Below, in pieces: positions 1 through 64,000 of a DNA stretch of 64,000 nt. The notes below the pieces were generated by a model. The model was not told the origin of the DNA. It did not search any database and worked only from the letters and a program-made list of their open reading frames with translations. This DNA is from Gloeobacter violaceus PCC 7421 (lineage in GTDB: Bacteria; Cyanobacteriota; Cyanobacteriia; Gloeobacterales; Gloeobacteraceae): contig NC_005125.1 of NCBI RefSeq assembly GCF_000011385.1, positions 2,852,001 to 2,916,000 of the forward strand. Reading direction: 5' to 3'. The position numbers and the translations under genes are program-made. The first letter of the stretch is position 1. Every line of letters starts with the position of its first letter.

Positions 1-176
1 CTCATGCCGAAGCGCACCCCCAACTGTGGGCTTACCCAGCCTTCCATCCGCTCGATACCCACCAATGCCGCTCCCTCGCGTACAAACCCGTCCAATGTGC
101 CTTCGTCCGGGTCGTAAAGGTAATACTCTTCAACGCCGTGGCGATGGTAGAAGCTTACTGTTTTGGGGCAGGTCAT
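1..176 (-). pseudogene. 5'-truncated Uma2-family (DUF820) endonuclease-like gene fragment
   Basis: Read leftward from an ATG at 176 the frame stays open to the window edge. It carries a stretch typical of the C-terminal half of Uma2/DUF820 proteins: FYHRHGVEEYYLYDPDEG, then a GWVSPQLGVRF-like segment. Uma2 proteins are PD-(D/E)XK-fold proteins of about 190 residues, abundant in cyanobacteria. A stop codon lies directly before the ATG, so the N-terminal half, which normally carries part of the nuclease core, is missing. The break lies 6 bases from the start of the first cassette-type gene on the other strand, so insertion of the cassette array probably removed the 5' end. The gene continues outside the window. 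Confidence 0.6.
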
Positions 177-182
177 TTACAC

Positions 183-611
183 ATGCGCTCAATTGTCATT
201 CATCTTGCCGACACTACGCGCGAAGCAGTTCGCACCCAGCTTTCTGAGATTGCCGAGTATACTAGCGGCGACGAGTGGCGCTATCCCCATCGCTCATCCG
301 CACCCGTCCTCTACATTCAGTTCTACGACGATTACGAGAGAGAGGTTGAGCCGGGCGAGATGAATTCACTGGCGTCCGAGTTGGACCAGATGCCCTCCGT
401 AAGCATCATTGCTCATGTTTCCGGTCGTGTGCCAGGCGGGGCTGAGGTCAGATGGTTCACGGAGTCCGTCCTGGGAACTTTTCGCGGGCTTGCGCAGGAC
501 GAGTATTCACCTCATTACTGGACGGTTGCGGAGATTCGTTCGCAGGCGATTGCACACGGGCATCCGTTTTTTGACTATGAAGGCTGGCATGAAAACACAC
601 CAGCGGTCTAA
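183..611 (+). CDS. Hypothetical protein, first gene of a cassette-like array
   Basis: This encodes 142 residues of an acidic, soluble-looking protein with no signal peptide or membrane segment. I do not recognise the family. I chose the ATG at 183 (MRSIVIHLADTTREAV) because upstream codons in the same frame read through the opposite-strand Uma2 fragment. The stop codon TAA lies inside the GTCTAAC core that opens an attC-like site at 606, an arrangement typical of integron cassettes, in which the coding region runs into attC. The size and orphan character also fit a cassette gene. Confidence 0.65.
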   Translation: MRSIVIHLADTTREAVRTQLSEIAEYTSGDEWRYPHRSSAPVLYIQFYDDYEREVEPGEMNSLASELDQMPSVSIIAHVSGRVPGGAEVRWFTESVLGTFRGLAQDEYSPHYWTVAEIRSQAIAHGHPFFDYEGWHENTPAV

Positions 612-698
612 CCATGCGGCGCAGCGAACCCGGCCATCGCACCCTGGTTGCAAGCGCATCCCCTCGCAAGCCGGGTCGCTGAGCTTGGGTCGTTAGAC
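606..698 (+). other. attC-like recombination site 1 (93 bp)
   Basis: The site opens with GTCTAAC (606-612) and closes with GTTAGAC (692-698), matching the attC consensus ends RYYYAAC and GTTRRRY. Inside, CAGCGAACCCGG on the left pairs with CCGGGTCGCTG on the right, with one unpaired base in the stem, resembling the extrahelical bases of attC. A second short stem (TTGC...GCAA) lies in the centre. The length is within the known attC range. The next coding region starts 5 nt after the site. Confidence 0.75.
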
Positions 699-703
699 GG
701 CGA

Positions 704-1018
704 ATGGAGACCCCTCCACCAAGTGCCACTGCAGCGCAAATCATCGAGGTGCTTCGGCAACTAGGCGGCATGCCGATACTTGTGGCGCTTGACGATAGGC
801 GGATCCTAACAGTCCACAATATCGCGTGGGGCCAAGACTTCGCCGATCCCGAATACCACGTCACGACGAACATTAGCCCCGTGCCAAATGTGCCCCACGT
901 TGTTGACGTCTTTAGTACCGCAGCCGTTGTACGAATCACTGACCCCATTTCCGGAGACGTACACTTCGATAAGTCGTCGCCGTCCAACAACGCGTTGGAG
1001 CGAACGCGGGAGGAATAA
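704..1018 (+). CDS. Hypothetical protein, second cassette gene
   Basis: This encodes 104 residues of unknown function. The start METPPPSATAAQ lies 5 nt after attC-like site 1, as expected for a cassette gene. The C-terminus (SSPSNNALERTREE) is translated from the left arm of the next attC-like site. Tails of this NNALERTR type are what a reading frame gives when it runs into an attC left arm. No membrane segment or signal peptide is visible. Its function cannot be inferred. Confidence 0.6.
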   Translation: METPPPSATAAQIIEVLRQLGGMPILVALDDRRILTVHNIAWGQDFADPEYHVTTNISPVPNVPHVVDVFSTAAVVRITDPISGDVHFDKSSPSNNALERTREE

Positions 1019-1069
1019 AGTGCTAGCATTCAGAACACATCAGCGCGTCGCCTAACGCGGACGTCAGGC
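982..1069 (+). other. attC-like recombination site 2 (degenerate, 88 bp)
   Basis: The site opens with GTCCAAC (982-988). The left arm CGTTGGAGCGAACGCG pairs imperfectly with CGCGTCGCCTAACG on the right. The closing core reads GTCAGGC (1063-1069), one base away from GTTRRRY. It follows the second cassette gene and precedes the third small gene, so its position supports the call more than its sequence does. Confidence 0.5.
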
Positions 1070-1089
1070 GTCATTAGCACGTCACTCCC

Positions 1090-1368
1090 ATGGAGCTACA
1101 CGAAATGGCAGACCGCGTGGATTCCAAGGAGACGTTCTTGGAGTTCGTTGGGGCTTTGCGCGCCGATTGGGAGACATCGCGTGCTGAGGAGAGCGCACAG
1201 CCATCGTCACCATGTAGCCCAGCCGCACGCGGCTGGGAGAATCCTGACCTTGGGCGCTTTCTTGGGGCGTTGCACGCTTGGACAGAGGACATGGGCGACC
1301 GAGTAGCACCGCAGCCGAGTTGGCGGACGTTCGCTGACATGTTGATGGCCGCCAAGATTTACGAGTAG
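1090..1368 (+). CDS. DUF7660-like small protein
   Basis: This encodes 92 residues. The pattern is DSKETFLEFVGALRADW near residues 10-26, a variable linker, then WENPDLGRFLGALHAWTEDM near residues 49-68 and WRTFADMLMAAKIYE at the end. This is the layout I associate with DUF7660 proteins, whose function is unknown and which often sit among orphan accessory genes. It starts 20 bases after attC-like site 2 and is probably the third gene of the array. No convincing attC follows it. The family name is from memory. Confidence 0.6.
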   Translation: MELHEMADRVDSKETFLEFVGALRADWETSRAEESAQPSSPCSPAARGWENPDLGRFLGALHAWTEDMGDRVAPQPSWRTFADMLMAAKIYE

Positions 1369-1449
1369 GATTTGAGAGTCACATGACCATGACGCCTAAA
1401 CTAAATTCGTTCCACTGTAACGGGCTGGTTATCCAGTAGAGAGCACGTC

Positions 1450-2121
1450 ATGGGATTAGGACTCGAAGTTGGAATACTGGCTGACCTCAAGACAGAGACG
1501 GTCGATGAAGAGGGCTACGAGTACTTTCGAAATCAATTCGATTTGCTCAACGCTCTGCTGAACAAGAACAACCTACCTGCCCACAACGAACCGGAAGATG
1601 TACCGATCTTCACTTGTGGTATGTACGGGTATGGAGGGCTCCACTATCTGCGGCGGATCGCGGCGCACCTACTCGTTAACGGCACTGTTCCCGATCCGTG
1701 TGTTGAGAATCCAACAGGTGATCTTGTATACCAGGAATGTTACGACGCAATCGCAACGATGCAGGATGCTCGATCACCTGAAGAAAAGCGATTTGATCAT
1801 CTGTTATGCCACAGCGACGCACAAGGATTTTATATCCCAGTCGAATTCGACGAAGTTCTATTGGATTTAGATGAAACTGGTCTCTTGGGTTTTCAAGTCG
1901 GGTCGTCGTCTGTCCTGGTACGAGAATGTACGGCGCTTGCAGAGGCTATCGGCCTGCCAACGGATATCGATCCGCAAGATGCCATATTGAATGACAACTG
2001 CAAAACTCAAGGTCAAGGAACGGGATGGCACAGATACGGCATCGAATCATACGTTTGTATCCAGTTGCTAAATGCTGCAAGACATTCCGTGGTCACTGGT
2101 GCGGCGATCCTTTTTACGTAA
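1450..2121 (+). CDS. Conserved hypothetical protein, accessory region
   Basis: This encodes 223 residues of a soluble acidic protein. The start MGLGLEVGILADLK, the central CGMYGYGGLHYLRRIAAHL segment and the C-terminal WHRYGIESYVCIQLLNAARHS segment look like a widespread uncharacterised bacterial family that ends at this point, so the gene seems complete. Its base composition is visibly more AT-rich than the core genes to its right, which suggests transfer. No attC-like site is seen between it and the gene at 1090-1368. Its function is unknown; an immunity-type role would be a guess. Confidence 0.6.
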   Translation: MGLGLEVGILADLKTETVDEEGYEYFRNQFDLLNALLNKNNLPAHNEPEDVPIFTCGMYGYGGLHYLRRIAAHLLVNGTVPDPCVENPTGDLVYQECYDAIATMQDARSPEEKRFDHLLCHSDAQGFYIPVEFDEVLLDLDETGLLGFQVGSSSVLVRECTALAEAIGLPTDIDPQDAILNDNCKTQGQGTGWHRYGIESYVCIQLLNAARHSVVTGAAILFT

Positions 2122-2314
2122 GCGTATTCGAGTTCTTCTTGCCGGGGCCAGTCCTCGCAGACAGGCTTTCTGCCTTGATCTTGTGTGTTGGGTTGGGGGA
2201 CTTGCCATTGGCCTCGCAGCGATTAGGTTAGGCGCGAGTAGTGCAAAGGCGGAGCATTGATGTTCTCGATGTGTCCGTGGCACAGATCAAACATTGATGA
2301 GTGCGCGGGCCTAC

Positions 2315-3349
2315 TCAGGTATGACCGGATCCAAGGGCGTCCTGCACTGCGCCGTCGTAAACTTTGGCGTTGAACCAGTTTGGGTAAGTGGCCACAGGTT
2401 CGGTCGACGCGTCGAGGCCATAGATCTCTTCAGTAGTAAGCGCCAGATCGGCGGCACCCAGGTTGTCGGCAAGTTGGCTTGCGCGGCTGGCTCCCACCAA
2501 GATCGAGGCGACATACGGGCGCGACAGCAACCAGGCGAGTGCTACCTGCGCAGGGGTAGCGCCGTGCACCGCCGCGATTTCTCGGAGTTTGTCAACCACG
2601 GCGTAGCCACGCTCGCGGTCGAAAGGCAGAAAGTCGAAGCCGGTGAGCCGCCCGCCACCACCTTCCGGGTCCTCGCGGGTATACTTGCCGCTCAAGAAGC
2701 CGCCCGCCAGAGGACTCCAGACGGTAATCCCCACCCCGGCATCCAGGGCGAAGGGCACTACCTCGTGCTCCAGATCGCGCCCGACCAGCGAGTAGTACAT
2801 CTCGTTGGCCCGAAAGCGCTCCCAGCCGTGCTCGCGCTGCAGGCCGACCGCCTTTGCCGCAAGCCACGCCGGCCAGTTGGAGTAACCCACATAGCGCACC
2901 TTGCCCTGGCGTACCAGAGAATCCAGCGCTTCGAGGGTCTCTTCTAAAGGCGTGTACGGGTCGATGCGGTGCACGAGATAGACGTCGATATAGTCGGTAC
3001 CCAACCGCCGGAGGCTGCCCTCGGCGGAAGCGATGATGTGCCGGCGCGAGAGGCCCGAGTGGACCAGCGCCTCGCCCGTGCGCATGCCGACTTTGGTGGC
3101 GATGGCCACATCCTGCCTGCGGTTGCCCAGGGCCTTGCCCAGCATGATTTCAGACTGGCCGCCCGCGTAGGCGTCGGCGGTGTTGAAAAAATTGATCCCG
3201 GCGTCAAGGGCCTGGGCGACCAGCCGATCCGCCCCGGCCTGGTCCACCTTGTAGACTGAGGCAAAAGCCCCTTCGCCCGAACCGAAGGTCATCGCCCCAA
3301 AGGCGAGCCTGGAAACGATCAGCCCTGTATTCCCCAAGCGTGTGTACTG
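2315..3349 (-). CDS. Aldo/keto reductase
   Basis: This encodes a 344-residue NADPH-dependent aldo/keto reductase of the TIM-barrel superfamily. I chose the GTG at 3349 because a GAGGGGAG ribosome-binding site precedes it by about 8 nt and the protein then starts at the usual YTRLGNTGL. The conserved NFFNTADAY segment, the ATKVGM lysine, the VHR histidine and the GYSNWPAW cofactor segment are present. The position usually held by the catalytic Asp (five before the catalytic Tyr) reads Asn at about residue 57. The substrate cannot be inferred. It is divergent from the GST gene on its right. Confidence 0.9.
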   Translation of the reverse strand, partial: QYTRLGNTGLIVSRLAFGAMTFGSGEGAFASVYKVDQAGADRLVAQALDAGINFFNTADAYAGGQSEIMLGKALGNRRQDVAIATKVGMRTGEALVHSGLSRRHIIASAEGSLRRLGTDYIDVYLVHRIDPYTPLEETLEALDSLVRQGKVRYVGYSNWPAWLAAKAVGLQREHGWERFRANEMYYSLVGRDLEHEVVPFALDAGVGITVWSPLAGGFLSGKYTREDPEGGGGRLTGFDFLPFDRERGYAVVDKLREIAAVHGATPAQVALAWLLSRPYVASILVGASRASQLADNLGAADLALTTEEIYGLDASTEPVATYPNWFNAKVYDGAVQDALGSGHT

Positions 3350-3518
3350 CACGGCTGTGCTCCCCTCGGTATGGTTGCGCCCCCAGCCTAGCCTCGGCCG
3401 AAAAGAGAAGCCGCTTGCGTGCAACCCATCGCTCCCTACGCGGTAGGCTTCAGAAAATATAGCCCGCCCCGTGGCTCACCCGCGCCAGGGCAGAATAGGG
3501 ATTTTTCATTCACCGGCC

Positions 3519-4121
3519 ATGCTGAAACTTTACGAGTACCCGCCCTCGGGCAACTGCTACAAAATCCGGCTATTGCTGGCCCAACTTGGCATCCCGGTCG
3601 AGCGCGTCACCGTCGATATCCTCAAAGGCGAAAGCCGCACCCCCGCCTACTTGCAGCTCAACCCCAACGGCAGGGTGCCGCTATTGGTGCTCGACACGGG
3701 CGAAACACTCACCGAGTCGAACGCCGTGCTGTGTTATCTGGCGGAGGGCACGCCCTACTGGCCCGCAGGACGCCTGGAACGCGCCCGGGTGCTGGAGTGG
3801 ATGTTCTTCGAGCAGTACGAGCACGAACCGAACATCGCTACCTCCCGCTTCTGGATCGCCTACTTGCAAAAAGCCGAAGCGTTCGCCGAGGCACTTGCCC
3901 AGAAGCAGCAAAAGGGACACGCGGCCCTCGGTGTCATGGAAAATCACCTGGCGCGGCACGATTTTCTGGCGGCGGGGCGCTACACGGTGGCTGACATCGC
4001 TCTGTACGCCTATACCCACGTGGCGGAGGAAGGGAATTTCAGCCTCGCGAACTATCCGGCCGTCCGCTCGTGGCTTGCGCGGGTTGCGGCTCAAGCGGGC
4101 CATATCCCAATCACCGCGTGA
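3519..4121 (+). CDS. Glutathione S-transferase family protein
   Basis: This encodes 200 residues. The N-terminal thioredoxin-like half is clear: MLKLYEYPPSGNCYKIRLLL, then NPNGRVPLLVLDTGETLTES, where the cis-Pro of RVP and the ES pair bind glutathione. The helical C-terminal half has the YTVADIALYAYTHV motif that caps the fold. I used the ATG at 3519 because the glutathione-binding domain starts directly there. It is expected to be cytosolic, conjugating or reducing small electrophiles with glutathione; the substrate is unknown. It is convergent with the membrane protein gene at 4144-5784. Confidence 0.9.
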   Translation: MLKLYEYPPSGNCYKIRLLLAQLGIPVERVTVDILKGESRTPAYLQLNPNGRVPLLVLDTGETLTESNAVLCYLAEGTPYWPAGRLERARVLEWMFFEQYEHEPNIATSRFWIAYLQKAEAFAEALAQKQQKGHAALGVMENHLARHDFLAAGRYTVADIALYAYTHVAEEGNFSLANYPAVRSWLARVAAQAGHIPITA

Positions 4122-4143
4122 GTGCGGCCCCGCCGGAACCGCT

Positions 4144-5784
4144 CTAGCGGCGCATCAGCACGTAGTAATTGAGATTCCTTTTGCAGTGGTTGAGCCAGGG
4201 TTGCGGCTCTCCGCGCAACCATCTCCAGACCGCCTGCAAATCCCAGGGATTCCAGGGAAAGGTGCGGGGACTGTCGGTGCGAAAGAGCAGCCGGTAGTCC
4301 TGCGTGGTCCGCCCGTCGCAAGGGCCGTCGTCATCGGGAAGCAGGGCGTCTTGACGAAATTCGACCAGAGGACCGTAGAAGGCCGTGGGCAGCACCACCA
4401 GATAGTCGCCGGAAGCGACGGCGGTGGCCTGCGGGGAGCGAAAAACGCTGTAGGGCGAATAAGGGTCGAGCACCGACAAGTTGTAGCGGCTGTCCGCGGG
4501 CGCGTCGGAGCGCAGGTCGAACTGCCGCTCTGAAAGCCCCCGCGACTTCAAGAAGCGGGCAAAGCTCAGATAAGCCTCGAAGCCGCTGTTGCGGTTGGTG
4601 TTCAGGTAGATGTTGGCCCGCCTGTTCGGGTGGCGGCGAATGTCCTGAACCAGGTAATCGAGCGCCAGGTTGTAGTTGATGGGCACGTAGCGCAGCCGGT
4701 TGATCTGCGCCAGCGAGTTGGGAAAAATGGACGCGAAGCGGTTGGCAGGTTCGGCAAAGGCGAAGTAGGCCGCTGCCCCCACCCCCATCGCCACCCCCAC
4801 CGGCAGCAGCGGCGAGGCTTTGATCTGCCGGAATTCGCCCAGGTAGAACACCCACGCCGGGAGCGCAAACACGTAGGTGGGCAGCAGGTAGTACTGGGCG
4901 GTGATGCCGAGATAGAAGAAGACCGCGACATAGACGAGGGCCGCGCCCAGCATCGGGTCGTAGACCGGGTGGAGCGGGCGTTTGGCGGCCAGAAGCTGAT
5001 AGGCCCGCACCAGCACAGCCGGAATCAGACACAAAGGCAGCAGCGGTTCCCAGGTCAGAAAGTACCCGAGGGTCTGATCGAGACTCTGGGCACCGCGGAT
5101 CTGGGCATAATTTGCACCTCCCCCACCGGCGAAGACAGAATAGAGGACACCATAGAGCACCGCACTGAGCAGCAACAGGCCGTCGAGTACCTTGGCCTGC
5201 AGCAGCGAAGTTTTCCAGCCCAGCAGCAGGTGGCCAAGCACAAAGCTCCCCAACGTCAAAAAAACCGGTTCTTTGTGGTAGAAGGCCAGGTTCGCAGCCA
5301 CTAGGGCGACGACGCCTACCAACCACCTGGGGCGATCGAAAAAGTGAAGGTAGGCAAGCAGAAATACGGCAAACCAGAAGATTTCGCCGCGCTCGGGGAC
5401 CAATAGCCGGAACCAGGCCTGGAAAAATCCGTAGGTTGTGATGGCAAGAGCGACCACGACGACGCACAAGGCCCGGCTACCATTCACCCGCCTGAGCAGC
5501 AGATAGAACACCAGGGCGAACAGCACCAGTTCGACGGCGTTGAACAGGTAATAGGACCACGGGGTCGGTGGCAGAACTTGTGCCACCAGGTTGTATTCCC
5601 AGCCATTGAGCGGATAAAACCGGCCACCCCCCATGAAAGTAGAAAAGGGCAGCCACCGACCCGCCTGGATTGTGTCGAGGAAATAGTAATCATCGTTGGG
5701 GCCAAACTGCGGATTGGCGAGTAAAGCAGTGACATATATCGCAAGCAAAAGCAACAATGCGCCACCCGCCATCCAACTGCGCAT
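4144..5784 (-). CDS. Polytopic membrane protein, GT-C glycosyltransferase-like
   Basis: This encodes 546 residues with an N-terminal membrane anchor and about ten further hydrophobic segments up to roughly residue 350, followed by a soluble C-terminal part. Near residue 29 the segment GPNDDYYFLD carries paired acidic residues in the first extracytoplasmic loop, as in GT-C glycosyltransferases that use lipid-linked sugar donors. That assignment is inferred from layout only, and I see no family-specific motif. It might act in cell-surface glycan assembly. The neighbours are not glycan genes. Confidence 0.6.
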   Translation of the reverse strand: MRSWMAGGALLLLLAIYVTALLANPQFGPNDDYYFLDTIQAGRWLPFSTFMGGGRFYPLNGWEYNLVAQVLPPTPWSYYLFNAVELVLFALVFYLLLRRVNGSRALCVVVVALAITTYGFFQAWFRLLVPERGEIFWFAVFLLAYLHFFDRPRWLVGVVALVAANLAFYHKEPVFLTLGSFVLGHLLLGWKTSLLQAKVLDGLLLLSAVLYGVLYSVFAGGGGANYAQIRGAQSLDQTLGYFLTWEPLLPLCLIPAVLVRAYQLLAAKRPLHPVYDPMLGAALVYVAVFFYLGITAQYYLLPTYVFALPAWVFYLGEFRQIKASPLLPVGVAMGVGAAAYFAFAEPANRFASIFPNSLAQINRLRYVPINYNLALDYLVQDIRRHPNRRANIYLNTNRNSGFEAYLSFARFLKSRGLSERQFDLRSDAPADSRYNLSVLDPYSPYSVFRSPQATAVASGDYLVVLPTAFYGPLVEFRQDALLPDDDGPCDGRTTQDYRLLFRTDSPRTFPWNPWDLQAVWRWLRGEPQPWLNHCKRNLNYYVLMRR

Positions 5785-5944
5785 TCACTTTCTCCCGTCA
5801 AATCGTCGAGCCAAGAGCAACAGCGCCAAACGTCCCAACCAGTAACTTAGAAGGGCGGCCAGGCTGGCTCAGTGTACCCCAAAGCGCGGTTGCTCGCTTC
5901 CTATAGTGCAGGGAGCGAGCAGGCGGAAACAGGAGCGGTCGGTA

Positions 5945-7114
5945 CTAACAGTTGCCAGGCCGGTTCAGGCAGACGTTATTGAGCAAATCAAGAAATTGCG
6001 AGTCAGGGACAGAACTTCCCTGCAGAAGGATGGTTGGATCGACATATCCATAGGAGGTAACACCAATCACGCGGTTGCGACCGGCATTGAGACCGCCGAA
6101 TTGCCCAGAAGAGGAAAATCCAAAATTTTGAATCCAGGGGCCGCCGCTCGAACCACCGGTCATGTCCGATCCGTACTCGACGCTGTTGGGAACATTGGTA
6201 CGGTAACTACCGGAGGTCACTTGATGCATCAGCAAGCCGCTGTCGAAGGTACCGGGATACCCGAGCGAAATTGCATGATTGGGGAGCAGACTGAGGGTCT
6301 GATACCCCAAATAACCGGTGATACTGCCCAGGGTAAGCGTTCCGAAGGCAGGGTTGTCAGCCGCCTGCAACATGGCGAAATCCGCAGCGTTTGGAAAAGA
6401 GCCCCCGCCAAAATACCAGGAACTCGTCGTGTTGGCATAGGCCCAGTTCCAGACTCCGTAGGGGGCAAATCCATTGTTGTAAGAAGGAACAAAAAGAAAG
6501 TTCTGGTAGTAACCCTGTACGGAGCCATTTCCACTGTGAATACAATGCCCTGCGGTCAAGATCACGCGCGGCCTGAGCACCGAAGCTGAGCAAACAAAGT
6601 CTCCCACACCGGGTTTGGTGAAGAAGAATTTGCCCACTGTCGAGTAAGGGTAGAACGCATCCGCCGACAAAGGAACCAGTTGTGAACTGGTAAAATAAGC
6701 GCCTCCATTACCAACGTCTTGAGGCACAGGCTGGGTGGAGCTATCTATCGCGGAAGATTTGTCGGGTGCAAACAGCTTTTGGCCCTTCTCAGAACGGATA
6801 GCTTCGGAGGGTGGCTTGCCCTCGCCGGAGGCGGGTGTTTGCGTGGCCGAGGGTTTAGTTTCTTCCTCATCTCGATCGCGGTTAATCTCACTATTTTGCG
6901 ATTGGGCTGGCAAAGGCATGGGCTTGGCATTGCGCAACCGTTCAGGCGTCCAGTATTTGGACAACTCGGCATCCGTGCCATAGAGCTCAAGCGCTTTATT
7001 CTCAATTGCTTCTTGAGCGAATGCTGCCGAATACTGTCCCATCAGCAACCCTGCTACCAGGCAAGTAGCGGCGCATGAATACACCACACGATTTGCTAAA
7101 TAGTCGCGAAGCAT
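5945..7114 (-). CDS. Secreted trypsin-like serine protease
   Basis: This encodes 389 residues. An N-terminal hydrophobic signal ends near residue 33 (SAAFAQ). It is followed by a low-complexity acidic and Pro-rich stretch of about 100 residues, likely a pro-region or linker, then a chymotrypsin-fold domain. The catalytic triad is visible as LTAGHC (His190), DFAML (Asp245) and GSSGGPW (Ser323). It is expected to be exported to the periplasm or outside the cell. The nearby GDFVCSAS segment is the usual strand before the His motif. It stands alone, with an AT-rich upstream region. Confidence 0.88.
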   Translation of the reverse strand: MLRDYLANRVVYSCAATCLVAGLLMGQYSAAFAQEAIENKALELYGTDAELSKYWTPERLRNAKPMPLPAQSQNSEINRDRDEEETKPSATQTPASGEGKPPSEAIRSEKGQKLFAPDKSSAIDSSTQPVPQDVGNGGAYFTSSQLVPLSADAFYPYSTVGKFFFTKPGVGDFVCSASVLRPRVILTAGHCIHSGNGSVQGYYQNFLFVPSYNNGFAPYGVWNWAYANTTSSWYFGGGSFPNAADFAMLQAADNPAFGTLTLGSITGYLGYQTLSLLPNHAISLGYPGTFDSGLLMHQVTSGSYRTNVPNSVEYGSDMTGGSSGGPWIQNFGFSSSGQFGGLNAGRNRVIGVTSYGYVDPTILLQGSSVPDSQFLDLLNNVCLNRPGNC

Positions 7115-7534
7115 GAAATACTCCTTGGTGCTAGAGAGCGTTAGCGAAGTTGGTTGGAAGACCCTGTCAAGGCATCAAGATGATTGCAACTTCAATGTAT
7201 TTATCGAAGTCAAATCCGTTGGACTCTACCTTGATTTAGTCCGAAGCCTACCAGATTATGCACACTCTACTTAGTTAGTTTTCACGTCACTTAAATGAAA
7301 AAATCAACGATGAATCTGAAGTTTGCACTCAAAGCATTGTAAATTCAGCAGCTTGCGCGATTAAAGAGAACCGCTGCGGATGCACCTGGGGTCTGCCTCG
7401 GCCCGAGAAGCCTCCCGGCACCCGGCGCTTTAAGCAAGCCGCTCACCTGTCCAAGGCCAGGTAGTTAAAACTACTGCTTGAGAGTGTCCCGTCTGACACG
7501 ATAAGCAAGAGTTTGTTTACTTTTGGCCATCCTG
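7115..7534. other. Intergenic region without a clear gene
   Basis: About 420 bases lie between the divergent protease and Rieske oxygenase genes. The left half is AT-rich and presumably holds the protease promoter. It also has a 15-codon frame starting MKKSTMNLK that is too short and unsupported to call. The right half is GC-rich with several short inverted repeats, but I recognise no riboswitch class. Confidence 0.4.
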
Positions 7535-8602
7535 ATGACTATTAGCCTCCCACTGACTTCCACCAGGCTGGGCTTGCCCGGGCGCTACTACACCGACCCC
7601 GACTTCTACCAGCGCGAGTTGAAAACCGTCTGGCGCTCCACCTGGCAGTGGGTCGGACGGCTTGAGGATTTGAGAAATTCCGGCGATTATCTGACGACGA
7701 TCCTGGGTGAGGAACCCATCTTCGTGGTCAAAAACGCCGAGGGCGAGCTTCTGGCGATGCACAACGTCTGCCCGCACCGGGGGGCGCGGCTGTTGCCTGA
7801 AAAGCAAGGCAGTTGCAAGTTCCTGCAATGCCCCTACCACGCCTGGACCTTCGATCTCGAAGGCAAATTGCTGGCCGTCTCCCAACCCAAATGGTTTCCG
7901 GATCTCGACAAATCGTCCGTCCGGCTTGCCAGGGCGCGGGTGGCCAGTTGGGGCGGCTTCGTGTTCATCAATCCCGACCCTGAAGGTGAGTCCCTCGCCG
8001 AGTACCTGGCGGGCTATCCCGAGTACCTGGGCGGCTGGCCGCACCGCTGGGAGGAACTGCGGGAGGTGGCACGCACGGTCTACGAGGAACCGATCAACTG
8101 GAAATTTATCGTCGAGAACTACGTCGAGGACTACCATTTCGCCACCGCCCACGCGGGGAGCCTGGTGCCTTTGTTCGATGTGCAGAATATCCGCACCACC
8201 CCCACCGGCCGCCACATCCCGATTCTGGTGCCCTATACGCCCGAGCCGCCCGCAGACCCGGCCTTCCTCAAGCATTGGGAAGCGGACGTGCCTTCCTATC
8301 AGGGCTTCATCTTTCCCAACATGATGATCAACACCGGCAAGAACGGCTGCTCGGTGTGGCAGGTGACGGCTTTAGGACCGGAGCGCTCGCGCCTGGAGAC
8401 GGTCACCTACCAGACCCCCGCCCAGTACGCCGCCGACCCCTACGTTCCCGAATCCTGGCAGCAGGTGATGGAGGAAGACTTCTCCGTCTGCCGCCTGCTG
8501 CAACGGGGAATCGGCTCGCGGGCCTATCAGGTGCGCGCCCTGGCAGGTGAGCACGAACTGGGAGTCGCTCACTTCCACCAGGTGCTGGCCCAGTATCTCT
8601 AG
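7535..8602 (+). CDS. Rieske non-heme iron ring-hydroxylating oxygenase, alpha subunit type
   Basis: This encodes 355 residues. The Rieske [2Fe-2S] site is CPHRGA (Cys79, His81) and CPYHAW (Cys99, His102), with the normal spacing. The mononuclear iron site is NYVEDYHFATAH at about residues 193-205. These enzymes take electrons from a separate reductase or ferredoxin and hydroxylate or demethylate aromatic and other substrates. I preferred the ATG at 7535 over a TTG four codons upstream. No reductase gene is adjacent. The substrate is unknown; in phototrophs such enzymes are often linked to pigments, but nothing here shows that. Confidence 0.9.
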   Translation: MTISLPLTSTRLGLPGRYYTDPDFYQRELKTVWRSTWQWVGRLEDLRNSGDYLTTILGEEPIFVVKNAEGELLAMHNVCPHRGARLLPEKQGSCKFLQCPYHAWTFDLEGKLLAVSQPKWFPDLDKSSVRLARARVASWGGFVFINPDPEGESLAEYLAGYPEYLGGWPHRWEELREVARTVYEEPINWKFIVENYVEDYHFATAHAGSLVPLFDVQNIRTTPTGRHIPILVPYTPEPPADPAFLKHWEADVPSYQGFIFPNMMINTGKNGCSVWQVTALGPERSRLETVTYQTPAQYAADPYVPESWQQVMEEDFSVCRLLQRGIGSRAYQVRALAGEHELGVAHFHQVLAQYL

Positions 8603-8607
8603 GGCGC

Positions 8608-9663
8608 TCACTTCAGGGTGAGCGTCTCGGTACGGCCGCTACCGTCGATTTTGAGCACGCGGAAGTTGCCGGTGTCGGCGATGTACAGATGGCCCCGCTC
8701 GTCCACACCGACGGCGAACGGGTCGTTCAAGCGGGCGGCGGCGGGCGGCTCGCCCCCGGCCACCGTCGAGATCGTGCCGTCCGGTGCGATCCGGCGCACG
8801 CGGTTGTTGTTGGTGTCGGCCACAAAGAGATTGCCCCGGTGGTCGGCTACGGCCAGTTGGGGCCGCTCCAAGCGGGCCTTCACCGCCGGGCCGCCGTCGC
8901 CCCCGAAACCGGCCTGCCCGGTGCCCGCCACCGTGCGAATCGTCCCGTCCGGCCCGATGGAGCGGATCCGGTTGTTGCCGGTATCGGCGATCAGTATCCG
9001 TCCGTCGGGCGCCACGGCGACCCCCCAGGGAAAATCGAGCCGGGCCGCCGTCGCCGGGCCGCCGTCACCGCTGTAGCCCGCTTGCCCGGTGCCCGCCACC
9101 GTGCGAATCGTCCCGTCCGGCCCAATCGTCCGGATGCGGTGGTTATAAGTATCGGCCACCAGCACGTTGCCCAGGGCGTCCACCGCCACCCCGGCCGGAT
9201 CGTTGAATCTGGCCTGCTTTGCCGGGCCGCCGTCGCCGCCGTAGTCGGCCTCGCCGGTGCCCGCGATCGTCTCGATGCGCCCGTCCGTACCGACGCGACG
9301 GACGCGGTGGTGGTTGTGATCGGCGATGTAGAGGTTGCCCGCCCGGTCGCGGGCGATGCCCATCATAAAAAGCCCCGCGCGGGTCGCCGGACCGCCGTCG
9401 CCCGAGTAGTCGCTTGTGCCGTTGCCGGCAATCACCGTAGGTAAGCGTCCAGGGACGAGTTTGAGAATCTGGTTGCGGCTGTGCTCGACGACAAAGAGTT
9501 CACCCGCGGGGGCAGGCAGCACAAAGACCGGGTACAAAGGCTCCTCTGCGACTTTGATGTGGTTTCCGGCCACGACGCTGCGCAGCGCAAAACTTCCCAG
9601 CGCCGTCCCCAACAGCGCAAACCACACCCATCGGGAGTCAAACCGCCGAGACTTTTCTTGCAT
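8608..9663 (-). CDS. NHL-repeat beta-propeller protein, exported or membrane-anchored
   Basis: This encodes 351 residues with an N-terminal hydrophobic segment (about residues 12-30), followed by at least five NHL blades. Each blade has the pattern GDGGPA..ARL..P.GVA, then ADT.NNRIR.IGPDGTI.TVAGTG. These proteins are usually extracytoplasmic binding scaffolds and occasionally lyases. Two consecutive blades are nearly identical at the DNA level (around 8911 and 9079, 168 bases apart), indicating recent duplication or gene conversion. It is convergent with the Rieske gene, with only five bases between the two. Confidence 0.88.
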   Translation of the reverse strand: MQEKSRRFDSRWVWFALLGTALGSFALRSVVAGNHIKVAEEPLYPVFVLPAPAGELFVVEHSRNQILKLVPGRLPTVIAGNGTSDYSGDGGPATRAGLFMMGIARDRAGNLYIADHNHHRVRRVGTDGRIETIAGTGEADYGGDGGPAKQARFNDPAGVAVDALGNVLVADTYNHRIRTIGPDGTIRTVAGTGQAGYSGDGGPATAARLDFPWGVAVAPDGRILIADTGNNRIRSIGPDGTIRTVAGTGQAGFGGDGGPAVKARLERPQLAVADHRGNLFVADTNNNRVRRIAPDGTISTVAGGEPPAAARLNDPFAVGVDERGHLYIADTGNFRVLKIDGSGRTETLTLK

Positions 9664-9730
9664 CGCGTATTATTCGTTCAGGTCACTTGCACCCTAGCCT
9701 GAACCAGGGTAAACCCTCCGGAGCCTCGTT

Positions 9731-10384
9731 GTGCTGAGCAAGTTCGTCGCGGGCAATCCGCTGGAACGGTTTTTTTCGTTGGCGGGGAACGCCTGCAACG
9801 GCATCTTTCTTATCAACGCAGCGGCGCTATTCGTCCCGCCCCGCCCCCTCGATCCGGTCTGGGAGGTGCAACTCATCGGCGGCCTGGTGAGCAACGCGCC
9901 GCTGTTGCTGGTGGGGATTGCCCTTGTAGGCGCGGGGCGTTACCTGCGCGAGCAACCCGAGCGCTTTCGCAGTCTGCAGATTTACGCCTACGCCCTGGCG
10001 GGGGTGTTCGCCCTGTGCGTGCCACTTCTGGTGGTGGACAGCCTGCGGCTCTACCGCGACGCCGCCGGGCGCGTCGATGCGGAGCAAAACCGCACCGCCG
10101 CCAAGATCGAGCGCCAGCAGACCCGTCTGGAGGCGGCGGTGGCCGGCGGGAATGTGCCCGCGGGTCTGGATCTGGCCCAGGCGCGCGAGCGGCTCACAGC
10201 CGCCCAGGCCCAGACCCGCCTGGAGGCGGAGCAGGCCCGCTTCCAGGCGCGGATCAACTACGGCAAGCTCGCCGTCAGCAAAATCGCCCTGCTCGTTGTG
10301 ATCGTCGGCACGCTGCTGTTGTTCGGGCGGCTCAGCCAGCTTGCGGCCCGGGGAATTGCCCTCGATCCCGATATCGTCGGCTGA
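9731..10384 (+). CDS. HpsJ-like membrane protein
   Basis: This encodes 217 residues starting at GTG. There are two hydrophobic segments in the first 110 residues (around LLLVGIALVGAG and YALAGVFALCVPLLVV), then a long charged coiled coil (about residues 115-185) and a final membrane segment (ALLVVIVGTLLLF). This order, together with the PRPLDPVWEVQLIGGLV motif near residue 37, resembles the cyanobacterial HpsJ family, known from hormogonium polysaccharide and cyanoexosortase contexts. The assignment is from memory of the motif. No hps or exosortase gene is adjacent. Confidence 0.6.
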   Translation: MLSKFVAGNPLERFFSLAGNACNGIFLINAAALFVPPRPLDPVWEVQLIGGLVSNAPLLLVGIALVGAGRYLREQPERFRSLQIYAYALAGVFALCVPLLVVDSLRLYRDAAGRVDAEQNRTAAKIERQQTRLEAAVAGGNVPAGLDLAQARERLTAAQAQTRLEAEQARFQARINYGKLAVSKIALLVVIVGTLLLFGRLSQLAARGIALDPDIVG

Positions 10385-10467
10385 AAAAATTCAGGTGTGG
10401 AAACCGCTCCACGGCGGGTACGGTTTTCTCCTCCGGGGCGGATCCGGGGGCTCATTACCGTAGAGAC

Positions 10468-10947
10468 ATGAAGCCCATGGAGACAAAACCGATGGTAATG
10501 ATGCGTTTCAATCCCGATCGCGACATCGATGCTCTGCGCAGCGACATGATCGACCGCGTGTTCGGCGGGCTGCTCGGTCCGCTGAGCGGCCGCGATCTTT
10601 CCCCGGCCATTCGCGTCTGGGAGAGCCCCGAAGCCTTTACCGTCCAGGCGCTCGTACCCGGTCTGGACCGCGAGAGCCTGGACATTCAGGCCGCTCCCTA
10701 CGGCCTGTCGATGGGCGGCAAGATTCGCTTCGCCGCACCGGAAGGGGTCACCGTCCGCCACAGCGAGTTCGGCAACGGTGAATTTCGCCGCACGCTGCAG
10801 CTGGCCACCCAGATCCGCTCCGAAGCGGTTCAAGCCGGCTACAGCGACGGCATCCTCACCGTCACCCTGCCCAAAGTCGAGTCCCAGCGCGTCGTGAAAG
10901 TCAAACTGGCCGAGACGGTGGACACCACCGCCGCCCAGTCCAACTAA
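10468..10947 (+). CDS. Small heat shock protein (Hsp20/alpha-crystallin family)
   Basis: This encodes 159 residues. The alpha-crystallin domain covers about residues 45-145: AIRVWESPEAFTVQALVPG at its start, RRTLQL in the middle and GYSDGILTVTLPK near its end, the typical last strands. The N-terminal FNPDRDIDALRSDMIDRVFG region fits the variable oligomerisation arm. Such proteins are ATP-independent holdases that bind unfolding proteins. No heat-shock operator such as CIRCE was recognised upstream. It is convergent with the glycosyltransferase gene that follows. Confidence 0.88.
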   Translation: MKPMETKPMVMMRFNPDRDIDALRSDMIDRVFGGLLGPLSGRDLSPAIRVWESPEAFTVQALVPGLDRESLDIQAAPYGLSMGGKIRFAAPEGVTVRHSEFGNGEFRRTLQLATQIRSEAVQAGYSDGILTVTLPKVESQRVVKVKLAETVDTTAAQSN

Positions 10948-10959
10948 CTCCCACCGGCC

Positions 10960-12708
10960 TTACTCCCCTCCCCTGCCTAGCGGGGGAGGGGTCCAAGAGG
11001 CGAACTGGTCGTCTCTTTGCTGCTCTGTCTGGGCGGGTCCCAGCAGCAGATAGGCCCCGTAGCGGTTTTGTACTTTCAGTTGCGACAGCGAGGCGATCTG
11101 TCCGACTTCCGACTGCCGCGCCACTACCCACAAACTCGGCTCGCTGCGCAACAGGCGGGCCAGTTGCTCAGGAGAGCGGGGGTTGGCGACCCGCCGCCGG
11201 GCATAGAAAGGCGGCAGGTAGGTTAGCGGTCCATAGAACGCCAGCGGCGAGCGGCCCACCCGGTCGATGTACTGCACCTGGGGTGTGGAGACGTAGGCGT
11301 CGACCCTGGCCATGAAGACGATCCAGACCAGGTTGGCCGTGACGCCGCCGGTGGCCAGCAGTCCTGCAACGGCGAGGCGCCCGCGCCCCAGCCCAAAGCA
11401 GACGACGGTGAACAGAGTGGCTGCGATCAGCCAGAGGCCGGGTCCGTAGGTCAACCAGCCCCAATCGACGGGGGTATCGAGGTAAGCGCGGGCGGACGGA
11501 TCGTCCAGATAAGGTTCCAGCAGCGCCGGGTGGTTGCCGATATAGGGCAGCGCGAGCATCGGGGCTGCCAGCACCAGGGCCACGAGCACCAGGGCCGCCA
11601 GTTCCAGCGGATGGGGGCGCAGTTTTCCCTGCTGCAACCGGTAGAGAATGCGCGCGGCCAGAAATGCCCCCGGCACCTGCAACAGCGAGGCGTAGTGGAT
11701 GAGCTTGGTTTTGACCAGAACCTCAAAAAGCACCAGGATCAGGACAAACAGCACCATCGCCAGGATCTGAAAGCGCCGCTCGCGATAGAAAGCCCGTTCG
11801 CTAATCCCGCGCAGCAGAAAAATCGAAAACGGGAAACAGCCCAGTAAAAAGACGAGGGTGTGGAAAAAGGGCACGCCGGGGTGGCCGTCGTTGGTACCGG
11901 TGATCCGCAATTGATAGGTGACAAATTCGCCGACAAAGGCCGGGCCGTGGGCCAGGGTCTCCAGGGCAAACCAGGAACCCGCCACCGCGAGCGCCGCGAG
12001 CAGGCCCAGGCCCACCGACCACGGCGAAAGTCGCGGTCTGGAGACAAAGATTTTGTAGATCGCAAAGCCAGGGATGACGATGGCCAGGGCGAGCGGTCCT
12101 TTGACGAGCACCGCAAAGCCCAGGCACACAGACGCCAACCCCAGATAGCCCCCCGGCAGCCGGCCGGGCCGGGGAATCGGCGGATCGAGCCAATCGCTAC
12201 GGTGCCCCTCGTCGTAGGCAAATAGACACACCAGGCTGCTCAGTACAAAAAAGTTGAAGGTCGGATCGATGAGGCCGAGCTTACCCTGTACTGCGGGCAA
12301 AATCCCCAGTCCAAAGAGAGCCGCCCACAAAAACCCGAAGCCGGGCGAGACGATAAAACTGCCGGCCAGAAACACCAGTGCCCCGGTGGCGGCGGTGAAG
12401 ATGGTGCTCGGCAGCCGGGCTGCCCCTTCGCTGACGCCGAACCAGTGAAAGCTCAGCGCCTGCAGCCAGAAAAAACCTGGCGGCTTCTCAAAAAACGGCA
12501 CGTAATTGACGAAAACCCGCAGATAATCGTTGCGCTCGACCATCTCACGGGCAGCTTCCGCGAAGATCAACTCGTCCCAATCAAAGAGATGCAGCGAACC
12601 GATAAAGGGCAGATAGGCCGCCAGCAGCAGGCCAAAGACCCCCGAGGCCATCGCCAGGAGCGCACCGAAGGTAACGGGTCTTGAGGCAGTGGACAGTCTG
12701 CTTGCCAT
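10960..12708 (-). CDS. Glycosyltransferase family 39 (ArnT/PMT-like) membrane protein
   Basis: This encodes 582 residues with 11-12 hydrophobic segments. The first periplasmic loop carries the signature HLFDWDELIFAEAAREM near residue 40, with the paired acidic residues of GT39/ArnT-type enzymes, followed by FVNYVPFFEKPPGFFWLQAL. The EKPP motif is diagnostic of the lipid-linked-sugar-dependent GT-C class. ArnT itself moves aminoarabinose to lipid A; the cyanobacterial relatives have unassigned acceptors. The C-terminal soluble part, after about residue 450, is short. The last codons lie within the hairpin at 10965-10991. Confidence 0.85.
   Translation of the reverse strand: MASRLSTASRPVTFGALLAMASGVFGLLLAAYLPFIGSLHLFDWDELIFAEAAREMVERNDYLRVFVNYVPFFEKPPGFFWLQALSFHWFGVSEGAARLPSTIFTAATGALVFLAGSFIVSPGFGFLWAALFGLGILPAVQGKLGLIDPTFNFFVLSSLVCLFAYDEGHRSDWLDPPIPRPGRLPGGYLGLASVCLGFAVLVKGPLALAIVIPGFAIYKIFVSRPRLSPWSVGLGLLAALAVAGSWFALETLAHGPAFVGEFVTYQLRITGTNDGHPGVPFFHTLVFLLGCFPFSIFLLRGISERAFYRERRFQILAMVLFVLILVLFEVLVKTKLIHYASLLQVPGAFLAARILYRLQQGKLRPHPLELAALVLVALVLAAPMLALPYIGNHPALLEPYLDDPSARAYLDTPVDWGWLTYGPGLWLIAATLFTVVCFGLGRGRLAVAGLLATGGVTANLVWIVFMARVDAYVSTPQVQYIDRVGRSPLAFYGPLTYLPPFYARRRVANPRSPEQLARLLRSEPSLWVVARQSEVGQIASLSQLKVQNRYGAYLLLGPAQTEQQRDDQFASWTPPPLGRGGE
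10965..10991. terminator. GC-rich hairpin between convergent genes
   Basis: CCCCTCCCC and GGGGAGGGG form a stem with a loop of about nine bases. It sits between the sHsp gene and the oppositely oriented glycosyltransferase gene and overlaps the 3' end of the latter, so it could stop transcripts from both sides. No strong U-tract follows. Confidence 0.4.
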
Positions 12709-12797
12709 GACATTCTGCAGCCAGGGATCAGTGGCAAGTTAGCAAATTTAACGGCGCTGGTACAATCGGGGGCGAACAGCGGTGCGGGGTATAGGGC

Positions 12798-13169
12798 TTG
12801 GGCTGGTGCGTCAGAGGAATCCGGGGAGCGACGACCGTCGAAGAAAACAGCAAAGCAGCGATCGAGCAGGCGGTTGTCGAATTGATGGCTTCGATCTGCG
12901 AGCGCAACGTCTTTGAACCCCAGGACATCGGCTGCGTCATCTTCACAGCCACCAGTGATCTCGACGCGCTGTTTCCTTCCCAGGCCGCCCGCTGCCACCT
13001 GCGCGGCTGGGAGAACGTGGCCCTACTGGATCTGGCCCAACTGGAGGTGCCGGGCAGCATTCCCCGCTGCATCCGGGTGCTGCTGCAGATCAACACCCCC
13101 CACCCCCAACCGGAAATCCAGCACGTCTACCTGCGCGGCGCCCGCGGGCTGCGGCCCGACCGGGTTTAG
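12798..13169 (+). CDS. aroH: Chorismate mutase, AroH class
   Basis: This encodes 123 residues, the usual length for monofunctional AroH-type chorismate mutase, a trimeric enzyme that converts chorismate to prephenate for Phe and Tyr synthesis. Family signatures are RGIRGATTVEEN at the N-terminus (with the active-site Arg), FTATSDLDALFP in the middle, and the C-terminal HVYLRGARGLRPD. Translation appears to start at the TTG at 12798, because an in-frame stop lies two codons upstream and the protein otherwise starts at the family's normal position. Confidence 0.9.
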   Translation: MGWCVRGIRGATTVEENSKAAIEQAVVELMASICERNVFEPQDIGCVIFTATSDLDALFPSQAARCHLRGWENVALLDLAQLEVPGSIPRCIRVLLQINTPHPQPEIQHVYLRGARGLRPDRV

Positions 13170-13236
13170 GCAGGCGACAATATACGAATTATCAGCGCCC
13201 GAACGGCGACTGCCCTTGAGCGACGAAACTACGAAA

Positions 13237-13608
13237 ATGGATAGCAGTTCTCCTGTCTCCTCTGAAATGCCCGCCTGGGTACCCGCAAATATTGAGGAAT
13301 TACAGCAACTTGTGCTCGTCCAGGACGCCCAGAAAGACCGCCTGTACGCGCTCGTGAGTGAATTGGGCAATTTGTTCGACGCACTGCACCCGGTTTTGGA
13401 TGCAGTAGTACCCGGATGGTGGGAAAAGCAACAGCCCTTGTTGAAAATTCGAGAGGAACTGGCTGGTTGGCAGCCCGAGCGTGTCTGTGAGGCAAAACAT
13501 CGCCTGGGGCTTGTCGTTCGAGGACTGCCTCCCAAAGAAGCAGCGGAAACGCTCCAGAAGCGGCGAACCACCTTGACAGATGAACAACGCCAAGAGCTTG
13601 GGTATTGA
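13237..13608 (+). CDS. Hypothetical protein, mostly helical
   Basis: This encodes 123 residues with no signal peptide or membrane segment. The middle (residues 18-70) is predicted by eye to be helical, with hydrophobic spacing (IEELQQLVLVQDAQKDRLYA), and the C-terminus is charged. I do not recognise it. I chose the ATG at 13237 because the codons upstream in the same frame overlap aroH. It lies 67 bases after aroH on the same strand and may be cotranscribed. Confidence 0.5.
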   Translation: MDSSSPVSSEMPAWVPANIEELQQLVLVQDAQKDRLYALVSELGNLFDALHPVLDAVVPGWWEKQQPLLKIREELAGWQPERVCEAKHRLGLVVRGLPPKEAAETLQKRRTTLTDEQRQELGY

Positions 13609-13711
13609 TTGCTAGTTTCCTCTCGAGCTGAGGTGGCGCCTGCCGGTTGTCGGGGCTACGGGCACGCGACTGTTGTGGCACAATCCAATTCGGTCTGTTG
13701 CTGGATCTTCG

Positions 13712-15601
13712 ATGCGCCAAGTCCGTCCGTTCCCGTGGTTGCCCGCAGGCGTGCTGCTGGGACTGGCCTGCACTGCTCCGGTCTACGCCCAGAATCTGCC
13801 TGCCGCCACCGTCGAGTGCGACGTGTTCATCGCCGGGGGCGGTTTCGGTGGGGTGGCGGCGGCGATCGAGGCGCTGGAATTGGGCAAGAAAGTCTGCATG
13901 AGCGAGATCACCGACTGGATCGGCGGCCAGGTTACCCAGCAGGGAGTCTCGGCCCTCGATGAGCGGCCCCTGCAGCGCAACAATCCCAACCTGTTTGCCC
14001 GCGGCTACGAGCAGTTTCGCCAGGCCGTGCGCGCCAAATATGGCGGCGAGCACAACCCTGGCCGCTGCTGGGTGAGCGAACTGTGTTTTTCACCCCAGGT
14101 GGGGGTACAGGTGCTCGAAGAGCGACTTGCCCCGTTCAGGGCCGGCGGGCAACTGACGCTGTTGACCGACACCGTCGTCAAGACCCTCGAAGTAGAAGGA
14201 GGTCGGGTGCGCTCCCTCACCACCCTCACCCACATCCCCAGAAATTCTGCCCAGGGAGTCAACAGCCGCCCGCTGTCGTCTTTTTATCGCGACTGGTACG
14301 ACCCGCGGCCTTCGGAATTTTTTGATAAACGTCCCACCCGCTTTGTCCCCACCGCTGCCCGTCGGGGCAAACAGGTGGAGTGGGTGGTGATTGACGCCAC
14401 CGAGACCGGCGAACTGTGGCCCCTGGCAGGCGTGCCCTACCGGGTCGGCACCGACCGACAAAACCGCTGGGAACCCTCCGCGCATCCCGACGGTGAAGAC
14501 CCCTACTGCACCCAGGGATTTACCTACACCTTCGTCATGGAGCAATCCGACGCGCCCCGGACCCACACCAAACCGCCGGGGTACGACTCGCTCTACAACG
14601 GCGGCTACTACAGCTACGAGGCGGAGCGCTTCAATTTCCCGATGATCTTCACCTACCGCCGCATCCGCGGAACCGTGGACGGTATGGGCCTCGAGGCGAT
14701 GCGCCCCGGAGATCAGTCGATGCAGAACTGGACCTGGGGCAACGATTGGCGGGTTTCTACCGCCAACACGAATTTGATCCTCACCGAGGAGCAGTTACGT
14801 CTTCAGGGACAGCTCTCTTCAGGCGGCTGGCAGGGAGGCTTGCGCCCGGAGGCGCTCGCCATGGCCGAGGAGCACGCCCTGGGCTACTTTTACTGGTTGG
14901 TGGCGGGCACCACCGATTCGCAGCTGCAAAAGAACAACCCAAACTACGTCAAACCGGTCTATCCCAACTACACCTACCTGGCGGGCGCCGCCAGCCCGAT
15001 GGGCACCGCCCACGGCCTGTCGCGCTATCCCTACATCCGCGAAGGACGGCGGCTGGTGGGACGGCCCTCGATTGCTTATCCGTACGGATTCACCATCTAC
15101 GAAACCGACATCTCCCGCGCCCACCAGGACCCGGTGCTCAATCCCGACCGGCCTTTTATCTTTCTCGATTCGGTCGGTATCGGTCAGTACCCGATCGACT
15201 TTCACGCCTGCATCAAAGAAAATTTTGAGCCCTCGCCCTACGAAGCGCGCGAAGCCCCTGCGGCCAGCTACCCCTACCAGTTACCCCTGCGCGCCCTGAT
15301 TCCTCAAAAAATCGACAATCTGCTTGCCGGAGCCAAGAACATCGCCACCAGCCACATCACCAACGGCTCCTACCGCGTCCATCCGATCGAATGGGCAATC
15401 GGGGCGGCGGCGGGCAACACGGCGGCTTTTGTGCTCGATCGCGATATCACCCCAGCTTCGATCGTGGCAGGGTTAGATGCGGTCAACCCCGACGCCGACA
15501 AACGGCTGCGCGCCCTGCAACGGCAAATTGTCTCGCGCGGCAACCCAATCGCCGTGCCCGGCACGACCATCTTTGAGACCCAGTGGGCGGATTACAAGTG
15601 A
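13712..15601 (+). CDS. Secreted FAD-dependent oxidoreductase
   Basis: This encodes 629 residues with a signal peptide (positively charged start, hydrophobic core, AYAQN-like cleavage site near residue 26). The dinucleotide-binding motif VFIAGGGFGGVAAAIEA follows at about residues 38-54, and a C-terminal FAD-binding segment (LLAGAKNIATSHITNGSYR) completes the fold. The ATG at 13712 is used because the signal sequence begins there. It resembles the FAD_oxidored family of large periplasmic flavoproteins of unknown substrate. No electron-carrier partner is adjacent. Confidence 0.82.
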   Translation: MRQVRPFPWLPAGVLLGLACTAPVYAQNLPAATVECDVFIAGGGFGGVAAAIEALELGKKVCMSEITDWIGGQVTQQGVSALDERPLQRNNPNLFARGYEQFRQAVRAKYGGEHNPGRCWVSELCFSPQVGVQVLEERLAPFRAGGQLTLLTDTVVKTLEVEGGRVRSLTTLTHIPRNSAQGVNSRPLSSFYRDWYDPRPSEFFDKRPTRFVPTAARRGKQVEWVVIDATETGELWPLAGVPYRVGTDRQNRWEPSAHPDGEDPYCTQGFTYTFVMEQSDAPRTHTKPPGYDSLYNGGYYSYEAERFNFPMIFTYRRIRGTVDGMGLEAMRPGDQSMQNWTWGNDWRVSTANTNLILTEEQLRLQGQLSSGGWQGGLRPEALAMAEEHALGYFYWLVAGTTDSQLQKNNPNYVKPVYPNYTYLAGAASPMGTAHGLSRYPYIREGRRLVGRPSIAYPYGFTIYETDISRAHQDPVLNPDRPFIFLDSVGIGQYPIDFHACIKENFEPSPYEAREAPAASYPYQLPLRALIPQKIDNLLAGAKNIATSHITNGSYRVHPIEWAIGAAAGNTAAFVLDRDITPASIVAGLDAVNPDADKRLRALQRQIVSRGNPIAVPGTTIFETQWADYK

Positions 15602-15733
15602 TCCCTGATCGATCTGCCAAACGGGGGCTTCTCAACGAAAGCACGGGGTTTCAGCCCACGAGCAATCAACGTTTCACCAGTGTCCGACCGATCGGGGATA
15701 GATATGGCTTTGCGCTGCACGTTGGGTCTGTGA

Positions 15734-16327
15734 TCAGGTAACAGTCTCAATAAACGTGTCATCGAGCGAGGTCCGAATCAAGAACATGCAACCGCCGCGC
15801 GTCGAAGGCCCGTGCATCGAGCTTGGCTGCGAGCGCACGTAATCGCCGGGACCGTAGATTTCGCCGTCGATCTCCAGATCGCCTTCGAGCATGAATATCT
15901 CCTCGAAACCGGCGTGCAGGTGATCCGGATATTTGACGCCGGCCTCGGCACGGAACACCCCGACCAGTTCGCGCCGCGCTTCGTCCACGCGCAGCCTGGC
16001 AATCGCCGTTCCCGGCACGATAAAAGGCTCCCACGGCAATTCGGCGGCGCGCAGCGCGAAATAAGGCACAGCTGGGACGCAGACGGCGGGTGTTTTCGGC
16101 TTTTCCAGGTCAAGCCGCTCGAAAAGACGGGTTTTGAGATCCGCCGACACCGCAACTGCGGGTGCTCCGTAGGGCAGGACAGCTACCGCCCTCTGGTAAG
16201 CTGCCAGTTCCGCCGCCAGTTCCGGAAAATGCGCGAGTTCGTGCTCGACCAGCAAGCGCTCCCGCTCATCGAGGATATCGAGGGCGTGGAGGGGGGCAAG
16301 TTCGCAAAAACAGGGATCGGGGCTCAT
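15734..16327 (-). CDS. ChrR-type cupin anti-sigma factor
   Basis: This encodes 197 residues. The N-terminal helical part (PLHALDILDERERLLVEHEL) resembles the anti-sigma domain that binds ECF sigma factors. However, the HxxxCxxC zinc ligands of the ZAS class are absent: HELAHFPELAAEL occupies that place. The C-terminal half (about residues 100-190) is a cupin: HLHAGFEEIFMLEGDLEIDG, with metal-binding His and Glu residues, then GDYVRSQPSSMHGP. It lies downstream of the ECF sigma gene on the same strand, 53 bases apart, so it is very probably the cognate regulator. ChrR in Rhodobacter responds to singlet oxygen; the signal here is unknown. Confidence 0.82.
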   Translation of the reverse strand: MSPDPCFCELAPLHALDILDERERLLVEHELAHFPELAAELAAYQRAVAVLPYGAPAVAVSADLKTRLFERLDLEKPKTPAVCVPAVPYFALRAAELPWEPFIVPGTAIARLRVDEARRELVGVFRAEAGVKYPDHLHAGFEEIFMLEGDLEIDGEIYGPGDYVRSQPSSMHGPSTRGGCMFLIRTSLDDTFIETVT

Positions 16328-16380
16328 GGCGTTTCGCCTGGGTTGCCATCATTGTACTAATTTTGCGGTTTTCCAGAGCC

Positions 16381-16950
16381 CTAGCCCCCATTTCCCAGAG
16401 CGTCGCGCAACTTGTTGAGCCCCAGGCGGATGCGGGTTTTGACGGTACCCAGCGGTTTACCCGTTTGGGCGGCGATCTGCGTGTGGGTGAGCCCCTGGTA
16501 GTACGCCAGTTCCAGCACCCGCCGCTGCTCGTCCGGCAATCGTTCGAGCGCGGCGCTCACCCGGCCCCGCCATTCGATCAGATCGAGTTGCTCGGCGGTG
16601 TCGGCTTCCCGAATCGGCCACTGCACGTGCGCTTCTTGCACCGAAGCGTTCCGGGCACGGGCGCTGCGCTGCAGAGCGCGCAGGCGGTCGAGCGACCGGC
16701 TGCGGGTGAGCATAAAAAGCCAGGCATCGACGCGGCTGCGGCGGGCGTCGTAGCTTGCGGCCGTGCGCCACACCTGGCAGAAGACATCGAGAACCACTTC
16801 CTCCGCCTCCTCGAGCGAGCCCAAGATCTTGAACGCCACCGCCGCCAGCATGCGGACGTAGCGATCGTAAAGCTCGGAGAGCGCCGATTGATCCTGGCGG
16901 GCGATTCTGGCCACCAGCGCGGCTTCGTCGGTGCGGTTCGGGTCTGTCAT
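16381..16950 (-). CDS. ECF-type RNA polymerase sigma factor
   Basis: This encodes 189 residues. Region 2 is seen as LYDRYVRMLAAVAFKILGSLEEAEEVVLDVFCQVW (about residues 24-58). Region 4 is the helix-turn-helix LEQRRVLELAY-like segment followed by YYQGLTHTQIAAQTGKPLGT, and the protein ends VKTRIRLGLNKLRDAL. I chose the ATG at 16950 (MTDPNRTDEAALVARI), which fits the family length; longer versions read into the upstream promoter region. It is encoded first in a two-gene unit with the cupin anti-sigma factor. Such pairs usually autoregulate from the promoter just upstream. Confidence 0.9.
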   Translation of the reverse strand: MTDPNRTDEAALVARIARQDQSALSELYDRYVRMLAAVAFKILGSLEEAEEVVLDVFCQVWRTAASYDARRSRVDAWLFMLTRSRSLDRLRALQRSARARNASVQEAHVQWPIREADTAEQLDLIEWRGRVSAALERLPDEQRRVLELAYYQGLTHTQIAAQTGKPLGTVKTRIRLGLNKLRDALGNGG

Positions 16951-17065
16951 CGGAATTGCCGGGATCGTCGGTACTATCGGGTATTGACGTCTCCAGCCAC
17001 ACAGGTTGCCATCCTTAGTTAAACATCTGCGGAGACTACACTTGATGCAAAGCGTCGGGGCGTCG

Positions 17066-18001
17066 ATGACGGTTGCAAGCAGGGCAAGGCCCTTTCTCAA
17101 GTGGGCCGGGGGAAAAACCCAACTGCTCGATCAGATCGCCGAGCGCTTCCCGGCGGTCCTCAAACACGGCCAAATCGATCGCTACGTCGAACCGTTCATC
17201 GGCGGCGGCGCTGTCTTTCTATACGTCGCCCAGCGCTATGCGGTCGAACAATTCGTGCTCTTCGACATCAACCGCGAATTGATCCTGGCCTACCGGACCC
17301 TGCAGAGGGCGGCGGACGATCTGATTGAAAAGCTCGAAGCGCTCGGGTTGCACTACCACGCCCTGGACGGCGACGAGCGGCGGGGGTTTTTCTACCGGGT
17401 GCGCGAGCGGTTCAACACGCTCGCGGGTGAGATCGACTACGACCACTTCGACGGGCGCTGGGTGGAGCGCACCGCCCAGATCATCTTCCTCAACCGCACC
17501 TGCTACAACGGCCTGTTTCGGATGAACACCAAGGCGCAGTTCAACGTTCCTTTCGGCCGCTACCGCAACCCCAGTATCTGCATGCCGGAGAACCTCAAGG
17601 CCGTCGCTGCCCTGCTCGCCCGTGCGCGCATCGAATGGGGCGATTTTACCGACTGCGCGGCGCTGGCCGGGCCGGGGACGTTTATGTACTTCGATCCGCC
17701 CTACCGGCCCCTGAGCAAGACGGCGCGCTTCACCGCCTACTCGGCTTTTGGTTTCGACGATGCCGAGCAGTTGCGCCTTGCACAGCTGTATCGCACCCTC
17801 GATGCCGCTGGGGCAAAGCTGATGCTCAGCAATTGCGATCCGCTCAACACCGATCCGGCGGATGATTTTTTTGAGCGGGCCTACGCCGGCTTTGAGATCC
17901 GCCGGGTGCACGCCAGCCGTCTGGTCAACTGCCGGGCCGCTCGCCGGGGCGTCATCACCGAGTTGCTCATCACCAACTACCCCCAGACTGCGGGCGGGTA
18001 G
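17066..18001 (+). CDS. Dam-family DNA adenine N6-methyltransferase (orphan)
   Basis: This encodes 311 residues. Motif I/X for AdoMet is FLKWAGGKTQLL at the N-terminus, followed by YVEPFIGGGAVFL. The catalytic motif is MYFDPPYRPLSK at about residue 208, the DPPY of alpha-type adenine methylases. The order of motifs is that of the Dam/DpnM family, which commonly methylates GATC, although specificity cannot be read here. No restriction endonuclease gene is adjacent, so it is an orphan methylase. The ATG at 17066 starts just before the first motif; an ATG at 17045 is an alternative. It is divergent from the sigma factor. Confidence 0.88.
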   Translation: MTVASRARPFLKWAGGKTQLLDQIAERFPAVLKHGQIDRYVEPFIGGGAVFLYVAQRYAVEQFVLFDINRELILAYRTLQRAADDLIEKLEALGLHYHALDGDERRGFFYRVRERFNTLAGEIDYDHFDGRWVERTAQIIFLNRTCYNGLFRMNTKAQFNVPFGRYRNPSICMPENLKAVAALLARARIEWGDFTDCAALAGPGTFMYFDPPYRPLSKTARFTAYSAFGFDDAEQLRLAQLYRTLDAAGAKLMLSNCDPLNTDPADDFFERAYAGFEIRRVHASRLVNCRAARRGVITELLITNYPQTAGG

Positions 18002-18032
18002 GCCGCAGCGCCCGCTGGAGTAAGATCGCTCC

Positions 18033-18566
18033 ATGCTGAAGGGTGTCAGTCTGTATCTGGTCGGCATGATGGGGTCCGGCAAATCGACGGTGGGCCGGCT
18101 GCTCGCTGAAAAGCTGGGCTACGGCTTTGTCGATCTCGACGCGCTCATCGAACAGGTAAGCGGCAAGCGGGTGGGCGAAATTTTTGAGCGCGAGGGCGAA
18201 GCGGTTTTTCGTGATCTCGAAAGCCGGGTGCTCGCCGAGGTGAGCGCCTACACCCGTCTGGTCGTCGCCACCGGCGGCGGCGTGGTGCTCGCCCGGCGCA
18301 ACTGGGGCTATTTGCACCACGGAGTGGTCGTCTGGCTCGACGCCGATATCGAGACGCTGCTCGGGCGGGTGGAGCACGAACCTGGCACCCGGCCCCTGCT
18401 TGCCGGCGGCGACAGGCACCTGCGCCTGGTCGAACTGTTGGGCGAGCGCGCCAGGCTTTACGCCCAGGCGGACGTGCGCGTGAGCGCGGCGGGACTGCCG
18501 CCGGCAGTGGCCGAGGAGACGCTGCGCTGTCTGGCGGCGCGTCTGGCGGAGGACAGTGCTCCGTGA
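18033..18566 (+). CDS. aroK: Shikimate kinase
   Basis: This encodes 177 residues, normal for AroK, which phosphorylates shikimate with ATP in the chorismate pathway. The Walker A motif GMMGSGKST is at residues 11-19. The shikimate-binding Asp pair is in VDLDALIE (Asp34, Asp36), Arg60 lies in VFRDLE, and the GGG triplet is at 81-83. The C-terminal part has the lid Arg in GTRPLL. It starts 31 bases after the Dam-type gene on the same strand. Confidence 0.93.
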   Translation: MLKGVSLYLVGMMGSGKSTVGRLLAEKLGYGFVDLDALIEQVSGKRVGEIFEREGEAVFRDLESRVLAEVSAYTRLVVATGGGVVLARRNWGYLHHGVVVWLDADIETLLGRVEHEPGTRPLLAGGDRHLRLVELLGERARLYAQADVRVSAAGLPPAVAEETLRCLAARLAEDSAP

Positions 18567-18623
18567 AACATGGACAGGCGTCCGCGCGCACCCTTAGGCT
18601 GAAGCAAAGTTTGGGAGGCGGCC

Positions 18624-18899
18624 ATGGATGATCGACTGGAGGCGCATCTGCTGCGGCTTTGTGCCGTGGGCGAAAGGCAGGCGGAGACTGCCGAGCGGCA
18701 GCACCAAAGCATCGAAGCGTTGGCTGCCGGGTTTATCGAGCAGGGGCGGGCCGTCACCGAACTCGCCCATACCGCCCGGGTGGTGGTCGAGGGGGTGCGC
18801 CGGGCGGCGGAGGCAAGCGAGGCGGCGGCCCTGCTCACACGCCGCAACACCGAGGCGCTGGCTGCCCTGATGGCCGAGTTGCGCCGGGATCGGCCCTGA
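18624..18899 (+). CDS. Small hypothetical helical protein
   Basis: This encodes 91 residues, almost wholly alpha-helical and rich in Ala and Glu with heptad-like spacing (VVVEGVRRAAEASEAAALL). A GGAGG ribosome-binding site precedes the ATG by about six bases. There is no signal peptide. It lies three bases before the lpxB-like gene and is probably translated from the same message. Its function is unknown; a small coiled-coil adaptor is possible. Confidence 0.55.
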   Translation: MDDRLEAHLLRLCAVGERQAETAERQHQSIEALAAGFIEQGRAVTELAHTARVVVEGVRRAAEASEAAALLTRRNTEALAALMAELRRDRP

Positions 18900-18902
18900 A
18901 TC

Positions 18903-20183
18903 ATGAGCGAACCGCTCGATATCGTGCTGCTGTCGAACGGCCCCGGTGAACTGAACACCTGGGTGCGCCCGGTGGTGGCCGAACTGGTCCGCCGTTGGCC
19001 GCAGGCCCGCCTGTCGGTGATCCTGGCCCCCGACGGCAACAGCTCCGGCAAGGAAGAACAGATGGCACTCTCGATACCGGGCGTCGCCCGCGTGCAACCG
19101 GCACGGGCCTATGGGCGCTTTTTGCTCACCGGCCGCACCGCCGCCGGTTGGGATTGGTCGCGCCGCGGTCTGGTGCTGTTCTTGGGAGGCGATCAGGGGC
19201 TCTCGGTGATCGTCGCCCGCCGGTTGGGCTATCCGATCGTCGCCTACGCCGAGTGGCAGGCGCGCTGGACGCGGTTTATCGATCGCTTCGGCTTGCGCGA
19301 GGAGCAGGTACGCGCCCGCTCGGGCCGCGAGCGCTTCGCGGGCCAGTTTCAGGTGGTGGGTGACTTGATGATCGACGCGGCCCGTTCGACGGGAGCCGGC
19401 GGCCGCCTTCAGGTGCGCCGGGCCCTGGGACTGGACGATGCGGCCCAACTGCTCGCCCTGCTGCCGGGTTCGAAGCCCGCCAAGCTCTCGATGGGCATCC
19501 CCCTGATGTTGGGGATTGTCGAAGGGTTGGCGCGGCGGCGGCCGGGGCTGCACTTTGTGCTGCCGGTGGCGCCGGGGCTCGCCGCCGCCGACCTTGAGCG
19601 CTTTGCCCGACCCGGCAATCCGGACCTGTCTCTGGTGGAGGGTCTGAGCGGCCGGCTGGTGCGCGACCAGGGCGGCGTCGAGTACCTGCAAAGCCCCGGC
19701 GGGGCGCAGGTGCGCCTCTGGTTCGAGCGGCCCGCCTACGACCTTTTGGCCCAGAGCGATCTGGCCCTCACCACGGTCGGGGCCAATACGGCCGAACTGG
19801 GCATCCTCGGGGTGCCGATGATCGTGATCATCCCCACCAACCGCCTCGATGCGATGCGCGCCTGGGACGGCGTGCCGGGCCTGTTGAGCGGTCTACCCGG
19901 CCGCCTGGGCGCTTCGATCGCCGCGGCCATCAACAAGCGCCTGGTCGGACGGTTGGGGCTTCTGGCCTGGCCCAACATCCGGGCAGGGCGGATGTTGGTG
20001 CCGGAACTGTGCCGCCGCCTCTGCCCCGGCGACTTGTTGCCCATCGTCGAAGAGTGGCTCGACGATCCGGCCCGCCGCCGGGCGGTCGCCTGCGAGTTGC
20101 GCCAGGCGATGGGGCCGGACGGGGCCGCCCGCGCTTTTGTCGATCTGGCCGCGGCGACTCTGGCCGGCAGCCAGCCGGCCTGA
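18903..20183 (+). CDS. Lipid-A-disaccharide synthase-related glycosyltransferase
   Basis: This encodes 426 residues with a GT-B-like layout. The N-terminal domain starts DIVLLSNGPGELNTWVRPVV and contains SVILAPDGNSSGKEEQ. The C-terminal domain has LLALLPGSKPAKLS and the donor-binding segment LALTTVGANTAELGILGVP. This matches the cyanobacterial LpxB-related family, which is longer and more divergent than true LpxB. Its closeness to lpxD suggests a role in outer-membrane glycolipid synthesis, but many cyanobacteria lack classical lipid A, so the acceptor is uncertain. Confidence 0.78.
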   Translation: MSEPLDIVLLSNGPGELNTWVRPVVAELVRRWPQARLSVILAPDGNSSGKEEQMALSIPGVARVQPARAYGRFLLTGRTAAGWDWSRRGLVLFLGGDQGLSVIVARRLGYPIVAYAEWQARWTRFIDRFGLREEQVRARSGRERFAGQFQVVGDLMIDAARSTGAGGRLQVRRALGLDDAAQLLALLPGSKPAKLSMGIPLMLGIVEGLARRRPGLHFVLPVAPGLAAADLERFARPGNPDLSLVEGLSGRLVRDQGGVEYLQSPGGAQVRLWFERPAYDLLAQSDLALTTVGANTAELGILGVPMIVIIPTNRLDAMRAWDGVPGLLSGLPGRLGASIAAAINKRLVGRLGLLAWPNIRAGRMLVPELCRRLCPGDLLPIVEEWLDDPARRRAVACELRQAMGPDGAARAFVDLAAATLAGSQPA

Positions 20184-20250
20184 TCGCCGGATGCTTGCGG
20201 TTGTCGGCTCGAATACGGCACAATTCCCCTGAGCACCACACAACAGCGCG

Positions 20251-21288
20251 ATGAAACTTGGGGAACTGGCGGCACACCTCGGTTGCCCGGTAGAGGGCAA
20301 CCCGGATGTCGAAATTCGCGGTCTGGCCTCGATCCAGCAGGCCGGGCCCGGCGAACTCAGCTTTATCGAAAGCGAAAAGTACGCGCGCTTTATCAAACTC
20401 ACCCGCGCCGAGGCGCTCATCCTCGACTGGCGCACCCCGGTCTCCAAGGTGCCCTGCATTCGCAGCGAGCAGCCGCGCCTCACGTTTGCCCACGCCCTGG
20501 AACTGTTCTATCAGCCGCGCCGGCCGGCACCGGGCATTCACCCGACCGCCATTCTGGGTGCCAACGTCCAACTGGGCGAGAACGTACACCTGGGGGCCTA
20601 CGTCGTCATTGGAGACGATGTCACGATCGGGCCTGAAGCTGTGATCTATCCCAACTGCACGATCTACAACGACGTGCGCATCGGGGTGCGCACGGTTGTT
20701 CATGCCAACTGCGTCCTCCACGAGCGCACCAAAATCGGTGACGAGTGCATCGTCCAGTCCGGGGCGGTGGTGGGTGGCGAAGGGTTTGGTTTTGTTCCGA
20801 CCCCCGAGGGCACCTGGCACAAGATGCCCCAATCGGGCTACGTGCGCGTCGAAGATCAAGTCGAAATCGGCTCCAACGCTGCCATCGACCGGCCCTCGGT
20901 CGGTTTTACCCACATCGGCCGGGGCACCAAAATTGACAACCTGGTGATGGTGGGCCACGGCTGCGAGATCGGCGAGCACTGCCTGCTGGTGGGCCAGGTG
21001 GGCCTCGCGGGCGGCGTCAAACTCGGCCGCAATGTCGTGCTGGCCGGGCAGGTGGGAGTGGCCGGTCACGCCGCGATCGGCGATCGCACCGTGGTCTCGG
21101 CCCAAAGCGGCATCCCAAGCGATGTGGAGCCGGGGACCGTCGTCTCCGGTTCCCCGGCCCTGCCCCACGCCCTGTGGCTGCGCACCTCGGCGCTCATCCG
21201 CAGGTTGCCGGAACTGTTTCAAAACCTGCGCGATTTGCAGCGCAAAGTCGCTTTGTTGCAGCAGCGGCTCGATTCCGGCCACCACTGA
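20251..21288 (+). CDS. lpxD: UDP-3-O-acylglucosamine N-acyltransferase LpxD
   Basis: This encodes 345 residues, the usual LpxD length. The N-terminal domain is MKLGELAAHLGCPVEGNPDV, followed by a left-handed beta-helix of hexapeptide repeats (GANVQLGENVHLGAYVVIGD and onward, about residues 100-290). The catalytic His is in the VMVGHGCEIGEH segment. LpxD transfers an acyl chain to UDP-3-O-acylglucosamine in lipid A synthesis. A short helical tail ends the protein. It follows the lpxB-like gene, with 67 bases between the two. Confidence 0.92.
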   Translation: MKLGELAAHLGCPVEGNPDVEIRGLASIQQAGPGELSFIESEKYARFIKLTRAEALILDWRTPVSKVPCIRSEQPRLTFAHALELFYQPRRPAPGIHPTAILGANVQLGENVHLGAYVVIGDDVTIGPEAVIYPNCTIYNDVRIGVRTVVHANCVLHERTKIGDECIVQSGAVVGGEGFGFVPTPEGTWHKMPQSGYVRVEDQVEIGSNAAIDRPSVGFTHIGRGTKIDNLVMVGHGCEIGEHCLLVGQVGLAGGVKLGRNVVLAGQVGVAGHAAIGDRTVVSAQSGIPSDVEPGTVVSGSPALPHALWLRTSALIRRLPELFQNLRDLQRKVALLQQRLDSGHH

Positions 21289-21326
21289 GAATGTGCTAGT
21301 TTCAGGGATGTTTGCGGCCCGGACCG

Positions 21327-21488
21327 ATGGTTGAACCCAAGGACGAACCTTCCAAGGAGCCAATGTTTGGCTTCACCCCCTTCGCCGAGCAGTTGAACGG
21401 TCGCTTGGCCATGATCGGATTTGTCCTCACGCTGATTATCGAAGCGCAGACGGGTCAGAGCCTGCTGCGCTGGATGGGTCTGGCTTAG
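21327..21488 (+). CDS. High-light-inducible protein (one-helix chlorophyll-binding protein)
   Basis: This encodes 53 residues. The single membrane helix carries FAEQLNGRLAMIGFVLTLII, which matches the chlorophyll-binding ExxNxRxAMIGF motif of HLIP/SCP proteins (Glu21, Asn24, Arg26). These proteins sit in thylakoid or, in Gloeobacter, plasma membranes, bind chlorophyll and carotenoid, and dissipate excess light energy during photosystem assembly or stress. The stop codon lies two bases before the start of maf, so the two are likely cotranscribed. Confidence 0.93.
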   Translation: MVEPKDEPSKEPMFGFTPFAEQLNGRLAMIGFVLTLIIEAQTGQSLLRWMGLA

Positions 21489-21490
21489 CG

Positions 21491-22063
21491 ATGACGGTGC
21501 GTCTGCTGCTCGCTTCCGCTTCACCCCGTCGGCGCGAACTGCTCTCTCAGATAGGCGTAGCCTTCGAGGTGAAGCCCAGTGCTTTTGAAGAACGCATGGA
21601 CCCGGCCTTGCCGCCCGAACAGCTGGTGGTCCAGAACGCCCTTGGCAAAGCCCTCAATGTCCAGAAGCGCGCCCCGGCCGAGTTAATTTTGGGTGCCGAC
21701 ACGGTGGTGGTCTTCAACCGCCGCATCTACGGCAAACCCACAGGACCGGCGGACGCCGGGCGCATGCTGGGCGAACTGCAGGGACAATGGCATACGGTCT
21801 ATACGGGTATTGCCCTGGTGGAGGAGCGGCGCTGGCGGGTGGCCGAGCGCGCCACCCGGGTCAAACTGCGCGCCATGACCCCGGCACAAATTGCCGCCTA
21901 CGTGGCGGGTGGTGAACCCCTCGACAAGGCGGGCAGCTACGCCATCCAGGGATTGGGAGCGGCCCTGGTCGAGCAGATCGACGGCTGCTACAGCAACGTC
22001 GTCGGTCTGTCGCTGCCGCTTTTGGTCGACTTGCTCGCCGAGTTCGACCGGCGGGTTTTCTAG
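21491..22063 (+). CDS. maf: Maf-family nucleoside triphosphate pyrophosphatase
   Basis: This encodes 190 residues. The hallmark LLLASASPRRRELLSQIG is at the N-terminus. The catalytic GADTVV segment and the GSYAIQGLG segment near residues 153-161 follow in the right order. Maf proteins hydrolyse non-canonical or canonical NTPs to NMPs (a house-cleaning role) and influence septation in some bacteria. It starts two bases after the high-light-inducible protein gene. Confidence 0.92.
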   Translation: MTVRLLLASASPRRRELLSQIGVAFEVKPSAFEERMDPALPPEQLVVQNALGKALNVQKRAPAELILGADTVVVFNRRIYGKPTGPADAGRMLGELQGQWHTVYTGIALVEERRWRVAERATRVKLRAMTPAQIAAYVAGGEPLDKAGSYAIQGLGAALVEQIDGCYSNVVGLSLPLLVDLLAEFDRRVF

Positions 22064-22176
22064 GTCGAAGGCTACGGCTTTGCGCAAAGGGCAGTGGGCT
22101 CGATTCCCCCCGATGGGGTAGACCCTGACGATAGGATAAAGGGGCTTGCACGCGGAGCAGTTTCTGCTTCCCCCAC

Positions 22177-22557
22177 ATGTTGCAGTCCGTTCGCTTCTGG
22201 GTCCTGGCCATTGTATTCGTATGGATGAGTGTGTGTATTGCCCCTGTGCACGCCGAAGTCTGGCAGGGCACGGGCCAGGTGGTGAGCGGCCCCGGCACGG
22301 GGGCGGCGGTCTCGCTTACGGTCGATTACGACGGCCAAAAGCTCAAGGCGCTCTCTGGACCGCCTCTAGAAGGTTCCCAGGTGCGCATCGACCAGCAGGG
22401 GGACGTGCTGGAACTGACGATTTTTCGCGGCAATCAGGTGGTCAAATACCGGCTCAAGCGGGTGGCTCCGGGCGGCGAGACCCCAAAAGGCAATCCGCAG
22501 GAGCAATCGCGGCGGCCCTCCCCGGCGGCCCGGATCTTTTCTCCGAACAGCGGCTAG
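22177..22557 (+). CDS. Hypothetical secreted protein
   Basis: This encodes 126 residues. An N-terminal signal peptide is clear (VRFWVLAIVFVWMSVCIAPV, with a likely cut after VHA near residue 26). The mature part contains short beta-strand-like repeats (WQGTGQVVSGPGTGAAVSLT; YDGQKLKALSGP), and the tail is basic and Pro-rich. I do not recognise the family. It is upstream of the phosphoesterase gene on the same strand. Confidence 0.6.
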   Translation: MLQSVRFWVLAIVFVWMSVCIAPVHAEVWQGTGQVVSGPGTGAAVSLTVDYDGQKLKALSGPPLEGSQVRIDQQGDVLELTIFRGNQVVKYRLKRVAPGGETPKGNPQEQSRRPSPAARIFSPNSG

Positions 22558-22590
22558 CATTGTGGACGCAGGCACTTTTCGCGGGCGCGC

Positions 22591-23271
22591 TTGAAACTCG
22601 GTATCTTCACAGACGTGCACGGCGACCTGGAGCCGCTTCAAAAAGTGCTGAGAGCACTGGAGCGGCTTGGTGCCGAAAGTCTTGTGTGCCTGGGCGATCT
22701 GGTAGTCCACGGTCAGCGGCCGAACGAAGTGGTGGACCTGGTGCGTTCTCTGGCCATCCCGACGGTGGGAGGCAACCACGATCACGGCGCCGTCCACTAC
22801 GGCCGCGATCCGGGCCTGGTCTTCTTCAACCCCAAATCCGAACTGCACACTTCCCTCACCCAGCCGCGCCTCACCGACACCAACCGTGAATATCTGGCCC
22901 AACTGCCCGACGCGCTCGAAGCGGCCCCCGGTGTCTACTGTGTCCACGCCTGCTACCGCGACCGCTACGGCCTTTTATACGCCCGCTCGGTAATCGAACA
23001 GATCCACGCCGACGCACCGGTTCCGGTAACTCTGAGCGGCCATACCCACCGCACCCGCATCCACATCCGTCACGCCGACGGCAGCTTTGAAGAGATCGAT
23101 CCCTGGCGAGGCACCGAGCGCACCCAGGTCACCTTCACCCTCGATCGAGACGACGCCAACTACATCCTCAACTGCGGTAACACGTCGCAGTTGCTTTTCG
23201 ATCGCTTCCCATCGGTGTGCGGTCTGTTCGATACCGACGAGCGGACGATTACCTGGCGGCGATTGTGTTAG
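22591..23271 (+). CDS. Calcineurin-like metallophosphoesterase
   Basis: This encodes 226 residues starting at TTG. Metal-ligand motifs appear in order: FTDVHGDLE (Asp8, His10), CLGDLVVHG, GGNHDHG and LSGHTHR. This is the MPE/YfcE-type fold, which hydrolyses phosphomonoesters or diesters using two metals. The substrate cannot be told. It is followed directly by a broken SMI1-like coding remnant. Confidence 0.88.
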   Translation: MKLGIFTDVHGDLEPLQKVLRALERLGAESLVCLGDLVVHGQRPNEVVDLVRSLAIPTVGGNHDHGAVHYGRDPGLVFFNPKSELHTSLTQPRLTDTNREYLAQLPDALEAAPGVYCVHACYRDRYGLLYARSVIEQIHADAPVPVTLSGHTHRTRIHIRHADGSFEEIDPWRGTERTQVTFTLDRDDANYILNCGNTSQLLFDRFPSVCGLFDTDERTITWRRLC

Positions 23272-23275
23272 GCAT

Positions 23276-23443
23276 AGCGACTGGGGAGACGTTTCGATCC
23301 TATTTCTGTGTCCGGAAGTGGTAACACCGGACGGAGAGTGGGAGTGCTGGCAGTTGGCGAGTTGGTATCCCGGGACGGCCCGCTACCCCAGCTTCCAGGC
23401 GTGGATGAGCGAGAATTCGAAGCAGTTGCGCGAAGAGGGATAA
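23276..23443 (+). pseudogene. C-terminal remnant of an SMI1/KNR4 (SUKH)-like gene
   Basis: Just after the phosphoesterase stop, a frame of about 53 codons reads WGDVSILFLCPEVVTPDGEW, then ASWYPGTARYPSF, and ends at a stop. This looks like the C-terminal part of SMI1/KNR4-fold proteins (typically F..NP.VV..DGEWE.W..A.W.PG..RY.SF). No start codon or N-terminal domain is joined to it, so it is a relic. SUKH proteins often act as immunity proteins in polymorphic toxin systems. Confidence 0.5.
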
Positions 23444-23454
23444 ACCCTTCCTAC

Positions 23455-25119
23455 TTAACCGGAATGAACCGCGGTGACTGGTGAGGCAGGTTTGGGCCTG
23501 AGTCCGAACAGATAGCGGGTCACAGATATGCGCCGGATCAGCAGTTCGTAGATAAGTAGACACCCCGCCAGCGAACCGAAGCCGATAATCAGAAATTTCT
23601 CGGACGCCCCGGTGCTCCAGCGCACTACCCAGAAGCCAATCACAATAATCGCCGTCTGGTGCAGTAAATAAAACGGGTAGGCCGCTTCGCCGCTGTAGCG
23701 CAGCAGCGGATTGGTGAAAGCCAGATAGCGGCGGGCGAAGCCGAGGATGGCCACCACCCACAGCCAGGCGCGCAGCCCCCGCACGAACATGACGCCTACC
23801 AGCAAGGGCGTGTAGCCTTCCAGGGGAGCGCTGTTGGTGAAGCTCCAGGTAAATAAAATTGCCATCAGCACAACTGCCCCAGCCAGGGCGAGCCGCCAGT
23901 GCCGGTCGATCGCCTGCCCGAAGCGCGGGTCCGCGCACAGCAAATAGCCGTACAGGAAAAACAGCAGGTAGTAGGCGATGTTGGCCCAGTCGTCGTAGAG
24001 GTTGTTGCGCACCGGCCAGCGGATGCGCAGGATGGCTTCGCTGAGGGCCAGGGGCAATCCCGCCAGCAGAATCACCCCCGGTTTTTCGCACCAGCCGGCG
24101 AGGGCGGCTATCCACCGCCGCCCCGGCTCGGAGCGCAGCCACAGGAATATCGGCAGCGCCACCAGCGAGAAGATGAATAAGTAGAGGACGAACCACAGAT
24201 GTCCCCAGGAGAAGCGGGCGTCCGGGCCGAGGAAGGTAAAAAAGCTCGGGTAGAACTGGGCAAACGAGGCGCGGTAAGCCGGATCGCGCAGCGCTTCGCA
24301 GTAAACCTGGGGCGGTGTGAGTACCAGACAGCCGAACACAAAAGGTACCAACAGCCGGTTGCAGCGCTCCGCCACATAGCGGCCGGCGGAGCGAAAACCG
24401 AGGGCAAACCAGGTGCCCACCCCGGAGAGCACAAAAAAGAGCGGCATGAACCACTGGTTCAAAAAAGCGACCAACACATCGGCGGCGGGCGCCTGGGGCT
24501 GGCCTACCAGCAGGGCGCGGCCCCCGGCGCGCTCGACGCGCATCAAAAACTGTTCGAGCGCGCTGCCGCTCGGGATGGCCGCGTAGTCGACAAGAACGAT
24601 CTCCCCCCGGCGCGGTCCCATCCAGCCATCGAACGCTGCGGAAGGGATCCGGGTCTCCGTTTGCAACAAGCGGGCAAGGCCGGGATTGGGAGCGAGGGCG
24701 ACCAGCGGCCGGTCCCCCGCCAATTCGCGCAGGGCCGCAAAAGCCGCAGTGGCCTTATCGCGGTAGACGAAACCCGTCTGGATCTCAGCCGGGAAACGCA
24801 CGAAGCGGTCGCGGTTGAGGGCGATTTGTTCCAGAAATGCGCGCTGATCCGCATCGAAGTGGCGTGCACCCGTCAAATCCGCGATTTGTCGGGGGGTGGC
24901 GAGGGGTGCGGTCGTAGTTTTTCCGCGCTCGAATAAAGCCAGGATGGCACCCTGGCGCTCCAGCAGCGGGTCGTTCTTGACATTCCAGTCCTCATTGTCG
25001 AAGACCCGGGCGGTGTGGAAGACCAGCACCAGCAAGGTGACGATTACCTTGAGCCAGTCCAGTTCGTGACGGCGGGAAGTCTGCGCCTGCCCCAGGGCGA
25101 CCGTTTGTACGGGATTCAT
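23455..25119 (-). CDS. Acyltransferase-3 family membrane protein with an inserted region
   Basis: This encodes 554 residues. It begins like a membrane O-acyltransferase of the acyltransferase-3 family: HELDWLKVIVTLLVLVFHTA, with the family His. The rest of the family pattern resumes near residue 220 as FLNQWFMPLFFVLSGVGTWF, followed by about nine more membrane segments. Between them lie about 165 soluble residues (roughly 50-218) that normal family members lack at this point, including RPLVALAPNPGLARLL and RGEIVLVDYAAIP. The insert is probably extracytoplasmic. The acceptor is unknown; such enzymes acylate surface sugars or lipids. Confidence 0.8.
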   Translation of the reverse strand: MNPVQTVALGQAQTSRRHELDWLKVIVTLLVLVFHTARVFDNEDWNVKNDPLLERQGAILALFERGKTTTAPLATPRQIADLTGARHFDADQRAFLEQIALNRDRFVRFPAEIQTGFVYRDKATAAFAALRELAGDRPLVALAPNPGLARLLQTETRIPSAAFDGWMGPRRGEIVLVDYAAIPSGSALEQFLMRVERAGGRALLVGQPQAPAADVLVAFLNQWFMPLFFVLSGVGTWFALGFRSAGRYVAERCNRLLVPFVFGCLVLTPPQVYCEALRDPAYRASFAQFYPSFFTFLGPDARFSWGHLWFVLYLFIFSLVALPIFLWLRSEPGRRWIAALAGWCEKPGVILLAGLPLALSEAILRIRWPVRNNLYDDWANIAYYLLFFLYGYLLCADPRFGQAIDRHWRLALAGAVVLMAILFTWSFTNSAPLEGYTPLLVGVMFVRGLRAWLWVVAILGFARRYLAFTNPLLRYSGEAAYPFYLLHQTAIIVIGFWVVRWSTGASEKFLIIGFGSLAGCLLIYELLIRRISVTRYLFGLRPKPASPVTAVHSG

Positions 25120-25363
25120 CAGCGGTTTTCCTGTGGTGTGGAAGGCTATTCAGGTCGGTAGCGATCCCAAGGCGAGCGGGGTGCGCCACCGCTGTCGTGG
25201 AGACCGGCAGGGCGGCGGGCTGGTCAGGGCGGGGCGCAGATCTTGTGTATGGTCGTGACTGCGCGGTGTGGATGGAATTTCTGAGGCGATGGCGAGACAA
25301 GATCCGGATGCAGCATAGCAGGTGCTCTCCCAGGTTTGGCGACAGACGTCGATGCGCAGCCGA

Positions 25364-25393
25364 TTGACAGAGGAGCGGGCGCCCTGTTATTCT
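25364..25393 (+). promoter_or_regulatory. Candidate sigma-70 promoter of the ABC exporter operon
   Basis: TTGACA (25364-25369) and TATTCT (25388-25393) are spaced by 18 bases. They lie upstream of the leader frame and the two ABC genes, and the -35 box is perfect. Confidence 0.45.
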
Positions 25394-25444
25394 CAATACT
25401 ACACATGTATTATGCGCTCGCTCAGGCGTGAACAGGAGGAGCGA

Positions 25445-25513
25445 ATGTTAATCCATCCACAGCACGGCCGGCTTCGCGGCGCGCTGCCTGGGCGGAGCCA
25501 TTCGCCCGGCTAG
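25445..25513 (+). CDS. Putative 22-residue leader peptide
   Basis: This encodes 22 residues rich in His, Arg, Gly and Pro (MLIHPQHGRLRGALPG...). It is preceded by AGGAGG at good spacing (25436-25441) and by the candidate promoter. The coding DNA itself is GC-rich and could fold. It ends 123 bases before the ABC gene. It might be a regulatory leader whose translation controls the exporter, or a chance frame. No similar peptide is known to me. Confidence 0.3.
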   Translation: MLIHPQHGRLRGALPGRSHSPG

Positions 25514-25636
25514 ATCGATTTTCTGCTTTTGCACCGCAGGCGGACCGCCCTCGAATTGCGTTCTGGCTATAGTTTCCAGGCCCAGGCGTTTTGCGCGCGG
25601 GTGCGCCCTACCCGGCAAATACCATCGGTGAATTTT

Positions 25637-27388
25637 ATGAACGTGACATTCCGGCAGTACCGGGAGTTTCTGTCGCTTTATCTGTGGCCGCAGTGGCCGC
25701 GGGTGCTGCTGTTGATCGCTTTGCTGCTGATCAGCGTCGGATTGCAGCTTGTCGGCCCCCAGGTGGTGCGCTTTTTTATCGACGCGGCCCTGGCTGGGTT
25801 ACCGCTGGCCACGCTGTTGGGGGCGGGGGCGGTGTTTTTGGCGGTCGGGCTGGTGCAGCAAATCTGCACCGTGGCGGTCACCTGGGTGGGTGAGAACGTC
25901 GGTTGGACTGCCACCAACCGTCTGCGCGCCGATTTGACCCGCCACTGCCTGGGGCTTGACATGGGTTTTCACCACGAGCGCACCCCGGGGGAACTGATCG
26001 AGCGCATCGACGGTGACGCCACGGCGCTATCGAACTTTTTTTCGCAGTTTCTTTTGCAGGTGGTCGGTTCGGCGCTGTTGCTGGTGGGAGTGGTGGCGGT
26101 GGTGGCGGTGGAGGACTGGCGCGCGGGGATTGCACTCGCGCTGTTTGTCGCCCTCAGCGCCCTGGCCCTGGCCAGAAGCCGCGACATCGCCGTGGAGGCG
26201 GTGCGCGAGGAACGCCAGGTGAGCGCCGAATTGTTCGGCTTTTTGGAGGAGCGGCTCGCCGGACTGGACGATGTGCGTGCCAACGGCGCCGGTCCTTACA
26301 CCATGCGCCGCTTCTGGCAGGTGATGGGGCGGCTGTTCGTGCGCGGCCGGCGAGCTTCGATGCGCCGCTCGCTCATCTGGCTTATCACCCTGGGACTTTT
26401 TACCCTCAGCTCGGTGCTCGCCTTCGGTCTGGGGGCTTACTTGTATTTGCTCGGAGCGATCACCCTCGGGACGGCCTATCTGTTTTTTCAGTACACCGAG
26501 CTGTTGCAAAGCCCTCTCGATCAACTGACCAGCGAATTGCAGGACCTGCAGCGGGCCGCGGCGAGCCTCGGGCGCATCGTGGAACTTTCGCAGATCCGAA
26601 GCCGCCTGGTAGAAGCCGCCGTGGGCAAAGGATCGCCGAGCGACGGTGCCCTCGCGGTGCGTTTCGAGGCCGTGGATTTTGCCTACGCCCCCGGCAAACC
26701 GGTAATCGAACAACTGAGCTTCGAGCTGCCCGCTGGACAGGTGCTGGGATTGCTCGGCCGCACCGGCAGCGGCAAGACCACCCTCACCCGGCTGCTCCTC
26801 AGGCTGTGGGAACCGCAGTCAGGTTGCGTCCGGCTGGGAGGCCTGGACGTGGGCACCCTGGGTGGGGCGGCGCTGCGCGAGCGCATCGGCGTGGTCACCC
26901 AGGATGTGCAGTTGTTTCGGGCGAGCGTGCGCGACAATGTCACGTTTTTTGACCCGACTGTTCCCGATGAGCGCATTCGCGAAGCTCTGGAGCAGGCGGA
27001 ATTGGGAATCTGGCTGGCGGGTCTGCCCCAGGGACTCGACACCGAACTGGCAAGCGGCGGTCGGGGCCTTTCGGCCGGGGAGGCGCAGCTATTGGCCTTT
27101 GCCCGCGTGCTGCTCAAAGAGCCGGGATTGGTCATCCTCGACGAACCCTCCTCCCGCCTCGACCCGGCCACCGAGGCGCGCATCGAGCGGGCCGTGCACC
27201 GTCTATTGGCCGGTCGCACCGGCATCATCATCGCCCACCGCCTGAGCACCGTCCGCCGCGTCGACCGGATTTTGATCCTGGAACGGGGCCGCATCCTCGA
27301 ATCGGGTCCGCGCGCCGAACTGGCGGCCGATCCCCGCTCGCGCTTCGCCCGGCTTTTGGCCACCGATCTGGAGGAAGTACTGGTATGA
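25637..27388 (+). CDS. ABC exporter half-transporter, subunit 1
   Basis: This encodes 583 residues. The N-terminal half is a six-helix ABC exporter membrane domain (about residues 18-300). The C-terminal half is the nucleotide-binding domain: Walker A GRTGSGKTT at about residue 375, a signature written LSAGE instead of LSGGQ, Walker B LVILDEPSS with the catalytic Glu, and the IIAHRLSTV switch His. The ATG at 25637 is chosen because the membrane domain begins there. It overlaps the next gene by four bases. With its partner it should form a heterodimeric exporter of unknown substrate. Confidence 0.9.
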   Translation: MNVTFRQYREFLSLYLWPQWPRVLLLIALLLISVGLQLVGPQVVRFFIDAALAGLPLATLLGAGAVFLAVGLVQQICTVAVTWVGENVGWTATNRLRADLTRHCLGLDMGFHHERTPGELIERIDGDATALSNFFSQFLLQVVGSALLLVGVVAVVAVEDWRAGIALALFVALSALALARSRDIAVEAVREERQVSAELFGFLEERLAGLDDVRANGAGPYTMRRFWQVMGRLFVRGRRASMRRSLIWLITLGLFTLSSVLAFGLGAYLYLLGAITLGTAYLFFQYTELLQSPLDQLTSELQDLQRAAASLGRIVELSQIRSRLVEAAVGKGSPSDGALAVRFEAVDFAYAPGKPVIEQLSFELPAGQVLGLLGRTGSGKTTLTRLLLRLWEPQSGCVRLGGLDVGTLGGAALRERIGVVTQDVQLFRASVRDNVTFFDPTVPDERIREALEQAELGIWLAGLPQGLDTELASGGRGLSAGEAQLLAFARVLLKEPGLVILDEPSSRLDPATEARIERAVHRLLAGRTGIIIAHRLSTVRRVDRILILERGRILESGPRAELAADPRSRFARLLATDLEEVLV

Positions 27389-29136
27389 GCACCTGGGGAT
27401 TTTTCGGGTACATCCTGCGCTATCGGCGGGGGCTATTTATCCTCAACGCCCTGGTGTGGGGAGCTTTTCACCTGCTCCCGCTCGCGGCGGGGTTGGTGAT
27501 CCAGGCGTTTTTCGACACCTTGGGCGCAGGCCGGAGCGCCACCGCCTCGGTCTGGACGCCGGTCGCCCTGCTGGTGGCCCTGGCGGTCGCCCGCATGGGC
27601 GCTTTTTGGGGCGGCTGGTATATCTGGGCAACGCTTTCCTACACGATCGCGGCCCTTTTGCGGGGCAACATCCTGGCCTGGTTGGTACAAGGGCCGGGTG
27701 CACGGGTGCTGCCCGGTTCTTCGGGAGAAGCAATCAGCCGTCTGCGCGACGACGTGCAGGAGGTGGTCGACTACCTCGAAAGCTGGGTGGACCTGTGGGG
27801 GGAAGCGCTCTTTGCGGTGCTCGCCCTCGCGGTGATGCTGAGCATCAACCCGGTGGTCACCGGGGCGGTCATCCTGCCGCTGGTGGGCTTTCTGGTCCTG
27901 GTGAACCTGCTGGGAGAGCGCCTGCGCCGCTACCGCGCCGAGAGCCGGGCCGCCACCGGCACGGTCACCGAATTTGTGGGTGAAATCTTTACGGCCGTGC
28001 AGGCGGTGAAACTCGCCGGAGCCGAGGAGCGGGTCATTGGGCGCTTCGGGCTCATCAACGACAGGCGGCGCCAAGCCAGTCTGCGCGACAACCTGTTTTC
28101 GCAACTGCTCGATTCGCTGGGTGAGACGGTCCTCAACGTCGGCATCGGCTGCATTTTGCTTCTGGCCGCTTCCTCGCTGCGCACAGGCACTTTCAGCGTG
28201 GGGGACTTTGCCCTGTTTGTCTCCTATCTGATTCGCCTCACCGACAAGATGTATTCCTTCGGCCATACGATTGCCGACCACAAAAAAGTGGGCGTTTCCT
28301 TCGGGCGCCTCACCGAGATGCTGGCCGGGACGGACCCCAAAGCGCTGGTGGCCCCCGACCCCGTCTACCTCGGTGCGGTGCTGCCCGCGGTGATTCCGGC
28401 CGAGCGCTGCGAGACTTTCGAGTCGCTGGAGGTGCGGGATCTGGCCTACCGCCACCAGGGTAGCGAGCGGGGGATCGCGGGAATGTCCTTCGCGGTGCCG
28501 CGCGGCTCCTTCACGGTGATCACCGGCCGCATCGGCGCCGGAAAAACGACTTTGCTGCGGGTGCTTCTCGGCCTGCTGCCGCGCGAATCTGGCGAAATCT
28601 ATTGGAACGGCTCGCTGGTAACCGACCCGGCCTCGTTTCTCATTCCGCCGCGCTGCGCCTACACGCCGCAGGTGCCGCGGCTATTTAGCGAGACCCTTGA
28701 GGATAACCTGTTGCAAGGATTTTCCGCCCAGGAAGATGGCCGCCTCGCGCGCTCGATCCACACGGCGGTCCTGGAGCAGGATGTCGAGCGGCTGGAGCGC
28801 CGGTTGGAGACGGTGGTGGGTCCGCGCGGCGTCAAACTCTCCGGCGGCCAGGTGCAGCGCTCCGCCGCCGCCCGCATGTTCGTGCGCGACGCCCAAGTGC
28901 TCGTCTTCGACGATCTGTCCAGTGCTCTGGATGTCGAGACCGAAAGCCGACTGTGGGAGCGGCTGTTCGTGCGGACGAATCTGACCTGTCTGGTGGTCTC
29001 CCACCGCCGCGCCGCCTTGCGCCGGGCCGACCAAATTCTGCTCGTCGACGCAGGCCGCCTGATTGCCCGGGGCGATCTTGCAACACTGCTTGCCACCTGC
29101 CCCCAGATGCGCGAATTGTGGGAGACGGATAGTTAG
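27385..29136 (+). CDS. ABC exporter half-transporter, subunit 2 (degenerate catalytic site)
   Basis: This encodes 583 residues with the same architecture as the preceding gene. Walker A is GRIGAGKTT and the signature is a canonical LSGGQ. Walker B reads VLVFDDLSS, with Asp in place of the catalytic Glu, followed by the D-loop ALD and the switch His in VVSHRRAAL. In heterodimeric exporters one degenerate and one active ATP site are usual; here the loss of Glu in this subunit and the altered LSAGE in the other fit a pair with one weak site. Translational coupling (ATGA overlap) supports equal amounts of both. Confidence 0.9.
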   Translation: MSTWGFFGYILRYRRGLFILNALVWGAFHLLPLAAGLVIQAFFDTLGAGRSATASVWTPVALLVALAVARMGAFWGGWYIWATLSYTIAALLRGNILAWLVQGPGARVLPGSSGEAISRLRDDVQEVVDYLESWVDLWGEALFAVLALAVMLSINPVVTGAVILPLVGFLVLVNLLGERLRRYRAESRAATGTVTEFVGEIFTAVQAVKLAGAEERVIGRFGLINDRRRQASLRDNLFSQLLDSLGETVLNVGIGCILLLAASSLRTGTFSVGDFALFVSYLIRLTDKMYSFGHTIADHKKVGVSFGRLTEMLAGTDPKALVAPDPVYLGAVLPAVIPAERCETFESLEVRDLAYRHQGSERGIAGMSFAVPRGSFTVITGRIGAGKTTLLRVLLGLLPRESGEIYWNGSLVTDPASFLIPPRCAYTPQVPRLFSETLEDNLLQGFSAQEDGRLARSIHTAVLEQDVERLERRLETVVGPRGVKLSGGQVQRSAAARMFVRDAQVLVFDDLSSALDVETESRLWERLFVRTNLTCLVVSHRRAALRRADQILLVDAGRLIARGDLATLLATCPQMRELWETDS

Positions 29137-29192
29137 CGGCAGTGCCTCCAAGCGCAGGATGCATGGTGCGCACAGGCCAAGTGTCTTCAGGA

Positions 29193-29267
29193 TCAAATGG
29201 AAATCGCCGGCAAAATGACCAGCAGCGTCAGCAGCAGCGTGATCCCACCCCACTGTTGCCTGGTCAT
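29193..29267 (-). CDS. Putative 24-residue single-helix membrane peptide
   Basis: On the minus strand an ATG at 29267 is preceded by GAGGAG at a 7-base spacing, an excellent ribosome-binding site. The frame gives 24 residues: a short polar start (MTRQQWGG) and then one hydrophobic helix (ITLLLTLLVILPAISI) up to the stop. It lies in a gap between convergent genes, so it is not a shadow of another gene. It resembles tiny membrane subunits or small stress proteins in design, but I recognise no photosystem or cytochrome subunit. Confidence 0.4.
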   Translation of the reverse strand: MTRQQWGGITLLLTLLVILPAISI

Positions 29268-29366
29268 TGCCTAGCTCCTCAAGTGATCGCGCGTGTGCAA
29301 CAGCATAGATCCCACAAATTCGGACTTCAGGAGCGCTTTACCACACCGCAGGGGTGAGCCCGAACT

Positions 29367-30500
29367 TTAGGGCAGGATGGCAGGGGTCAGAATTGAAGTG
29401 AAGCCCAGCTGTGCGACTTTTGCGGCGGCGGGTTGGGCTTTTTCCCGGGTACTGTAAAGACCAACTTGTACATGGGGTTTGCCCCGGTGCTGACGGTAGA
29501 AAATCCCGCGATCGACGCGGCGCAATTTGGCCAGACCGGCCGGCCCCGGATCGGCCACCAGTAGATACGTTCTTCCACTCCAGGGGGGCGGTGGCGGGGA
29601 GACGGCAGCGGGTGGGGAGGGAGCTGCAGACTTACCGATGAGCGGCGGCGGTTGCTGCACCGGGGGCGGGACCATCGGAACCGACGACGGCGTATTTGCA
29701 CTGGGCCGGGGAGCTTGCAGCGCGACCACACCCACCGCCAAAAGTCCGGCCGCCACCGCCGCCGGTCCCAGCCAAACCGGCAGCCGAGGAGGGCGCCGGG
29801 TCGGCGCGAGCACCGCCGCCGACTGGGGCTGCTGTTCCTGCTCGCGCTCCTCCCGTTCGCGCCGCCAGGACTCAAAGGCGGCCAGTTCTTCATCAGTATT
29901 CGGATAAAGCCAGGGCACCAGGCTCAAACAGTCGAGCGCTTCGCTCAGGTACACCGCGCGCACCGGCGCAGGTATCCCCACCAGCAGCTTCTGCTGTGCC
30001 TGCTCGTAGCGGATGGCCACCTGGACCGGATGGGTCGGCAGTTGCCGCTCGCTGAAAAACCTGGCAATATCCTCCGGCGATCGCCGCTCCACCTCGACGA
30101 ACACCAGCACCAGCCGCATCGGCGCGGGCAACTCCCGCCAGGCACGCCTCAAATACCAGGCAAGCGGCGCCGGCAAAAAAACGTCGCCCGGCACCGGCGG
30201 GGCGTTCTCGGCCGGCCGCTCGGCCAACCGCTCCAGCCACCCGGCCACCGGCAGCGGCCGTGCCGCCCCGGCCTCCAACTCGGCAAACGCGGCAAACCAG
30301 ACTTGCTGATGGGCCTCCCGCCGCCGCCCCGGTTCCACCCCGGCAAGCAGCCTGCGCACCAGGCCGTCGAAGCGGCGGTGCAGCGCGCACAGGTGCAGAG
30401 GCGATGCGCCCGCCCCGACAACCAACTGCTCGTCGCTGCAATCGGCCAGCGGCCCCTGCGCCAGGATCTGCTCCTCACCGGAGACTGGGAGATTGCTCAT
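29367..30500 (-). CDS. Single-pass membrane protein with a C-terminal SPOR-like domain
   Basis: This encodes 377 residues. The N-terminal 210 residues are soluble and helical and vaguely recall sigma-factor-like or anti-sigma-like domains (LHRRFDGLVRRLLAGVEPGR; RLVLVFVEVERRSPEDIARF), with no clear DNA-binding motif. One membrane helix follows (LGPAAVAAGLLAVGVVAL), then a Pro-rich linker. The C-terminal 70 residues (GIFYRQHRGKPHVQVGLYST, KAQPAAAKVAQLGF) look like a SPOR peptidoglycan-binding domain. A role at the cell envelope is likely; the cytoplasmic part is unassigned. Confidence 0.6.
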   Translation of the reverse strand: MSNLPVSGEEQILAQGPLADCSDEQLVVGAGASPLHLCALHRRFDGLVRRLLAGVEPGRRREAHQQVWFAAFAELEAGAARPLPVAGWLERLAERPAENAPPVPGDVFLPAPLAWYLRRAWRELPAPMRLVLVFVEVERRSPEDIARFFSERQLPTHPVQVAIRYEQAQQKLLVGIPAPVRAVYLSEALDCLSLVPWLYPNTDEELAAFESWRREREEREQEQQPQSAAVLAPTRRPPRLPVWLGPAAVAAGLLAVGVVALQAPRPSANTPSSVPMVPPPVQQPPPLIGKSAAPSPPAAVSPPPPPWSGRTYLLVADPGPAGLAKLRRVDRGIFYRQHRGKPHVQVGLYSTREKAQPAAAKVAQLGFTSILTPAILP

Positions 30501-30627
30501 ACAATGGACCGGTCGTTGTGCGGCCCTATGCTAGCAGAGCCTCGCCACGCACTTCGCAATGGGGCTGTAGTAGTATTTGTTACAGTTCCCAACTTCACAC
30601 CGGCCAAAACGCAGGAGCACCTTATTC

Positions 30628-31089
30628 ATGGATTTGCTGAGCGATAAGTACCTACGCTTGAGCAAGGCTTACATTCAACTGGACGAACGCCACACCACGC
30701 TGGTAGACGAACACACCGAACTGAAGCGCAAATTTTTGCATTTGCTCGGCCAGTTTCAGCAGGCGCAACAGGCCCTAAGCGGCCTGCAGGGCGAACATGC
30801 CGCCCTTCGACACGAGTATGCAGCTTTGAGCGAATTTAAAACCCTGATGGAGCCCGCCAACGTGCAGGCGCTCGAAGAGGCCCTCCAGGCGGCGGCAGGG
30901 CTCGCATCGCTCGCGGTGGCCGAGGCGGACAGCGAGCTTTCGGCGGCGGAGCAGGCGATTGCCGCCTACGACGTCAACTTGATCGACTCCGGGGCACAGC
31001 TGGATCTCTCGACATTCGCCCCAGGAGGTGCATCCCGGCGCCTGGGCGAAGACCTGGTCTTCGAAGTGCCTTCTGAAAACGCCGCTTAA
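30628..31089 (+). CDS. Coiled-coil protein upstream of the STAND NTPase
   Basis: This encodes 153 residues. It starts MDLLSDKYLRLSKAYIQLDE and continues as a long amphipathic helix with heptads up to about residue 65, then an Ala- and Glu-rich helix (ALEEALQAAAGLASLAVAEA). There is no signal peptide. I chose the ATG at 30628, where the first helix begins. It lies 69 bases upstream of the STAND gene on the same strand, with a hairpin between the two. It may be a partner of that protein, but the family is unknown to me. Confidence 0.6.
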   Translation: MDLLSDKYLRLSKAYIQLDERHTTLVDEHTELKRKFLHLLGQFQQAQQALSGLQGEHAALRHEYAALSEFKTLMEPANVQALEEALQAAAGLASLAVAEADSELSAAEQAIAAYDVNLIDSGAQLDLSTFAPGGASRRLGEDLVFEVPSENAA

Positions 31090-31109
31090 ACCCCGACAGA
31101 CAATGCGCG

Positions 31110-31136
31110 CAGTGCCCGAAGCGAATTCGGGCACTG
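31110..31136 (+). terminator. Perfect 11-bp hairpin (terminator or attenuator)
   Basis: CAGTGCCCGAA and TTCGGGCACTG pair perfectly over 11 bases around a 5-base loop and are followed by CTTTTG. It sits between the coiled-coil gene and the STAND gene. The T run is short, so it may stop only part of the transcripts and reduce STAND expression relative to the upstream gene. Confidence 0.55.
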
Positions 31137-31158
31137 CTTTTGAACTGGAGAATGGACC

Positions 31159-33453
31159 ATGCAAGAGGCTTTCGGCAACCTGACGCGCGAGTACAAGCGG
31201 GCGCGGGCGTTGCTTGACGAACTGGACGACGCCATCGACGACATCGAAAAGCAGCGCCATCCGGTCCTGCTCGATCAAAGCAAAAAACTCGGAAGACAGC
31301 TGCGCCTGGCGCGCGTGTTGCTGCATGACCTGGACGGCTTGGCCGCCGACTATCCGATGAGCTCCGCCCTCAAAGAGCTGCTCATCGACGTGGACCGGCA
31401 ACTCGACCGCTGCGACCGCCTGGAGGATTGCCTGACACGGTTGGCCCCGGCGACGGCGGTTCCGGCCGCCAACCTTGCCCCCCTGGTCGACAATTTACCG
31501 CCCGGCGACCTGTTCGTGGGGCGGGAGGCAGAAATTGCCCAGTGTCTGGAGGGGCTCAGCCCCCAGGAGCGCGGCTGGGGAGTGGTGATCGACGGGCAGG
31601 GGGGACTGGGAAAGACCTCGCTGGCGCTCGCGGTGGCTCACTTCTGCCGCCGCGAAGGCTGCTTCGGCGCCTACCTGTGGGTGAGTGCCAAGACGACGGT
31701 GCTCACCCCCCGCGGCGTCCAAAAGGACACCCTGGCTCCGACTTCCCTCGATGCGCTGCTCGACGAGTTGGGCCGGCTGCTGGGCACCGAGGTGCACCGG
31801 CTGAGTTCCACTGCACAAAAGCGCCAGCACCTGGAACGCACCTTGCAGGGAACCCGCGCCCTGCTGGTGCTCGACAATCTCGAAACGCTGAGCGCCGAGG
31901 ACCGCCAGGAGGTGGGCGAATTTCTCAGGCGCCTGCCGCGCGACTGCAAGGCAATCGTCACCAGCCGCCGCCGCTCCGGCGAGAGTGCGGTGACCGTCCG
32001 CCTCGACCGTCTGCCCTGGCAGACGGCCCAGGAATTGTTCGGTCGCCTGGCCGAGGGCGATGCGGCCGTGCGCGAACTGGTCGACACCCTGGGCGAAGTG
32101 GGCACCCAGAAACTGTACGAAGCGGCGGGCGGTTCGCCGCTGGCCCTGCGCTGGACTGTGCGCCTGATGACCGAAAAAGACTACAGCTGCGCACGGGTAC
32201 TGGATCTGCTCGGCCAGGCCGCCATGACCAGCGACCTGCACGGCTTTGTCTTTGCCGAGGCGCTCGAGCAGACAAGCCCGGCCGACCAGCGGGTGTTCGC
32301 GGCCCTGGCGCTGTTTCGCGCCCCGGCGTCGCTGGATTTGCTCACGGCGGCAAGCGGCCTGGACGGCGAGACGGTGCGCACCGCCTGCGAGCGGTTGGTG
32401 CAGTTGTCCCTCGCCGAGAGCGAGGCGGAGCACGAGCGCTTTCACCTGTTGCCCCTGACCCGTGCCCTGGCGCGCACCCGCGTCGACACCGAGACGGGCT
32501 TTCGTTACGCCCAGGCCTGGCTCGCCTTCGCCCGCGCCCACGGCGGCGACCATCCCGAGGATTTTGCCGGTTACGAGCGGCTGGAATCGGAGTGGCCCAA
32601 CCTCGAAGGCTGCTTGATGTGGTTGCAGGAGACGGGCGGCAACGGCTTCACACCCTTGCAAAAGCGTGCCGCCGCGATGCTGCCAGAGCTGATTCGAGCG
32701 CTGCGGCGGTTTTTGTGGTTTCGCGGTTACTGGAACGAGCTGGTGCAGATCGGCAAACAGGGCTTCGACCTCGCCACCGCCACCGAGCAGTGGCTGGGGG
32801 CGGTGTGGTGCGCCCAGTGCCTGGTGTGGGTCTACGGCCCTTACGCGCGCAACGAACCGGAGGAGGCCGAGCGCTGGATGCAGCGACTGTTGTACGCGGC
32901 GGCCCAGTGCGGCATCAAAGACGAGGTCGATGTCTACCGGCAGCGCTGGGAGGGTCTGCGCGCCCGGGCGCTGGGCGATTACGACCGCGCCGAGGTGCAC
33001 CTGCAGGCGGTGCTCTACTACTGCCGCGCCCAAGGGAGCGTGCGCCAGCTGGCCACCGTCCTCAACGACCTGGGCAGCGTCGCCTGCGATCGCAAAGAGT
33101 ACGATCGCGCCCACGCCTATTACCACCAGGCCTACGCCCAGGCCCACAAGCTGCAGGAGGAGCGCGCAAGCATCGCCCTCAACCTGGGTCTGGTCGCCCT
33201 GCACCGGCAGGATCTGCCCCTGGCGCAGCGCTGGCTGCAAGAAGGACTGGGACTGGCCGAGGCCATCCACCGCCGGGATCTGGTGGCCGAAGGCCATTTT
33301 CGGCTTGCCCGGGTTCTGGCCCGCCTCGACCGCCGCTCCGAGGCGCGGGATCTGGCCGAGCAGGCCCTCACCACCTTCGAGCGTCTGCGGCACACCAGTT
33401 TGGAAGCGGCGCGCGAACTGAGCCGGGAACTGGCCCAGGAGCGGGCCGACTAG
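31159..33453 (+). CDS. STAND-class NTPase (NB-ARC plus TPR)
   Basis: This encodes 764 residues. The N-terminal 110 residues are a charged helical domain without a recognised effector fold. The NB-ARC-type ATPase follows: VIDGQGGLGKTSLAL (Walker A, about residue 143), ALLVLDNLETL (Walker B, about 233) and the sensor KAIVTSRRRSG. The region 390-500 is winged-helix-like. The last 200 residues are TPR repeats (VLNDLGSVACDRKEYDRAHA; ASIALNLGLVALHRQDLPLA). Such proteins are signalling switches that oligomerise on ligand binding, and several defend bacteria against phage (Avs type). No known nuclease or protease effector is fused here. Confidence 0.82.
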   Translation: MQEAFGNLTREYKRARALLDELDDAIDDIEKQRHPVLLDQSKKLGRQLRLARVLLHDLDGLAADYPMSSALKELLIDVDRQLDRCDRLEDCLTRLAPATAVPAANLAPLVDNLPPGDLFVGREAEIAQCLEGLSPQERGWGVVIDGQGGLGKTSLALAVAHFCRREGCFGAYLWVSAKTTVLTPRGVQKDTLAPTSLDALLDELGRLLGTEVHRLSSTAQKRQHLERTLQGTRALLVLDNLETLSAEDRQEVGEFLRRLPRDCKAIVTSRRRSGESAVTVRLDRLPWQTAQELFGRLAEGDAAVRELVDTLGEVGTQKLYEAAGGSPLALRWTVRLMTEKDYSCARVLDLLGQAAMTSDLHGFVFAEALEQTSPADQRVFAALALFRAPASLDLLTAASGLDGETVRTACERLVQLSLAESEAEHERFHLLPLTRALARTRVDTETGFRYAQAWLAFARAHGGDHPEDFAGYERLESEWPNLEGCLMWLQETGGNGFTPLQKRAAAMLPELIRALRRFLWFRGYWNELVQIGKQGFDLATATEQWLGAVWCAQCLVWVYGPYARNEPEEAERWMQRLLYAAAQCGIKDEVDVYRQRWEGLRARALGDYDRAEVHLQAVLYYCRAQGSVRQLATVLNDLGSVACDRKEYDRAHAYYHQAYAQAHKLQEERASIALNLGLVALHRQDLPLAQRWLQEGLGLAEAIHRRDLVAEGHFRLARVLARLDRRSEARDLAEQALTTFERLRHTSLEAARELSRELAQERAD

Positions 33454-33522
33454 GGGCGCTCTTTGCCTATTCGTGGGCTTGTGTGCTAGCAATAAGCATA
33501 GTGTGCACTTGTAGAGCAGCTT

Positions 33523-33891
33523 ATGGTCGCTTTGTCGCCTTTCCTGGAAGCCGTAGTGGAACCAGGGTCGGGATGGATCTCTCCGCAGCGTATGAGTGGG
33601 GCCATGAAGCTGCCGATGACGGACCTTGCGAAAATCGTGCACTTGCACCGCAACACCCTCAGCCGTCGGCCGCAATCGCCTGAGGTGCAGAGCAGGCTCG
33701 GGCGGGTGGCCAAGATCATCGCCCGCGCCGCCGCAATGATTGGGGGGGAGGCGAACCGGGCTGTGATCTGGTTTCGCTTTGAGCCGCTACCGGGCTTTGA
33801 CCACAAAACTGCGGCGCAACTGGTGGCTGAGGGGCACGCTGATGCAGTGGAGACCTACCTCGATATGCTTGACGACGGGGTATACGCTTGA
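33523..33891 (+). CDS. Xre/MbcA/ParS-type antitoxin
   Basis: This encodes 122 residues. A degenerate helix-turn-helix region (MTDLAKIVHLHRNTLSRRPQ) is followed by the DUF2384 (Xre/MbcA/ParS toxin-binding) layout, VQSRLGRVAKIIARAAAMIG, and by the C-terminal ADAVETYLDMLDDGVYA segment. It directly precedes and overlaps the RES toxin gene by four bases. It should bind and block the toxin and repress the promoter of the pair. Confidence 0.88.
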   Translation: MVALSPFLEAVVEPGSGWISPQRMSGAMKLPMTDLAKIVHLHRNTLSRRPQSPEVQSRLGRVAKIIARAAAMIGGEANRAVIWFRFEPLPGFDHKTAAQLVAEGHADAVETYLDMLDDGVYA

Positions 33892-34445
33892 ACTTCGGTG
33901 CCGAAGCCGGAGCGGCCCTTCCCCTGCGCGCCTGCTTGTTGTACGAGAAAAGGTGCTGGCGCATCCTTGCCCCGAGATGGGCGTATCAACCACTCTCGGG
34001 GGAGGGGGCGGCCCGCAATGGCGGCAGGTGGAATCCCAAAGGCGTGCCTGCTTTGTATCTCTCCGAATCCATCGACACAGCGTTCGCGGAGTATCAGCAG
34101 ACACTGTACGTGCGACCGGGCACGTTTTGCGCCTACCGCCTTCTGGTGGCGGGCGTGGTAGATCTGTGTGATCCCACGGTGCTCGTTGAACTTGGGGTAA
34201 ACGAGGAAACTTTGCCATGCGCGTGGAGGGAAATCGCCCTTATTCGCAAGGACACTCCCCCGACCTGGACGCTCGCAAGCAAGCTGTTTGCGGCCGGGGC
34301 CAGCGGTGTGCGGGTGCCGTCGGCCCAGTTCAATGGCGGAATCAACATCGTGCTGTGGCGATGGAACGATGCACCCGAAAGACAGGTGGAAGTCCTCGAT
34401 CCCATTGGCGATCTGCCGAAAGATCAACGCTCGTGGAGTCCCTAA
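33888..34445 (+). CDS. RES-domain toxin (NAD+ phosphorylase family)
   Basis: This encodes 185 residues. The RES fold is shown by the Arg in CWRILAPRWAY, then GEGAARNGGRWNPKGVPALY with the R..GRWN motif, LYLSESIDTAFAEYQQ, and the C-terminal GINIVLW segment. RES toxins such as MbcT deplete NAD+ by phosphorolysis. Translation starts at a TTG that overlaps the antitoxin stop, a coupled arrangement that keeps the toxin low relative to the antitoxin. Confidence 0.9.
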   Translation: MNFGAEAGAALPLRACLLYEKRCWRILAPRWAYQPLSGEGAARNGGRWNPKGVPALYLSESIDTAFAEYQQTLYVRPGTFCAYRLLVAGVVDLCDPTVLVELGVNEETLPCAWREIALIRKDTPPTWTLASKLFAAGASGVRVPSAQFNGGINIVLWRWNDAPERQVEVLDPIGDLPKDQRSWSP

Positions 34446-34522
34446 CAGCAATCACCCCCACCAATATTGATGTAACTCTGCATGTCACGATTTCCGGAAC
34501 TTCGGATTTCAAAAAGGAGCTT

Positions 34523-34873
34523 TCAGGAAGCATCTTGGCGGCGTTCGACATTAGCCAGAGCGGCCAGTACGCCGACAGGCAACCACTGTCCTGCTTCTTT
34601 TGCTTCACGCACAGCCTGTTCCAGCCGTCGCAGCCCCTCTACCTCAGCAGTTAGCTCAGGCACGATCTTGAGAGCATCCTGAGTGTTCGCTATTTGCCCT
34701 GTTCCATCCTGGGCAACTCGCACACGGCGGCCAGTGTCAAAGCGACCATAATATTTGCTGCGCACGGGACCTTTCGCTTGACTGAAGTCATACTTGCTGA
34801 GCATGGCATCCGAGTCTGGGGAGCCTGGCTCATCGGGGTGGGAGTTTGCCTTGCTCGAAAGCTCGTCGTTCAT
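34523..34873 (-). CDS. Hypothetical antitoxin-like protein (YDFS motif)
   Basis: This encodes 116 residues. The centre carries MLSKYDFSQAKGPVRSKYYG, a variant of the YDFS...RGKY segment found in many cyanobacterial small proteins annotated as antitoxin-like. The rest is charged and helical (EVEGLRRLEQAVREAKEAGQ). It overlaps the upstream gene by four bases (ATGA), so the two form a unit. Whether it is really an antitoxin is not shown by the sequence. Confidence 0.55.
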   Translation of the reverse strand: MNDELSSKANSHPDEPGSPDSDAMLSKYDFSQAKGPVRSKYYGRFDTGRRVRVAQDGTGQIANTQDALKIVPELTAEVEGLRRLEQAVREAKEAGQWLPVGVLAALANVERRQDAS

Positions 34874-35166
34874 AAAGAATTCTCGCCCTTCGACAACTCG
34901 AACGGCACGATTGTCAAATTCGCCACCAGGTGCCGGGGCAACAGTTGAACGACCAGGGTCGAAAGCTCGCAGTGCAGGACTTCGGTGCCGGGGGGATCGC
35001 CCACGTAAACCCGCACGTCATCGCGCAACACGTTTAGATGCACCTGACCGCTGTCCCCTGTACTACCCGCCCCGCCGCGCACCGGCTTGAAGCGCAGCCT
35101 GGCGGAAGCCAGCACTTCGGCCACATCGCGGGCTACAGCCCCGTCCGGGCAGTTCAGTACGAGCAT
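34870..35166 (-). CDS. Hypothetical small protein paired with the YDFS protein
   Basis: This encodes 98 residues with an alternating alpha/beta pattern (MLVLNCPDGAVARDVAEVLA; VHLNVLRDDVRVYVGDPP). I do not recognise it. It is the first gene of a two-gene minus-strand unit with the YDFS protein, adjacent to the RES module, and could be one half of a toxin-antitoxin pair. This is an inference from gene arrangement alone. Confidence 0.5.
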   Translation of the reverse strand: MLVLNCPDGAVARDVAEVLASARLRFKPVRGGAGSTGDSGQVHLNVLRDDVRVYVGDPPGTEVLHCELSTLVVQLLPRHLVANLTIVPFELSKGENSL

Positions 35167-35318
35167 GCACCCAGCCTACTTGCTCGCCCATCCGGCGGCC
35201 AGGGACGAATAGTTGAATTACATGAAACTTTTTGGACTTTGAATGCGCGACCGTGGACCCCAGTCTGTCGTACTATCGTGGGCGTTGCCTTTGCGTCTGA
35301 CCACTCGCCGGGATCGCC

Positions 35319-37136
35319 ATGCTGCCCATCCGTACCGCCGCTGTTGCCCTGACCGCCTGCCTACTTGTCCTGCCCACCGCGCCGACGGTCGCCCAGACGG
35401 GCAGTGCCCCGGTGAGCACCGCCTCCGCCGCCTGGGTCGAGCGCAGCAACAAAAATACCGACGTCATGCTCGCCGTCGAAGCGCGCTTCAATCCTGAAGG
35501 AGCGGGCGGTCTGGGGGTGGACGGTTACGACGAAAAGATTGCCGATCTGGGAGCGGGGGTGCTGGAGCGCAACCGCCAGGCTTTTGTGCAGGCCGCCGAG
35601 ACGCTCACAAAGCGGCTGGCGGTCGAAAAAGATCCGCTGGTGCGCCAGGACCTGGAGATTTTGCTGAAGGCGGCCCGCGACAACCTGCGCCTATTGGAGT
35701 TGCGCCGCAAGTACGACATTGCTTACGTCAATGTCTCGCAGCTGGTCTTCGGCGGCCTGCGGGTGCTCCTCGACGACCAGGTGCCTGCCGAGCGGCGCAA
35801 GGCGGCGCTTGTGCGTCTGAGGCGCTATGCGGGCGCGGAAGCGGGCTATACCCCGATAGCCGTTCTGGCCGAGCAGCGGGTGCGCGAGCAGCTTGCCACC
35901 CCTGGTCTGACCGGTCCGTTCAAAGCCGAGGTCGAAAAGGATCTGGCCCAGAACGCCTTTTTTGTCGAAGGCATCGGCGAACTGTTCAAAAAGTACAATC
36001 TGGAGGGTTACCAGGCCGATTACGCGAAGCTCAAGGCGCAGCTGGCCGCCTACGACGTTTTTGTGCGCAAAGAGGTGCTACCCAAAGCGCGCGGCGATTT
36101 TCGCCTGCCGCCTGAGCGCTACGCCTTCGCCCTGGAGCAGTTGGGTGTCGATGTCCCTCCGGCGCAGTTGGCAGCCCAGGCGCGCGCCGCCTTCGCAGAC
36201 ATCCAGAAGCAGATGCAGGCCGTGGCGCTCCAGGTGGCCCAAACCAAAGGCTATAGCGCCACCGACTACCGCGATGTCATCCGCGAGCTAAAAAAAGAGC
36301 AAGTAGTGGGTGAAGCGATCCTGCCGCTGTACCTGCAGCGGCTCAAAGATCTCGAAACGATCATCCGGCGCGAAAAACTGGTCACCTTGCCCGAACGGCC
36401 CGCCCGCATCCGGATTGCCAGCCCCGCCGAGAGTGCCGCCGTTCCGGCCCCCAACATGCGCCCACCGCGCCTGGTGGGCAACAAAGGCGAGCAGGGCGAG
36501 TTCGTCTTGCCTTTGAACATCCCGGCCGCCGCGGGTTCAAAAGCCGGCAGCACCCAAAAATTCGACGATTTTACCTTCGATGCGGTCGCCTGGACGCTCA
36601 CCGCCCATGAGGCCCGGCCCGGCCACGAGTTGCAGTTTGCCTCGCTGATCGAAAAGGGCGTCTCCTCGGCGCGGGCCATCTACGCCTTCAACAGCACCAA
36701 CATCGAGGGCTGGGGACTCTACTCCGAGGCACTCGTAGAACCTTTTATCCCGGCGCAGGGGCAGCTGTTCACGCTGCAGTTTCGGCTGTTGCGCGCGGCC
36801 CGCGCTTTTCTCGACCCTGAACTGCAACTGGGCAAGGTGACCCCGGCGGAGGCGCTGCGGGTGCTCAAAAAAGATGTCGTCTTCTCCGAAGCTTTTGCCA
36901 ATCAGGAAGTCGAGCGCTACACCTTTGTCATGCCCGGTCAGGCGACGTCGTACTTCTACGGCTACACCAAACTGACGGACCTGCGCAAAGAGACCGAAAA
37001 GCTTCTGGGTAACCGCTTCGAGGCGCTCAAGTTCCACGACTTTATCCTGGCGCAGGGGCTGCTGCCGCCGGAACTGCTGCGAAAAGCGGTGCTGGAGCAA
37101 TTCGTAGGCACCGCTGCCGCCCCGACCGGGCGCTAA
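35319..37136 (+). CDS. Secreted DUF885 (M32-like) zinc peptidase
   Basis: This encodes 605 residues with a signal peptide (AAVALTACLLVLPTAPTVAQ). The DUF885 domain fills the rest. The active-site motif TAHEARPGHELQFA near residue 430 matches the HExxPGH metal-binding signature of this family, and the downstream Glu-rich GWGLYSEALVE segment gives the third ligand region. Such proteins are thought to be carboxypeptidase-like enzymes of the periplasm, but their substrates are mostly unknown. Confidence 0.87.
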   Translation: MLPIRTAAVALTACLLVLPTAPTVAQTGSAPVSTASAAWVERSNKNTDVMLAVEARFNPEGAGGLGVDGYDEKIADLGAGVLERNRQAFVQAAETLTKRLAVEKDPLVRQDLEILLKAARDNLRLLELRRKYDIAYVNVSQLVFGGLRVLLDDQVPAERRKAALVRLRRYAGAEAGYTPIAVLAEQRVREQLATPGLTGPFKAEVEKDLAQNAFFVEGIGELFKKYNLEGYQADYAKLKAQLAAYDVFVRKEVLPKARGDFRLPPERYAFALEQLGVDVPPAQLAAQARAAFADIQKQMQAVALQVAQTKGYSATDYRDVIRELKKEQVVGEAILPLYLQRLKDLETIIRREKLVTLPERPARIRIASPAESAAVPAPNMRPPRLVGNKGEQGEFVLPLNIPAAAGSKAGSTQKFDDFTFDAVAWTLTAHEARPGHELQFASLIEKGVSSARAIYAFNSTNIEGWGLYSEALVEPFIPAQGQLFTLQFRLLRAARAFLDPELQLGKVTPAEALRVLKKDVVFSEAFANQEVERYTFVMPGQATSYFYGYTKLTDLRKETEKLLGNRFEALKFHDFILAQGLLPPELLRKAVLEQFVGTAAAPTGR

Positions 37137-37177
37137 ATGCTGGCAAAATGCAGGGGAAGCGACCCCTCTAATCACCC

Positions 37178-37894
37178 ATGCAAACCGCTGCCTCAGCCAC
37201 CCCAAAAACCGATGCTCCCTGGCTTGAAAAAGCCCGCCTCGAAATCCTCGAACCGCGCCGCCGGACAATGCTCGCCCACCCGTTTGTCCTGGCGATGCAG
37301 CAGGGGAGCGCCCGGCCCGAGGACGCCCAGCGCTATTTTTCGGGTTTGATGTGGCATCTGCTTGCCTTCGGCGCCCACGTCGCCCACCTGTTTGCCAAGC
37401 GCCCCCCGGAGGCGGCCTTGGTATTGGACGGTCAGAGCGAAGACAAAGACGGCGACGCCGACCTTCTCGCCCGCATCGTGCGCGCCTTCGGCGGCCCCGC
37501 CGATCTCATCGAGGCCGACCCGTGGAGCTACCGGCCCCACCGCGTCTGGATTCATCACGACGCGCTGTTGCGCTCGGCCATCTACAGCACGGATCTCGGT
37601 TGGCAGGTGGGTACCGCCGCCCTGAACGTCGGTATCGAAGCGCTGGTGCCGGATATGATCGAGCCTTTGTTTAAGGCTTCTGTCGAGCGCTACGGGGTGA
37701 CGCCCCGCGAAGCGGCCTGGCTCGAATCGCGCGCGGGCGAGGTCGAGCGGACCCACGGCGAGAACGGTTTTATTCTGCTCAGCCATTATGTGGACGCTCA
37801 GGATGTCGCGCTGCAGAAGCAATGCCTGTTCTACATCGACGCGCTTTCCTACTCGATGGCCGGCTGTCTGCTCGAGAGCGGCCTGCCCGAGTAG
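37178..37894 (+). CDS. TenA/PqqC-like heme-oxygenase-fold protein
   Basis: This encodes 238 residues. The all-helical pattern, with HPFVLAMQQGSARPEDAQRY near residue 33 and VEALVPDMIE-like and HGENGFILLSHYV segments later, fits the TenA/PqqC/CADD-like iron-containing redox superfamily. The family includes thiamin-salvage TenA and self-sacrificing p-aminobenzoate synthases (CADD); which applies here cannot be told. It ends four bases before the YpsA-like gene and is probably cotranscribed with it. Confidence 0.7.
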   Translation: MQTAASATPKTDAPWLEKARLEILEPRRRTMLAHPFVLAMQQGSARPEDAQRYFSGLMWHLLAFGAHVAHLFAKRPPEAALVLDGQSEDKDGDADLLARIVRAFGGPADLIEADPWSYRPHRVWIHHDALLRSAIYSTDLGWQVGTAALNVGIEALVPDMIEPLFKASVERYGVTPREAAWLESRAGEVERTHGENGFILLSHYVDAQDVALQKQCLFYIDALSYSMAGCLLESGLPE

Positions 37895-37897
37895 GCG

Positions 37898-38353
37898 GTG
37901 GAGCGGATCGTCTCGGGGGGGCAGACGGGGGTGGACCGCGCCGCTCTCGATGTCGCTCGCGCTCTGGGGATCGCAATCGGCGGCTGGTGTCCGGCCGGAC
38001 GCTGGGCCGAGGACGGGGCAATATCTGAAAGCTATCCCCTCGTCCCGACGCCGCTTAGCGATCCTGCCCAGCGCACTGCCTGGAACGTGCGCGATGCGGA
38101 CGGCACTTTGATCTTGACGGTCGGCGAACCGACCGGGGGCACAGCACTTACCGTGCGCGTTGCCTGTGAGCTGGCAAAACCTCATCTCGTCGTCGATCTG
38201 GCCGGCACACTGGACTTTGAGCCGGTGCGCTCCTGGCTGCGAGAGCAGTCGATCCGCATCCTGAACGTGGCCGGACCGCGCGCGAGTACCTGCGCAGGCA
38301 TCTACGACCGCGCCTTTACCTTCTTGCACCGCTGTCTGAAACCTGAAACTTGA
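37898..38353 (+). CDS. YpsA/molybdenum-carrier-like SLOG-fold protein
   Basis: This encodes 151 residues starting at GTG. The nucleotide-binding signature ERIVSGGQTGVDRAALDVA opens the protein, and GWCPAGRWAEDG and GTLILTVGEPTGGTALTV follow. This is the putative molybdenum-cofactor-carrier branch of the SLOG superfamily, whose members bind nucleotides or nucleotide-derived ligands. The biological ligand is unknown. It starts four bases after the TenA-like gene. Confidence 0.82.
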   Translation: MERIVSGGQTGVDRAALDVARALGIAIGGWCPAGRWAEDGAISESYPLVPTPLSDPAQRTAWNVRDADGTLILTVGEPTGGTALTVRVACELAKPHLVVDLAGTLDFEPVRSWLREQSIRILNVAGPRASTCAGIYDRAFTFLHRCLKPET

Positions 38354-38364
38354 CAGTTGGCTTG

Positions 38365-38553
38365 GCACGACAATCTGTGGGTGCGAGAGGTGGAACCCCC
38401 TTCGGGTTCCCCTCTCGCGCTCTCCTCCTCCCCGCGTCGAGGGGCTGCCGGCCCCCCGACACCCCCCGGACTTCACGGCGAGGTGAGAACGAGACTGTGT
38501 GGGTGGGATGGGCTTACTTTTCCAGGGCCTGCACGACGCGTGTCGACTACGGC
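38365..38553 (+). repeat. Structured interspersed repeat, copy 1 (about 190 bp)
   Basis: The sequence matches 61379-61571 in inverted orientation, with long blocks of identity. It folds into at least two strong hairpins. In the first (38384-38418) GCGAGAGG and GGAACCC pair with GGGTTCC and CCTCTCGC; in the second a CGGGGGG/CCCCCCG-type stem surrounds the GCTGCC region. It lies in a gene-free gap of about 290 bases. No open reading frame or transposase is inside, so it could be a non-autonomous element or a dispersed regulatory repeat. Confidence 0.8.
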
Positions 38554-38640
38554 GGAGGGGCTGGCTGGTCGCTAGGCTGCAGATGCATTGGGGGGTATCG
38601 AGAAAAAACTGACAGGCAGCGGTTATCCCTGACACCTGCC

Positions 38641-39816
38641 CTACGCTGTTGCCGAATCGAGGGAGTGTGCGCCGATAGCGGCGGCGAGCTTGTCGATGAG
38701 CTGCGCTTTGAGTGCTTCGAAGTAGGCGACCGTTTCTTCCAGGGCCGAGGCGTTGGCGTAGTAGATGAGCGGTTCGACCAGCCACGCCTCGGTGGGGGAG
38801 AGCTTGGCCTCCAGGCGGCCGGAGCGCAGCTGCATGCCCACCCACTGCAGGCTAGAGGGCACGTGGCCCGGGTGCAGCTCGGCATTTCTGGCAACCCAGG
38901 CCAGCAGCGCTTCCGGTTCGTCGGATTCGCCGTAGGCTCCCACCGCCCGGCCGACCGCATAGACTTGGCGGGTCAACGCCTCGATGGCCGGAAAGTACTC
39001 GGGCCGGAACACTTCGCTCACCGTGAGCAGCCGAAAGCAGCCCGCTTCGTCGATGGCGTGGATGAGCCCGAGCAAATTGCAACTGAGATTGATGAGCGCT
39101 TTGTCGAATTCCAGGCGCGTGGGGCTTGTCGATTCGGCCAGTTCGAACCAGCCGCCGCGCTCGCGGGCCAGCAGGGCGTGGGAGCGCTCGCGGGCAGCCT
39201 GCGATCCCCCGGCGATGATTGTGCGCCCCGGCGGGCCGGGCCGGTAAAGGGTCTGGCCTCCGGCCCCCTCCCGCAGACCCGTCTGCAGCGTCACCCCGCG
39301 CATCAGACGACCGGTAATCCGGCCGGTGGTCTCAGGCCAGACATCCGGCAGGCGGCCGAACAGCGTCGCTTCTTCGATCTTTTCGATAAATAGCCGCACC
39401 AGCCTCTGGAAGTAGATGCCGTTGGCGCTGAAGACCACCAGCGGCAGCGACTCCTCGAACCGTTCGCCCCGGCGGTGGCCCCCCACCATCAGTTCGACCA
39501 GCGTACTGACCAGATCCAACAGCTGATCCGGGTTCGGGCAGGCGATGAGCACCTCCGGCAACCAGCCGGCTCGTTGGCTTTCGAGCAAATTCGGCCGCAA
39601 AACTGCACCGCTCTCCAGCCGCAGGACACTCTCCGGCTCCGCCACCAGCACTGCCCCGGCGTCGCGCAGGGCGCGGCCGCTCACCGAATCCGCCCGCTCG
39701 ATGAGAAAGACACGGCCGTCGAGGGTACGGGCGCGGGCACTCAGGTGATAAAAAAAGCTCACCCCGAGCGCCCCGGGCGGCAGGATGCCGATGGTGCCGG
39801 GTACGAGGGTGCTCAA
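38641..39816 (-). CDS. Hypothetical protein with a ketopantoate-reductase-like N-terminus
   Basis: This encodes 391 residues starting at TTG, with GGAGG nine bases upstream. The N-terminal segment GTIGILPPGALGVSFFYHLS resembles a dinucleotide-binding GxGxxG motif, but one Gly position is changed (GILPPGALG). Later regions (LEFDKALINLSCNLLGLIHA) look like the helical C-terminal domain of ketopantoate reductases, where a Lys in a similar helix is catalytic. The enzymatic function is not certain. It is the second gene of a unit with the ACT-domain protein (four bases apart). Confidence 0.6.
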   Translation of the reverse strand: MSTLVPGTIGILPPGALGVSFFYHLSARARTLDGRVFLIERADSVSGRALRDAGAVLVAEPESVLRLESGAVLRPNLLESQRAGWLPEVLIACPNPDQLLDLVSTLVELMVGGHRRGERFEESLPLVVFSANGIYFQRLVRLFIEKIEEATLFGRLPDVWPETTGRITGRLMRGVTLQTGLREGAGGQTLYRPGPPGRTIIAGGSQAARERSHALLARERGGWFELAESTSPTRLEFDKALINLSCNLLGLIHAIDEAGCFRLLTVSEVFRPEYFPAIEALTRQVYAVGRAVGAYGESDEPEALLAWVARNAELHPGHVPSSLQWVGMQLRSGRLEAKLSPTEAWLVEPLIYYANASALEETVAYFEALKAQLIDKLAAAIGAHSLDSATA

Positions 39817-39820
39817 GGTT

Positions 39821-40228
39821 TCAGACCTCCAGGGCGGCGATCACCTGGCAGGCCCGCTCCAGGTGGGAGACTTTGACCATCAGCCGGGTCAACTGTCCGG
39901 GGTAGGGCACGCTGCCGTAGGCGTAGGCGATGTTGACGCTCGCGTCGGCAAGCGCCTGGCACAACCGGGCAAGCGCCCCGGGGCTGTCGGTCAGCCGAAT
40001 GGCGAGCACGTCCGCCTCGATCACATAAAAACCCTGCCGCATCAGAATGTCCTTGCAGCGCTGCGGGTCGCTGGTCACCAGACGCACCACACCCTGCTCA
40101 ATCGTATCCAATACCGACAGCGCCTCGATGCTCACCTGTTCACCGGCGAGGGTCCAGCCGATGGCCGCCAGCACCCCCGGCCGGTTCTCCAGAGCCACAC
40201 TCAACTGGCGCTCGATGCTGTAGTCCAT
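39821..40228 (-). CDS. Tandem ACT-domain protein
   Basis: This encodes 135 residues: two ACT domains in a row, the first IERQLSVALENRPGVLAAIG and the second DVLAIRLTDSPGALARLCQA. ACT domains bind amino acids and regulate metabolic enzymes. There is no catalytic domain, so it is a stand-alone ACT protein. I used the ATG at 40228, where the first domain begins. The downstream gene 38641-39816 is likely cotranscribed. Confidence 0.85.
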   Translation of the reverse strand: MDYSIERQLSVALENRPGVLAAIGWTLAGEQVSIEALSVLDTIEQGVVRLVTSDPQRCKDILMRQGFYVIEADVLAIRLTDSPGALARLCQALADASVNIAYAYGSVPYPGQLTRLMVKVSHLERACQVIAALEV

Positions 40229-40391
40229 GCGTGTCCATTTCCAAACGCTCAGTAACAGTTGACCAGAATGGCCCGTTTCTCCCGGCTTCCTTATAAAAAC
40301 CGCAACAAATGTTAAAACAAGTGCGCTAAAGTTCACCGCTAAAATGAGGCCAGCAATCATGCCCTATCTGCTTGTTGTAAGGAATTGCTCC

Positions 40392-40937
40392 ATGTCGAAT
40401 AAGCAATCACGGGTCCCCTTTGGAGCAGCGTTGCTGGGTATCCTGACGCTGTTGCTTCTGTTTGAAACTGGCGCCTTTGCCCAGACCCAGGTCAAAGATC
40501 CGCTCAAGTTGTGCAAGGACGTGCCGGCCTACCAGGAGCTGAAAACCCAGCGCCTCGAGGCCGCACAAAAGGCCCAGGCCGACGGCAAACCAGTCACCTT
40601 TAACGAGGCCGGGACGAAGCAAAAGTTCGAGCGCTACGACACGGCCTACTGCGGCCAGGACGGCTATCCCCATCTCATCACCAGTGGTCAGCTCGACCGG
40701 GCGGGCGACTTTTTGATCCCGTCGGTGCTGTTTTTGTGGATCGCCGGGGCGCTCGGCTGGGCGGGCCGTCTGTATCTGGCCGAATCGAAGGGACCGGAGG
40801 ACGAGATCATCATCGACCTTCCCAAGGCGATCAAGTGCCTGCTGTTGGGCCTCATCTGGCCGGTGCAGGCGATCCCTGAGCTGATTAGCGGCAAGATCCG
40901 CGTGCCCGAAGACCGCGTCACCATCTCACCGCGCTAA
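40392..40937 (+). CDS. psaF: Photosystem I reaction centre subunit III
   Basis: This encodes 181 residues. The N-terminal signal-like segment ([20 protein letters not shown]) directs the protein to the lumenal side. The PsaF pattern follows: [40 protein letters not shown] with the second conserved Cys, a membrane helix ([20 protein letters not shown]), then a stromal tail ([20 protein letters not shown]). PsaF sits at the electron-donor side of photosystem I. AAGGAA precedes the start. The psaJ gene follows 18 bases later. Confidence 0.93.
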
Positions 40938-40955
40938 GCAAGGAGCCGCCACTCT

Positions 40956-41066
40956 ATGAAACTCTGGTCTCCCATCGCCGGTTTGCTGTTCATCGTGGGC
41001 AGCCTGGTCGTGCTCGTGCTCGCCAACGTCTTCACCAACTACCCGCTGTTCTTCCCCACCAGCTAG
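40956..41066 (+). CDS. psaJ: Photosystem I subunit IX
   Basis: This encodes 36 residues with one membrane helix. The form MKLWSPIAGLLFIVGSLVVL, then NVFTNYPLFFP, matches the small PsaJ subunit, which packs next to PsaF. AAGGAG lies upstream at normal spacing. The psaF-psaJ order is the usual cyanobacterial operon. The stop codon TAG overlaps the opposite-strand stop of the ferredoxin gene within one CTAG. Confidence 0.9.
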   Translation: MKLWSPIAGLLFIVGSLVVLVLANVFTNYPLFFPTS

Positions 41067-41311
41067 CGGTCGGTCAAGATCACCGCCATCCCCGGCTCCA
41101 CCAGTTCGACACAGGCCCGTAGCGCCCGCCGCTGCGGGCCTGTTTGCACATGCACCTCGCAGGTGGCGCAAAAGCCGTGGCGGCACTGGGTCGGGATGGC
41201 AAGCCCGGCGCGGGCCGCGGCGCGCACGACGGTGTCTTCAGCGCTTGCCTGCACCAAAACCGGTCCGGCGGGCGTCAAAAAGCAGACGGAGCAGAGGGCG
41301 TTCGGATCCAT
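41063..41311 (-). CDS. Plant-type [2Fe-2S] ferredoxin
   Basis: This encodes 82 residues. The iron-sulfur ligands are TQCRHGFCATCEVHV (the C-x4-C-x2-C pattern) and a fourth Cys in RACVELVEPG. The start at 41311 (MDPNALCSVCF) gives the full ferredoxin fold. It is shorter than PetF and has a different C-terminus, so it may serve a particular oxygenase or biosynthetic enzyme. Its position tail-to-tail with psaJ is suggestive but proves nothing. The upstream 100 bases contain a fragment of a helicase gene. Confidence 0.85.
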   Translation of the reverse strand: MDPNALCSVCFLTPAGPVLVQASAEDTVVRAAARAGLAIPTQCRHGFCATCEVHVQTGPQRRALRACVELVEPGMAVILTDR

Positions 41312-41339
41312 GCCTCGATCGTAGCGGCACAGTTCACGA

Positions 41340-41410
41340 ATGCGGATAGCGCGCAGCACGGGAACCAGCCGGTAGGTTTCCAGGCGAAGGCGGCCGGGCT
41401 GCACAGTGAG
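41340..41410 (-). pseudogene. 71-bp fragment homologous to the island SNF2 helicase gene
   Basis: This stretch matches 59296-59366, inside the DrmD-like gene, over 71 bases with seven mismatches counted by eye. Both are in the same orientation. In the helicase frame it translates QPGRLRLETYRLVPVLRAIR. Nothing else of the helicase gene is present beside it, so it is a relic of another helicase copy or of a rearrangement with the island. It lies about 0.9 kb outside the left att copy. Confidence 0.8.
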
Positions 41411-41455
41411 TATGTTATAACATCTGTATTACGTGGGTGAGCGGAGGGAAAAGCG

Positions 41456-41677
41456 ATGGAAGCAAAGGTGCGCAGAGTCGGCAACAGCCTCGGTCTTACC
41501 CTCACGAAGGAGGCGCTGGAGTTGCTGAACGTTCAGGAGGGAGATACCCTCCACCTCGTCAAGGCGCGGGGTGGTCTGTTGCTCACCCGCTGCGACCCTC
41601 AGTTCGCCAGGGCGATGCAAGCATATAAACTGGCGAGCCGCGAGTATCATGACGCCCTCAATGAACTTGCCCAGTAA
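41456..41677 (+). CDS. AbrB/MazE-type antitoxin
   Basis: This encodes 73 residues. The N-terminal swapped-hairpin DNA-binding domain is typical: KVRRVGNSLGLTLTKEALEL, then VQEGDTLHLVKARGGLLLT. The C-terminal helix (FARAMQAYKLASREYHDALN) should wrap around the toxin. It precedes the Doc-type toxin by five bases and should repress the pair's promoter, for which TATGTTATAACAT-like dyad sequences just upstream (around 41410) are candidates. Confidence 0.88.
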   Translation: MEAKVRRVGNSLGLTLTKEALELLNVQEGDTLHLVKARGGLLLTRCDPQFARAMQAYKLASREYHDALNELAQ

Positions 41678-41682
41678 CTGTC

Positions 41683-42108
41683 TTGGCAACGGTGGAACTG
41701 TACTTCCTGCCTGAGAATGCGGTCGAGGCGATGCATCTCAGTACGCTGGCCGATTTCGGCGGCCTATCCGGTGTGCGGGACGAAGCTGCCCTGCAGGCAT
41801 CCCTGGCTCGTCCCCGCCACCGCCGCCATTACAACCCGGACGCGGATGTCTTCGAAATAGCCGCCTGCTACGCCTTTGCCTTTACCAGAAATCACCCCTA
41901 TATCGATGGCAACAAACGCATCGCCTTCCACTGCGCTCATGCATTTCTCTATCTCAATGGCTGGATACTGCGTGCCCCGCAACCTGAAGTCGTGTTCCAG
42001 GTGCTGGCACTGGCCGAAGGACAGCTCTCGGAAATCGATTTTGCTGCCTGGCTCAGGCGCCGTTCAGTACCACAGGACCAGGACAGCCCACCTGTCGAGC
42101 CGACCTGA
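41683..42108 (+). CDS. Doc-type (death-on-curing, Fic fold) toxin
   Basis: This encodes 141 residues. The Fic motif HPYIDGNKRIAF is present near residue 77, with the His, Asn and Arg needed for catalysis. The N-terminal LSGVRDEAALQASLARPRHR segment is typical of Doc proteins, which phosphorylate EF-Tu and stop translation. Translation probably starts at a TTG five bases after the antitoxin stop. Together with the AbrB-type antitoxin it forms a complete type II toxin-antitoxin module. Confidence 0.88.
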   Translation: MATVELYFLPENAVEAMHLSTLADFGGLSGVRDEAALQASLARPRHRRHYNPDADVFEIAACYAFAFTRNHPYIDGNKRIAFHCAHAFLYLNGWILRAPQPEVVFQVLALAEGQLSEIDFAAWLRRRSVPQDQDSPPVEPT

Positions 42109-42348
42109 CCGACGAACTGCACGCAGGGCCAGGTTGAAACTGTAGGCTATTCTCAAGCATCTGGACGGAATTGCGATCTGATATCGAATTCACGTAGATA
42201 GACAGGAAATGGGACGGACGCGGTTGGCCACAGAGTAATCTTGCACCCGGAAGTCATGCTACTAATCTCCTGCGGTTTAGATACTGAAACAGCCTAAAAA
42301 GTGCCCCCGGATGGACTCGAACCATCGCACAAGGTTTAGGAAACTACA
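42109..42348. other. Short gap holding the left island junction
   Basis: Apart from the tRNA-derived repeat at 42303-42342 I see no gene here. The stretch between the Doc gene and the repeat is more AT-rich than the core genes and shows no recognisable integrase fragment. Confidence 0.5.
42303..42342 (-). repeat. Partial tRNA-Arg 3' end (distal att copy of the island)
   Basis: The first 29 bases are identical to 61184-61212, the acceptor, T-arm and variable region of the tRNA-Arg gene. The next 11 bases continue the match with two single-base indels up to the anticodon region. No D-arm or 5' acceptor strand is attached, so it is not a functional tRNA. Orientation and extent are those expected for the site left when an element integrates at a tRNA 3' end. 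Confidence 0.88.
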
Positions 42349-45300
42349 TCAAAGAGAGATCTCCAGTAATTGCATAAGATGCATAACCAGAGAGCCGCCG
42401 CGTGCAAGATCATTCGCCTTTAATTCAACTATCCTCCAGGCGGGATCAGCATCGCGAAGTCGCTCCCTGATGAAACGGTCGCGACGCAGGTTCTGTCCTT
42501 GGTGGAAACTGGCACCGTCGATGTAGATAGCAAGCTTTTTTTCTGCAACTGCAAAGTCAGCCAAAGAAATGGGGGGCTCTCCGGCATGTACTGCTATCGG
42601 AACTTGTTTTCGAGGGTGGAAGCCATACTCTTCAAAAAGCCGAAGAAATTTCAACTCAAGGGGCGACCCGACTTTTTCTGCGTAAGCTTCTAACCAAGGA
42701 TGCGGATCATCAATGTCACTCATTTGTAAATTTTGTCTAATAGGTGGCCCTTCGGCAAGTTGGTGGAGATCAGCAATTATCCGAGGCCAATGTAATAATT
42801 CATGAAATCGCTGGTTTTGATAAGACTTGAGGCAGCGATAGCAGGCAGTCTCACAACCCGTATGGTCCAAATGATCAATTGCGGCACGAGCAACAATATG
42901 CAATTCACTCGCGATTCGGCTTAAATATCCACTTCCTCCAATACTAGGATCGATAAAGCTTAAAGAAACCCAATTGAAGCGAGCGTTATCCTTGACAGCC
43001 TGCCAAGGACCTTCCAGTTCAAATTCAATCTCTGAACCATCTAGCATGTATACGTGTCGCATTCCAGTGCGCAGTGAAAATCCCAGCGAAAGCCCCCATG
43101 ATTGCAATCCCCGTTGTTCTACTGAACTGGGCACAGGAATAACCAAGCGCAATACTTCAGCCTTCAGCGCAGTGACGATTGCAAGGGGACGAAGTGCTGT
43201 TCCTGCCTGAGGACAGTCTTCGCGATGGCCATGTACATCTTGCTGAGAGTCTCGGGTGCGAACATTGCGTCGTTTGCTGCCGGCATCAAGCAGGCTTTGG
43301 GGAGTTAGCGAGCGCCCACAGCTACCACAAAGCAGATATCCTTTTGCATCAGGATGCAAGTAAGGCATTCCGTCATCTATCTCTTTTGGTGTGGGAGGAC
43401 GGCCCTCATTGAGCCAGCGAACCTCTTCTCCACGGCTCAGCCGTAAGGACCAGTCAGGTCCTACACTCCACCGGCCAACCACATCGCCGTCCCATTGGGG
43501 AAAAGTTTTTACAAGGTTGCCAGTTGCGTAACGATCTTCCTCATCCAGGATTGTGTTCTCGTTGGGCCTGGCGAGAAAACCGCCAAACTCAGCTGCTGGA
43601 ATTGGTTGCCCTGGCAGATCCGCCTGGCATCTGGGGCAGCGCGGATGCGCAGCATCGTAGCGTAATTGACAGGATTGGCAGAGGCGATAAGCCCAGTTCG
43701 GTCCTTCGTCTTTGGGATTCCATGGGGAAGCGTTGTCCAGTCCAATGACTTGCCAGCGCTTTGTACGGGCGTACACCTGAGCTTCAGGCTGGAACTGAGC
43801 AATCCCAAACCTCCGGGCAACTGTTACGGGATCTTCCTCGTGCGGATCCCCCAGTAAGCGCAAACTCGCAGGCTGGGTGGGAAACTCGTAGCCCGGCAGA
43901 ATACCAAACTCGGCAAACCTTCGCAAAGGATACCCCGCCGAACCATCGTCTGCTTCTTGCTGATTGCGTCGTCGTTCAGTCTCGATCCCCAGAAGACGGG
44001 CAACCATATCGCCCGCTTGAGCAGCGGCTCTTCTACCTGTGAGTGCTGCTGCATAAGTATCTAAAGCTCTCCTGAGTTCTTGTACTTGTCTGGCTGTGCG
44101 CTCCACAACATCCTGGATGCGCTCGCGTAGAGATTTCAGGTTATGGCGCAACTGGGAAGTGTCGAGCATTGCAGCAGGTAGTATGTCAACTCCCCAAGCA
44201 TCCTGCGCCATAGAGAGGGCATACTCTTGTTGGGCTGTGACTGATGCGATCAGAGCATCGACGGCTTGCTGATTTATTTCGCCAGCCGGAGACACGTACT
44301 CGACCATCTTGCCGGCCAGTCCTGGTTCGGCAGTACCAAAAGCAATGGCGTTGAGGTGGCGGAGAATAACATCGCGATTGCCCAGGGCCAGAGCCGGTGC
44401 TGGTACCTCGCCTGAGATCATCTCGGCAGGCTTGTCATAAAAATACTGGTCGTGGGGGGTGCTGCGGGCATAGCCGAGCACTAGACCAACACGGGTTCGT
44501 CGGCCTGCTCGCCCTCCGCGCTGAGCGTAGTTGTCAGGACGGGGTGGAACGTTTCGCAAAATGACCGCATCGAGACCACCGACATCGATGCCCATCTCCA
44601 GCGTTGGCGAGCAAGCGAGGAGATTGACTTTGGAGACTTCTGCCGATGCTTTAAAGTCGTTTTCGAGTTGAACCCGGATATCGCCAGGAATCTGAGCGGT
44701 ATGTTCTCGAGCTATTAGTGGAACGAACTGTTCCGAGTAGATGCGTCGTACCGTTCGGTTGTCTTCGGCATCAACCCATCGGATGAAGTATCCATGACAA
44801 CGTGGACAGGGAAAACGCTCAGGTGCCTCGGCAAGCACGAATCCACATACACGGCAATGCATACGCACATGAGCTGTAACAAGTTTTAGCCGGACTTGTT
44901 CCGCTTGCACCTGGAGCAGCCGTGCACGTTCGCGATAACCCAGCAGTTCAAATGCAACCAGATAACTCCCATCTTTCAAAAACTGTAAGAGCTCGACCAT
45001 GCGATCCACTGTCGGTGCGGCACCGCCAAAGCAGTTGATAAGATGCTTTAAAATGCGTTCAAGGCTAGGTCCTTTACCTCCAATACGCGGTCTGCGCCAG
45101 GCATTATTGAGTTTGATGCCCGATTCAACTTGAGTGGAATCTAAATAAGCTGCGGGATTTCCCTCCGAGGTGGCTGCATAGCCCTGGGGCCGCTTGACCC
45201 GCCTTTCCCACTCGGCGGCGCGCATGTAGGCTGGATAACTCGGGTGCGCCGGATGGAAGCGCAGCAGTTCGCGCGAAAGGCATCCGCGCACCCGCATCTC

Positions 45301-48012
45301 ATCTAGCAAGCATCGGCAAATGTGCTCCAATTGCGATAGTGTGACGCCTAGTGCTTTAGCCAGAGCACTCCCACGCGCCTGAACGTATTCACTCAATCGA
45401 TCGTAAGTGACACTGACAAGGCCGAGGTTAATCAGTGTGGCCCGATAACCGGCGTTGACAGCAATCTCATCGAGCAGTGGAGCTTCTTCCCAGACACGAA
45501 TGCGTTGCAGTGTTTCATCCGGCAGCCAGGAGTTATTTTCCTCCGGGACGTAGGGATTGTCCCGTTCGCGAACTCCTTCTTCGCCGAGCAATTCGACCAT
45601 TCTCTGAATAGTCAGCACTCCATGACCATTAAGTAGACGGACTATACGTCTTCGCATTCGATCATAACGGCTGGCAAAATGGATAAACCGAGCTTGGTGA
45701 GCTGCATCCTGACGACTATCGCTGAAGACCAGCAGCCGCTCCTTCCCATCATGATTCGGCCGGTTCTTGTTTTCTTCAGCTAAAGCCTCGACCAGTCCCT
45801 CTCCCATCACTTTGACCGCGGCAGAGGTACCTAGGGCAACTGGGGTAATCACATTGCGGCTGCCGGCAGAACCGCCACAGCACAAACATTGTGTACGGGC
45901 CGGGGCAAGGGTTGCTCGGAGTGGATAGGTTGTTGTATCAACGCTGAAAGCGAGGGTATGCGGATCGAAAGAGCCTTCGCGCACCAGGCGCTGCCGCATT
46001 TGAGTGGGCTGACGCCTGCTGCGACTGCGCTGTAGTGTGTTGTTGCCTGCTTCCTCTTCCTCTTCTTCAATATCCGCTGTCAGTTCAAATCGTGCTGGGT
46101 CGTAGAGAAGCCACTCATATTCCTCTGAATTGCTTGCACTTGGTTGCAGTGGTCCAGCAGCTGGATCATTGGGATTGCCACCGACAAAGCGCAGATAATC
46201 CGCTCCGCAGTTACGGCACAGGTACAGTGGTGCAGTGGATGCGCTACATTCGCAACGCTCCTCGCCCATCGGGTAAAGCTTCCCGCAGGTCGGGCTGACG
46301 CAGCGATGGAAACGCCAACCACCCCGCACAAAACGATGTATACGCAACCTCAGCACTCCGGGAATGTTTTCAGGTAGCGCCGCGCCAATACTGAGGGCTG
46401 CTCGCACCTCGCTCTCGATGTCAGCCTCCCTGCAGCCCTTCCGTTCGGGCACCTCAACTCGCACGCGCGCCACGAGCTGGCTGATGGACATGGGAGAGCC
46501 GATAAGCCACCGATTGAGATCCCACAGGAGCCGACAGCGACGAGTTGCTTGATCGAGAGGGGTGTCCGGGTTTTGCCCGCTTAGGGTACATAGTGCCTGT
46601 CTGACTGCTTCGGCGTCCGAAACATCGACTTCCTCGACAGCCGACCAGTGCAGTGGATACTGTGCTTCCCCCGGAATCTCGACATCCTGCAGTTGTTCAC
46701 CGAGGACGCGAATGGTTTGCGGTTCGGCTCCCGTCAGCTTGCTGAAAAAGTCTTGAACTGCTTCGTCGCGGAGCCGAACCAGTTCGGCGCGGGGGAGCTG
46801 TCCCTGCTCACCCACACTTTTGATGGTGGCCGAAGTACCCACCGGCAGCAGTTCGGGGTAGCGTCTTGCCCGCTGTGCTGCGGCCACATCGGCAAGCCAG
46901 TCGTGCCGGGCACGTCCTAGATGGGTCTTAAGCCGACGCACCAGCAGGGCAATGTTGCTTCCTAGCGTGCCGCGGTAGGTATGGACTTCATCGAGGACCA
47001 AAAAACGACAGCGATGATTGGCAAAGATGGCATCTCTGTCCGCCGGGCGCACCAGCAGGTACTCCAGCATCATGTAGTTGGTGAGCAGGATGTGGGGTGG
47101 ATTTTGCCGGAGTCTCTCCCGGTCGGCTTGCTTGGTCCCCCGGTCGTACTGCTCGACGGAGACGGCTCCTGACCAGCCCGATTCTTGTAAGTACTGCCGG
47201 ATGCGCTGGAGCTGATCGTTGGCCAGGGCGTTCATCGGGTAAACGAGGATCGCCGTCAGTCCGGGTTGTTTAAAGTGAACGGCATCTTCGATGGCGTTCT
47301 GGATGACCGGCAGCAGGAAAGTCTCGCTTTTGCCGCTCCCCGTTCCCGTGGTGACGACCAACGGCGATGCCTGTGGTCCCAACAAGTGAGCGATCCCCTC
47401 GGATTGGTGCAGGTAGGCGCGTTTGTTATTGGAACGCTTCTCCATCACCTGAGCCAGTTTCTGGTCGATGGGCAGTTCACGCCAGCGTTGGCCGTCTTTG
47501 AACGGCCGATGGGCTTGAAAAAACGGTTCTTGGGCTAAAAAGAGCGGCTCATCGAGTGCCTTCTCCAGAGCTTGCTTGAGTGCAGGGTCTTTTGCACGGA
47601 ATTCTGTGAGCAGGTAGTCGCGGTACCCTGCGATCACTTTATCGAGGGCGCGGATCGGGTGAAGGACGGTTGCCCGGGAAACCGATTGCTTGACAATCGC
47701 AGGCGCTATTTCCGGCGGCTCCAGGGCTTCGGGGCGAGGAGCAGTCTTGGGCTCGCTCGCAGAGCCATTGCGCCGGACAATCTCCTGAGAAAGTTGGTCT
47801 GCGAATCCGCCGGTGAGGGTGGCTGAATCGAGAACCTCCGCGAGTTCCAGAAAGCCCCAGCCCTCTGGAATGTCCGAAAAAAGTAAGGTGAGCTGTTTCT
47901 CGGTAAGCGCCTCTACACCGGTGCAATCTAGAACGACGAGACCCTGTCCCATCAGATGGCTGGCCGAAGTCAGAGCCGCATCGCCTTTTTGTAAGAGGTC
48001 TCTGAGTTTCAT
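42349..48012 (-). CDS. Giant DEAH-type helicase with DUF1998 and a C-terminal nuclease-like domain (DruE-like)
   Basis: This encodes 1887 residues. The N-terminal 80 residues (GQGLVVLDCTGVEALTEKQL) look STAS-like. Helicase motifs follow: TGTGSGKSETFLLPV (Walker A, about 226), YPMNALANDQL, VLDEVHTYRG (about 341) and QRGGRAGRRTRVG (motif VI, about 1167). Several zinc-type Cys clusters occur (CPRCHGYF; CQSCQLRYD), and CETACYRCLKSYQNQ near 1722 is the DUF1998 signature. The last 110 residues (ISLADFAVAEKKLAIYIDGA) resemble DUF559/Vsr-type PD-(D/E)XK nucleases, although the usual acidic residue before the IDG is Tyr. The DEAH-DUF1998 layout and size recall DruE of Druantia. The ATG at 48012 overlaps the UvrD stop. 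Confidence 0.85.
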   Translation of the reverse strand: MKLRDLLQKGDAALTSASHLMGQGLVVLDCTGVEALTEKQLTLLFSDIPEGWGFLELAEVLDSATLTGGFADQLSQEIVRRNGSASEPKTAPRPEALEPPEIAPAIVKQSVSRATVLHPIRALDKVIAGYRDYLLTEFRAKDPALKQALEKALDEPLFLAQEPFFQAHRPFKDGQRWRELPIDQKLAQVMEKRSNNKRAYLHQSEGIAHLLGPQASPLVVTTGTGSGKSETFLLPVIQNAIEDAVHFKQPGLTAILVYPMNALANDQLQRIRQYLQESGWSGAVSVEQYDRGTKQADRERLRQNPPHILLTNYMMLEYLLVRPADRDAIFANHRCRFLVLDEVHTYRGTLGSNIALLVRRLKTHLGRARHDWLADVAAAQRARRYPELLPVGTSATIKSVGEQGQLPRAELVRLRDEAVQDFFSKLTGAEPQTIRVLGEQLQDVEIPGEAQYPLHWSAVEEVDVSDAEAVRQALCTLSGQNPDTPLDQATRRCRLLWDLNRWLIGSPMSISQLVARVRVEVPERKGCREADIESEVRAALSIGAALPENIPGVLRLRIHRFVRGGWRFHRCVSPTCGKLYPMGEERCECSASTAPLYLCRNCGADYLRFVGGNPNDPAAGPLQPSASNSEEYEWLLYDPARFELTADIEEEEEEAGNNTLQRSRSRRQPTQMRQRLVREGSFDPHTLAFSVDTTTYPLRATLAPARTQCLCCGGSAGSRNVITPVALGTSAAVKVMGEGLVEALAEENKNRPNHDGKERLLVFSDSRQDAAHQARFIHFASRYDRMRRRIVRLLNGHGVLTIQRMVELLGEEGVRERDNPYVPEENNSWLPDETLQRIRVWEEAPLLDEIAVNAGYRATLINLGLVSVTYDRLSEYVQARGSALAKALGVTLSQLEHICRCLLDEMRVRGCLSRELLRFHPAHPSYPAYMRAAEWERRVKRPQGYAATSEGNPAAYLDSTQVESGIKLNNAWRRPRIGGKGPSLERILKHLINCFGGAAPTVDRMVELLQFLKDGSYLVAFELLGYRERARLLQVQAEQVRLKLVTAHVRMHCRVCGFVLAEAPERFPCPRCHGYFIRWVDAEDNRTVRRIYSEQFVPLIAREHTAQIPGDIRVQLENDFKASAEVSKVNLLACSPTLEMGIDVGGLDAVILRNVPPRPDNYAQRGGRAGRRTRVGLVLGYARSTPHDQYFYDKPAEMISGEVPAPALALGNRDVILRHLNAIAFGTAEPGLAGKMVEYVSPAGEINQQAVDALIASVTAQQEYALSMAQDAWGVDILPAAMLDTSQLRHNLKSLRERIQDVVERTARQVQELRRALDTYAAALTGRRAAAQAGDMVARLLGIETERRRNQQEADDGSAGYPLRRFAEFGILPGYEFPTQPASLRLLGDPHEEDPVTVARRFGIAQFQPEAQVYARTKRWQVIGLDNASPWNPKDEGPNWAYRLCQSCQLRYDAAHPRCPRCQADLPGQPIPAAEFGGFLARPNENTILDEEDRYATGNLVKTFPQWDGDVVGRWSVGPDWSLRLSRGEEVRWLNEGRPPTPKEIDDGMPYLHPDAKGYLLCGSCGRSLTPQSLLDAGSKRRNVRTRDSQQDVHGHREDCPQAGTALRPLAIVTALKAEVLRLVIPVPSSVEQRGLQSWGLSLGFSLRTGMRHVYMLDGSEIEFELEGPWQAVKDNARFNWVSLSFIDPSIGGSGYLSRIASELHIVARAAIDHLDHTGCETACYRCLKSYQNQRFHELLHWPRIIADLHQLAEGPPIRQNLQMSDIDDPHPWLEAYAEKVGSPLELKFLRLFEEYGFHPRKQVPIAVHAGEPPISLADFAVAEKKLAIYIDGASFHQGQNLRRDRFIRERLRDADPAWRIVELKANDLARGGSLVMHLMQLLEISL

Positions 48013-50132
48013 AGCAGTTCCTGTCTGCACCAGTAAGGAGCAACGAGACTATCGAGGAAGCGCGACGGCGTCGAGCGGGAGCCGCACACCATCAAGGCCC
48101 GCATTGCCCGCGAGCAGCCGACGTAGAAGAGTCGGCGCTGCTCGTCGAGGACGGTGGGCACCTCGTCGGGGGGGATGTAGGCATCCAGGTAAGGGATATT
48201 GCCTTCGTCGAAGCCTGCCACGACGACAAAAGGAAATTCCAATCCCTTGGCTGAATGAAGGGTCATCACCTTAATGTAGGGCTTGCGGATGTCGATTTCT
48301 CGGCGTGATACGAACTTGGCGTTCAAGTCGAGGCTATCGAGCTGTTTGGCGATGGCCATACCCATGTGGTTGCTCGGGCAGAGGACGGCGCTGCCGTGGA
48401 GGGGAAGGCGGAACTTTTGGGCTGCTGCAATCAAGAACTCGCGGATTGCGCTTACCTGGCCTTCGAAGTCGTCGGACAGCAAAATGGTAGGCGCATCGCC
48501 ACGGTGAGGGGAAGGATGTTGGTAGAGGCATTCTTCGTCCCCGGCTTCGCTGTTCTGAAGGATGGCGATGCAGGCACCGGCGATTTCCTCGGTGTTGCGG
48601 TAGTTGCGCTTGAGCAGCAGCGTTCTGCCCGCCACCTTGAGGTCGGCATGCACCTGCTTCCAGCTGAAACCGCGATGGTAGAGCGACTGGGAGGCGTCCG
48701 CCGTCAGGTAGACACCTCCCGGCGAGGTGGCCAGGCTCATCATGAAGCGCAATTTCACCGGCGGCAGATCCTGCGCTTCGTCGACAACGACGGCCTGATA
48801 AGGAGGCTGGGGAAGGCTTTCGACCAGATCCCTCGCCCTGGAGTGCAGTTGCTCCCAGGTGATGAGCTTCTTTTGGGCGAGCAGTTGGCTCCAGGTTTGA
48901 TAGACAGCCCAGATTGCTTCTCGAATGTTGGCCTTCAGGGGTGTACCGCGACCGCGCCGCTCGATCTCCAGGTACTGCTCAGGGGTTGTCAGTTCCCAGG
49001 CTTCGATGATCGTCCGGATCTCGCTCAACAAGTAAGGCACCCCGAGCCGCTTGAGCACTTCGAGGCGAACGCCACGGTCAAAAGCATTGGTGGCAGGGAT
49101 CGCGGTTGTTTTGAGCGCCTCTTCGAGCAGGACGACTGCCTCGTTATCTTCGACAATGTGGGGTTTGCCGTAGGTCTGGGAGAAATACTGGTAAGCCATT
49201 CGGTCGATGGTGCTTACCTCCGCGCCTGCCGTCGCCGCATTCTGGCCGAGTAGTTGTTCGAGCAGCTGTGCGGAGTAGTTGACCAGGGCGTTGGTGTAGG
49301 TCGTAAAAAGTACTGGACTATGGCCGGCATCGAGCAATTTCTTGACTCGATAGAGTGCAAGGGTGGATTTGCCAGTGCCCGGTCCTCCTTTGACGAGGAT
49401 AGGGCCGCTGCTCCCGAAGTCCCGCAGCTTCTCTTGTTCAGGATCGAGCTTGAGCAAAAAAGCAATCAAGTCGCCCTCGACGAAGCGCTCCAGATCCTCC
49501 GGCTGTTGCAGCACAAACTCCGGCTGAACGGCAATTTCCTCAATGGGGCGGGGGTAGAGATTATCGAGGAGGCGGCTGATCAGGTTGTTGGGCAGGGGGA
49601 GATCGAGAATCTGCTCGGAGGTGCGCACCGCCAGCACCTCGGACCAGTCCTCCTCTGGAATCTGCCATTGCTTGAGCAACTCCGGCGTCAGCTCGAAGGG
49701 GAGGGACGTAGTGACTCGGTTTTCTCTGGTAACGGTTTGCGGCAGCGACTCCGGCTCCTCGGGAATATAAACAGGGACAAGCACCGGCTCATCGGTTGCC
49801 TGGGGTTCGAGTAGGGCCGGGTCGGGAGGTGCGCCGGGCACTTCAAACTCCGGCAAACCCAGTTCGTAGGTGCTCTCATCTCGCTTGCGAATACTCAGAA
49901 GCTTGATCCAGCCGCTTCCGAAGCTGTAGATGAGCCGGTAATCACCCAGTCGGATGCGGTAGACGTTGTTCTTGAAGTCCTTGAGCCTTTTGATGTTGCC
50001 CTTGGCGGATACCGGATCTCGCTTGAGGAGCTTGATGGTGCGTTTGACCCTGTCCTGAATGGTTTGGGGAACATTGAGCAGTTCGTTCAGGAAGGTTTCG
50101 GTAAAGGACGTTTCCCACAGGGTTGCAGGCAT
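48009..50132 (-). CDS. RelE/ParE-like domain fused to a UvrD-type helicase
   Basis: This encodes 707 residues. Residues 1-75 look like a RelE/ParE-family toxin fold: ETFLNELLNVPQTIQDRVKR, then GNIKRLKDFKNNVYRIRLGD and YRLIYSFGSGWIKLLSIRKR. A linker of about 130 residues is followed by a superfamily 1 helicase: VKGGPGTGKSTLALYR (about 250), VVVDEAQDLPPVK (about 447), LKRNYRNTEEIAG and MTLHSAKGLEFPFVVVAGFD (about 627). Stand-alone RelE proteins cut mRNA on ribosomes; here the fold could be a sensor or an RNA-binding or nuclease part. It is translationally coupled to the giant helicase. Confidence 0.85.
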   Translation of the reverse strand: MPATLWETSFTETFLNELLNVPQTIQDRVKRTIKLLKRDPVSAKGNIKRLKDFKNNVYRIRLGDYRLIYSFGSGWIKLLSIRKRDESTYELGLPEFEVPGAPPDPALLEPQATDEPVLVPVYIPEEPESLPQTVTRENRVTTSLPFELTPELLKQWQIPEEDWSEVLAVRTSEQILDLPLPNNLISRLLDNLYPRPIEEIAVQPEFVLQQPEDLERFVEGDLIAFLLKLDPEQEKLRDFGSSGPILVKGGPGTGKSTLALYRVKKLLDAGHSPVLFTTYTNALVNYSAQLLEQLLGQNAATAGAEVSTIDRMAYQYFSQTYGKPHIVEDNEAVVLLEEALKTTAIPATNAFDRGVRLEVLKRLGVPYLLSEIRTIIEAWELTTPEQYLEIERRGRGTPLKANIREAIWAVYQTWSQLLAQKKLITWEQLHSRARDLVESLPQPPYQAVVVDEAQDLPPVKLRFMMSLATSPGGVYLTADASQSLYHRGFSWKQVHADLKVAGRTLLLKRNYRNTEEIAGACIAILQNSEAGDEECLYQHPSPHRGDAPTILLSDDFEGQVSAIREFLIAAAQKFRLPLHGSAVLCPSNHMGMAIAKQLDSLDLNAKFVSRREIDIRKPYIKVMTLHSAKGLEFPFVVVAGFDEGNIPYLDAYIPPDEVPTVLDEQRRLFYVGCSRAMRALMVCGSRSTPSRFLDSLVAPYWCRQELL

Positions 50133-50342
50133 ACTGTTCTCCCTCGATGCCAGGTTGAGAGCACTGGCAGTGATGATATGTACCGGAATTCTTAGCGAAC
50201 CGGCCGGTGAAGGTCCAAAAACTTTAGCATATTCTTACAAAGAGTACCGGCAGTCGCAGAGCGTCGTCCGCTGTTGACTGCATTTTCTATGGCGGGATTA
50301 ATTGAGTGCCTGACGGGTGATCGCACGGCTGGTAGCCCGCAG

Positions 50343-51488
50343 CTACCGACCAGGAACCAGTGCGAATCCACGAGGGTTTTGCAGTACATATGAGGAGCCC
50401 TCCTTCAAGAGATTGCCCCTGCAGATGACCTCGGCGTCAGATCCGTGTGCACGAATTGCAAGTTCGTATTCTTTAAGAGAAAGACTGATTTTGACGTTTT
50501 TCCGTCTATCGTCGACGATACAAGCCACAGTCACCGTGCCGATGGTTTCATTCTCCGGCAACTGCAACTTTACGACTCTTCCACGCACCTCAAAATCTTC
50601 ATAGATGCCTTTGCGCAGTAAATTCGCAGCCGCTTCAATCGCAGGCATGAGACTTGGAGAAAGGTGGACCTTCTGAGGTGCGTCCGGTCGCGGGAGTGAA
50701 GCAGACCAATTCAGCGACACTTCGACACCCTGATTTCCCGCACTTTCATTGAGCCCGAGAATTGCGTCGCAGAGGTTGGCGCTGACACCCGCCCTAACGA
50801 CCTTCCAGAAAATTTCTGCATCTTGTGCGGTGCGCACCTGCTTGGCTGCTCCCTCGACAGCAGCCAGGGCACTCATCAATTTTTCGGTCACCCGTCTTTC
50901 GAAAGCTTCATGAACGGAAGCATGGGCTGTGGATGCAGAAAGCTCTCTTGGAGCTGAAGATAGTGGGGAGATAATATTCAGAATGTAGCTTCCTTCCTGA
51001 GGCTGCGCCAGTCGCAATCTGCGGATGTATTGGCTTGCCTGTTGAGGTTTGCGGTCGTGGAAAGCCTTCGATTCAACGGCAGAGCAGGCAGCGTAGGCAA
51101 GTGCATTCCTGGCGTGCTTGTGGAGATTAATGCCATCTTCTAGAGGAAGGCTTCCGTCTTCAGCAGCGAATGGATGGTTCGCACGGAAACGAACGACGTC
51201 AACCGAGACAGTTACCAAGTCAAATAAGATCTCTTCTTGTGAGCGATTCTCGGCAATTGCAAGGGTCTGCAGAACATCGTGGATTCGATCTGAAAAATCC
51301 CGGGCTTCAGGATCAGTAGGCACCAGCACTTCGAACGCCTGTTCAGGAGAACCGTTTCCAAGAACCCAGATAGTCGCCCTCTCGCCGAAGTGGCGTTGCT
51401 CGTGCCAGTGTTTCTTGCCGAGATAGGCAACAACCTGATGCGGTTGCACCGACTGCAGAACTTTGGTGTCCAGAATATCCGCTTTCAT
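50343..51488 (-). CDS. Unknown 381-residue protein of the defence operon
   Basis: No known domain is recognised. The N-terminal part (residues 1-150) has alternating strands and helices (VVAYLGKKHWHEQRHFGERA; RIHDVLQTLAIAENRSQEEI) and ends near LHKHARNALAYAACSAVESK. The middle (about 190-250) is helical. The C-terminal third is strand-rich (VTVACIVDDRRKNVKISLSL). It overlaps the preceding DUF4365-like gene by four bases, so the two are coexpressed and probably form a complex. About 210 bases without a gene follow before the UvrD gene, where a second promoter may lie. Confidence 0.7.
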   Translation of the reverse strand: MKADILDTKVLQSVQPHQVVAYLGKKHWHEQRHFGERATIWVLGNGSPEQAFEVLVPTDPEARDFSDRIHDVLQTLAIAENRSQEEILFDLVTVSVDVVRFRANHPFAAEDGSLPLEDGINLHKHARNALAYAACSAVESKAFHDRKPQQASQYIRRLRLAQPQEGSYILNIISPLSSAPRELSASTAHASVHEAFERRVTEKLMSALAAVEGAAKQVRTAQDAEIFWKVVRAGVSANLCDAILGLNESAGNQGVEVSLNWSASLPRPDAPQKVHLSPSLMPAIEAAANLLRKGIYEDFEVRGRVVKLQLPENETIGTVTVACIVDDRRKNVKISLSLKEYELAIRAHGSDAEVICRGNLLKEGSSYVLQNPRGFALVPGR

Positions 51489-52108
51489 GGGTGCCCATTC
51501 TGTACAATGCGGGACATAATGCCTTTCAAACCGTTGATATCAAAGACATTCGTGCGTGGGAGCCTGACTGTTATTTCGTCACTATTTTGAGTGGATGGCC
51601 AGTTGCGCAAAGATTCCCAGTAGCCACAGCGTTTCATGCACAGTGCTTGTTCAGAATGTTGCAGCCATGTACTGGGATCGTCGTTGTCAGGCACCAGGAC
51701 GAGGATCAGGATGATAGGAATCGTTTGCCTGGGATCGATCAACTCCTCGTAATTTTTGACTGCAAGCTTGTTGTACACCACATGGGTTTGGGAGAGGGTG
51801 GCGTTCCAGGTGCACTTCACCTGGGCGTTGAGGTGCGGATTGCGCTTGGTGCCGTGGACGCCCGGTGCCGCAATCTGTATATCGATGCCTTGATTGTCAA
51901 GAAGCCTCGATGCCCTCACGATGGAGTACCCGGTAGCTGCAACGACTGCATCGACGTATGCATAGCTGAACTCCTCTTTACAAAGGTTCAGGTTCACTCC
52001 CCAAGAGCCTCTACGTTGTTCGCCGGTGGTTTTCCAGTGTAGTACACGGTTATTCTTCATGTATAGCTCCGGGCCAGTTTTTTGCAGCGTGTCTTTGTAG
52101 TAGAACAT
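51485..52108 (-). CDS. DUF4365-like protein (PD-(D/E)XK nuclease-like)
   Basis: This encodes 207 residues. The segment KEEFSYAYVDAVVAATGYSI, then LLDNQGIDIQIAAPG and LNAQVKCTWN, matches the E...D..GID.Q...QVK pattern of DUF4365, which is believed to have a PD-(D/E)XK nuclease core (Asp of GID; Gln and Lys of QVK). DUF4365 proteins occur in defence islands. It starts nine bases after the methylase stop and overlaps the next gene by four bases. The ATG at 52060 (MKNNRVLHW) is another possible start. Confidence 0.75.
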   Translation of the reverse strand: MFYYKDTLQKTGPELYMKNNRVLHWKTTGEQRRGSWGVNLNLCKEEFSYAYVDAVVAATGYSIVRASRLLDNQGIDIQIAAPGVHGTKRNPHLNAQVKCTWNATLSQTHVVYNKLAVKNYEELIDPRQTIPIILILVLVPDNDDPSTWLQHSEQALCMKRCGYWESLRNWPSTQNSDEITVRLPRTNVFDINGLKGIMSRIVQNGHP

Positions 52109-52117
52109 GGGTACTTC

Positions 52118-55100
52118 TCAGGAGGTTTTTCTGGGATTTTTCCGACGTGCTTTTCCAGACTCAGCCGCTCTTGGCGCTGATCTTCTGTCCCCTTGGTAAG
52201 AATCCATGCCCGGGATCTGAAGAACCTTGTGATTCGAGGTGGTCTCGCTATCTGCAGGATCTAGCAAGGGTATGTCTATAACGGGTTGAGGCAGGTTCTC
52301 GTTGAGTGGGATGTCCCAGTAAGGGTCGTATTTTTTGGTGAACGCTCCCAAGCCGATTTCCTGCAGTTCGTCGAACTTGGCAAGGCAAAGTTTGGGAGCT
52401 TTTGGATAGCTTCTGTGGCTGAAGCTAGAGAGAATGTGGGCATACTGTTCGCGCTCGAGACCATAGGCATCAGCTACTACAGCATCAATTGCTGAGCGGA
52501 CTTCCCAGCGTTCGTCGTCAGATTCAAGGACAGGCCAAGTGAACGGGGGCTTGGGCTCGCGCCATTCATCGCATACTTGTTCGTGCCAGAGAGTCTCATA
52601 GCCAGGGTGGTTGCTAACGAGTCGAAGAGAAGAATGAACGCATAAATTATTCTGTGATGCTAAATCACTAATTGGTGTATTATCCATTATGAACTTAGAG
52701 ATTGTTTTGCTACCAACTCTCAAACGCAAATACCAATCAAAGACAAAAGAATTGCATACAGCTACAGCGCCTAAAGAGAGACGGTTGGGACGCTTTTGAG
52801 GGCATCCCTCAATGGGTAGCGAGTTAGTCGCAGTAGTGCCTGGTGTAAGTATGGTGAATATCGAAGTTCGTTCATCTGTTGCACGCGCAGACATGCGATA
52901 AGCGGCTCTGAAGTATCTGGATAGCTCCAAAACCCGGGGACGATCATAAAGATTATTGAAAGGTATAGTTAACGTTTTTGCTCCAGTCCATAAATCTGTA
53001 TACTGATGGATGGTTCCCGGCTGATGATGGATCAGCGCTTCATCTTCTTTAGACCACGTTCGACCACAAGGTTTGCTGTACTCGATTCGCCAACGATCAT
53101 CCGTAGCATTTAACTCTCTTCGTATTGACCAGTATGTATTCTCCGAATATTTTTTCCAGCTAATAGAATTTCCAAAAATCGTTTCCGCGCATTTCATGTC
53201 GGATACACTAGTGTACTCCTGGAATATTAAGCTTTCCGAGTCCATGACCTCGATTATATTAGGATCGTACAAATAATAATATGGATCTTTATTGGCAGAA
53301 AATAACCATGAATCATCATGAAGATAGAATTGTGCAGGAAACCTTTTCTTTTCTTTGGGCTCAGAATTTCTTATTATGACGGGTGTAAATTTCCAACTCT
53401 TATGTATTTCGAAGAGTGAATACTTATTCTCGAACGAGAAATAGCTTAGGATTTCTGCTTTGTTCAGCAGTTTGCGCCTCAATTGCCTCAATGATTGACT
53501 GACATGAAGAGAACTAGGTAAAACCATTGCAAATAGACCGTTTACCCTAAGTAGGCTGAATAAACGATCAACAAATGACGCAAAAATATCAGCGTGTCCA
53601 GAACCAAAGCCTACTAAGTCGCTTTGTGCATCTGGATTAAGTAGGCTTATTATTTTCCCCATCCTGTCTTCTTCTAGAGATGCTAGCAGCCAGGCATTCC
53701 AAGCTGATGAGCCTTTGTAACTTTCTTCGAGATCTATGCGCTCATCACTTGAAGTGACTTCCAAAAAGCGAAAGTCAACAGCACCCATGTACTCAGGTAG
53801 CTCTAAGTTGCTTTTACTCCAAGGTGGATTGCCCAGTAAGACATCAAAGCCATTTCGATAGTCGCAGTTGCTATGAGGAAAGAATACTTCTACAAAGGTA
53901 AGATCGAAAGGTAGGGCTAGTGGCAATTTCTCGATATGTTTTTGCTGAAAAACTTCCTCGATTGTTGTTAGATTTTCTTGCATTGCCATACCCTTGGCAA
54001 TCATTCTTATCAGCCTTTCTTCTTTGTTTATGTCGGCAGGAAGAGCGGAAGTAGACGCAACCGCATGTGCCAACCGTGCGTAAGCTGAGTCATCACATTC
54101 TGGACCGCTAAGCATTCCTCCACCAGCCCAAGCTGCAGCAACGATCATGAATGGCTCTAAAGCTTTATCCAACCTTGTCTTTGCTGCCTGCTTTGCCTCA
54201 ATTTCAGATAAAGTTGCACCAACACTTTCTTCTAAGTCATGTACATGCCTTAACGCATTGCTCAATGCTTTAGTAAAACCTTCTTTTAACCCAATACTTA
54301 ATAAATCATCCATTTGCTTTTGAGAGCCTGGATACCTTAGTAAATCTTTAAGAAATGGACCTGCTAGCGAATCGCCTAATACCAAACGATGATCCAGAAA
54401 TGTTAGTGGTAAGCCTTCCGCGTGAGATTCTATCCACAATGACAGTTTTGCTAGTTCGACTGCTAGCGGATTCTTGTCTACACCATACAAGCAATGAACA
54501 GCAATGAGTCGTCGACACATTGCTTCTGCCTTCCGTTGGGATAAACCTATTTCCAAACCCTCTGGCGCTCTGCTCGGCAAATATTTCAACAGCTCATCAT
54601 TTGGATCGGGCAAATCTGCCACCCGCTGCTGAAACAGCTTCGCTCCCTCAAGTGCAGCCTCTCTTTGCTGCTCATCCTCCGCACTTTCTGCTCGCTTCTC
54701 CGCTGCCATCGCTAATTCATCGCATAGACGGCAAGCTTCATACAGCTTCTCACCCAAGAATCGGCAGGCTTCCACTAGAAAATGCCCAGACCCCATTGCC
54801 GGGTCGCAGACTTTCAATTTCAAGATTTCCAGGGGTTTCGGATCGCTTTGTGGACTGCGCTCTGCCACCTGTGGTCCTAAAGTCTCCTGCACTAAAAATC
54901 GAACAAAGGAATGGGGCGTGTAGTAGGAACCACTCGCCTTGCGGCCAAGGCCCACCCGCAGATAGAACCGGCCCGGCGCAATCGCCTCGATCCACTCGAC
55001 TTTAGTTTTCTTGCCACGCCCGGAAGTCTCCTCCTCCTGGCTTTCCTCTGCGTCCTCTTCCTCCGCCTCGTCCTCAGAATCGTTCTTCACTGCTGCCGTG

Positions 55101-56446
55101 ACACGGTATTTCTCTCCCTGGTCAATCGGAACGACGACCTCCAGCTTTTGCCGCCGCAACCGGCACATCGGCTCATCGGCAATTCCCGGCTCCAGTTCGA
55201 GTAGAGCTTCGTAGACGCGGCCCAAATCTTCGACATCCAGGGGGCCGTAGTGAACCCGCTCTCGGGCAACCGTTCCCTTCTTCAAAGTCCAGAGCAATCG
55301 GTCGAGCAGGTAGGCAACTGCCCGTTCTCCCCAGGCCAAATCCGAGAGGATTGGGGTTGCGTGCGCCCCGAACAACGACCCTCCCAGAGGCCGGATGTTC
55401 AACTCCGTGCACTGCAAGCCCTCGGCAAACATCCTGAACAGCGAGCGTAGTCCCCGCTCCAAGAGTTGCCCTGTCTCTGCACCCTCATCCAGCGCCATCC
55501 GCACATACCGTGCCAGGGCCACACTCGGCGAGAAGCTGTTGCGCCACAGGCTGGTCGAAGCGAACGAGAATGACCGGGCCGGGTCGTCGCTCGATTCCAG
55601 CTTCAAGATGAACAGCAGCCGATAGATCGTGATCAGCCCTTCGCGCCACAACTCCTTCGCCAGCCGCGCTCGGTCGGCAAACTCACTGAGCTTTTCTCGG
55701 TTGGCCGGATGATCCAGCACCTCCTGCACGAATAGCTCGACCGCCTCGCGGGCCTGCTTGCGCAGATCTTTGGTCACCCGCGCCTGCTGCAGGCGGGCCT
55801 TATCCACCAGACCGGGTACCGCTTTCACCCCGGCCGGTGAAGCGAGAGCTAGCAGCAAGCGCAAAGAATCGGGCACCTCGCGGCTGCGCTTCCAGTTTGC
55901 GTCGATGGGGATAATCACTTGCGAGTCGGGCCGGGCCGGATCTGAGAGCAACAGCCGCAGCTCAACACCGTTGGTCAAGAGCCCCACCCGCTCACTGCAG
56001 GCGAGCAGCACACGCTGAGCGATGCGCAGGTGGCTGAAGCGGTAGGCGGCACCCCGTTTTGCGGGCGCATCCAGGTCGATGTCGAGATCTGTGGTCCAGA
56101 TCCGCAACTTGGAAGAACCATCGGCACTGATCAACAAATGACCGCCCGCTTCCAGACCTTCTCGCGTCTGAACCGGCTCCGCTGCCTCCAGCCGGTCGTA
56201 ACCCAACCGGGGGAGGAGCGGATCGATCACCTGGTTGCGAATTCGAATGGCGCCGCTTTTGCCGACCAACTCGCGCAGCTTGCGCCGGTAACCGTCCCAA
56301 AACTCCCGCAGCGCCTGTGCCTCGGTCCCGGTCGCTTTGGAGAGAAGCTTCTCCCTATTCAGTTCCTTCTCCAACTCGAAGCGCACAAACGGTTCCGGCA
56401 GAGCGGGGCCGATAAAGGAGCACTCCTGCAGAAAATCAATGGGCAT
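52118..56446 (-). CDS. Large adenine-specific DNA methyltransferase (Eco57I/DrmMI-like)
   Basis: This encodes 1442 residues. The AdoMet motif CDPAMGSGHFLVEA is near residue 547 and the catalytic motif LLGNPPWSK near 872, the gamma-type adenine methylase order. The N-terminal 500 residues resemble the regulatory or nuclease-like part of type IIG enzymes but lack an obvious PD-(D/E)XK motif. The C-terminal 400 residues should recognise the target. In class 1 DISARM the methylase DrmMI pairs with DrmD, as here. Bases 52600-54600 are clearly more AT-rich than the rest. The start at 56446 overlaps the helicase gene by 11 bases. Confidence 0.85.
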   Translation of the reverse strand: MPIDFLQECSFIGPALPEPFVRFELEKELNREKLLSKATGTEAQALREFWDGYRRKLRELVGKSGAIRIRNQVIDPLLPRLGYDRLEAAEPVQTREGLEAGGHLLISADGSSKLRIWTTDLDIDLDAPAKRGAAYRFSHLRIAQRVLLACSERVGLLTNGVELRLLLSDPARPDSQVIIPIDANWKRSREVPDSLRLLLALASPAGVKAVPGLVDKARLQQARVTKDLRKQAREAVELFVQEVLDHPANREKLSEFADRARLAKELWREGLITIYRLLFILKLESSDDPARSFSFASTSLWRNSFSPSVALARYVRMALDEGAETGQLLERGLRSLFRMFAEGLQCTELNIRPLGGSLFGAHATPILSDLAWGERAVAYLLDRLLWTLKKGTVARERVHYGPLDVEDLGRVYEALLELEPGIADEPMCRLRRQKLEVVVPIDQGEKYRVTAAVKNDSEDEAEEEDAEESQEEETSGRGKKTKVEWIEAIAPGRFYLRVGLGRKASGSYYTPHSFVRFLVQETLGPQVAERSPQSDPKPLEILKLKVCDPAMGSGHFLVEACRFLGEKLYEACRLCDELAMAAEKRAESAEDEQQREAALEGAKLFQQRVADLPDPNDELLKYLPSRAPEGLEIGLSQRKAEAMCRRLIAVHCLYGVDKNPLAVELAKLSLWIESHAEGLPLTFLDHRLVLGDSLAGPFLKDLLRYPGSQKQMDDLLSIGLKEGFTKALSNALRHVHDLEESVGATLSEIEAKQAAKTRLDKALEPFMIVAAAWAGGGMLSGPECDDSAYARLAHAVASTSALPADINKEERLIRMIAKGMAMQENLTTIEEVFQQKHIEKLPLALPFDLTFVEVFFPHSNCDYRNGFDVLLGNPPWSKSNLELPEYMGAVDFRFLEVTSSDERIDLEESYKGSSAWNAWLLASLEEDRMGKIISLLNPDAQSDLVGFGSGHADIFASFVDRLFSLLRVNGLFAMVLPSSLHVSQSLRQLRRKLLNKAEILSYFSFENKYSLFEIHKSWKFTPVIIRNSEPKEKKRFPAQFYLHDDSWLFSANKDPYYYLYDPNIIEVMDSESLIFQEYTSVSDMKCAETIFGNSISWKKYSENTYWSIRRELNATDDRWRIEYSKPCGRTWSKEDEALIHHQPGTIHQYTDLWTGAKTLTIPFNNLYDRPRVLELSRYFRAAYRMSARATDERTSIFTILTPGTTATNSLPIEGCPQKRPNRLSLGAVAVCNSFVFDWYLRLRVGSKTISKFIMDNTPISDLASQNNLCVHSSLRLVSNHPGYETLWHEQVCDEWREPKPPFTWPVLESDDERWEVRSAIDAVVADAYGLEREQYAHILSSFSHRSYPKAPKLCLAKFDELQEIGLGAFTKKYDPYWDIPLNENLPQPVIDIPLLDPADSETTSNHKVLQIPGMDSYQGDRRSAPRAAESGKARRKNPRKTS

Positions 56447-59400
56447 GGGCGGTCTCGGGAACAATCATGAGCACTCCCAGAAGTACCATCTCGGGTTCAC
56501 CTAGAGTAGCGCGGGCATCGATGAGCGCAAGCCGCTGCCGGTAAAGGCGCAGCACGCCTTCGGCCTCGCTGCGTAAGCGGGGCAGCTGGGTGCCGTCCGC
56601 CGCGAAGGCCGCCAGTTTTGCGACCGGCTCGCTCATAGATCCCCAGTTGGGATCTGCGGGTACAGATGCCGCCGATGCCGCCGTTCGGAGGGGGGCAAAT
56701 AAATTCGCCTGCTGCAACTGCGGGACGATTTCGCTCACCCGCTGCTCAAACCAGCTCTGCTGGCGCTCCTGCTCCTGTTGCGTCTCCTGCTGCTGCTGAC
56801 CGGAGAAAACCTGGGCCATCGGTTGAAAACCTTCACTGGCAACACGTCGCGCCTTGCCCTGGGCAGCTGTGAACCAGCCTACGAAGTGATTTTTGTAGAC
56901 ATCGGTCGTTTTAATGGCTTGGCCGGGGTCCGCCAGTGGGAGCCAGTCTTCGGCCGTCTGATAAAACTCCGGCTCACTCTTGGCGGTTGAACAGACCGCC
57001 AGAACCCTCTCAAACTCCCGCCCGGCACCGCTGGACACCCGGCCCAGGAAGGTAAACAGCAGCGTCGGCTCGCTCACCTTCCCCTTTACGGCACTGACCC
57101 GCGGGTCTTGGCCGACGTGGATATCTTGTCCGAAAGATAGGTTGCGCACCCGATCCAAGGCTCGTCGCACCAGCGGATGGGCGCGGCCGAGAAAACCGAC
57201 CGGAAGACCGGCCGGATCGCGCATCAGATCGAGGTTGGTAGTCAGGCGCAACGTGCGGGAAGCGGCGTCGTAACCGGGGAGATCGTCGAGGCCGTAAGTC
57301 CAGTCCGACGGCAGTCGAATCTGCTGGATCTCCGGGTGGATAGTCGGTTGTACGCTGCCGCCGCCAAGCCGTACTGCATCCGCGACGAACTGGGCGAGAT
57401 CGACCGTGCCCGCCCGATGGCCCAGCGCGCGCGCTTCGCTCGCCTCCCGGACCAGGTCTTCCCCGGCGTTCATGCCGAGATTGCCCAGCCAGGTGTTGGT
57501 CTGCGCCGCCTTCTCGAAGCTCTTCAAGCTGCGGTCCACTTCCTCCAGCAGTTCGCGCGTCGCCTCGTCCGCGCCTTCGTCTTCTTTGGCCTCCGTCAAG
57601 TCGAAGAGCGTATCTTCCGCCTCGAACAGGCGCGTGTCCTCGTCCATCAATCCCTTGAGCAACCGAATCTCCCCGGCCTCGGTGGAGGTGTTCAAGCCCA
57701 GCGTGTTCGGCACGAACGTCAATCGTGCCCGCTGCTTTTCGTATTTGACGATGAGACGCAGCAAAATCCGCTCCTCAAAAGTCCCCCGCAAGAAAAGATA
57801 CCGAACGATCGGATCGTGCTGCTGCCCGTAGCGATCGATGCGGCCGTTGCGCTGCTCCAGGCGGTTTGGGTTGAAGGGCAACTCCAGGTGGATGAGCTGG
57901 TGGCAGCGCTGGTGCAAGTTCAACCCTTCCGCCGCCGCGTCGGTGCTCACCAGAATGAGGCCGTCCTCACTGCGGAAGCGCTCCGTCGTCCCAGTCCGCA
58001 TTTTCTCGTCGTCCTCGCCGCTCATCGTCAGAACATCTCGAAAGCCTGCCTGCTTGAGAGCCCGTACCGCCGCCTGCTGGGTATCGATGTATTCGGTGTA
58101 GACGAGCACGTTCGCTCTCGGCTCCTCCGCCCGAATCGCCTGGATGACCTGGATGAACTGGTCCAGCTTCGGATCTTGCTCAAGGGCCTCGCCGGCCAGG
58201 TGCACCAGATTGTCCAGCGCTTCGACCAGACTTGAGAACTTGGCGACTTCCCGTGAACCGCCGCGCACCTCGCGCTCAAGGCTAGCGAGCTGCTCCGCCA
58301 GATCTTCCATCTCCAGGAGCGACTGCGCCTCTTCTTCCTCAGCACTCAGCGATCCGAAGCGTTCCAGCTTGCGGTTGTAGTCGCGCAGGGTTCTGAGGCG
58401 CTGGCGGCGGCGCTCCTGGTTTTCTACGCCCTCACTTAAGAACGCCTGGAATCGCTCGGCAACCACACTCAACGTCCGCTTGCAGGCGGCCACTGAGGAG
58501 ACGCTGCGCTTCAGCAGCGCGATGAAGGCCAGCACGTCGCTGTAGTTGCGGTTTTTAAACGCCCGGCGCAACTGAGGGGCGAGTAGTTCCAGCAAGGCCC
58601 GTTGCAATTCGATAAATCGAGAGTGTGCGTTGGGCAGCGGGATCACCGGGCAGGGTTTCACCTGACGCTCCCGGAAAAGCGGTTGGCCGGTACTGGCATC
58701 TTTGATGTGGCTTTTCAACCTGCGCACCACATGGGCGCGGTACCGTTCAGGGCGCAGGCTGCCTTGGCCATCGACCAGCGAGGGGTCCAGCAGTTCACAC
58801 AGCGATGCAAAAGAACGGTCACTGCCGTCGTGGGGCGTAGCGGTGGCCAGGATAAAAGCGTCACACTGCCGGGCCAGGACTTCGGCCAGACGGCGGCGCT
58901 GGGAGTCCTCGCGCTCATTGGAACCCAGGTCCATGCAGTGGTGGGCTTCATCGATCACGACCACGTCGTAGCTGGCCCGCTCCAACTGGTCCAGGATGCG
59001 CTCCTGCTTGAGAAAATCGATGGAGACCAATCCCAAAGAGATGTGATCGAAGGGGTTGGCGCCCAGCTCCGCGCCCCGCCGCACCTCCTCCAGCTTTGCC
59101 CTGTCGATCACTTCCAGGCGCAAACCAAAGCGCTCGGACATCTCCACCTTCCATTGCTCCAGCAGCGGTCCCGCCGGACAGACCACGAGGATCCGATGAG
59201 CAATGCGCCGGGCCATCAGTTCCGTAATCACCAGACCCGCCTGAACAGTTTTCCCCAGGCCGACCGCATCCGCCAGCAGCAGCCGCACACGGCTCATGCG
59301 GATAGCCCGCAGCACGGGAACCAGCTGGTAGGGTTCCAGGCGCAGGCGACCGGGCTGAACAGCGAGCAGGGCATTCGGCCCGAGGGCCTGCTCCAGTAGA

Positions 59401-59636
59401 AAAGCCTGGTGATAAACCAGCCAATTGCGCAGGGGAGCTGCTTTATCCGGGCGCAAATCGCGCTCAATCGGGTTGATCTCCTCAAAAGGCGACAACAGAT
59501 CCAGCTCCTGCCCCAGTACCGCACCTTCCAACCCACGCAGACGATAGAGAGTCTGTGGGCCGAGGCTATCGGCCGTCACCACTGCCCAGCGCAACCCACG
59601 GGCCTGCACTTCCGTACCCGGCAGAAAGACGCTCAC
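56436..59636 (-). CDS. SNF2-family helicase, DrmD-like
   Basis: This encodes 1066 residues. Motifs: LLADAVGLGKTVQAGLV (Walker A, about 124-140), VVVIDEAHHCMDL (DEAH, about 227), then the C-terminal helicase half with STDAAAEGLNLHQRCHQLIH and NGRIDRYGQ (about 597). The last 350 residues have no recognised domain. The layout agrees with DrmD, the SNF2 helicase of class 1 DISARM, and the methylase follows directly. I prefer the GTG at 59636 (GGAG six bases upstream) over a TTG at 59648. It is the first gene of the operon; its promoter must lie in the 140 bases before TnpB. Confidence 0.85.
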   Translation of the reverse strand: MSVFLPGTEVQARGLRWAVVTADSLGPQTLYRLRGLEGAVLGQELDLLSPFEEINPIERDLRPDKAAPLRNWLVYHQAFLLEQALGPNALLAVQPGRLRLEPYQLVPVLRAIRMSRVRLLLADAVGLGKTVQAGLVITELMARRIAHRILVVCPAGPLLEQWKVEMSERFGLRLEVIDRAKLEEVRRGAELGANPFDHISLGLVSIDFLKQERILDQLERASYDVVVIDEAHHCMDLGSNEREDSQRRRLAEVLARQCDAFILATATPHDGSDRSFASLCELLDPSLVDGQGSLRPERYRAHVVRRLKSHIKDASTGQPLFRERQVKPCPVIPLPNAHSRFIELQRALLELLAPQLRRAFKNRNYSDVLAFIALLKRSVSSVAACKRTLSVVAERFQAFLSEGVENQERRRQRLRTLRDYNRKLERFGSLSAEEEEAQSLLEMEDLAEQLASLEREVRGGSREVAKFSSLVEALDNLVHLAGEALEQDPKLDQFIQVIQAIRAEEPRANVLVYTEYIDTQQAAVRALKQAGFRDVLTMSGEDDEKMRTGTTERFRSEDGLILVSTDAAAEGLNLHQRCHQLIHLELPFNPNRLEQRNGRIDRYGQQHDPIVRYLFLRGTFEERILLRLIVKYEKQRARLTFVPNTLGLNTSTEAGEIRLLKGLMDEDTRLFEAEDTLFDLTEAKEDEGADEATRELLEEVDRSLKSFEKAAQTNTWLGNLGMNAGEDLVREASEARALGHRAGTVDLAQFVADAVRLGGGSVQPTIHPEIQQIRLPSDWTYGLDDLPGYDAASRTLRLTTNLDLMRDPAGLPVGFLGRAHPLVRRALDRVRNLSFGQDIHVGQDPRVSAVKGKVSEPTLLFTFLGRVSSGAGREFERVLAVCSTAKSEPEFYQTAEDWLPLADPGQAIKTTDVYKNHFVGWFTAAQGKARRVASEGFQPMAQVFSGQQQQETQQEQERQQSWFEQRVSEIVPQLQQANLFAPLRTAASAASVPADPNWGSMSEPVAKLAAFAADGTQLPRLRSEAEGVLRLYRQRLALIDARATLGEPEMVLLGVLMIVPETAHAH

Positions 59637-59775
59637 AAAACTCTCCAAACAAGCAGTTTAGGATTATCAGTCTATTCGCTTCCCTCAAACACACGAGATC
59701 TCACCTCAGTCTTTCGTTTATATAGGGTGATTTCCCCGCTTTGACAAAAACAGGGCAATATGATAATTTGTCCAT

Positions 59776-61137
59776 ATGCTCATGACATACCAATACCGCC
59801 TGAAGCCAACGGCTGCCCAGAGCGAATCGATGGAGCGCTGGTTGCAGCTTCTATGCAAACAGTACAACTACCGATTGGCGCAGCGCTTCGACTGGATGGA
59901 GCACCACCGCTGTTCGCTCAACGCCTGTTCTATCCGCTCCTGCAGCATTGCCACCCCGGCCGATGCGCCGGATTACTCAAGCCAGAAGCGCGATCTGAGG
60001 GAGACCAAAAAGCGCTTTCCCGAATACGCGCAGATCTATTCCCAGGTACTCCAGGACTGCATCGGGCGGGTCAAGAAGACCTTCGACCGGTTCGTCAAAA
60101 ACGACACCTCCGGCAACCGCTCCGGCCGTCCTCGCTTCAAGAGTCAGTCGCGCTACCGCTCGTTCACCTACCCGCAGATCCTGGCTGGCTGGCTGGAGGG
60201 CAACCGCATCCGTCTGCCGAAGCTGGGTTGCTTAAAAATCTGGATGCACCGGCCACTACCGCCGGACTTTGCGGTGAAGACCGCCACAATCACCCGCAAA
60301 GCCGATCACTGGTACATCGCCTTTGTGCTGGAAAACAAAGACGCCTCCACAGCCGAGCCGGTCATCACCCCGACCGTCCAGAATACGACGGGCTTCGATC
60401 TGGGCCTCGAATCTTTCCTGGTTACCGACAAAGCCGACAGAGTCGAGATTCCTCACTTTCACCGCCGGGCCGAAGCCAGACTTGCCCGTCTGCACAAGCG
60501 CCAATCGCGCACGCGCAAAGGCTCGTCCGCGCGCCGCAAGGCCAACCGCAAACTTTCCCGCGCCTACCAGAAGGTAGTCAATCAGCGCAAAGACTTTCAC
60601 TACAAGACTGCCTGGCAACTGATCAGAACCAGCGAGGTGATCGCCCATGAAGACCTGACCGTCCAGAATATGGCGAGGACCAACCTTGCCAAGAGCATCT
60701 ACGACGCCGGTTGGAGCACATTTATCGCCATTCTGACGCGCAAAGCTGCAAACGCTGGCGTGCGCACGATTGCGGTGAACCCAGCCGGTACCACTTTGCG
60801 GTGTAGCCGTTGTGATCGCGATGTTCCCAAGCAGCTCTCGGATCGATGGCACGAGTGCGCCTGCGGCATCCGCCTCCACCGGGACCACAACGCCGCCATC
60901 AACATCCGCAACTTCGCCATTGCCAGGGCGGTGGGTCATCACGACCTGGTAAAAAACGCTCGACGGAGTCCGCTCCGGCGGGAAACCTGCGCTGAACTCT
61001 CTGAAGCGTCGGCAAAGGGCAGATGTCACGAACCGCGTGCTCTGTACTGCACCGGACGCTTTAGCAAGTTTGTAGCAGGAAGATGTCACGAAACCTATGC
61101 TCTGTATTCCCAAAAGGATGTTAGAACAATAGAATAG
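59776..61137 (+). CDS. tnpB: TnpB RNA-guided nuclease (IS200/IS605-type), no TnpA nearby
   Basis: This encodes 453 residues. RuvC-type catalytic residues are present: TTGFDLGLESF (Asp, about 207), VIAHEDLTVQNM (Glu, about 292) and HRDHNAAINI (Asp, about 369). The zinc motif is LRCSRCDRD followed by HECACG. TnpB is the RNA-guided DNase of IS200/IS605 elements. No Y1 transposase lies beside it. The C-terminus is longer than usual and contains a repeat, GRCHEPRALY and GRCHETYALY, encoded by two 33-base DNA copies exactly 60 bases apart (61018 and 61078). The guide RNA normally overlaps this 3' end. Confidence 0.88.
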   Translation: MLMTYQYRLKPTAAQSESMERWLQLLCKQYNYRLAQRFDWMEHHRCSLNACSIRSCSIATPADAPDYSSQKRDLRETKKRFPEYAQIYSQVLQDCIGRVKKTFDRFVKNDTSGNRSGRPRFKSQSRYRSFTYPQILAGWLEGNRIRLPKLGCLKIWMHRPLPPDFAVKTATITRKADHWYIAFVLENKDASTAEPVITPTVQNTTGFDLGLESFLVTDKADRVEIPHFHRRAEARLARLHKRQSRTRKGSSARRKANRKLSRAYQKVVNQRKDFHYKTAWQLIRTSEVIAHEDLTVQNMARTNLAKSIYDAGWSTFIAILTRKAANAGVRTIAVNPAGTTLRCSRCDRDVPKQLSDRWHECACGIRLHRDHNAAINIRNFAIARAVGHHDLVKNARRSPLRRETCAELSEASAKGRCHEPRALYCTGRFSKFVAGRCHETYALYSQKDVRTIE

Positions 61138-61182
61138 ATATACTAATTTGGCATGTGTAAGTGAGTAAAAATGCTTGTGAAG

Positions 61183-61254
61183 CGCCCCCGGATGGACTCG
61201 AACCATCGCACACAGGTTAGGAACCCGATGCTCTATCCCCTGAGCTACGGGGGC
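61183..61254 (-). tRNA. tRNA-Arg (anticodon CCU)
   Basis: Read on the minus strand, a full cloverleaf forms: acceptor stem GCCCCCG/CGGGGGC, D-arm GCTC/GAGC, an anticodon arm with loop TTCCTAA (anticodon CCT in DNA), and T-arm GATGG-TTCGAGT-CCATC. One T-T mismatch closes the anticodon stem. CCA is not encoded. The last 40 bases are repeated at 42303-42342, so this gene is the integration site of the island. Confidence 0.93.
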
Positions 61255-61667
61255 AACACTATCAACAGACCAGATTATTCTACCAACCCCCATTGTTGTG
61301 TGAGGCGGCTAGGGATGCCCGAGGCGAGCACAACGATTAGATAGCCTTGAGTGGCACAACGACCGCCAGGTCCTTTTGCCGCAGTCGCCACGCAACGCGT
61401 GCAGGCCCTGTAAGAGTAAACCCATCCCACCCACCAAAGTTCGTTCCCCACCCAGCCCCCTCCAGTCCGGGGGGTGTCGGGGGGCTGGCAGCCCCCCGAC
61501 GCGGGGAGGAGGAGAGCGCGAGAGGGGAACCCGAAGGGGGTTCCACCTCTCGCACCCACAGATCGTCGTGCAAAACCAGGTATCAATCCATTGCTCCGGA
61601 CATCTGGCCTGATAGTTTAAGCCGATTGGATATCAATGACCCTGCCCCCAGATCTGCGGACCTCTGC
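61255..61667. other. Gene-free gap with structured repeat
   Basis: About 410 bases lie between the tRNA and the TPR gene. Most of it is the second copy of the structured repeat (61379-61571). I see no other gene or signal, and the tRNA promoter must lie just right of 61254. Confidence 0.5.
61379..61571 (-). repeat. Structured interspersed repeat, copy 2 (inverted relative to copy 1)
   Basis: The reverse complement matches 38365-38553 over about 190 bases, with long identical blocks around the GCGAGAGG...CCTCTCGC and CGGGGGGCTG...CAGCCCCCCG hairpins. In this copy the second stem is better preserved. No open reading frame is credible inside it. Confidence 0.8.
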
Positions 61668-63362
61668 TCAAAACTGGGAGGTGCTCAGGGTCACATCGGC
61701 GGTTTTCCAGGCTTTGGAGAATTGCTGCTGCGCCGATTGGGCTTCGGCGGTCTTGCCCTGGGCCTGCAGGCTCTGGGTGAGGCCCATCAGCGACCAGCCG
61801 TTGTCGGGATAGAGCTTCAGATCCGCGCGGTAGATCCGCTCGGCCTCTTCGGCGCGGCCTGCCCTCAGCAAAATCGAAGCAAGCGCCTGGCGAGTGGGCT
61901 GGTACCACTCGGCCGGTTCAGTGTAGACCAGGGCGTCTTCCATCTGGACAGCCTTTTGCAGGTGGGAAACGGCTTCGTCGTAGTTGCCTTTGCCCGCCGC
62001 CAGCTCGCCTGCGAGCACCTCGGAAGCAATCTTCAACAAGCTGCCGGTGGGGCTGAAGCTCCAGATTTTGAGCTTCTCCAGTTCGGGATCCTCGGCAATC
62101 GTGCGCAGCTTGTCCAGGTGCTGGGCAGTCTGCTCGGATTGACCCTTGGCCAGTTGCGCCCTGCCCTGGGCGTAATGCCAGACGCCGGTCGGATATTTGA
62201 GATCGGCCTCTGGGGCGGGAGTGGCGAGAATTTCGTCCCATTTGCCGAAGCGCACGGCGGTGTAGGTCGGGATGGTCGAGAAGTGCTGCAGGCCGCCCGC
62301 CAGATCCGGGGCGCGCAGCAGTTTAGGCTCGACCCGGGCGGTGAAGCGAGCCGCCTCCATCGCCACGGTGCTCTGGCCGCTCATCGAGGCGGCAAACCAC
62401 AAAAAGTGGTGGTTGTGGGGCCTGTACAAAAGCGGATAGATGCCCTGGGCGTGGCAGGAAGCGACGTAGGCGTCGTCCGCCTCAATGGCGCGCTGGTTGG
62501 AGAGCACCGCATCGGGGTAGCGGCCCACCCGGATATAGATGTGCGAAGCCATATGCACCAGATGGCCGGCACCCGGCACCAGGGTTATCAACCGGTCCGC
62601 CGCCGCCACCCCCAGCTCCGGGCGCTGCTTCTCGACGGCGTGAATATAGAAGTGGTTGGCGCCGGGATGGTCGGATTTGCGCTCCAGGACCGATTCGAGG
62701 GTGGCGATAATCTGTCTGGCCTGCGGCTTTGGTTGGCCGTCCGGTTGCCAGTAGTCCCAGGGGGAAGTATCCATCAGCGCTTCCGCGTACAGGGTGGCGG
62801 CGTCCAGATCGGCGGGATAGCGCCGGGCCACTTCGCCCATCGCCCGGGCGTAGGCCAGATCCAAAGGCTTTCTGTCCTGCGGGGGCTTCGAGGCGTAGCG
62901 CTTGGCCAGCGCCTGGATGTAGGCGCGCTCCCTGACACTTGCACCCTTGCTGAGGGCAACGGCTTTGCGGACCGCCCGCCAGGCTTCGGGAACGGCCTCG
63001 GGGGCCATCGGGGCGTTGATGTTGGGACCGAGGACGTAGGCCCAGCCCCAGTAGCACATCGCACAATTCGGATCGAGTCGGGCCGCTTCTTTGAAGGAAC
63101 GGGCCGCCTCGGCGTGGTTGAAGCCGTAGGCCAGGATCAGCCCCTGGTCGAAGTAGCGCTGGGCCTGGGGATTGCGGGTGGAAACGGGATGGTGATAGTT
63201 GCCGAGCTTGTTGAACAGCGGCGCTGTGCTCTTGGCCTCGGTGTGGGAAGCGGCGTGATGGCCGGGCTGGCGGGCTCCAAGCGGGCTCACCAGCGTCGGG
63301 ATGGCCGCCGACAACCCCAAGGTGGTCAGCAGCGCAAGCAGTGTGGATGTTTTGGGTTGCAT
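61668..63362 (-). CDS. Secreted TPR-repeat protein
   Basis: This encodes 564 residues. It starts MQPKTSTLLALLTTLGLSAA, a signal peptide. It has TPR-like repeats over the rest: AQRYFDQGLILAYGFNHAEA, FKEAARLDPNCAMCYWGWAY, and the C-terminal NGWSLMGLTQSLQAQGKTAE. His-rich segments in the middle (HMASHIYIRVGRY; YRPHNHHFLWFAAS) and a CxxC (CAMC) recall the large TPR family with a suspected metal- or heme-binding role. The function is unknown. The ATG at 63362 is used because longer frames run into the upstream gene. It lies 38 bases after the neighbouring partial gene and may be cotranscribed. Confidence 0.82.
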   Translation of the reverse strand: MQPKTSTLLALLTTLGLSAAIPTLVSPLGARQPGHHAASHTEAKSTAPLFNKLGNYHHPVSTRNPQAQRYFDQGLILAYGFNHAEAARSFKEAARLDPNCAMCYWGWAYVLGPNINAPMAPEAVPEAWRAVRKAVALSKGASVRERAYIQALAKRYASKPPQDRKPLDLAYARAMGEVARRYPADLDAATLYAEALMDTSPWDYWQPDGQPKPQARQIIATLESVLERKSDHPGANHFYIHAVEKQRPELGVAAADRLITLVPGAGHLVHMASHIYIRVGRYPDAVLSNQRAIEADDAYVASCHAQGIYPLLYRPHNHHFLWFAASMSGQSTVAMEAARFTARVEPKLLRAPDLAGGLQHFSTIPTYTAVRFGKWDEILATPAPEADLKYPTGVWHYAQGRAQLAKGQSEQTAQHLDKLRTIAEDPELEKLKIWSFSPTGSLLKIASEVLAGELAAGKGNYDEAVSHLQKAVQMEDALVYTEPAEWYQPTRQALASILLRAGRAEEAERIYRADLKLYPDNGWSLMGLTQSLQAQGKTAEAQSAQQQFSKAWKTADVTLSTSQF

Positions 63363-63400
63363 GGGGGTAACGACCTCCAAGGGGAAAGGATAAGCCCCGG

Positions 63401-64000
63401 TCAGCCAGGTGTGCTCCGGTGTTCCGGATGCCACAGTTCCATGTGCCGGGCGTGGGTTTCGAGGTACGCCCCCGTCTGGAAGTGGGCGTCGTAAAATTCC
63501 AGATCCAGATGGTGGGCCTGCAGGTAGGTGAGGACGAACACCGAGGGCACCGTACCGGGAAATTTGCCGAAGCGATCGAAGATGTACTGGGCCATCAAGG
63601 CGACACAGGCTTTGAATTCGGCGCTGTGCACTTCGGCACTGGTGCGGATGCGGGACGACTCTTTCCAGGGACCGGGGGTGGCGGCGCAGAAAGGACCGCC
63701 CGGCCCGAACTTGCGCCGGGCAAAGGCTTCGACGGCGGCGGACATGTCCAGGTAGTGGGGTGGGCAAAAAGCTTCGAAGACGCCGGGAAGTCCAGTGGGA
63801 TTGGGCAGCGACCAGTGCGGGTCGCTGTCGTAGCGAAACCCCAGGCCGGGCACCTCCGGATTGCCGCTCGCGCCGAGCATCGTCATGCGGTCGATGCCGT
63901 CGAACATCCAGCCTCCCAGACCCATCGCCTGCAGCATCAGCATCCCCGCGTAGCAACTGGTCGACAGTTCGGCGGTGCACTCAGTGAGCGAGTACTGCTC
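63401..64000 (-). CDS. Conserved hypothetical protein, 5' end cut by the window edge
   Basis: The last 199 residues are inside the window. Visible segments are ELSTSCYAGMLMLQAMGLGG, GLGFRYDSDPHWSLPNPTGL and the C-terminal FVLTYLQAHHLDLEFYDAHF. It has no membrane segment. I do not recognise the function; the CYAGMLMLQAMGLGGW region recalls a flavin or nitroreductase-type helix, but this is weak. It probably forms a unit with the TPR gene downstream of it. Confidence 0.6.
   Translation of the reverse strand, partial: EQYSLTECTAELSTSCYAGMLMLQAMGLGGWMFDGIDRMTMLGASGNPEVPGLGFRYDSDPHWSLPNPTGLPGVFEAFCPPHYLDMSAAVEAFARRKFGPGGPFCAATPGPWKESSRIRTSAEVHSAEFKACVALMAQYIFDRFGKFPGTVPSVFVLTYLQAHHLDLEFYDAHFQTGAYLETHARHMELWHPEHRSTPG

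Follow-up and report, generated by a model that had tools for sequence, protein, structure and literature searches.

ARMADA, described in a 2025 preprint by Bell et al., is a DISARM-related defence system in which a YprA helicase (ArmC) is combined with a BrxHII-like helicase (ArmA) and a PglX-like methylase (ArmB); its type II adds ArmD, a GajB-like helicase fused to RelE, and has the strict gene order A-B-C-D (PMC12458937). The ArmC protein carries a C-terminal Vsr-type nuclease and inserted BrxA-like, beta-barrel zinc and MarR-like domains (PMC12458937). In E. coli, where ARMADA sits on tRNA-bounded elements, protection is non-abortive and requires all four genes, and mutation of the Walker motifs of ArmC or ArmD, or of the NPPW motif of ArmB, abolishes or weakens it (PMC12458937). 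Its authors see in ARMADA the "missing link" that joins DISARM to Druantia (PMC12458937). Nested effectors are known from BREX: BrxU on pEFER is an accessory effector nested in the system (PMC8565348), and auxiliary or back-up nucleases occur in BREX and BREX-related (BR) systems (PMC12839542).

The six-gene row and its identity

The window, a stretch of 64,000 nucleotides of Gloeobacter violaceus PCC 7421, lies within a single-contig genome of 4,659,019 bp. Its flank holds the photosystem I gene psaF, and the close relatives are cyanobacterial. Inspection of the reading frames showed a leftward row of six genes, ArmA-ArmB-M02A-M02B-ArmD-ArmC, all open and in the order given by the initial annotation:

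56436..59648, (-): ArmA, BrxHII/RapA-like SF2 helicase; 1070 aa (1066 aa from the start at 59636); PADLOC DrmD 4e-114 and BrxHII 5e-79; Pfam Helicase_C, ResIII and SNF2
52118..56464, (-): ArmB, PglX/DrmMI-like adenine methyltransferase; about 1442-1448 aa, ATG at 56446; PADLOC DrmMI 5e-91; Pfam Eco57I
51485..52108, (-): M02A (PDC-M02A), first cargo gene, DUF4365 PD-(D/E)XK-type nuclease; PADLOC 5e-50; DUF4365 2e-27
50343..51488, (-): M02B (PDC-M02B), second cargo gene, 381 aa with a C-terminal OB fold; PADLOC 5e-114
48009..50132, (-): ArmD, GajB-like UvrD helicase with an N-terminal RelE/ParE domain at about 49863-50132; Pfam UvrD; PADLOC GajB matches
42349..48030, (-): ArmC, YprA/DruE-like DEAD helicase with an MZB/DUF1998 zinc domain; 1887-1893 aa, ATG at 48012; PADLOC DruE 2e-119; placed by ArmC trees

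The three overlaps previously reported were recovered with ATG starts: 11 bp between ArmA and ArmB (ATG at 56446), 4 bp between M02A and M02B (51485-51488) and 4 bp between ArmD and ArmC (ATG at 48012). The spacing between armB and M02A is 9 bp, and the 210-bp gap at 50133-50342 exists as described, with neither a sigma-70-like promoter nor a terminator found in it. GC content varies among the genes between 0.51 and 0.62, compared with 0.63 in the flanks.

The domain calls of the initial annotation held in Pfam: an SF2/SNF2 helicase, an Eco57I-type N6-methylase, DUF4365, a RelE/ParE-UvrD fusion and a DEAD-Helicase_C-MZB(DUF1998) protein. For ArmC, the E-values were 7e-21 (DEAD), 3e-9 (Helicase_C) and 3e-8 (MZB, DUF1998), and the ArmD N-terminus scored 23.4 bits for ParE_toxin against a cut-off of 23; the paper on RelE/ParE defence toxins leaves helicase fusions unmentioned. 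The best PADLOC E-values of the six proteins, from 5e-31 to 2e-119, were far past chance. The NPPW and DPAMGSG motifs of ArmB, the Walker A (residue 249) and VVVDEAQ (residue 448) motifs of ArmD and the TGTGSGK and DEVH motifs of ArmC are intact, and ArmC has several CxxC motifs.

Results of the PADLOC search, Pfam and trees showed that ArmA, ArmB, ArmC and ArmD of ARMADA are all present and that ArmC groups with the ARMADA ArmC proteins and not with DruE3. The window ArmD is the RelE-GajB-like helicase of type II (UvrD and ParE_toxin in Pfam, GajB in PADLOC), although the gene order departs from that type, being A-B-M02A-M02B-D-C instead of the A-B-C-D of E. coli ATCC 8739 (L043). Identity to E. 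coli ARMADA was 27% for ArmD and 25% for ArmC. The adjacent M02A (DUF4365) and M02B are the two genes of PDC-M02.

That the operon is instead a subtype of DISARM or Druantia is very improbable. The top PADLOC names for the core are indeed DrmD, DrmMI and DruE, in a 2023 library that is older than ARMADA; the other two proteins matched PDC-M02A and PDC-M02B. DISARM class 1 nevertheless requires DrmA, a separate DrmB and DrmC with DrmD and DrmMI, and neither DrmB nor DrmC (phospholipase D) was matched by PADLOC among the proteins scanned, in agreement with the earlier observation that no DrmC-like protein is present. Druantia requires DruE with DruH, with DruA-D or with DruM-F-G, and only DruE-type similarity was found, with no DruA-D/F/G/H/M-like gene among the six. 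In the ArmC trees, DruE3 of E. coli is a long outgroup.

The initial annotation was thus right that DrmD- and DrmMI-type genes are joined here to a DruE-type helicase in a locus that is neither DISARM nor Druantia, but its proposal of a new hybrid or intermediate system gives way to a named one, since the four core genes are those of ARMADA (PMC12458937). Its second proposal, that the 210-bp gap separates two adjacent systems, fails because core genes flank the gap on both sides, ArmD and ArmC lying beyond it; the foreign genes are M02A and M02B, nested upstream of the gap. The operon is therefore ARMADA carrying a nested cassette, not a hybrid of DISARM and Druantia and not a pair of neighbouring systems.

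ArmC, ArmD and the tRNA-Arg island

A scan of genomes with an ArmC alignment yielded 80 loci (numbers with the prefix L denote loci throughout), and trees were made with FastTree (83 rows) and with IQ-TREE under a C20 mixture (35 rows). The trees placed the window ArmC in a clade with support 100 (8 rows and SH-aLRT 100 in the IQ-TREE analysis), whose stem equals the type II stem in length, alongside proteins from Pseudanabaena, Calothrix, Anaerolineae, Fischerbacteria, Acidobacteriota, Planctomycetes and Myxococcota. It was not nested in the sampled type I clade (14 rows, support 100) or type II clade (8 rows). Judged from these sequences, the window ArmC belongs to a separate, well-supported clade, distinct from types I and II as sampled; the text of Bell et al. 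leaves unsaid whether this lineage was counted inside the published types. In AU tests, neither a sister relationship of the lineage to type I (p-AU 0.394) nor one to type II (p-AU 0.147) was rejected. A second deep group (L078, L085, L091 and L108) also stood apart from the rest.

Comparison with cyanobacterial loci that have a type I ArmC showed that the window ArmD is about 47-57% identical to theirs, while identity falls to about 25-35% for ArmA, ArmB and ArmC. This difference suggests that ArmD moves between ARMADA lineages within the cyanobacteria. Two further regions were delimited in ArmC:

47758..48012, (-): N-terminal extension of about 85 aa, from the alignment; model pLDDT 79
42352..42678, (-): C-terminal Vsr/DUF559-like motif region with conserved columns S-x2-E ... 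DF ... DG; putative nuclease

In both deep clades, the cyanobacterial ArmCs from A-B-(D)-C loci have the N-terminal extension, which the other ArmC N-termini listed lack. This distribution resembles that of the ArmD similarity. A known antitoxin or STAS domain was considered for the extension and rejected, since neither Pfam nor a fold search of the PDB gave a match; a PDB sequence search gave one weak match, over 22 residues, to a type I R-M specificity subunit.

The operon lies on an island that ends at a tRNA gene, and the following features were located there and beside it:

42299..42342, (.): left direct repeat, a second copy of the 3' end of tRNA-Arg; perfect over 29 bp (42303-42331) and 7 bp away from the armC stop; agrees with the empty site of the sister genome
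61180..61223, (.): right direct repeat, 3' end of tRNA-Arg(CCT), from repeat comparison
61182..61254, (-): tRNA-Arg (CCT), integration site, from the tRNA call; the empty site in L218 has this tRNA too
59776..61137, (+): TnpB-like (IS605 OrfB/Cas12f-like) protein
41336..41470 (genome 2893336-2893470), (-): ArmA relic of about 44 aa, 52% identical, with one stop; outside the island, beside a ferredoxin-like ORF

The repeat is perfect over 29 bp and 91% identical over 44 bp; the second-best match in the window spans 10 bp. The island (about 42303-61183, about 18.9 kb) contains only ARMADA, its cargo and, as the sole other recognised gene, that of the TnpB-like protein; no integrase was recognised on it. 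In alignments, two genomes of the same genus are syntenic with the window up to 41410, and one resumes synteny from 61180. In this sister genome the DNA on the left side of the repeat continues directly into the tRNA-Arg end, which is the empty site. Two sister genomes have, next to the ferredoxin-like gene of this locus, an ArmA relic of 43-51 aa (81-84% identical); together with the relic of the window, this shows that ARMADA genes came and went there.

Contents of the armB-armD/C interval

The gene order was compared across genomes, as the initial annotation had suggested: the core recurs, but M02AB was found in this position at no other ARMADA locus of the sample. We annotated the loci with custom-built HMMs and counted an interval as filled when it was at least 500 bp long. 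The interval from armB to the next core gene was filled in 29 of 30 AB-first bacterial non-type-II loci (median 1.8 kb; cargo of 0.8-4.3 kb). Filling was much rarer elsewhere: 1/38 for C-A and 1/33 for A-B in C-A-B loci, 0/5 for B-C in archaea, 3/10 in type II, and 7/23 for A-B and 1/10 for D-C in AB-first loci. Fisher tests of this slot against the other intervals gave p from 5e-5 to 6e-17 with the loci treated as independent, which they are not wholly, since L039, L113 and L117 have near-identical cargo; most other cargo differs. The recognised contents were as follows:

Window: DUF4365 and OB (PDC-M02AB)
L060: PIN and Septu PtuA/PtuB (PtuA 5e-156)
L118: AbiD (3e-75)
L073: GmrSD-type
L076: PDC-S27 (5e-205)
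L072: HEPN-RES
L075: MqsA-like antitoxin and IrrE
L099, L153: Schlafen
L113, L114, L117: XisH/XisI with TumE or PIN
L039, L085, L192: PIN
L112, L197: DUF3368
L196: HepT
L122: Uma2
L110: DUF2887
L038: DUF559
L158: sacsin/NOV_C
Contents that are mobile or unrelated to defence: L193, radical SAM; L070, nucleoside hydrolase; L111 and L200, transposase fragments

No family match was obtained for the cargo of L148 and L168 or for parts of that of L078, L085 and L153.

The junctions between cargo and core often overlap or are a few bases long (L060, L072, L075, L076 and L078), which fits co-expression. The armB-armD/C interval looks like a slot that holds varied, unrelated toxin and nuclease cassettes, an interchangeable back-up position.

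A reading in which M02A and M02B are obligate parts of this ARMADA lineage, for example a sensor and an extra nuclease of one six-gene system that are not exchangeable, accounts for the 9-bp gap after armB, the 4-bp overlap of M02A and M02B, their common strand with the core and a GC content as low as that of ArmB. It is unlikely, as M02AB occupies the slot of no other sampled ARMADA locus, the nearest ArmC relatives carry DUF559, GmrSD, HEPN-RES, MqsA/IrrE or AAA genes there, and M02AB stands alone across many genomes. Tight M02AB pairs without ARMADA were found on plasmids of Gluconobacter and Methylobacterium, on viral contigs and in further cyanobacteria; M02B is present in two M. abscessus prophages, and Nostoc-type plasmids have a short M02B (about 185 aa) that keeps both ends and lacks the middle. 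The slot census led us to set the obligate role aside as the leading reading, and we hold it highly probable that the core is an ARMADA-type defence with M02AB as nested cargo.

Cyanobacteria are rich in toxin-antitoxin genes, so that part of the slot filling could be plain insertion tolerance. The slot may accordingly be a tolerated insertion site at the boundary between A-B and D-C, gathering toxin-antitoxin cassettes and mobile pieces that do not act with ARMADA; we give this explanation tentative credence, well under even. Opposite-strand genes in the slots of L038, L070, L077 and L111, the transposase fragments and metabolic genes listed above, and the nature of toxin-antitoxin cassettes as typical insertion passengers speak for it. 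Most cargo is nevertheless co-directional, with the short or overlapping junctions already described; most slots with scanned cargo contain a defence, toxin-antitoxin or nuclease domain, and the A-B interval of the same loci is filled in only 7/23. That the cargo is a working back-up effector, as the analogy with BREX suggests, has in our estimate an even chance or slightly less. The broader proposal is possible, though we would not quite expect it: AB-first ARMADA would have a dedicated and almost constantly occupied slot of interchangeable, often whole defence systems (Septu, AbiD, GmrSD, PDC-M02 and toxin-antitoxin pairs) that are released as back-ups once ARMADA has been inhibited or overwhelmed; the window lineage would be a third ARMADA type.

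Proposed function and comparison with known systems

Taken together, the locus is likely an antiviral ARMADA operon, from a lineage that is separate and little described, on a tRNA-Arg island, with an independent M02AB nuclease cassette nested between armB and armD. From E. coli ARMADA and the domains present, the core would act by methylation-guided discrimination and helicase-nuclease attack; because the gene order and the ArmC clade do not fit type II, this transfer from E. coli is an extrapolation. ArmB would methylate host DNA and, with the translocase ArmA, mark or inspect DNA. Unmethylated invader DNA would be engaged by ArmC, through its YprA-type 3'-5' helicase and putative C-terminal Vsr-like nuclease, and also by ArmD, a UvrD helicase bearing a RelE RNase domain; phage DNA would be destroyed and the cell would survive.

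The M02A alignment showed invariant D71, D76 and QxK (Q96 and K98). The AlphaFold2 model of M02B (pLDDT 80.8) has a C-terminal OB fold at residues 294-381, which matched SSB, PriB and RPA over these residues only, with Z of about 8-9.5, in a range (8-10) also reached by common arrangements; profiles of M02A and M02B found no informative match in a sequence search of the PDB. M02B may be a nucleic-acid sensor whose OB fold binds nucleic acid, probably single-stranded, and unleashes the M02A DUF4365 nuclease. Co-expressed with ARMADA, M02AB would serve as an auxiliary or back-up effector, on the model of BrxU (PMC8565348) and the nucleases of BREX and BREX-related systems (PMC12839542). Among the papers searched, we found no functional test of PDC-M02, no paper naming it and none combining DISARM, Druantia and DUF4365.

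What is new here is the separate ArmC lineage, the order A-B-cargo-D-C, the apparent cargo slot, the putative exchange of ArmD between lineages, and the island together with the empty site that corresponds to it. An apparent DISARM/Druantia hybrid is resolved as belonging to a class described only very recently, and ARMADA appears wider than published, with another deep lineage of the helicase, an altered gene order, an ArmD that seems to move between cyanobacterial lineages and an operon position that collects unrelated effectors. If the slot is functional, the armB-armD/C interval is a search rule for new anti-phage cassettes, to which the several cassettes without a family match (in L078, L085, L148, L153 and L168) would belong. 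The parallel with the nested effectors of BREX points to a shared logic in which a methylase-based defence carries its own back-up.

Compared with DISARM class 1, the window has the DrmD/DrmMI-like pair in common, but its DUF1998 module is fused to the helicase and DrmB and DrmC are lacking. With Druantia it shares a very large DEAD-DUF1998 helicase, which here belongs to another clade and is unaccompanied by the other Dru genes. PDC-M02, a PADLOC-DB candidate, has both genes, their order and their overlap alike, the pair being nested in ARMADA in the window and alone elsewhere. BREX with nested effectors likewise has a PglX-type methylase operon with exchangeable GmrSD, PIN, HEPN, Schlafen and PD-(D/E)XK effectors; BrxC and PglZ are absent from the window, and the ARMADA slot is the armB-armD/C interval, whereas brxU lies between brxC and pglX.

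The closest likeness is to ARMADA itself. Cyanobacterial loci with a type I-clade ArmC (Pseudanabaena, Phormidium, Hydrococcus and others) share the A-B-cargo-(D)-C order and the ArmC N-terminal extension as well as the similar ArmD, while their ArmA and ArmB are distant and their ArmC lies in another deep clade. Type II ARMADA (E. coli NCTC 12900 and ATCC 8739) shares the ArmA-D types, the RelE-UvrD fusion, A-B in first place, a DUF1998 helicase with a C-terminal region that is putatively Vsr-like in the window, and a tRNA-delimited mobile island. It differs from the window in that the latter has the order A-B-x-D-C, an ArmC outside the sampled type II clade and the nested PDC-M02AB; the window ArmC, at 1893 aa, has a shorter C-terminus than the 2113-aa protein of type II and adds the 85-aa N-terminal extension.

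Flanks of the island and ArmA relics

Relics of ArmA, the BrxHII-like helicase of ARMADA, were found at one shared locus in three genomes of the same genus, namely those of the window (41336-41470), L218 and L219. In the window, the ORF at 41063-41404, which is ferredoxin-like, has the relic as its upstream end. The left flank also carries the following gene:

41683-42108, + strand: short Fic/Doc-family protein, immediately outside the left repeat of the island

At 61378-61578 and again at about 38358-38571, the window contains a dispersed repeat roughly 200 bp long; at least 40 copies of it were found in the genome of the window and in two genomes of the same genus.

PDC-M02 and ArmD-like proteins in other settings

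A short form of PDC-M02B (about 185 aa), which retains the N- and C-terminal parts only, was observed on Nostoc/Tolypothrix plasmids and at further loci. It is often adjoined by a DUF4365 gene, and together the two are a minimal two-gene form. In Rhizohabitans (L120:21990-23728), PDC-M02AB directly adjoins a C-A-B ARMADA locus, outside rather than inside it.

ArmD-like RelE-UvrD fusions stand alone at the cyanobacterial loci L059 and L061-L065, with no ArmA-C neighbours in the flanking DNA retrieved.

Type II-order loci and a further ArmC clade

Three ARMADA loci in type II order (L153, L158 and L168) were observed on viral-collection contigs. Their armB-armC interval likewise holds genes; among the products encoded there at the three loci are a sacsin/NOV_C protein of 1834 aa and one of the Schlafen type. 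The ArmC proteins of six other comparison loci (L078, L083, L085, L091, L102 and L108) form another deep clade, outside the published types I and II as sampled.
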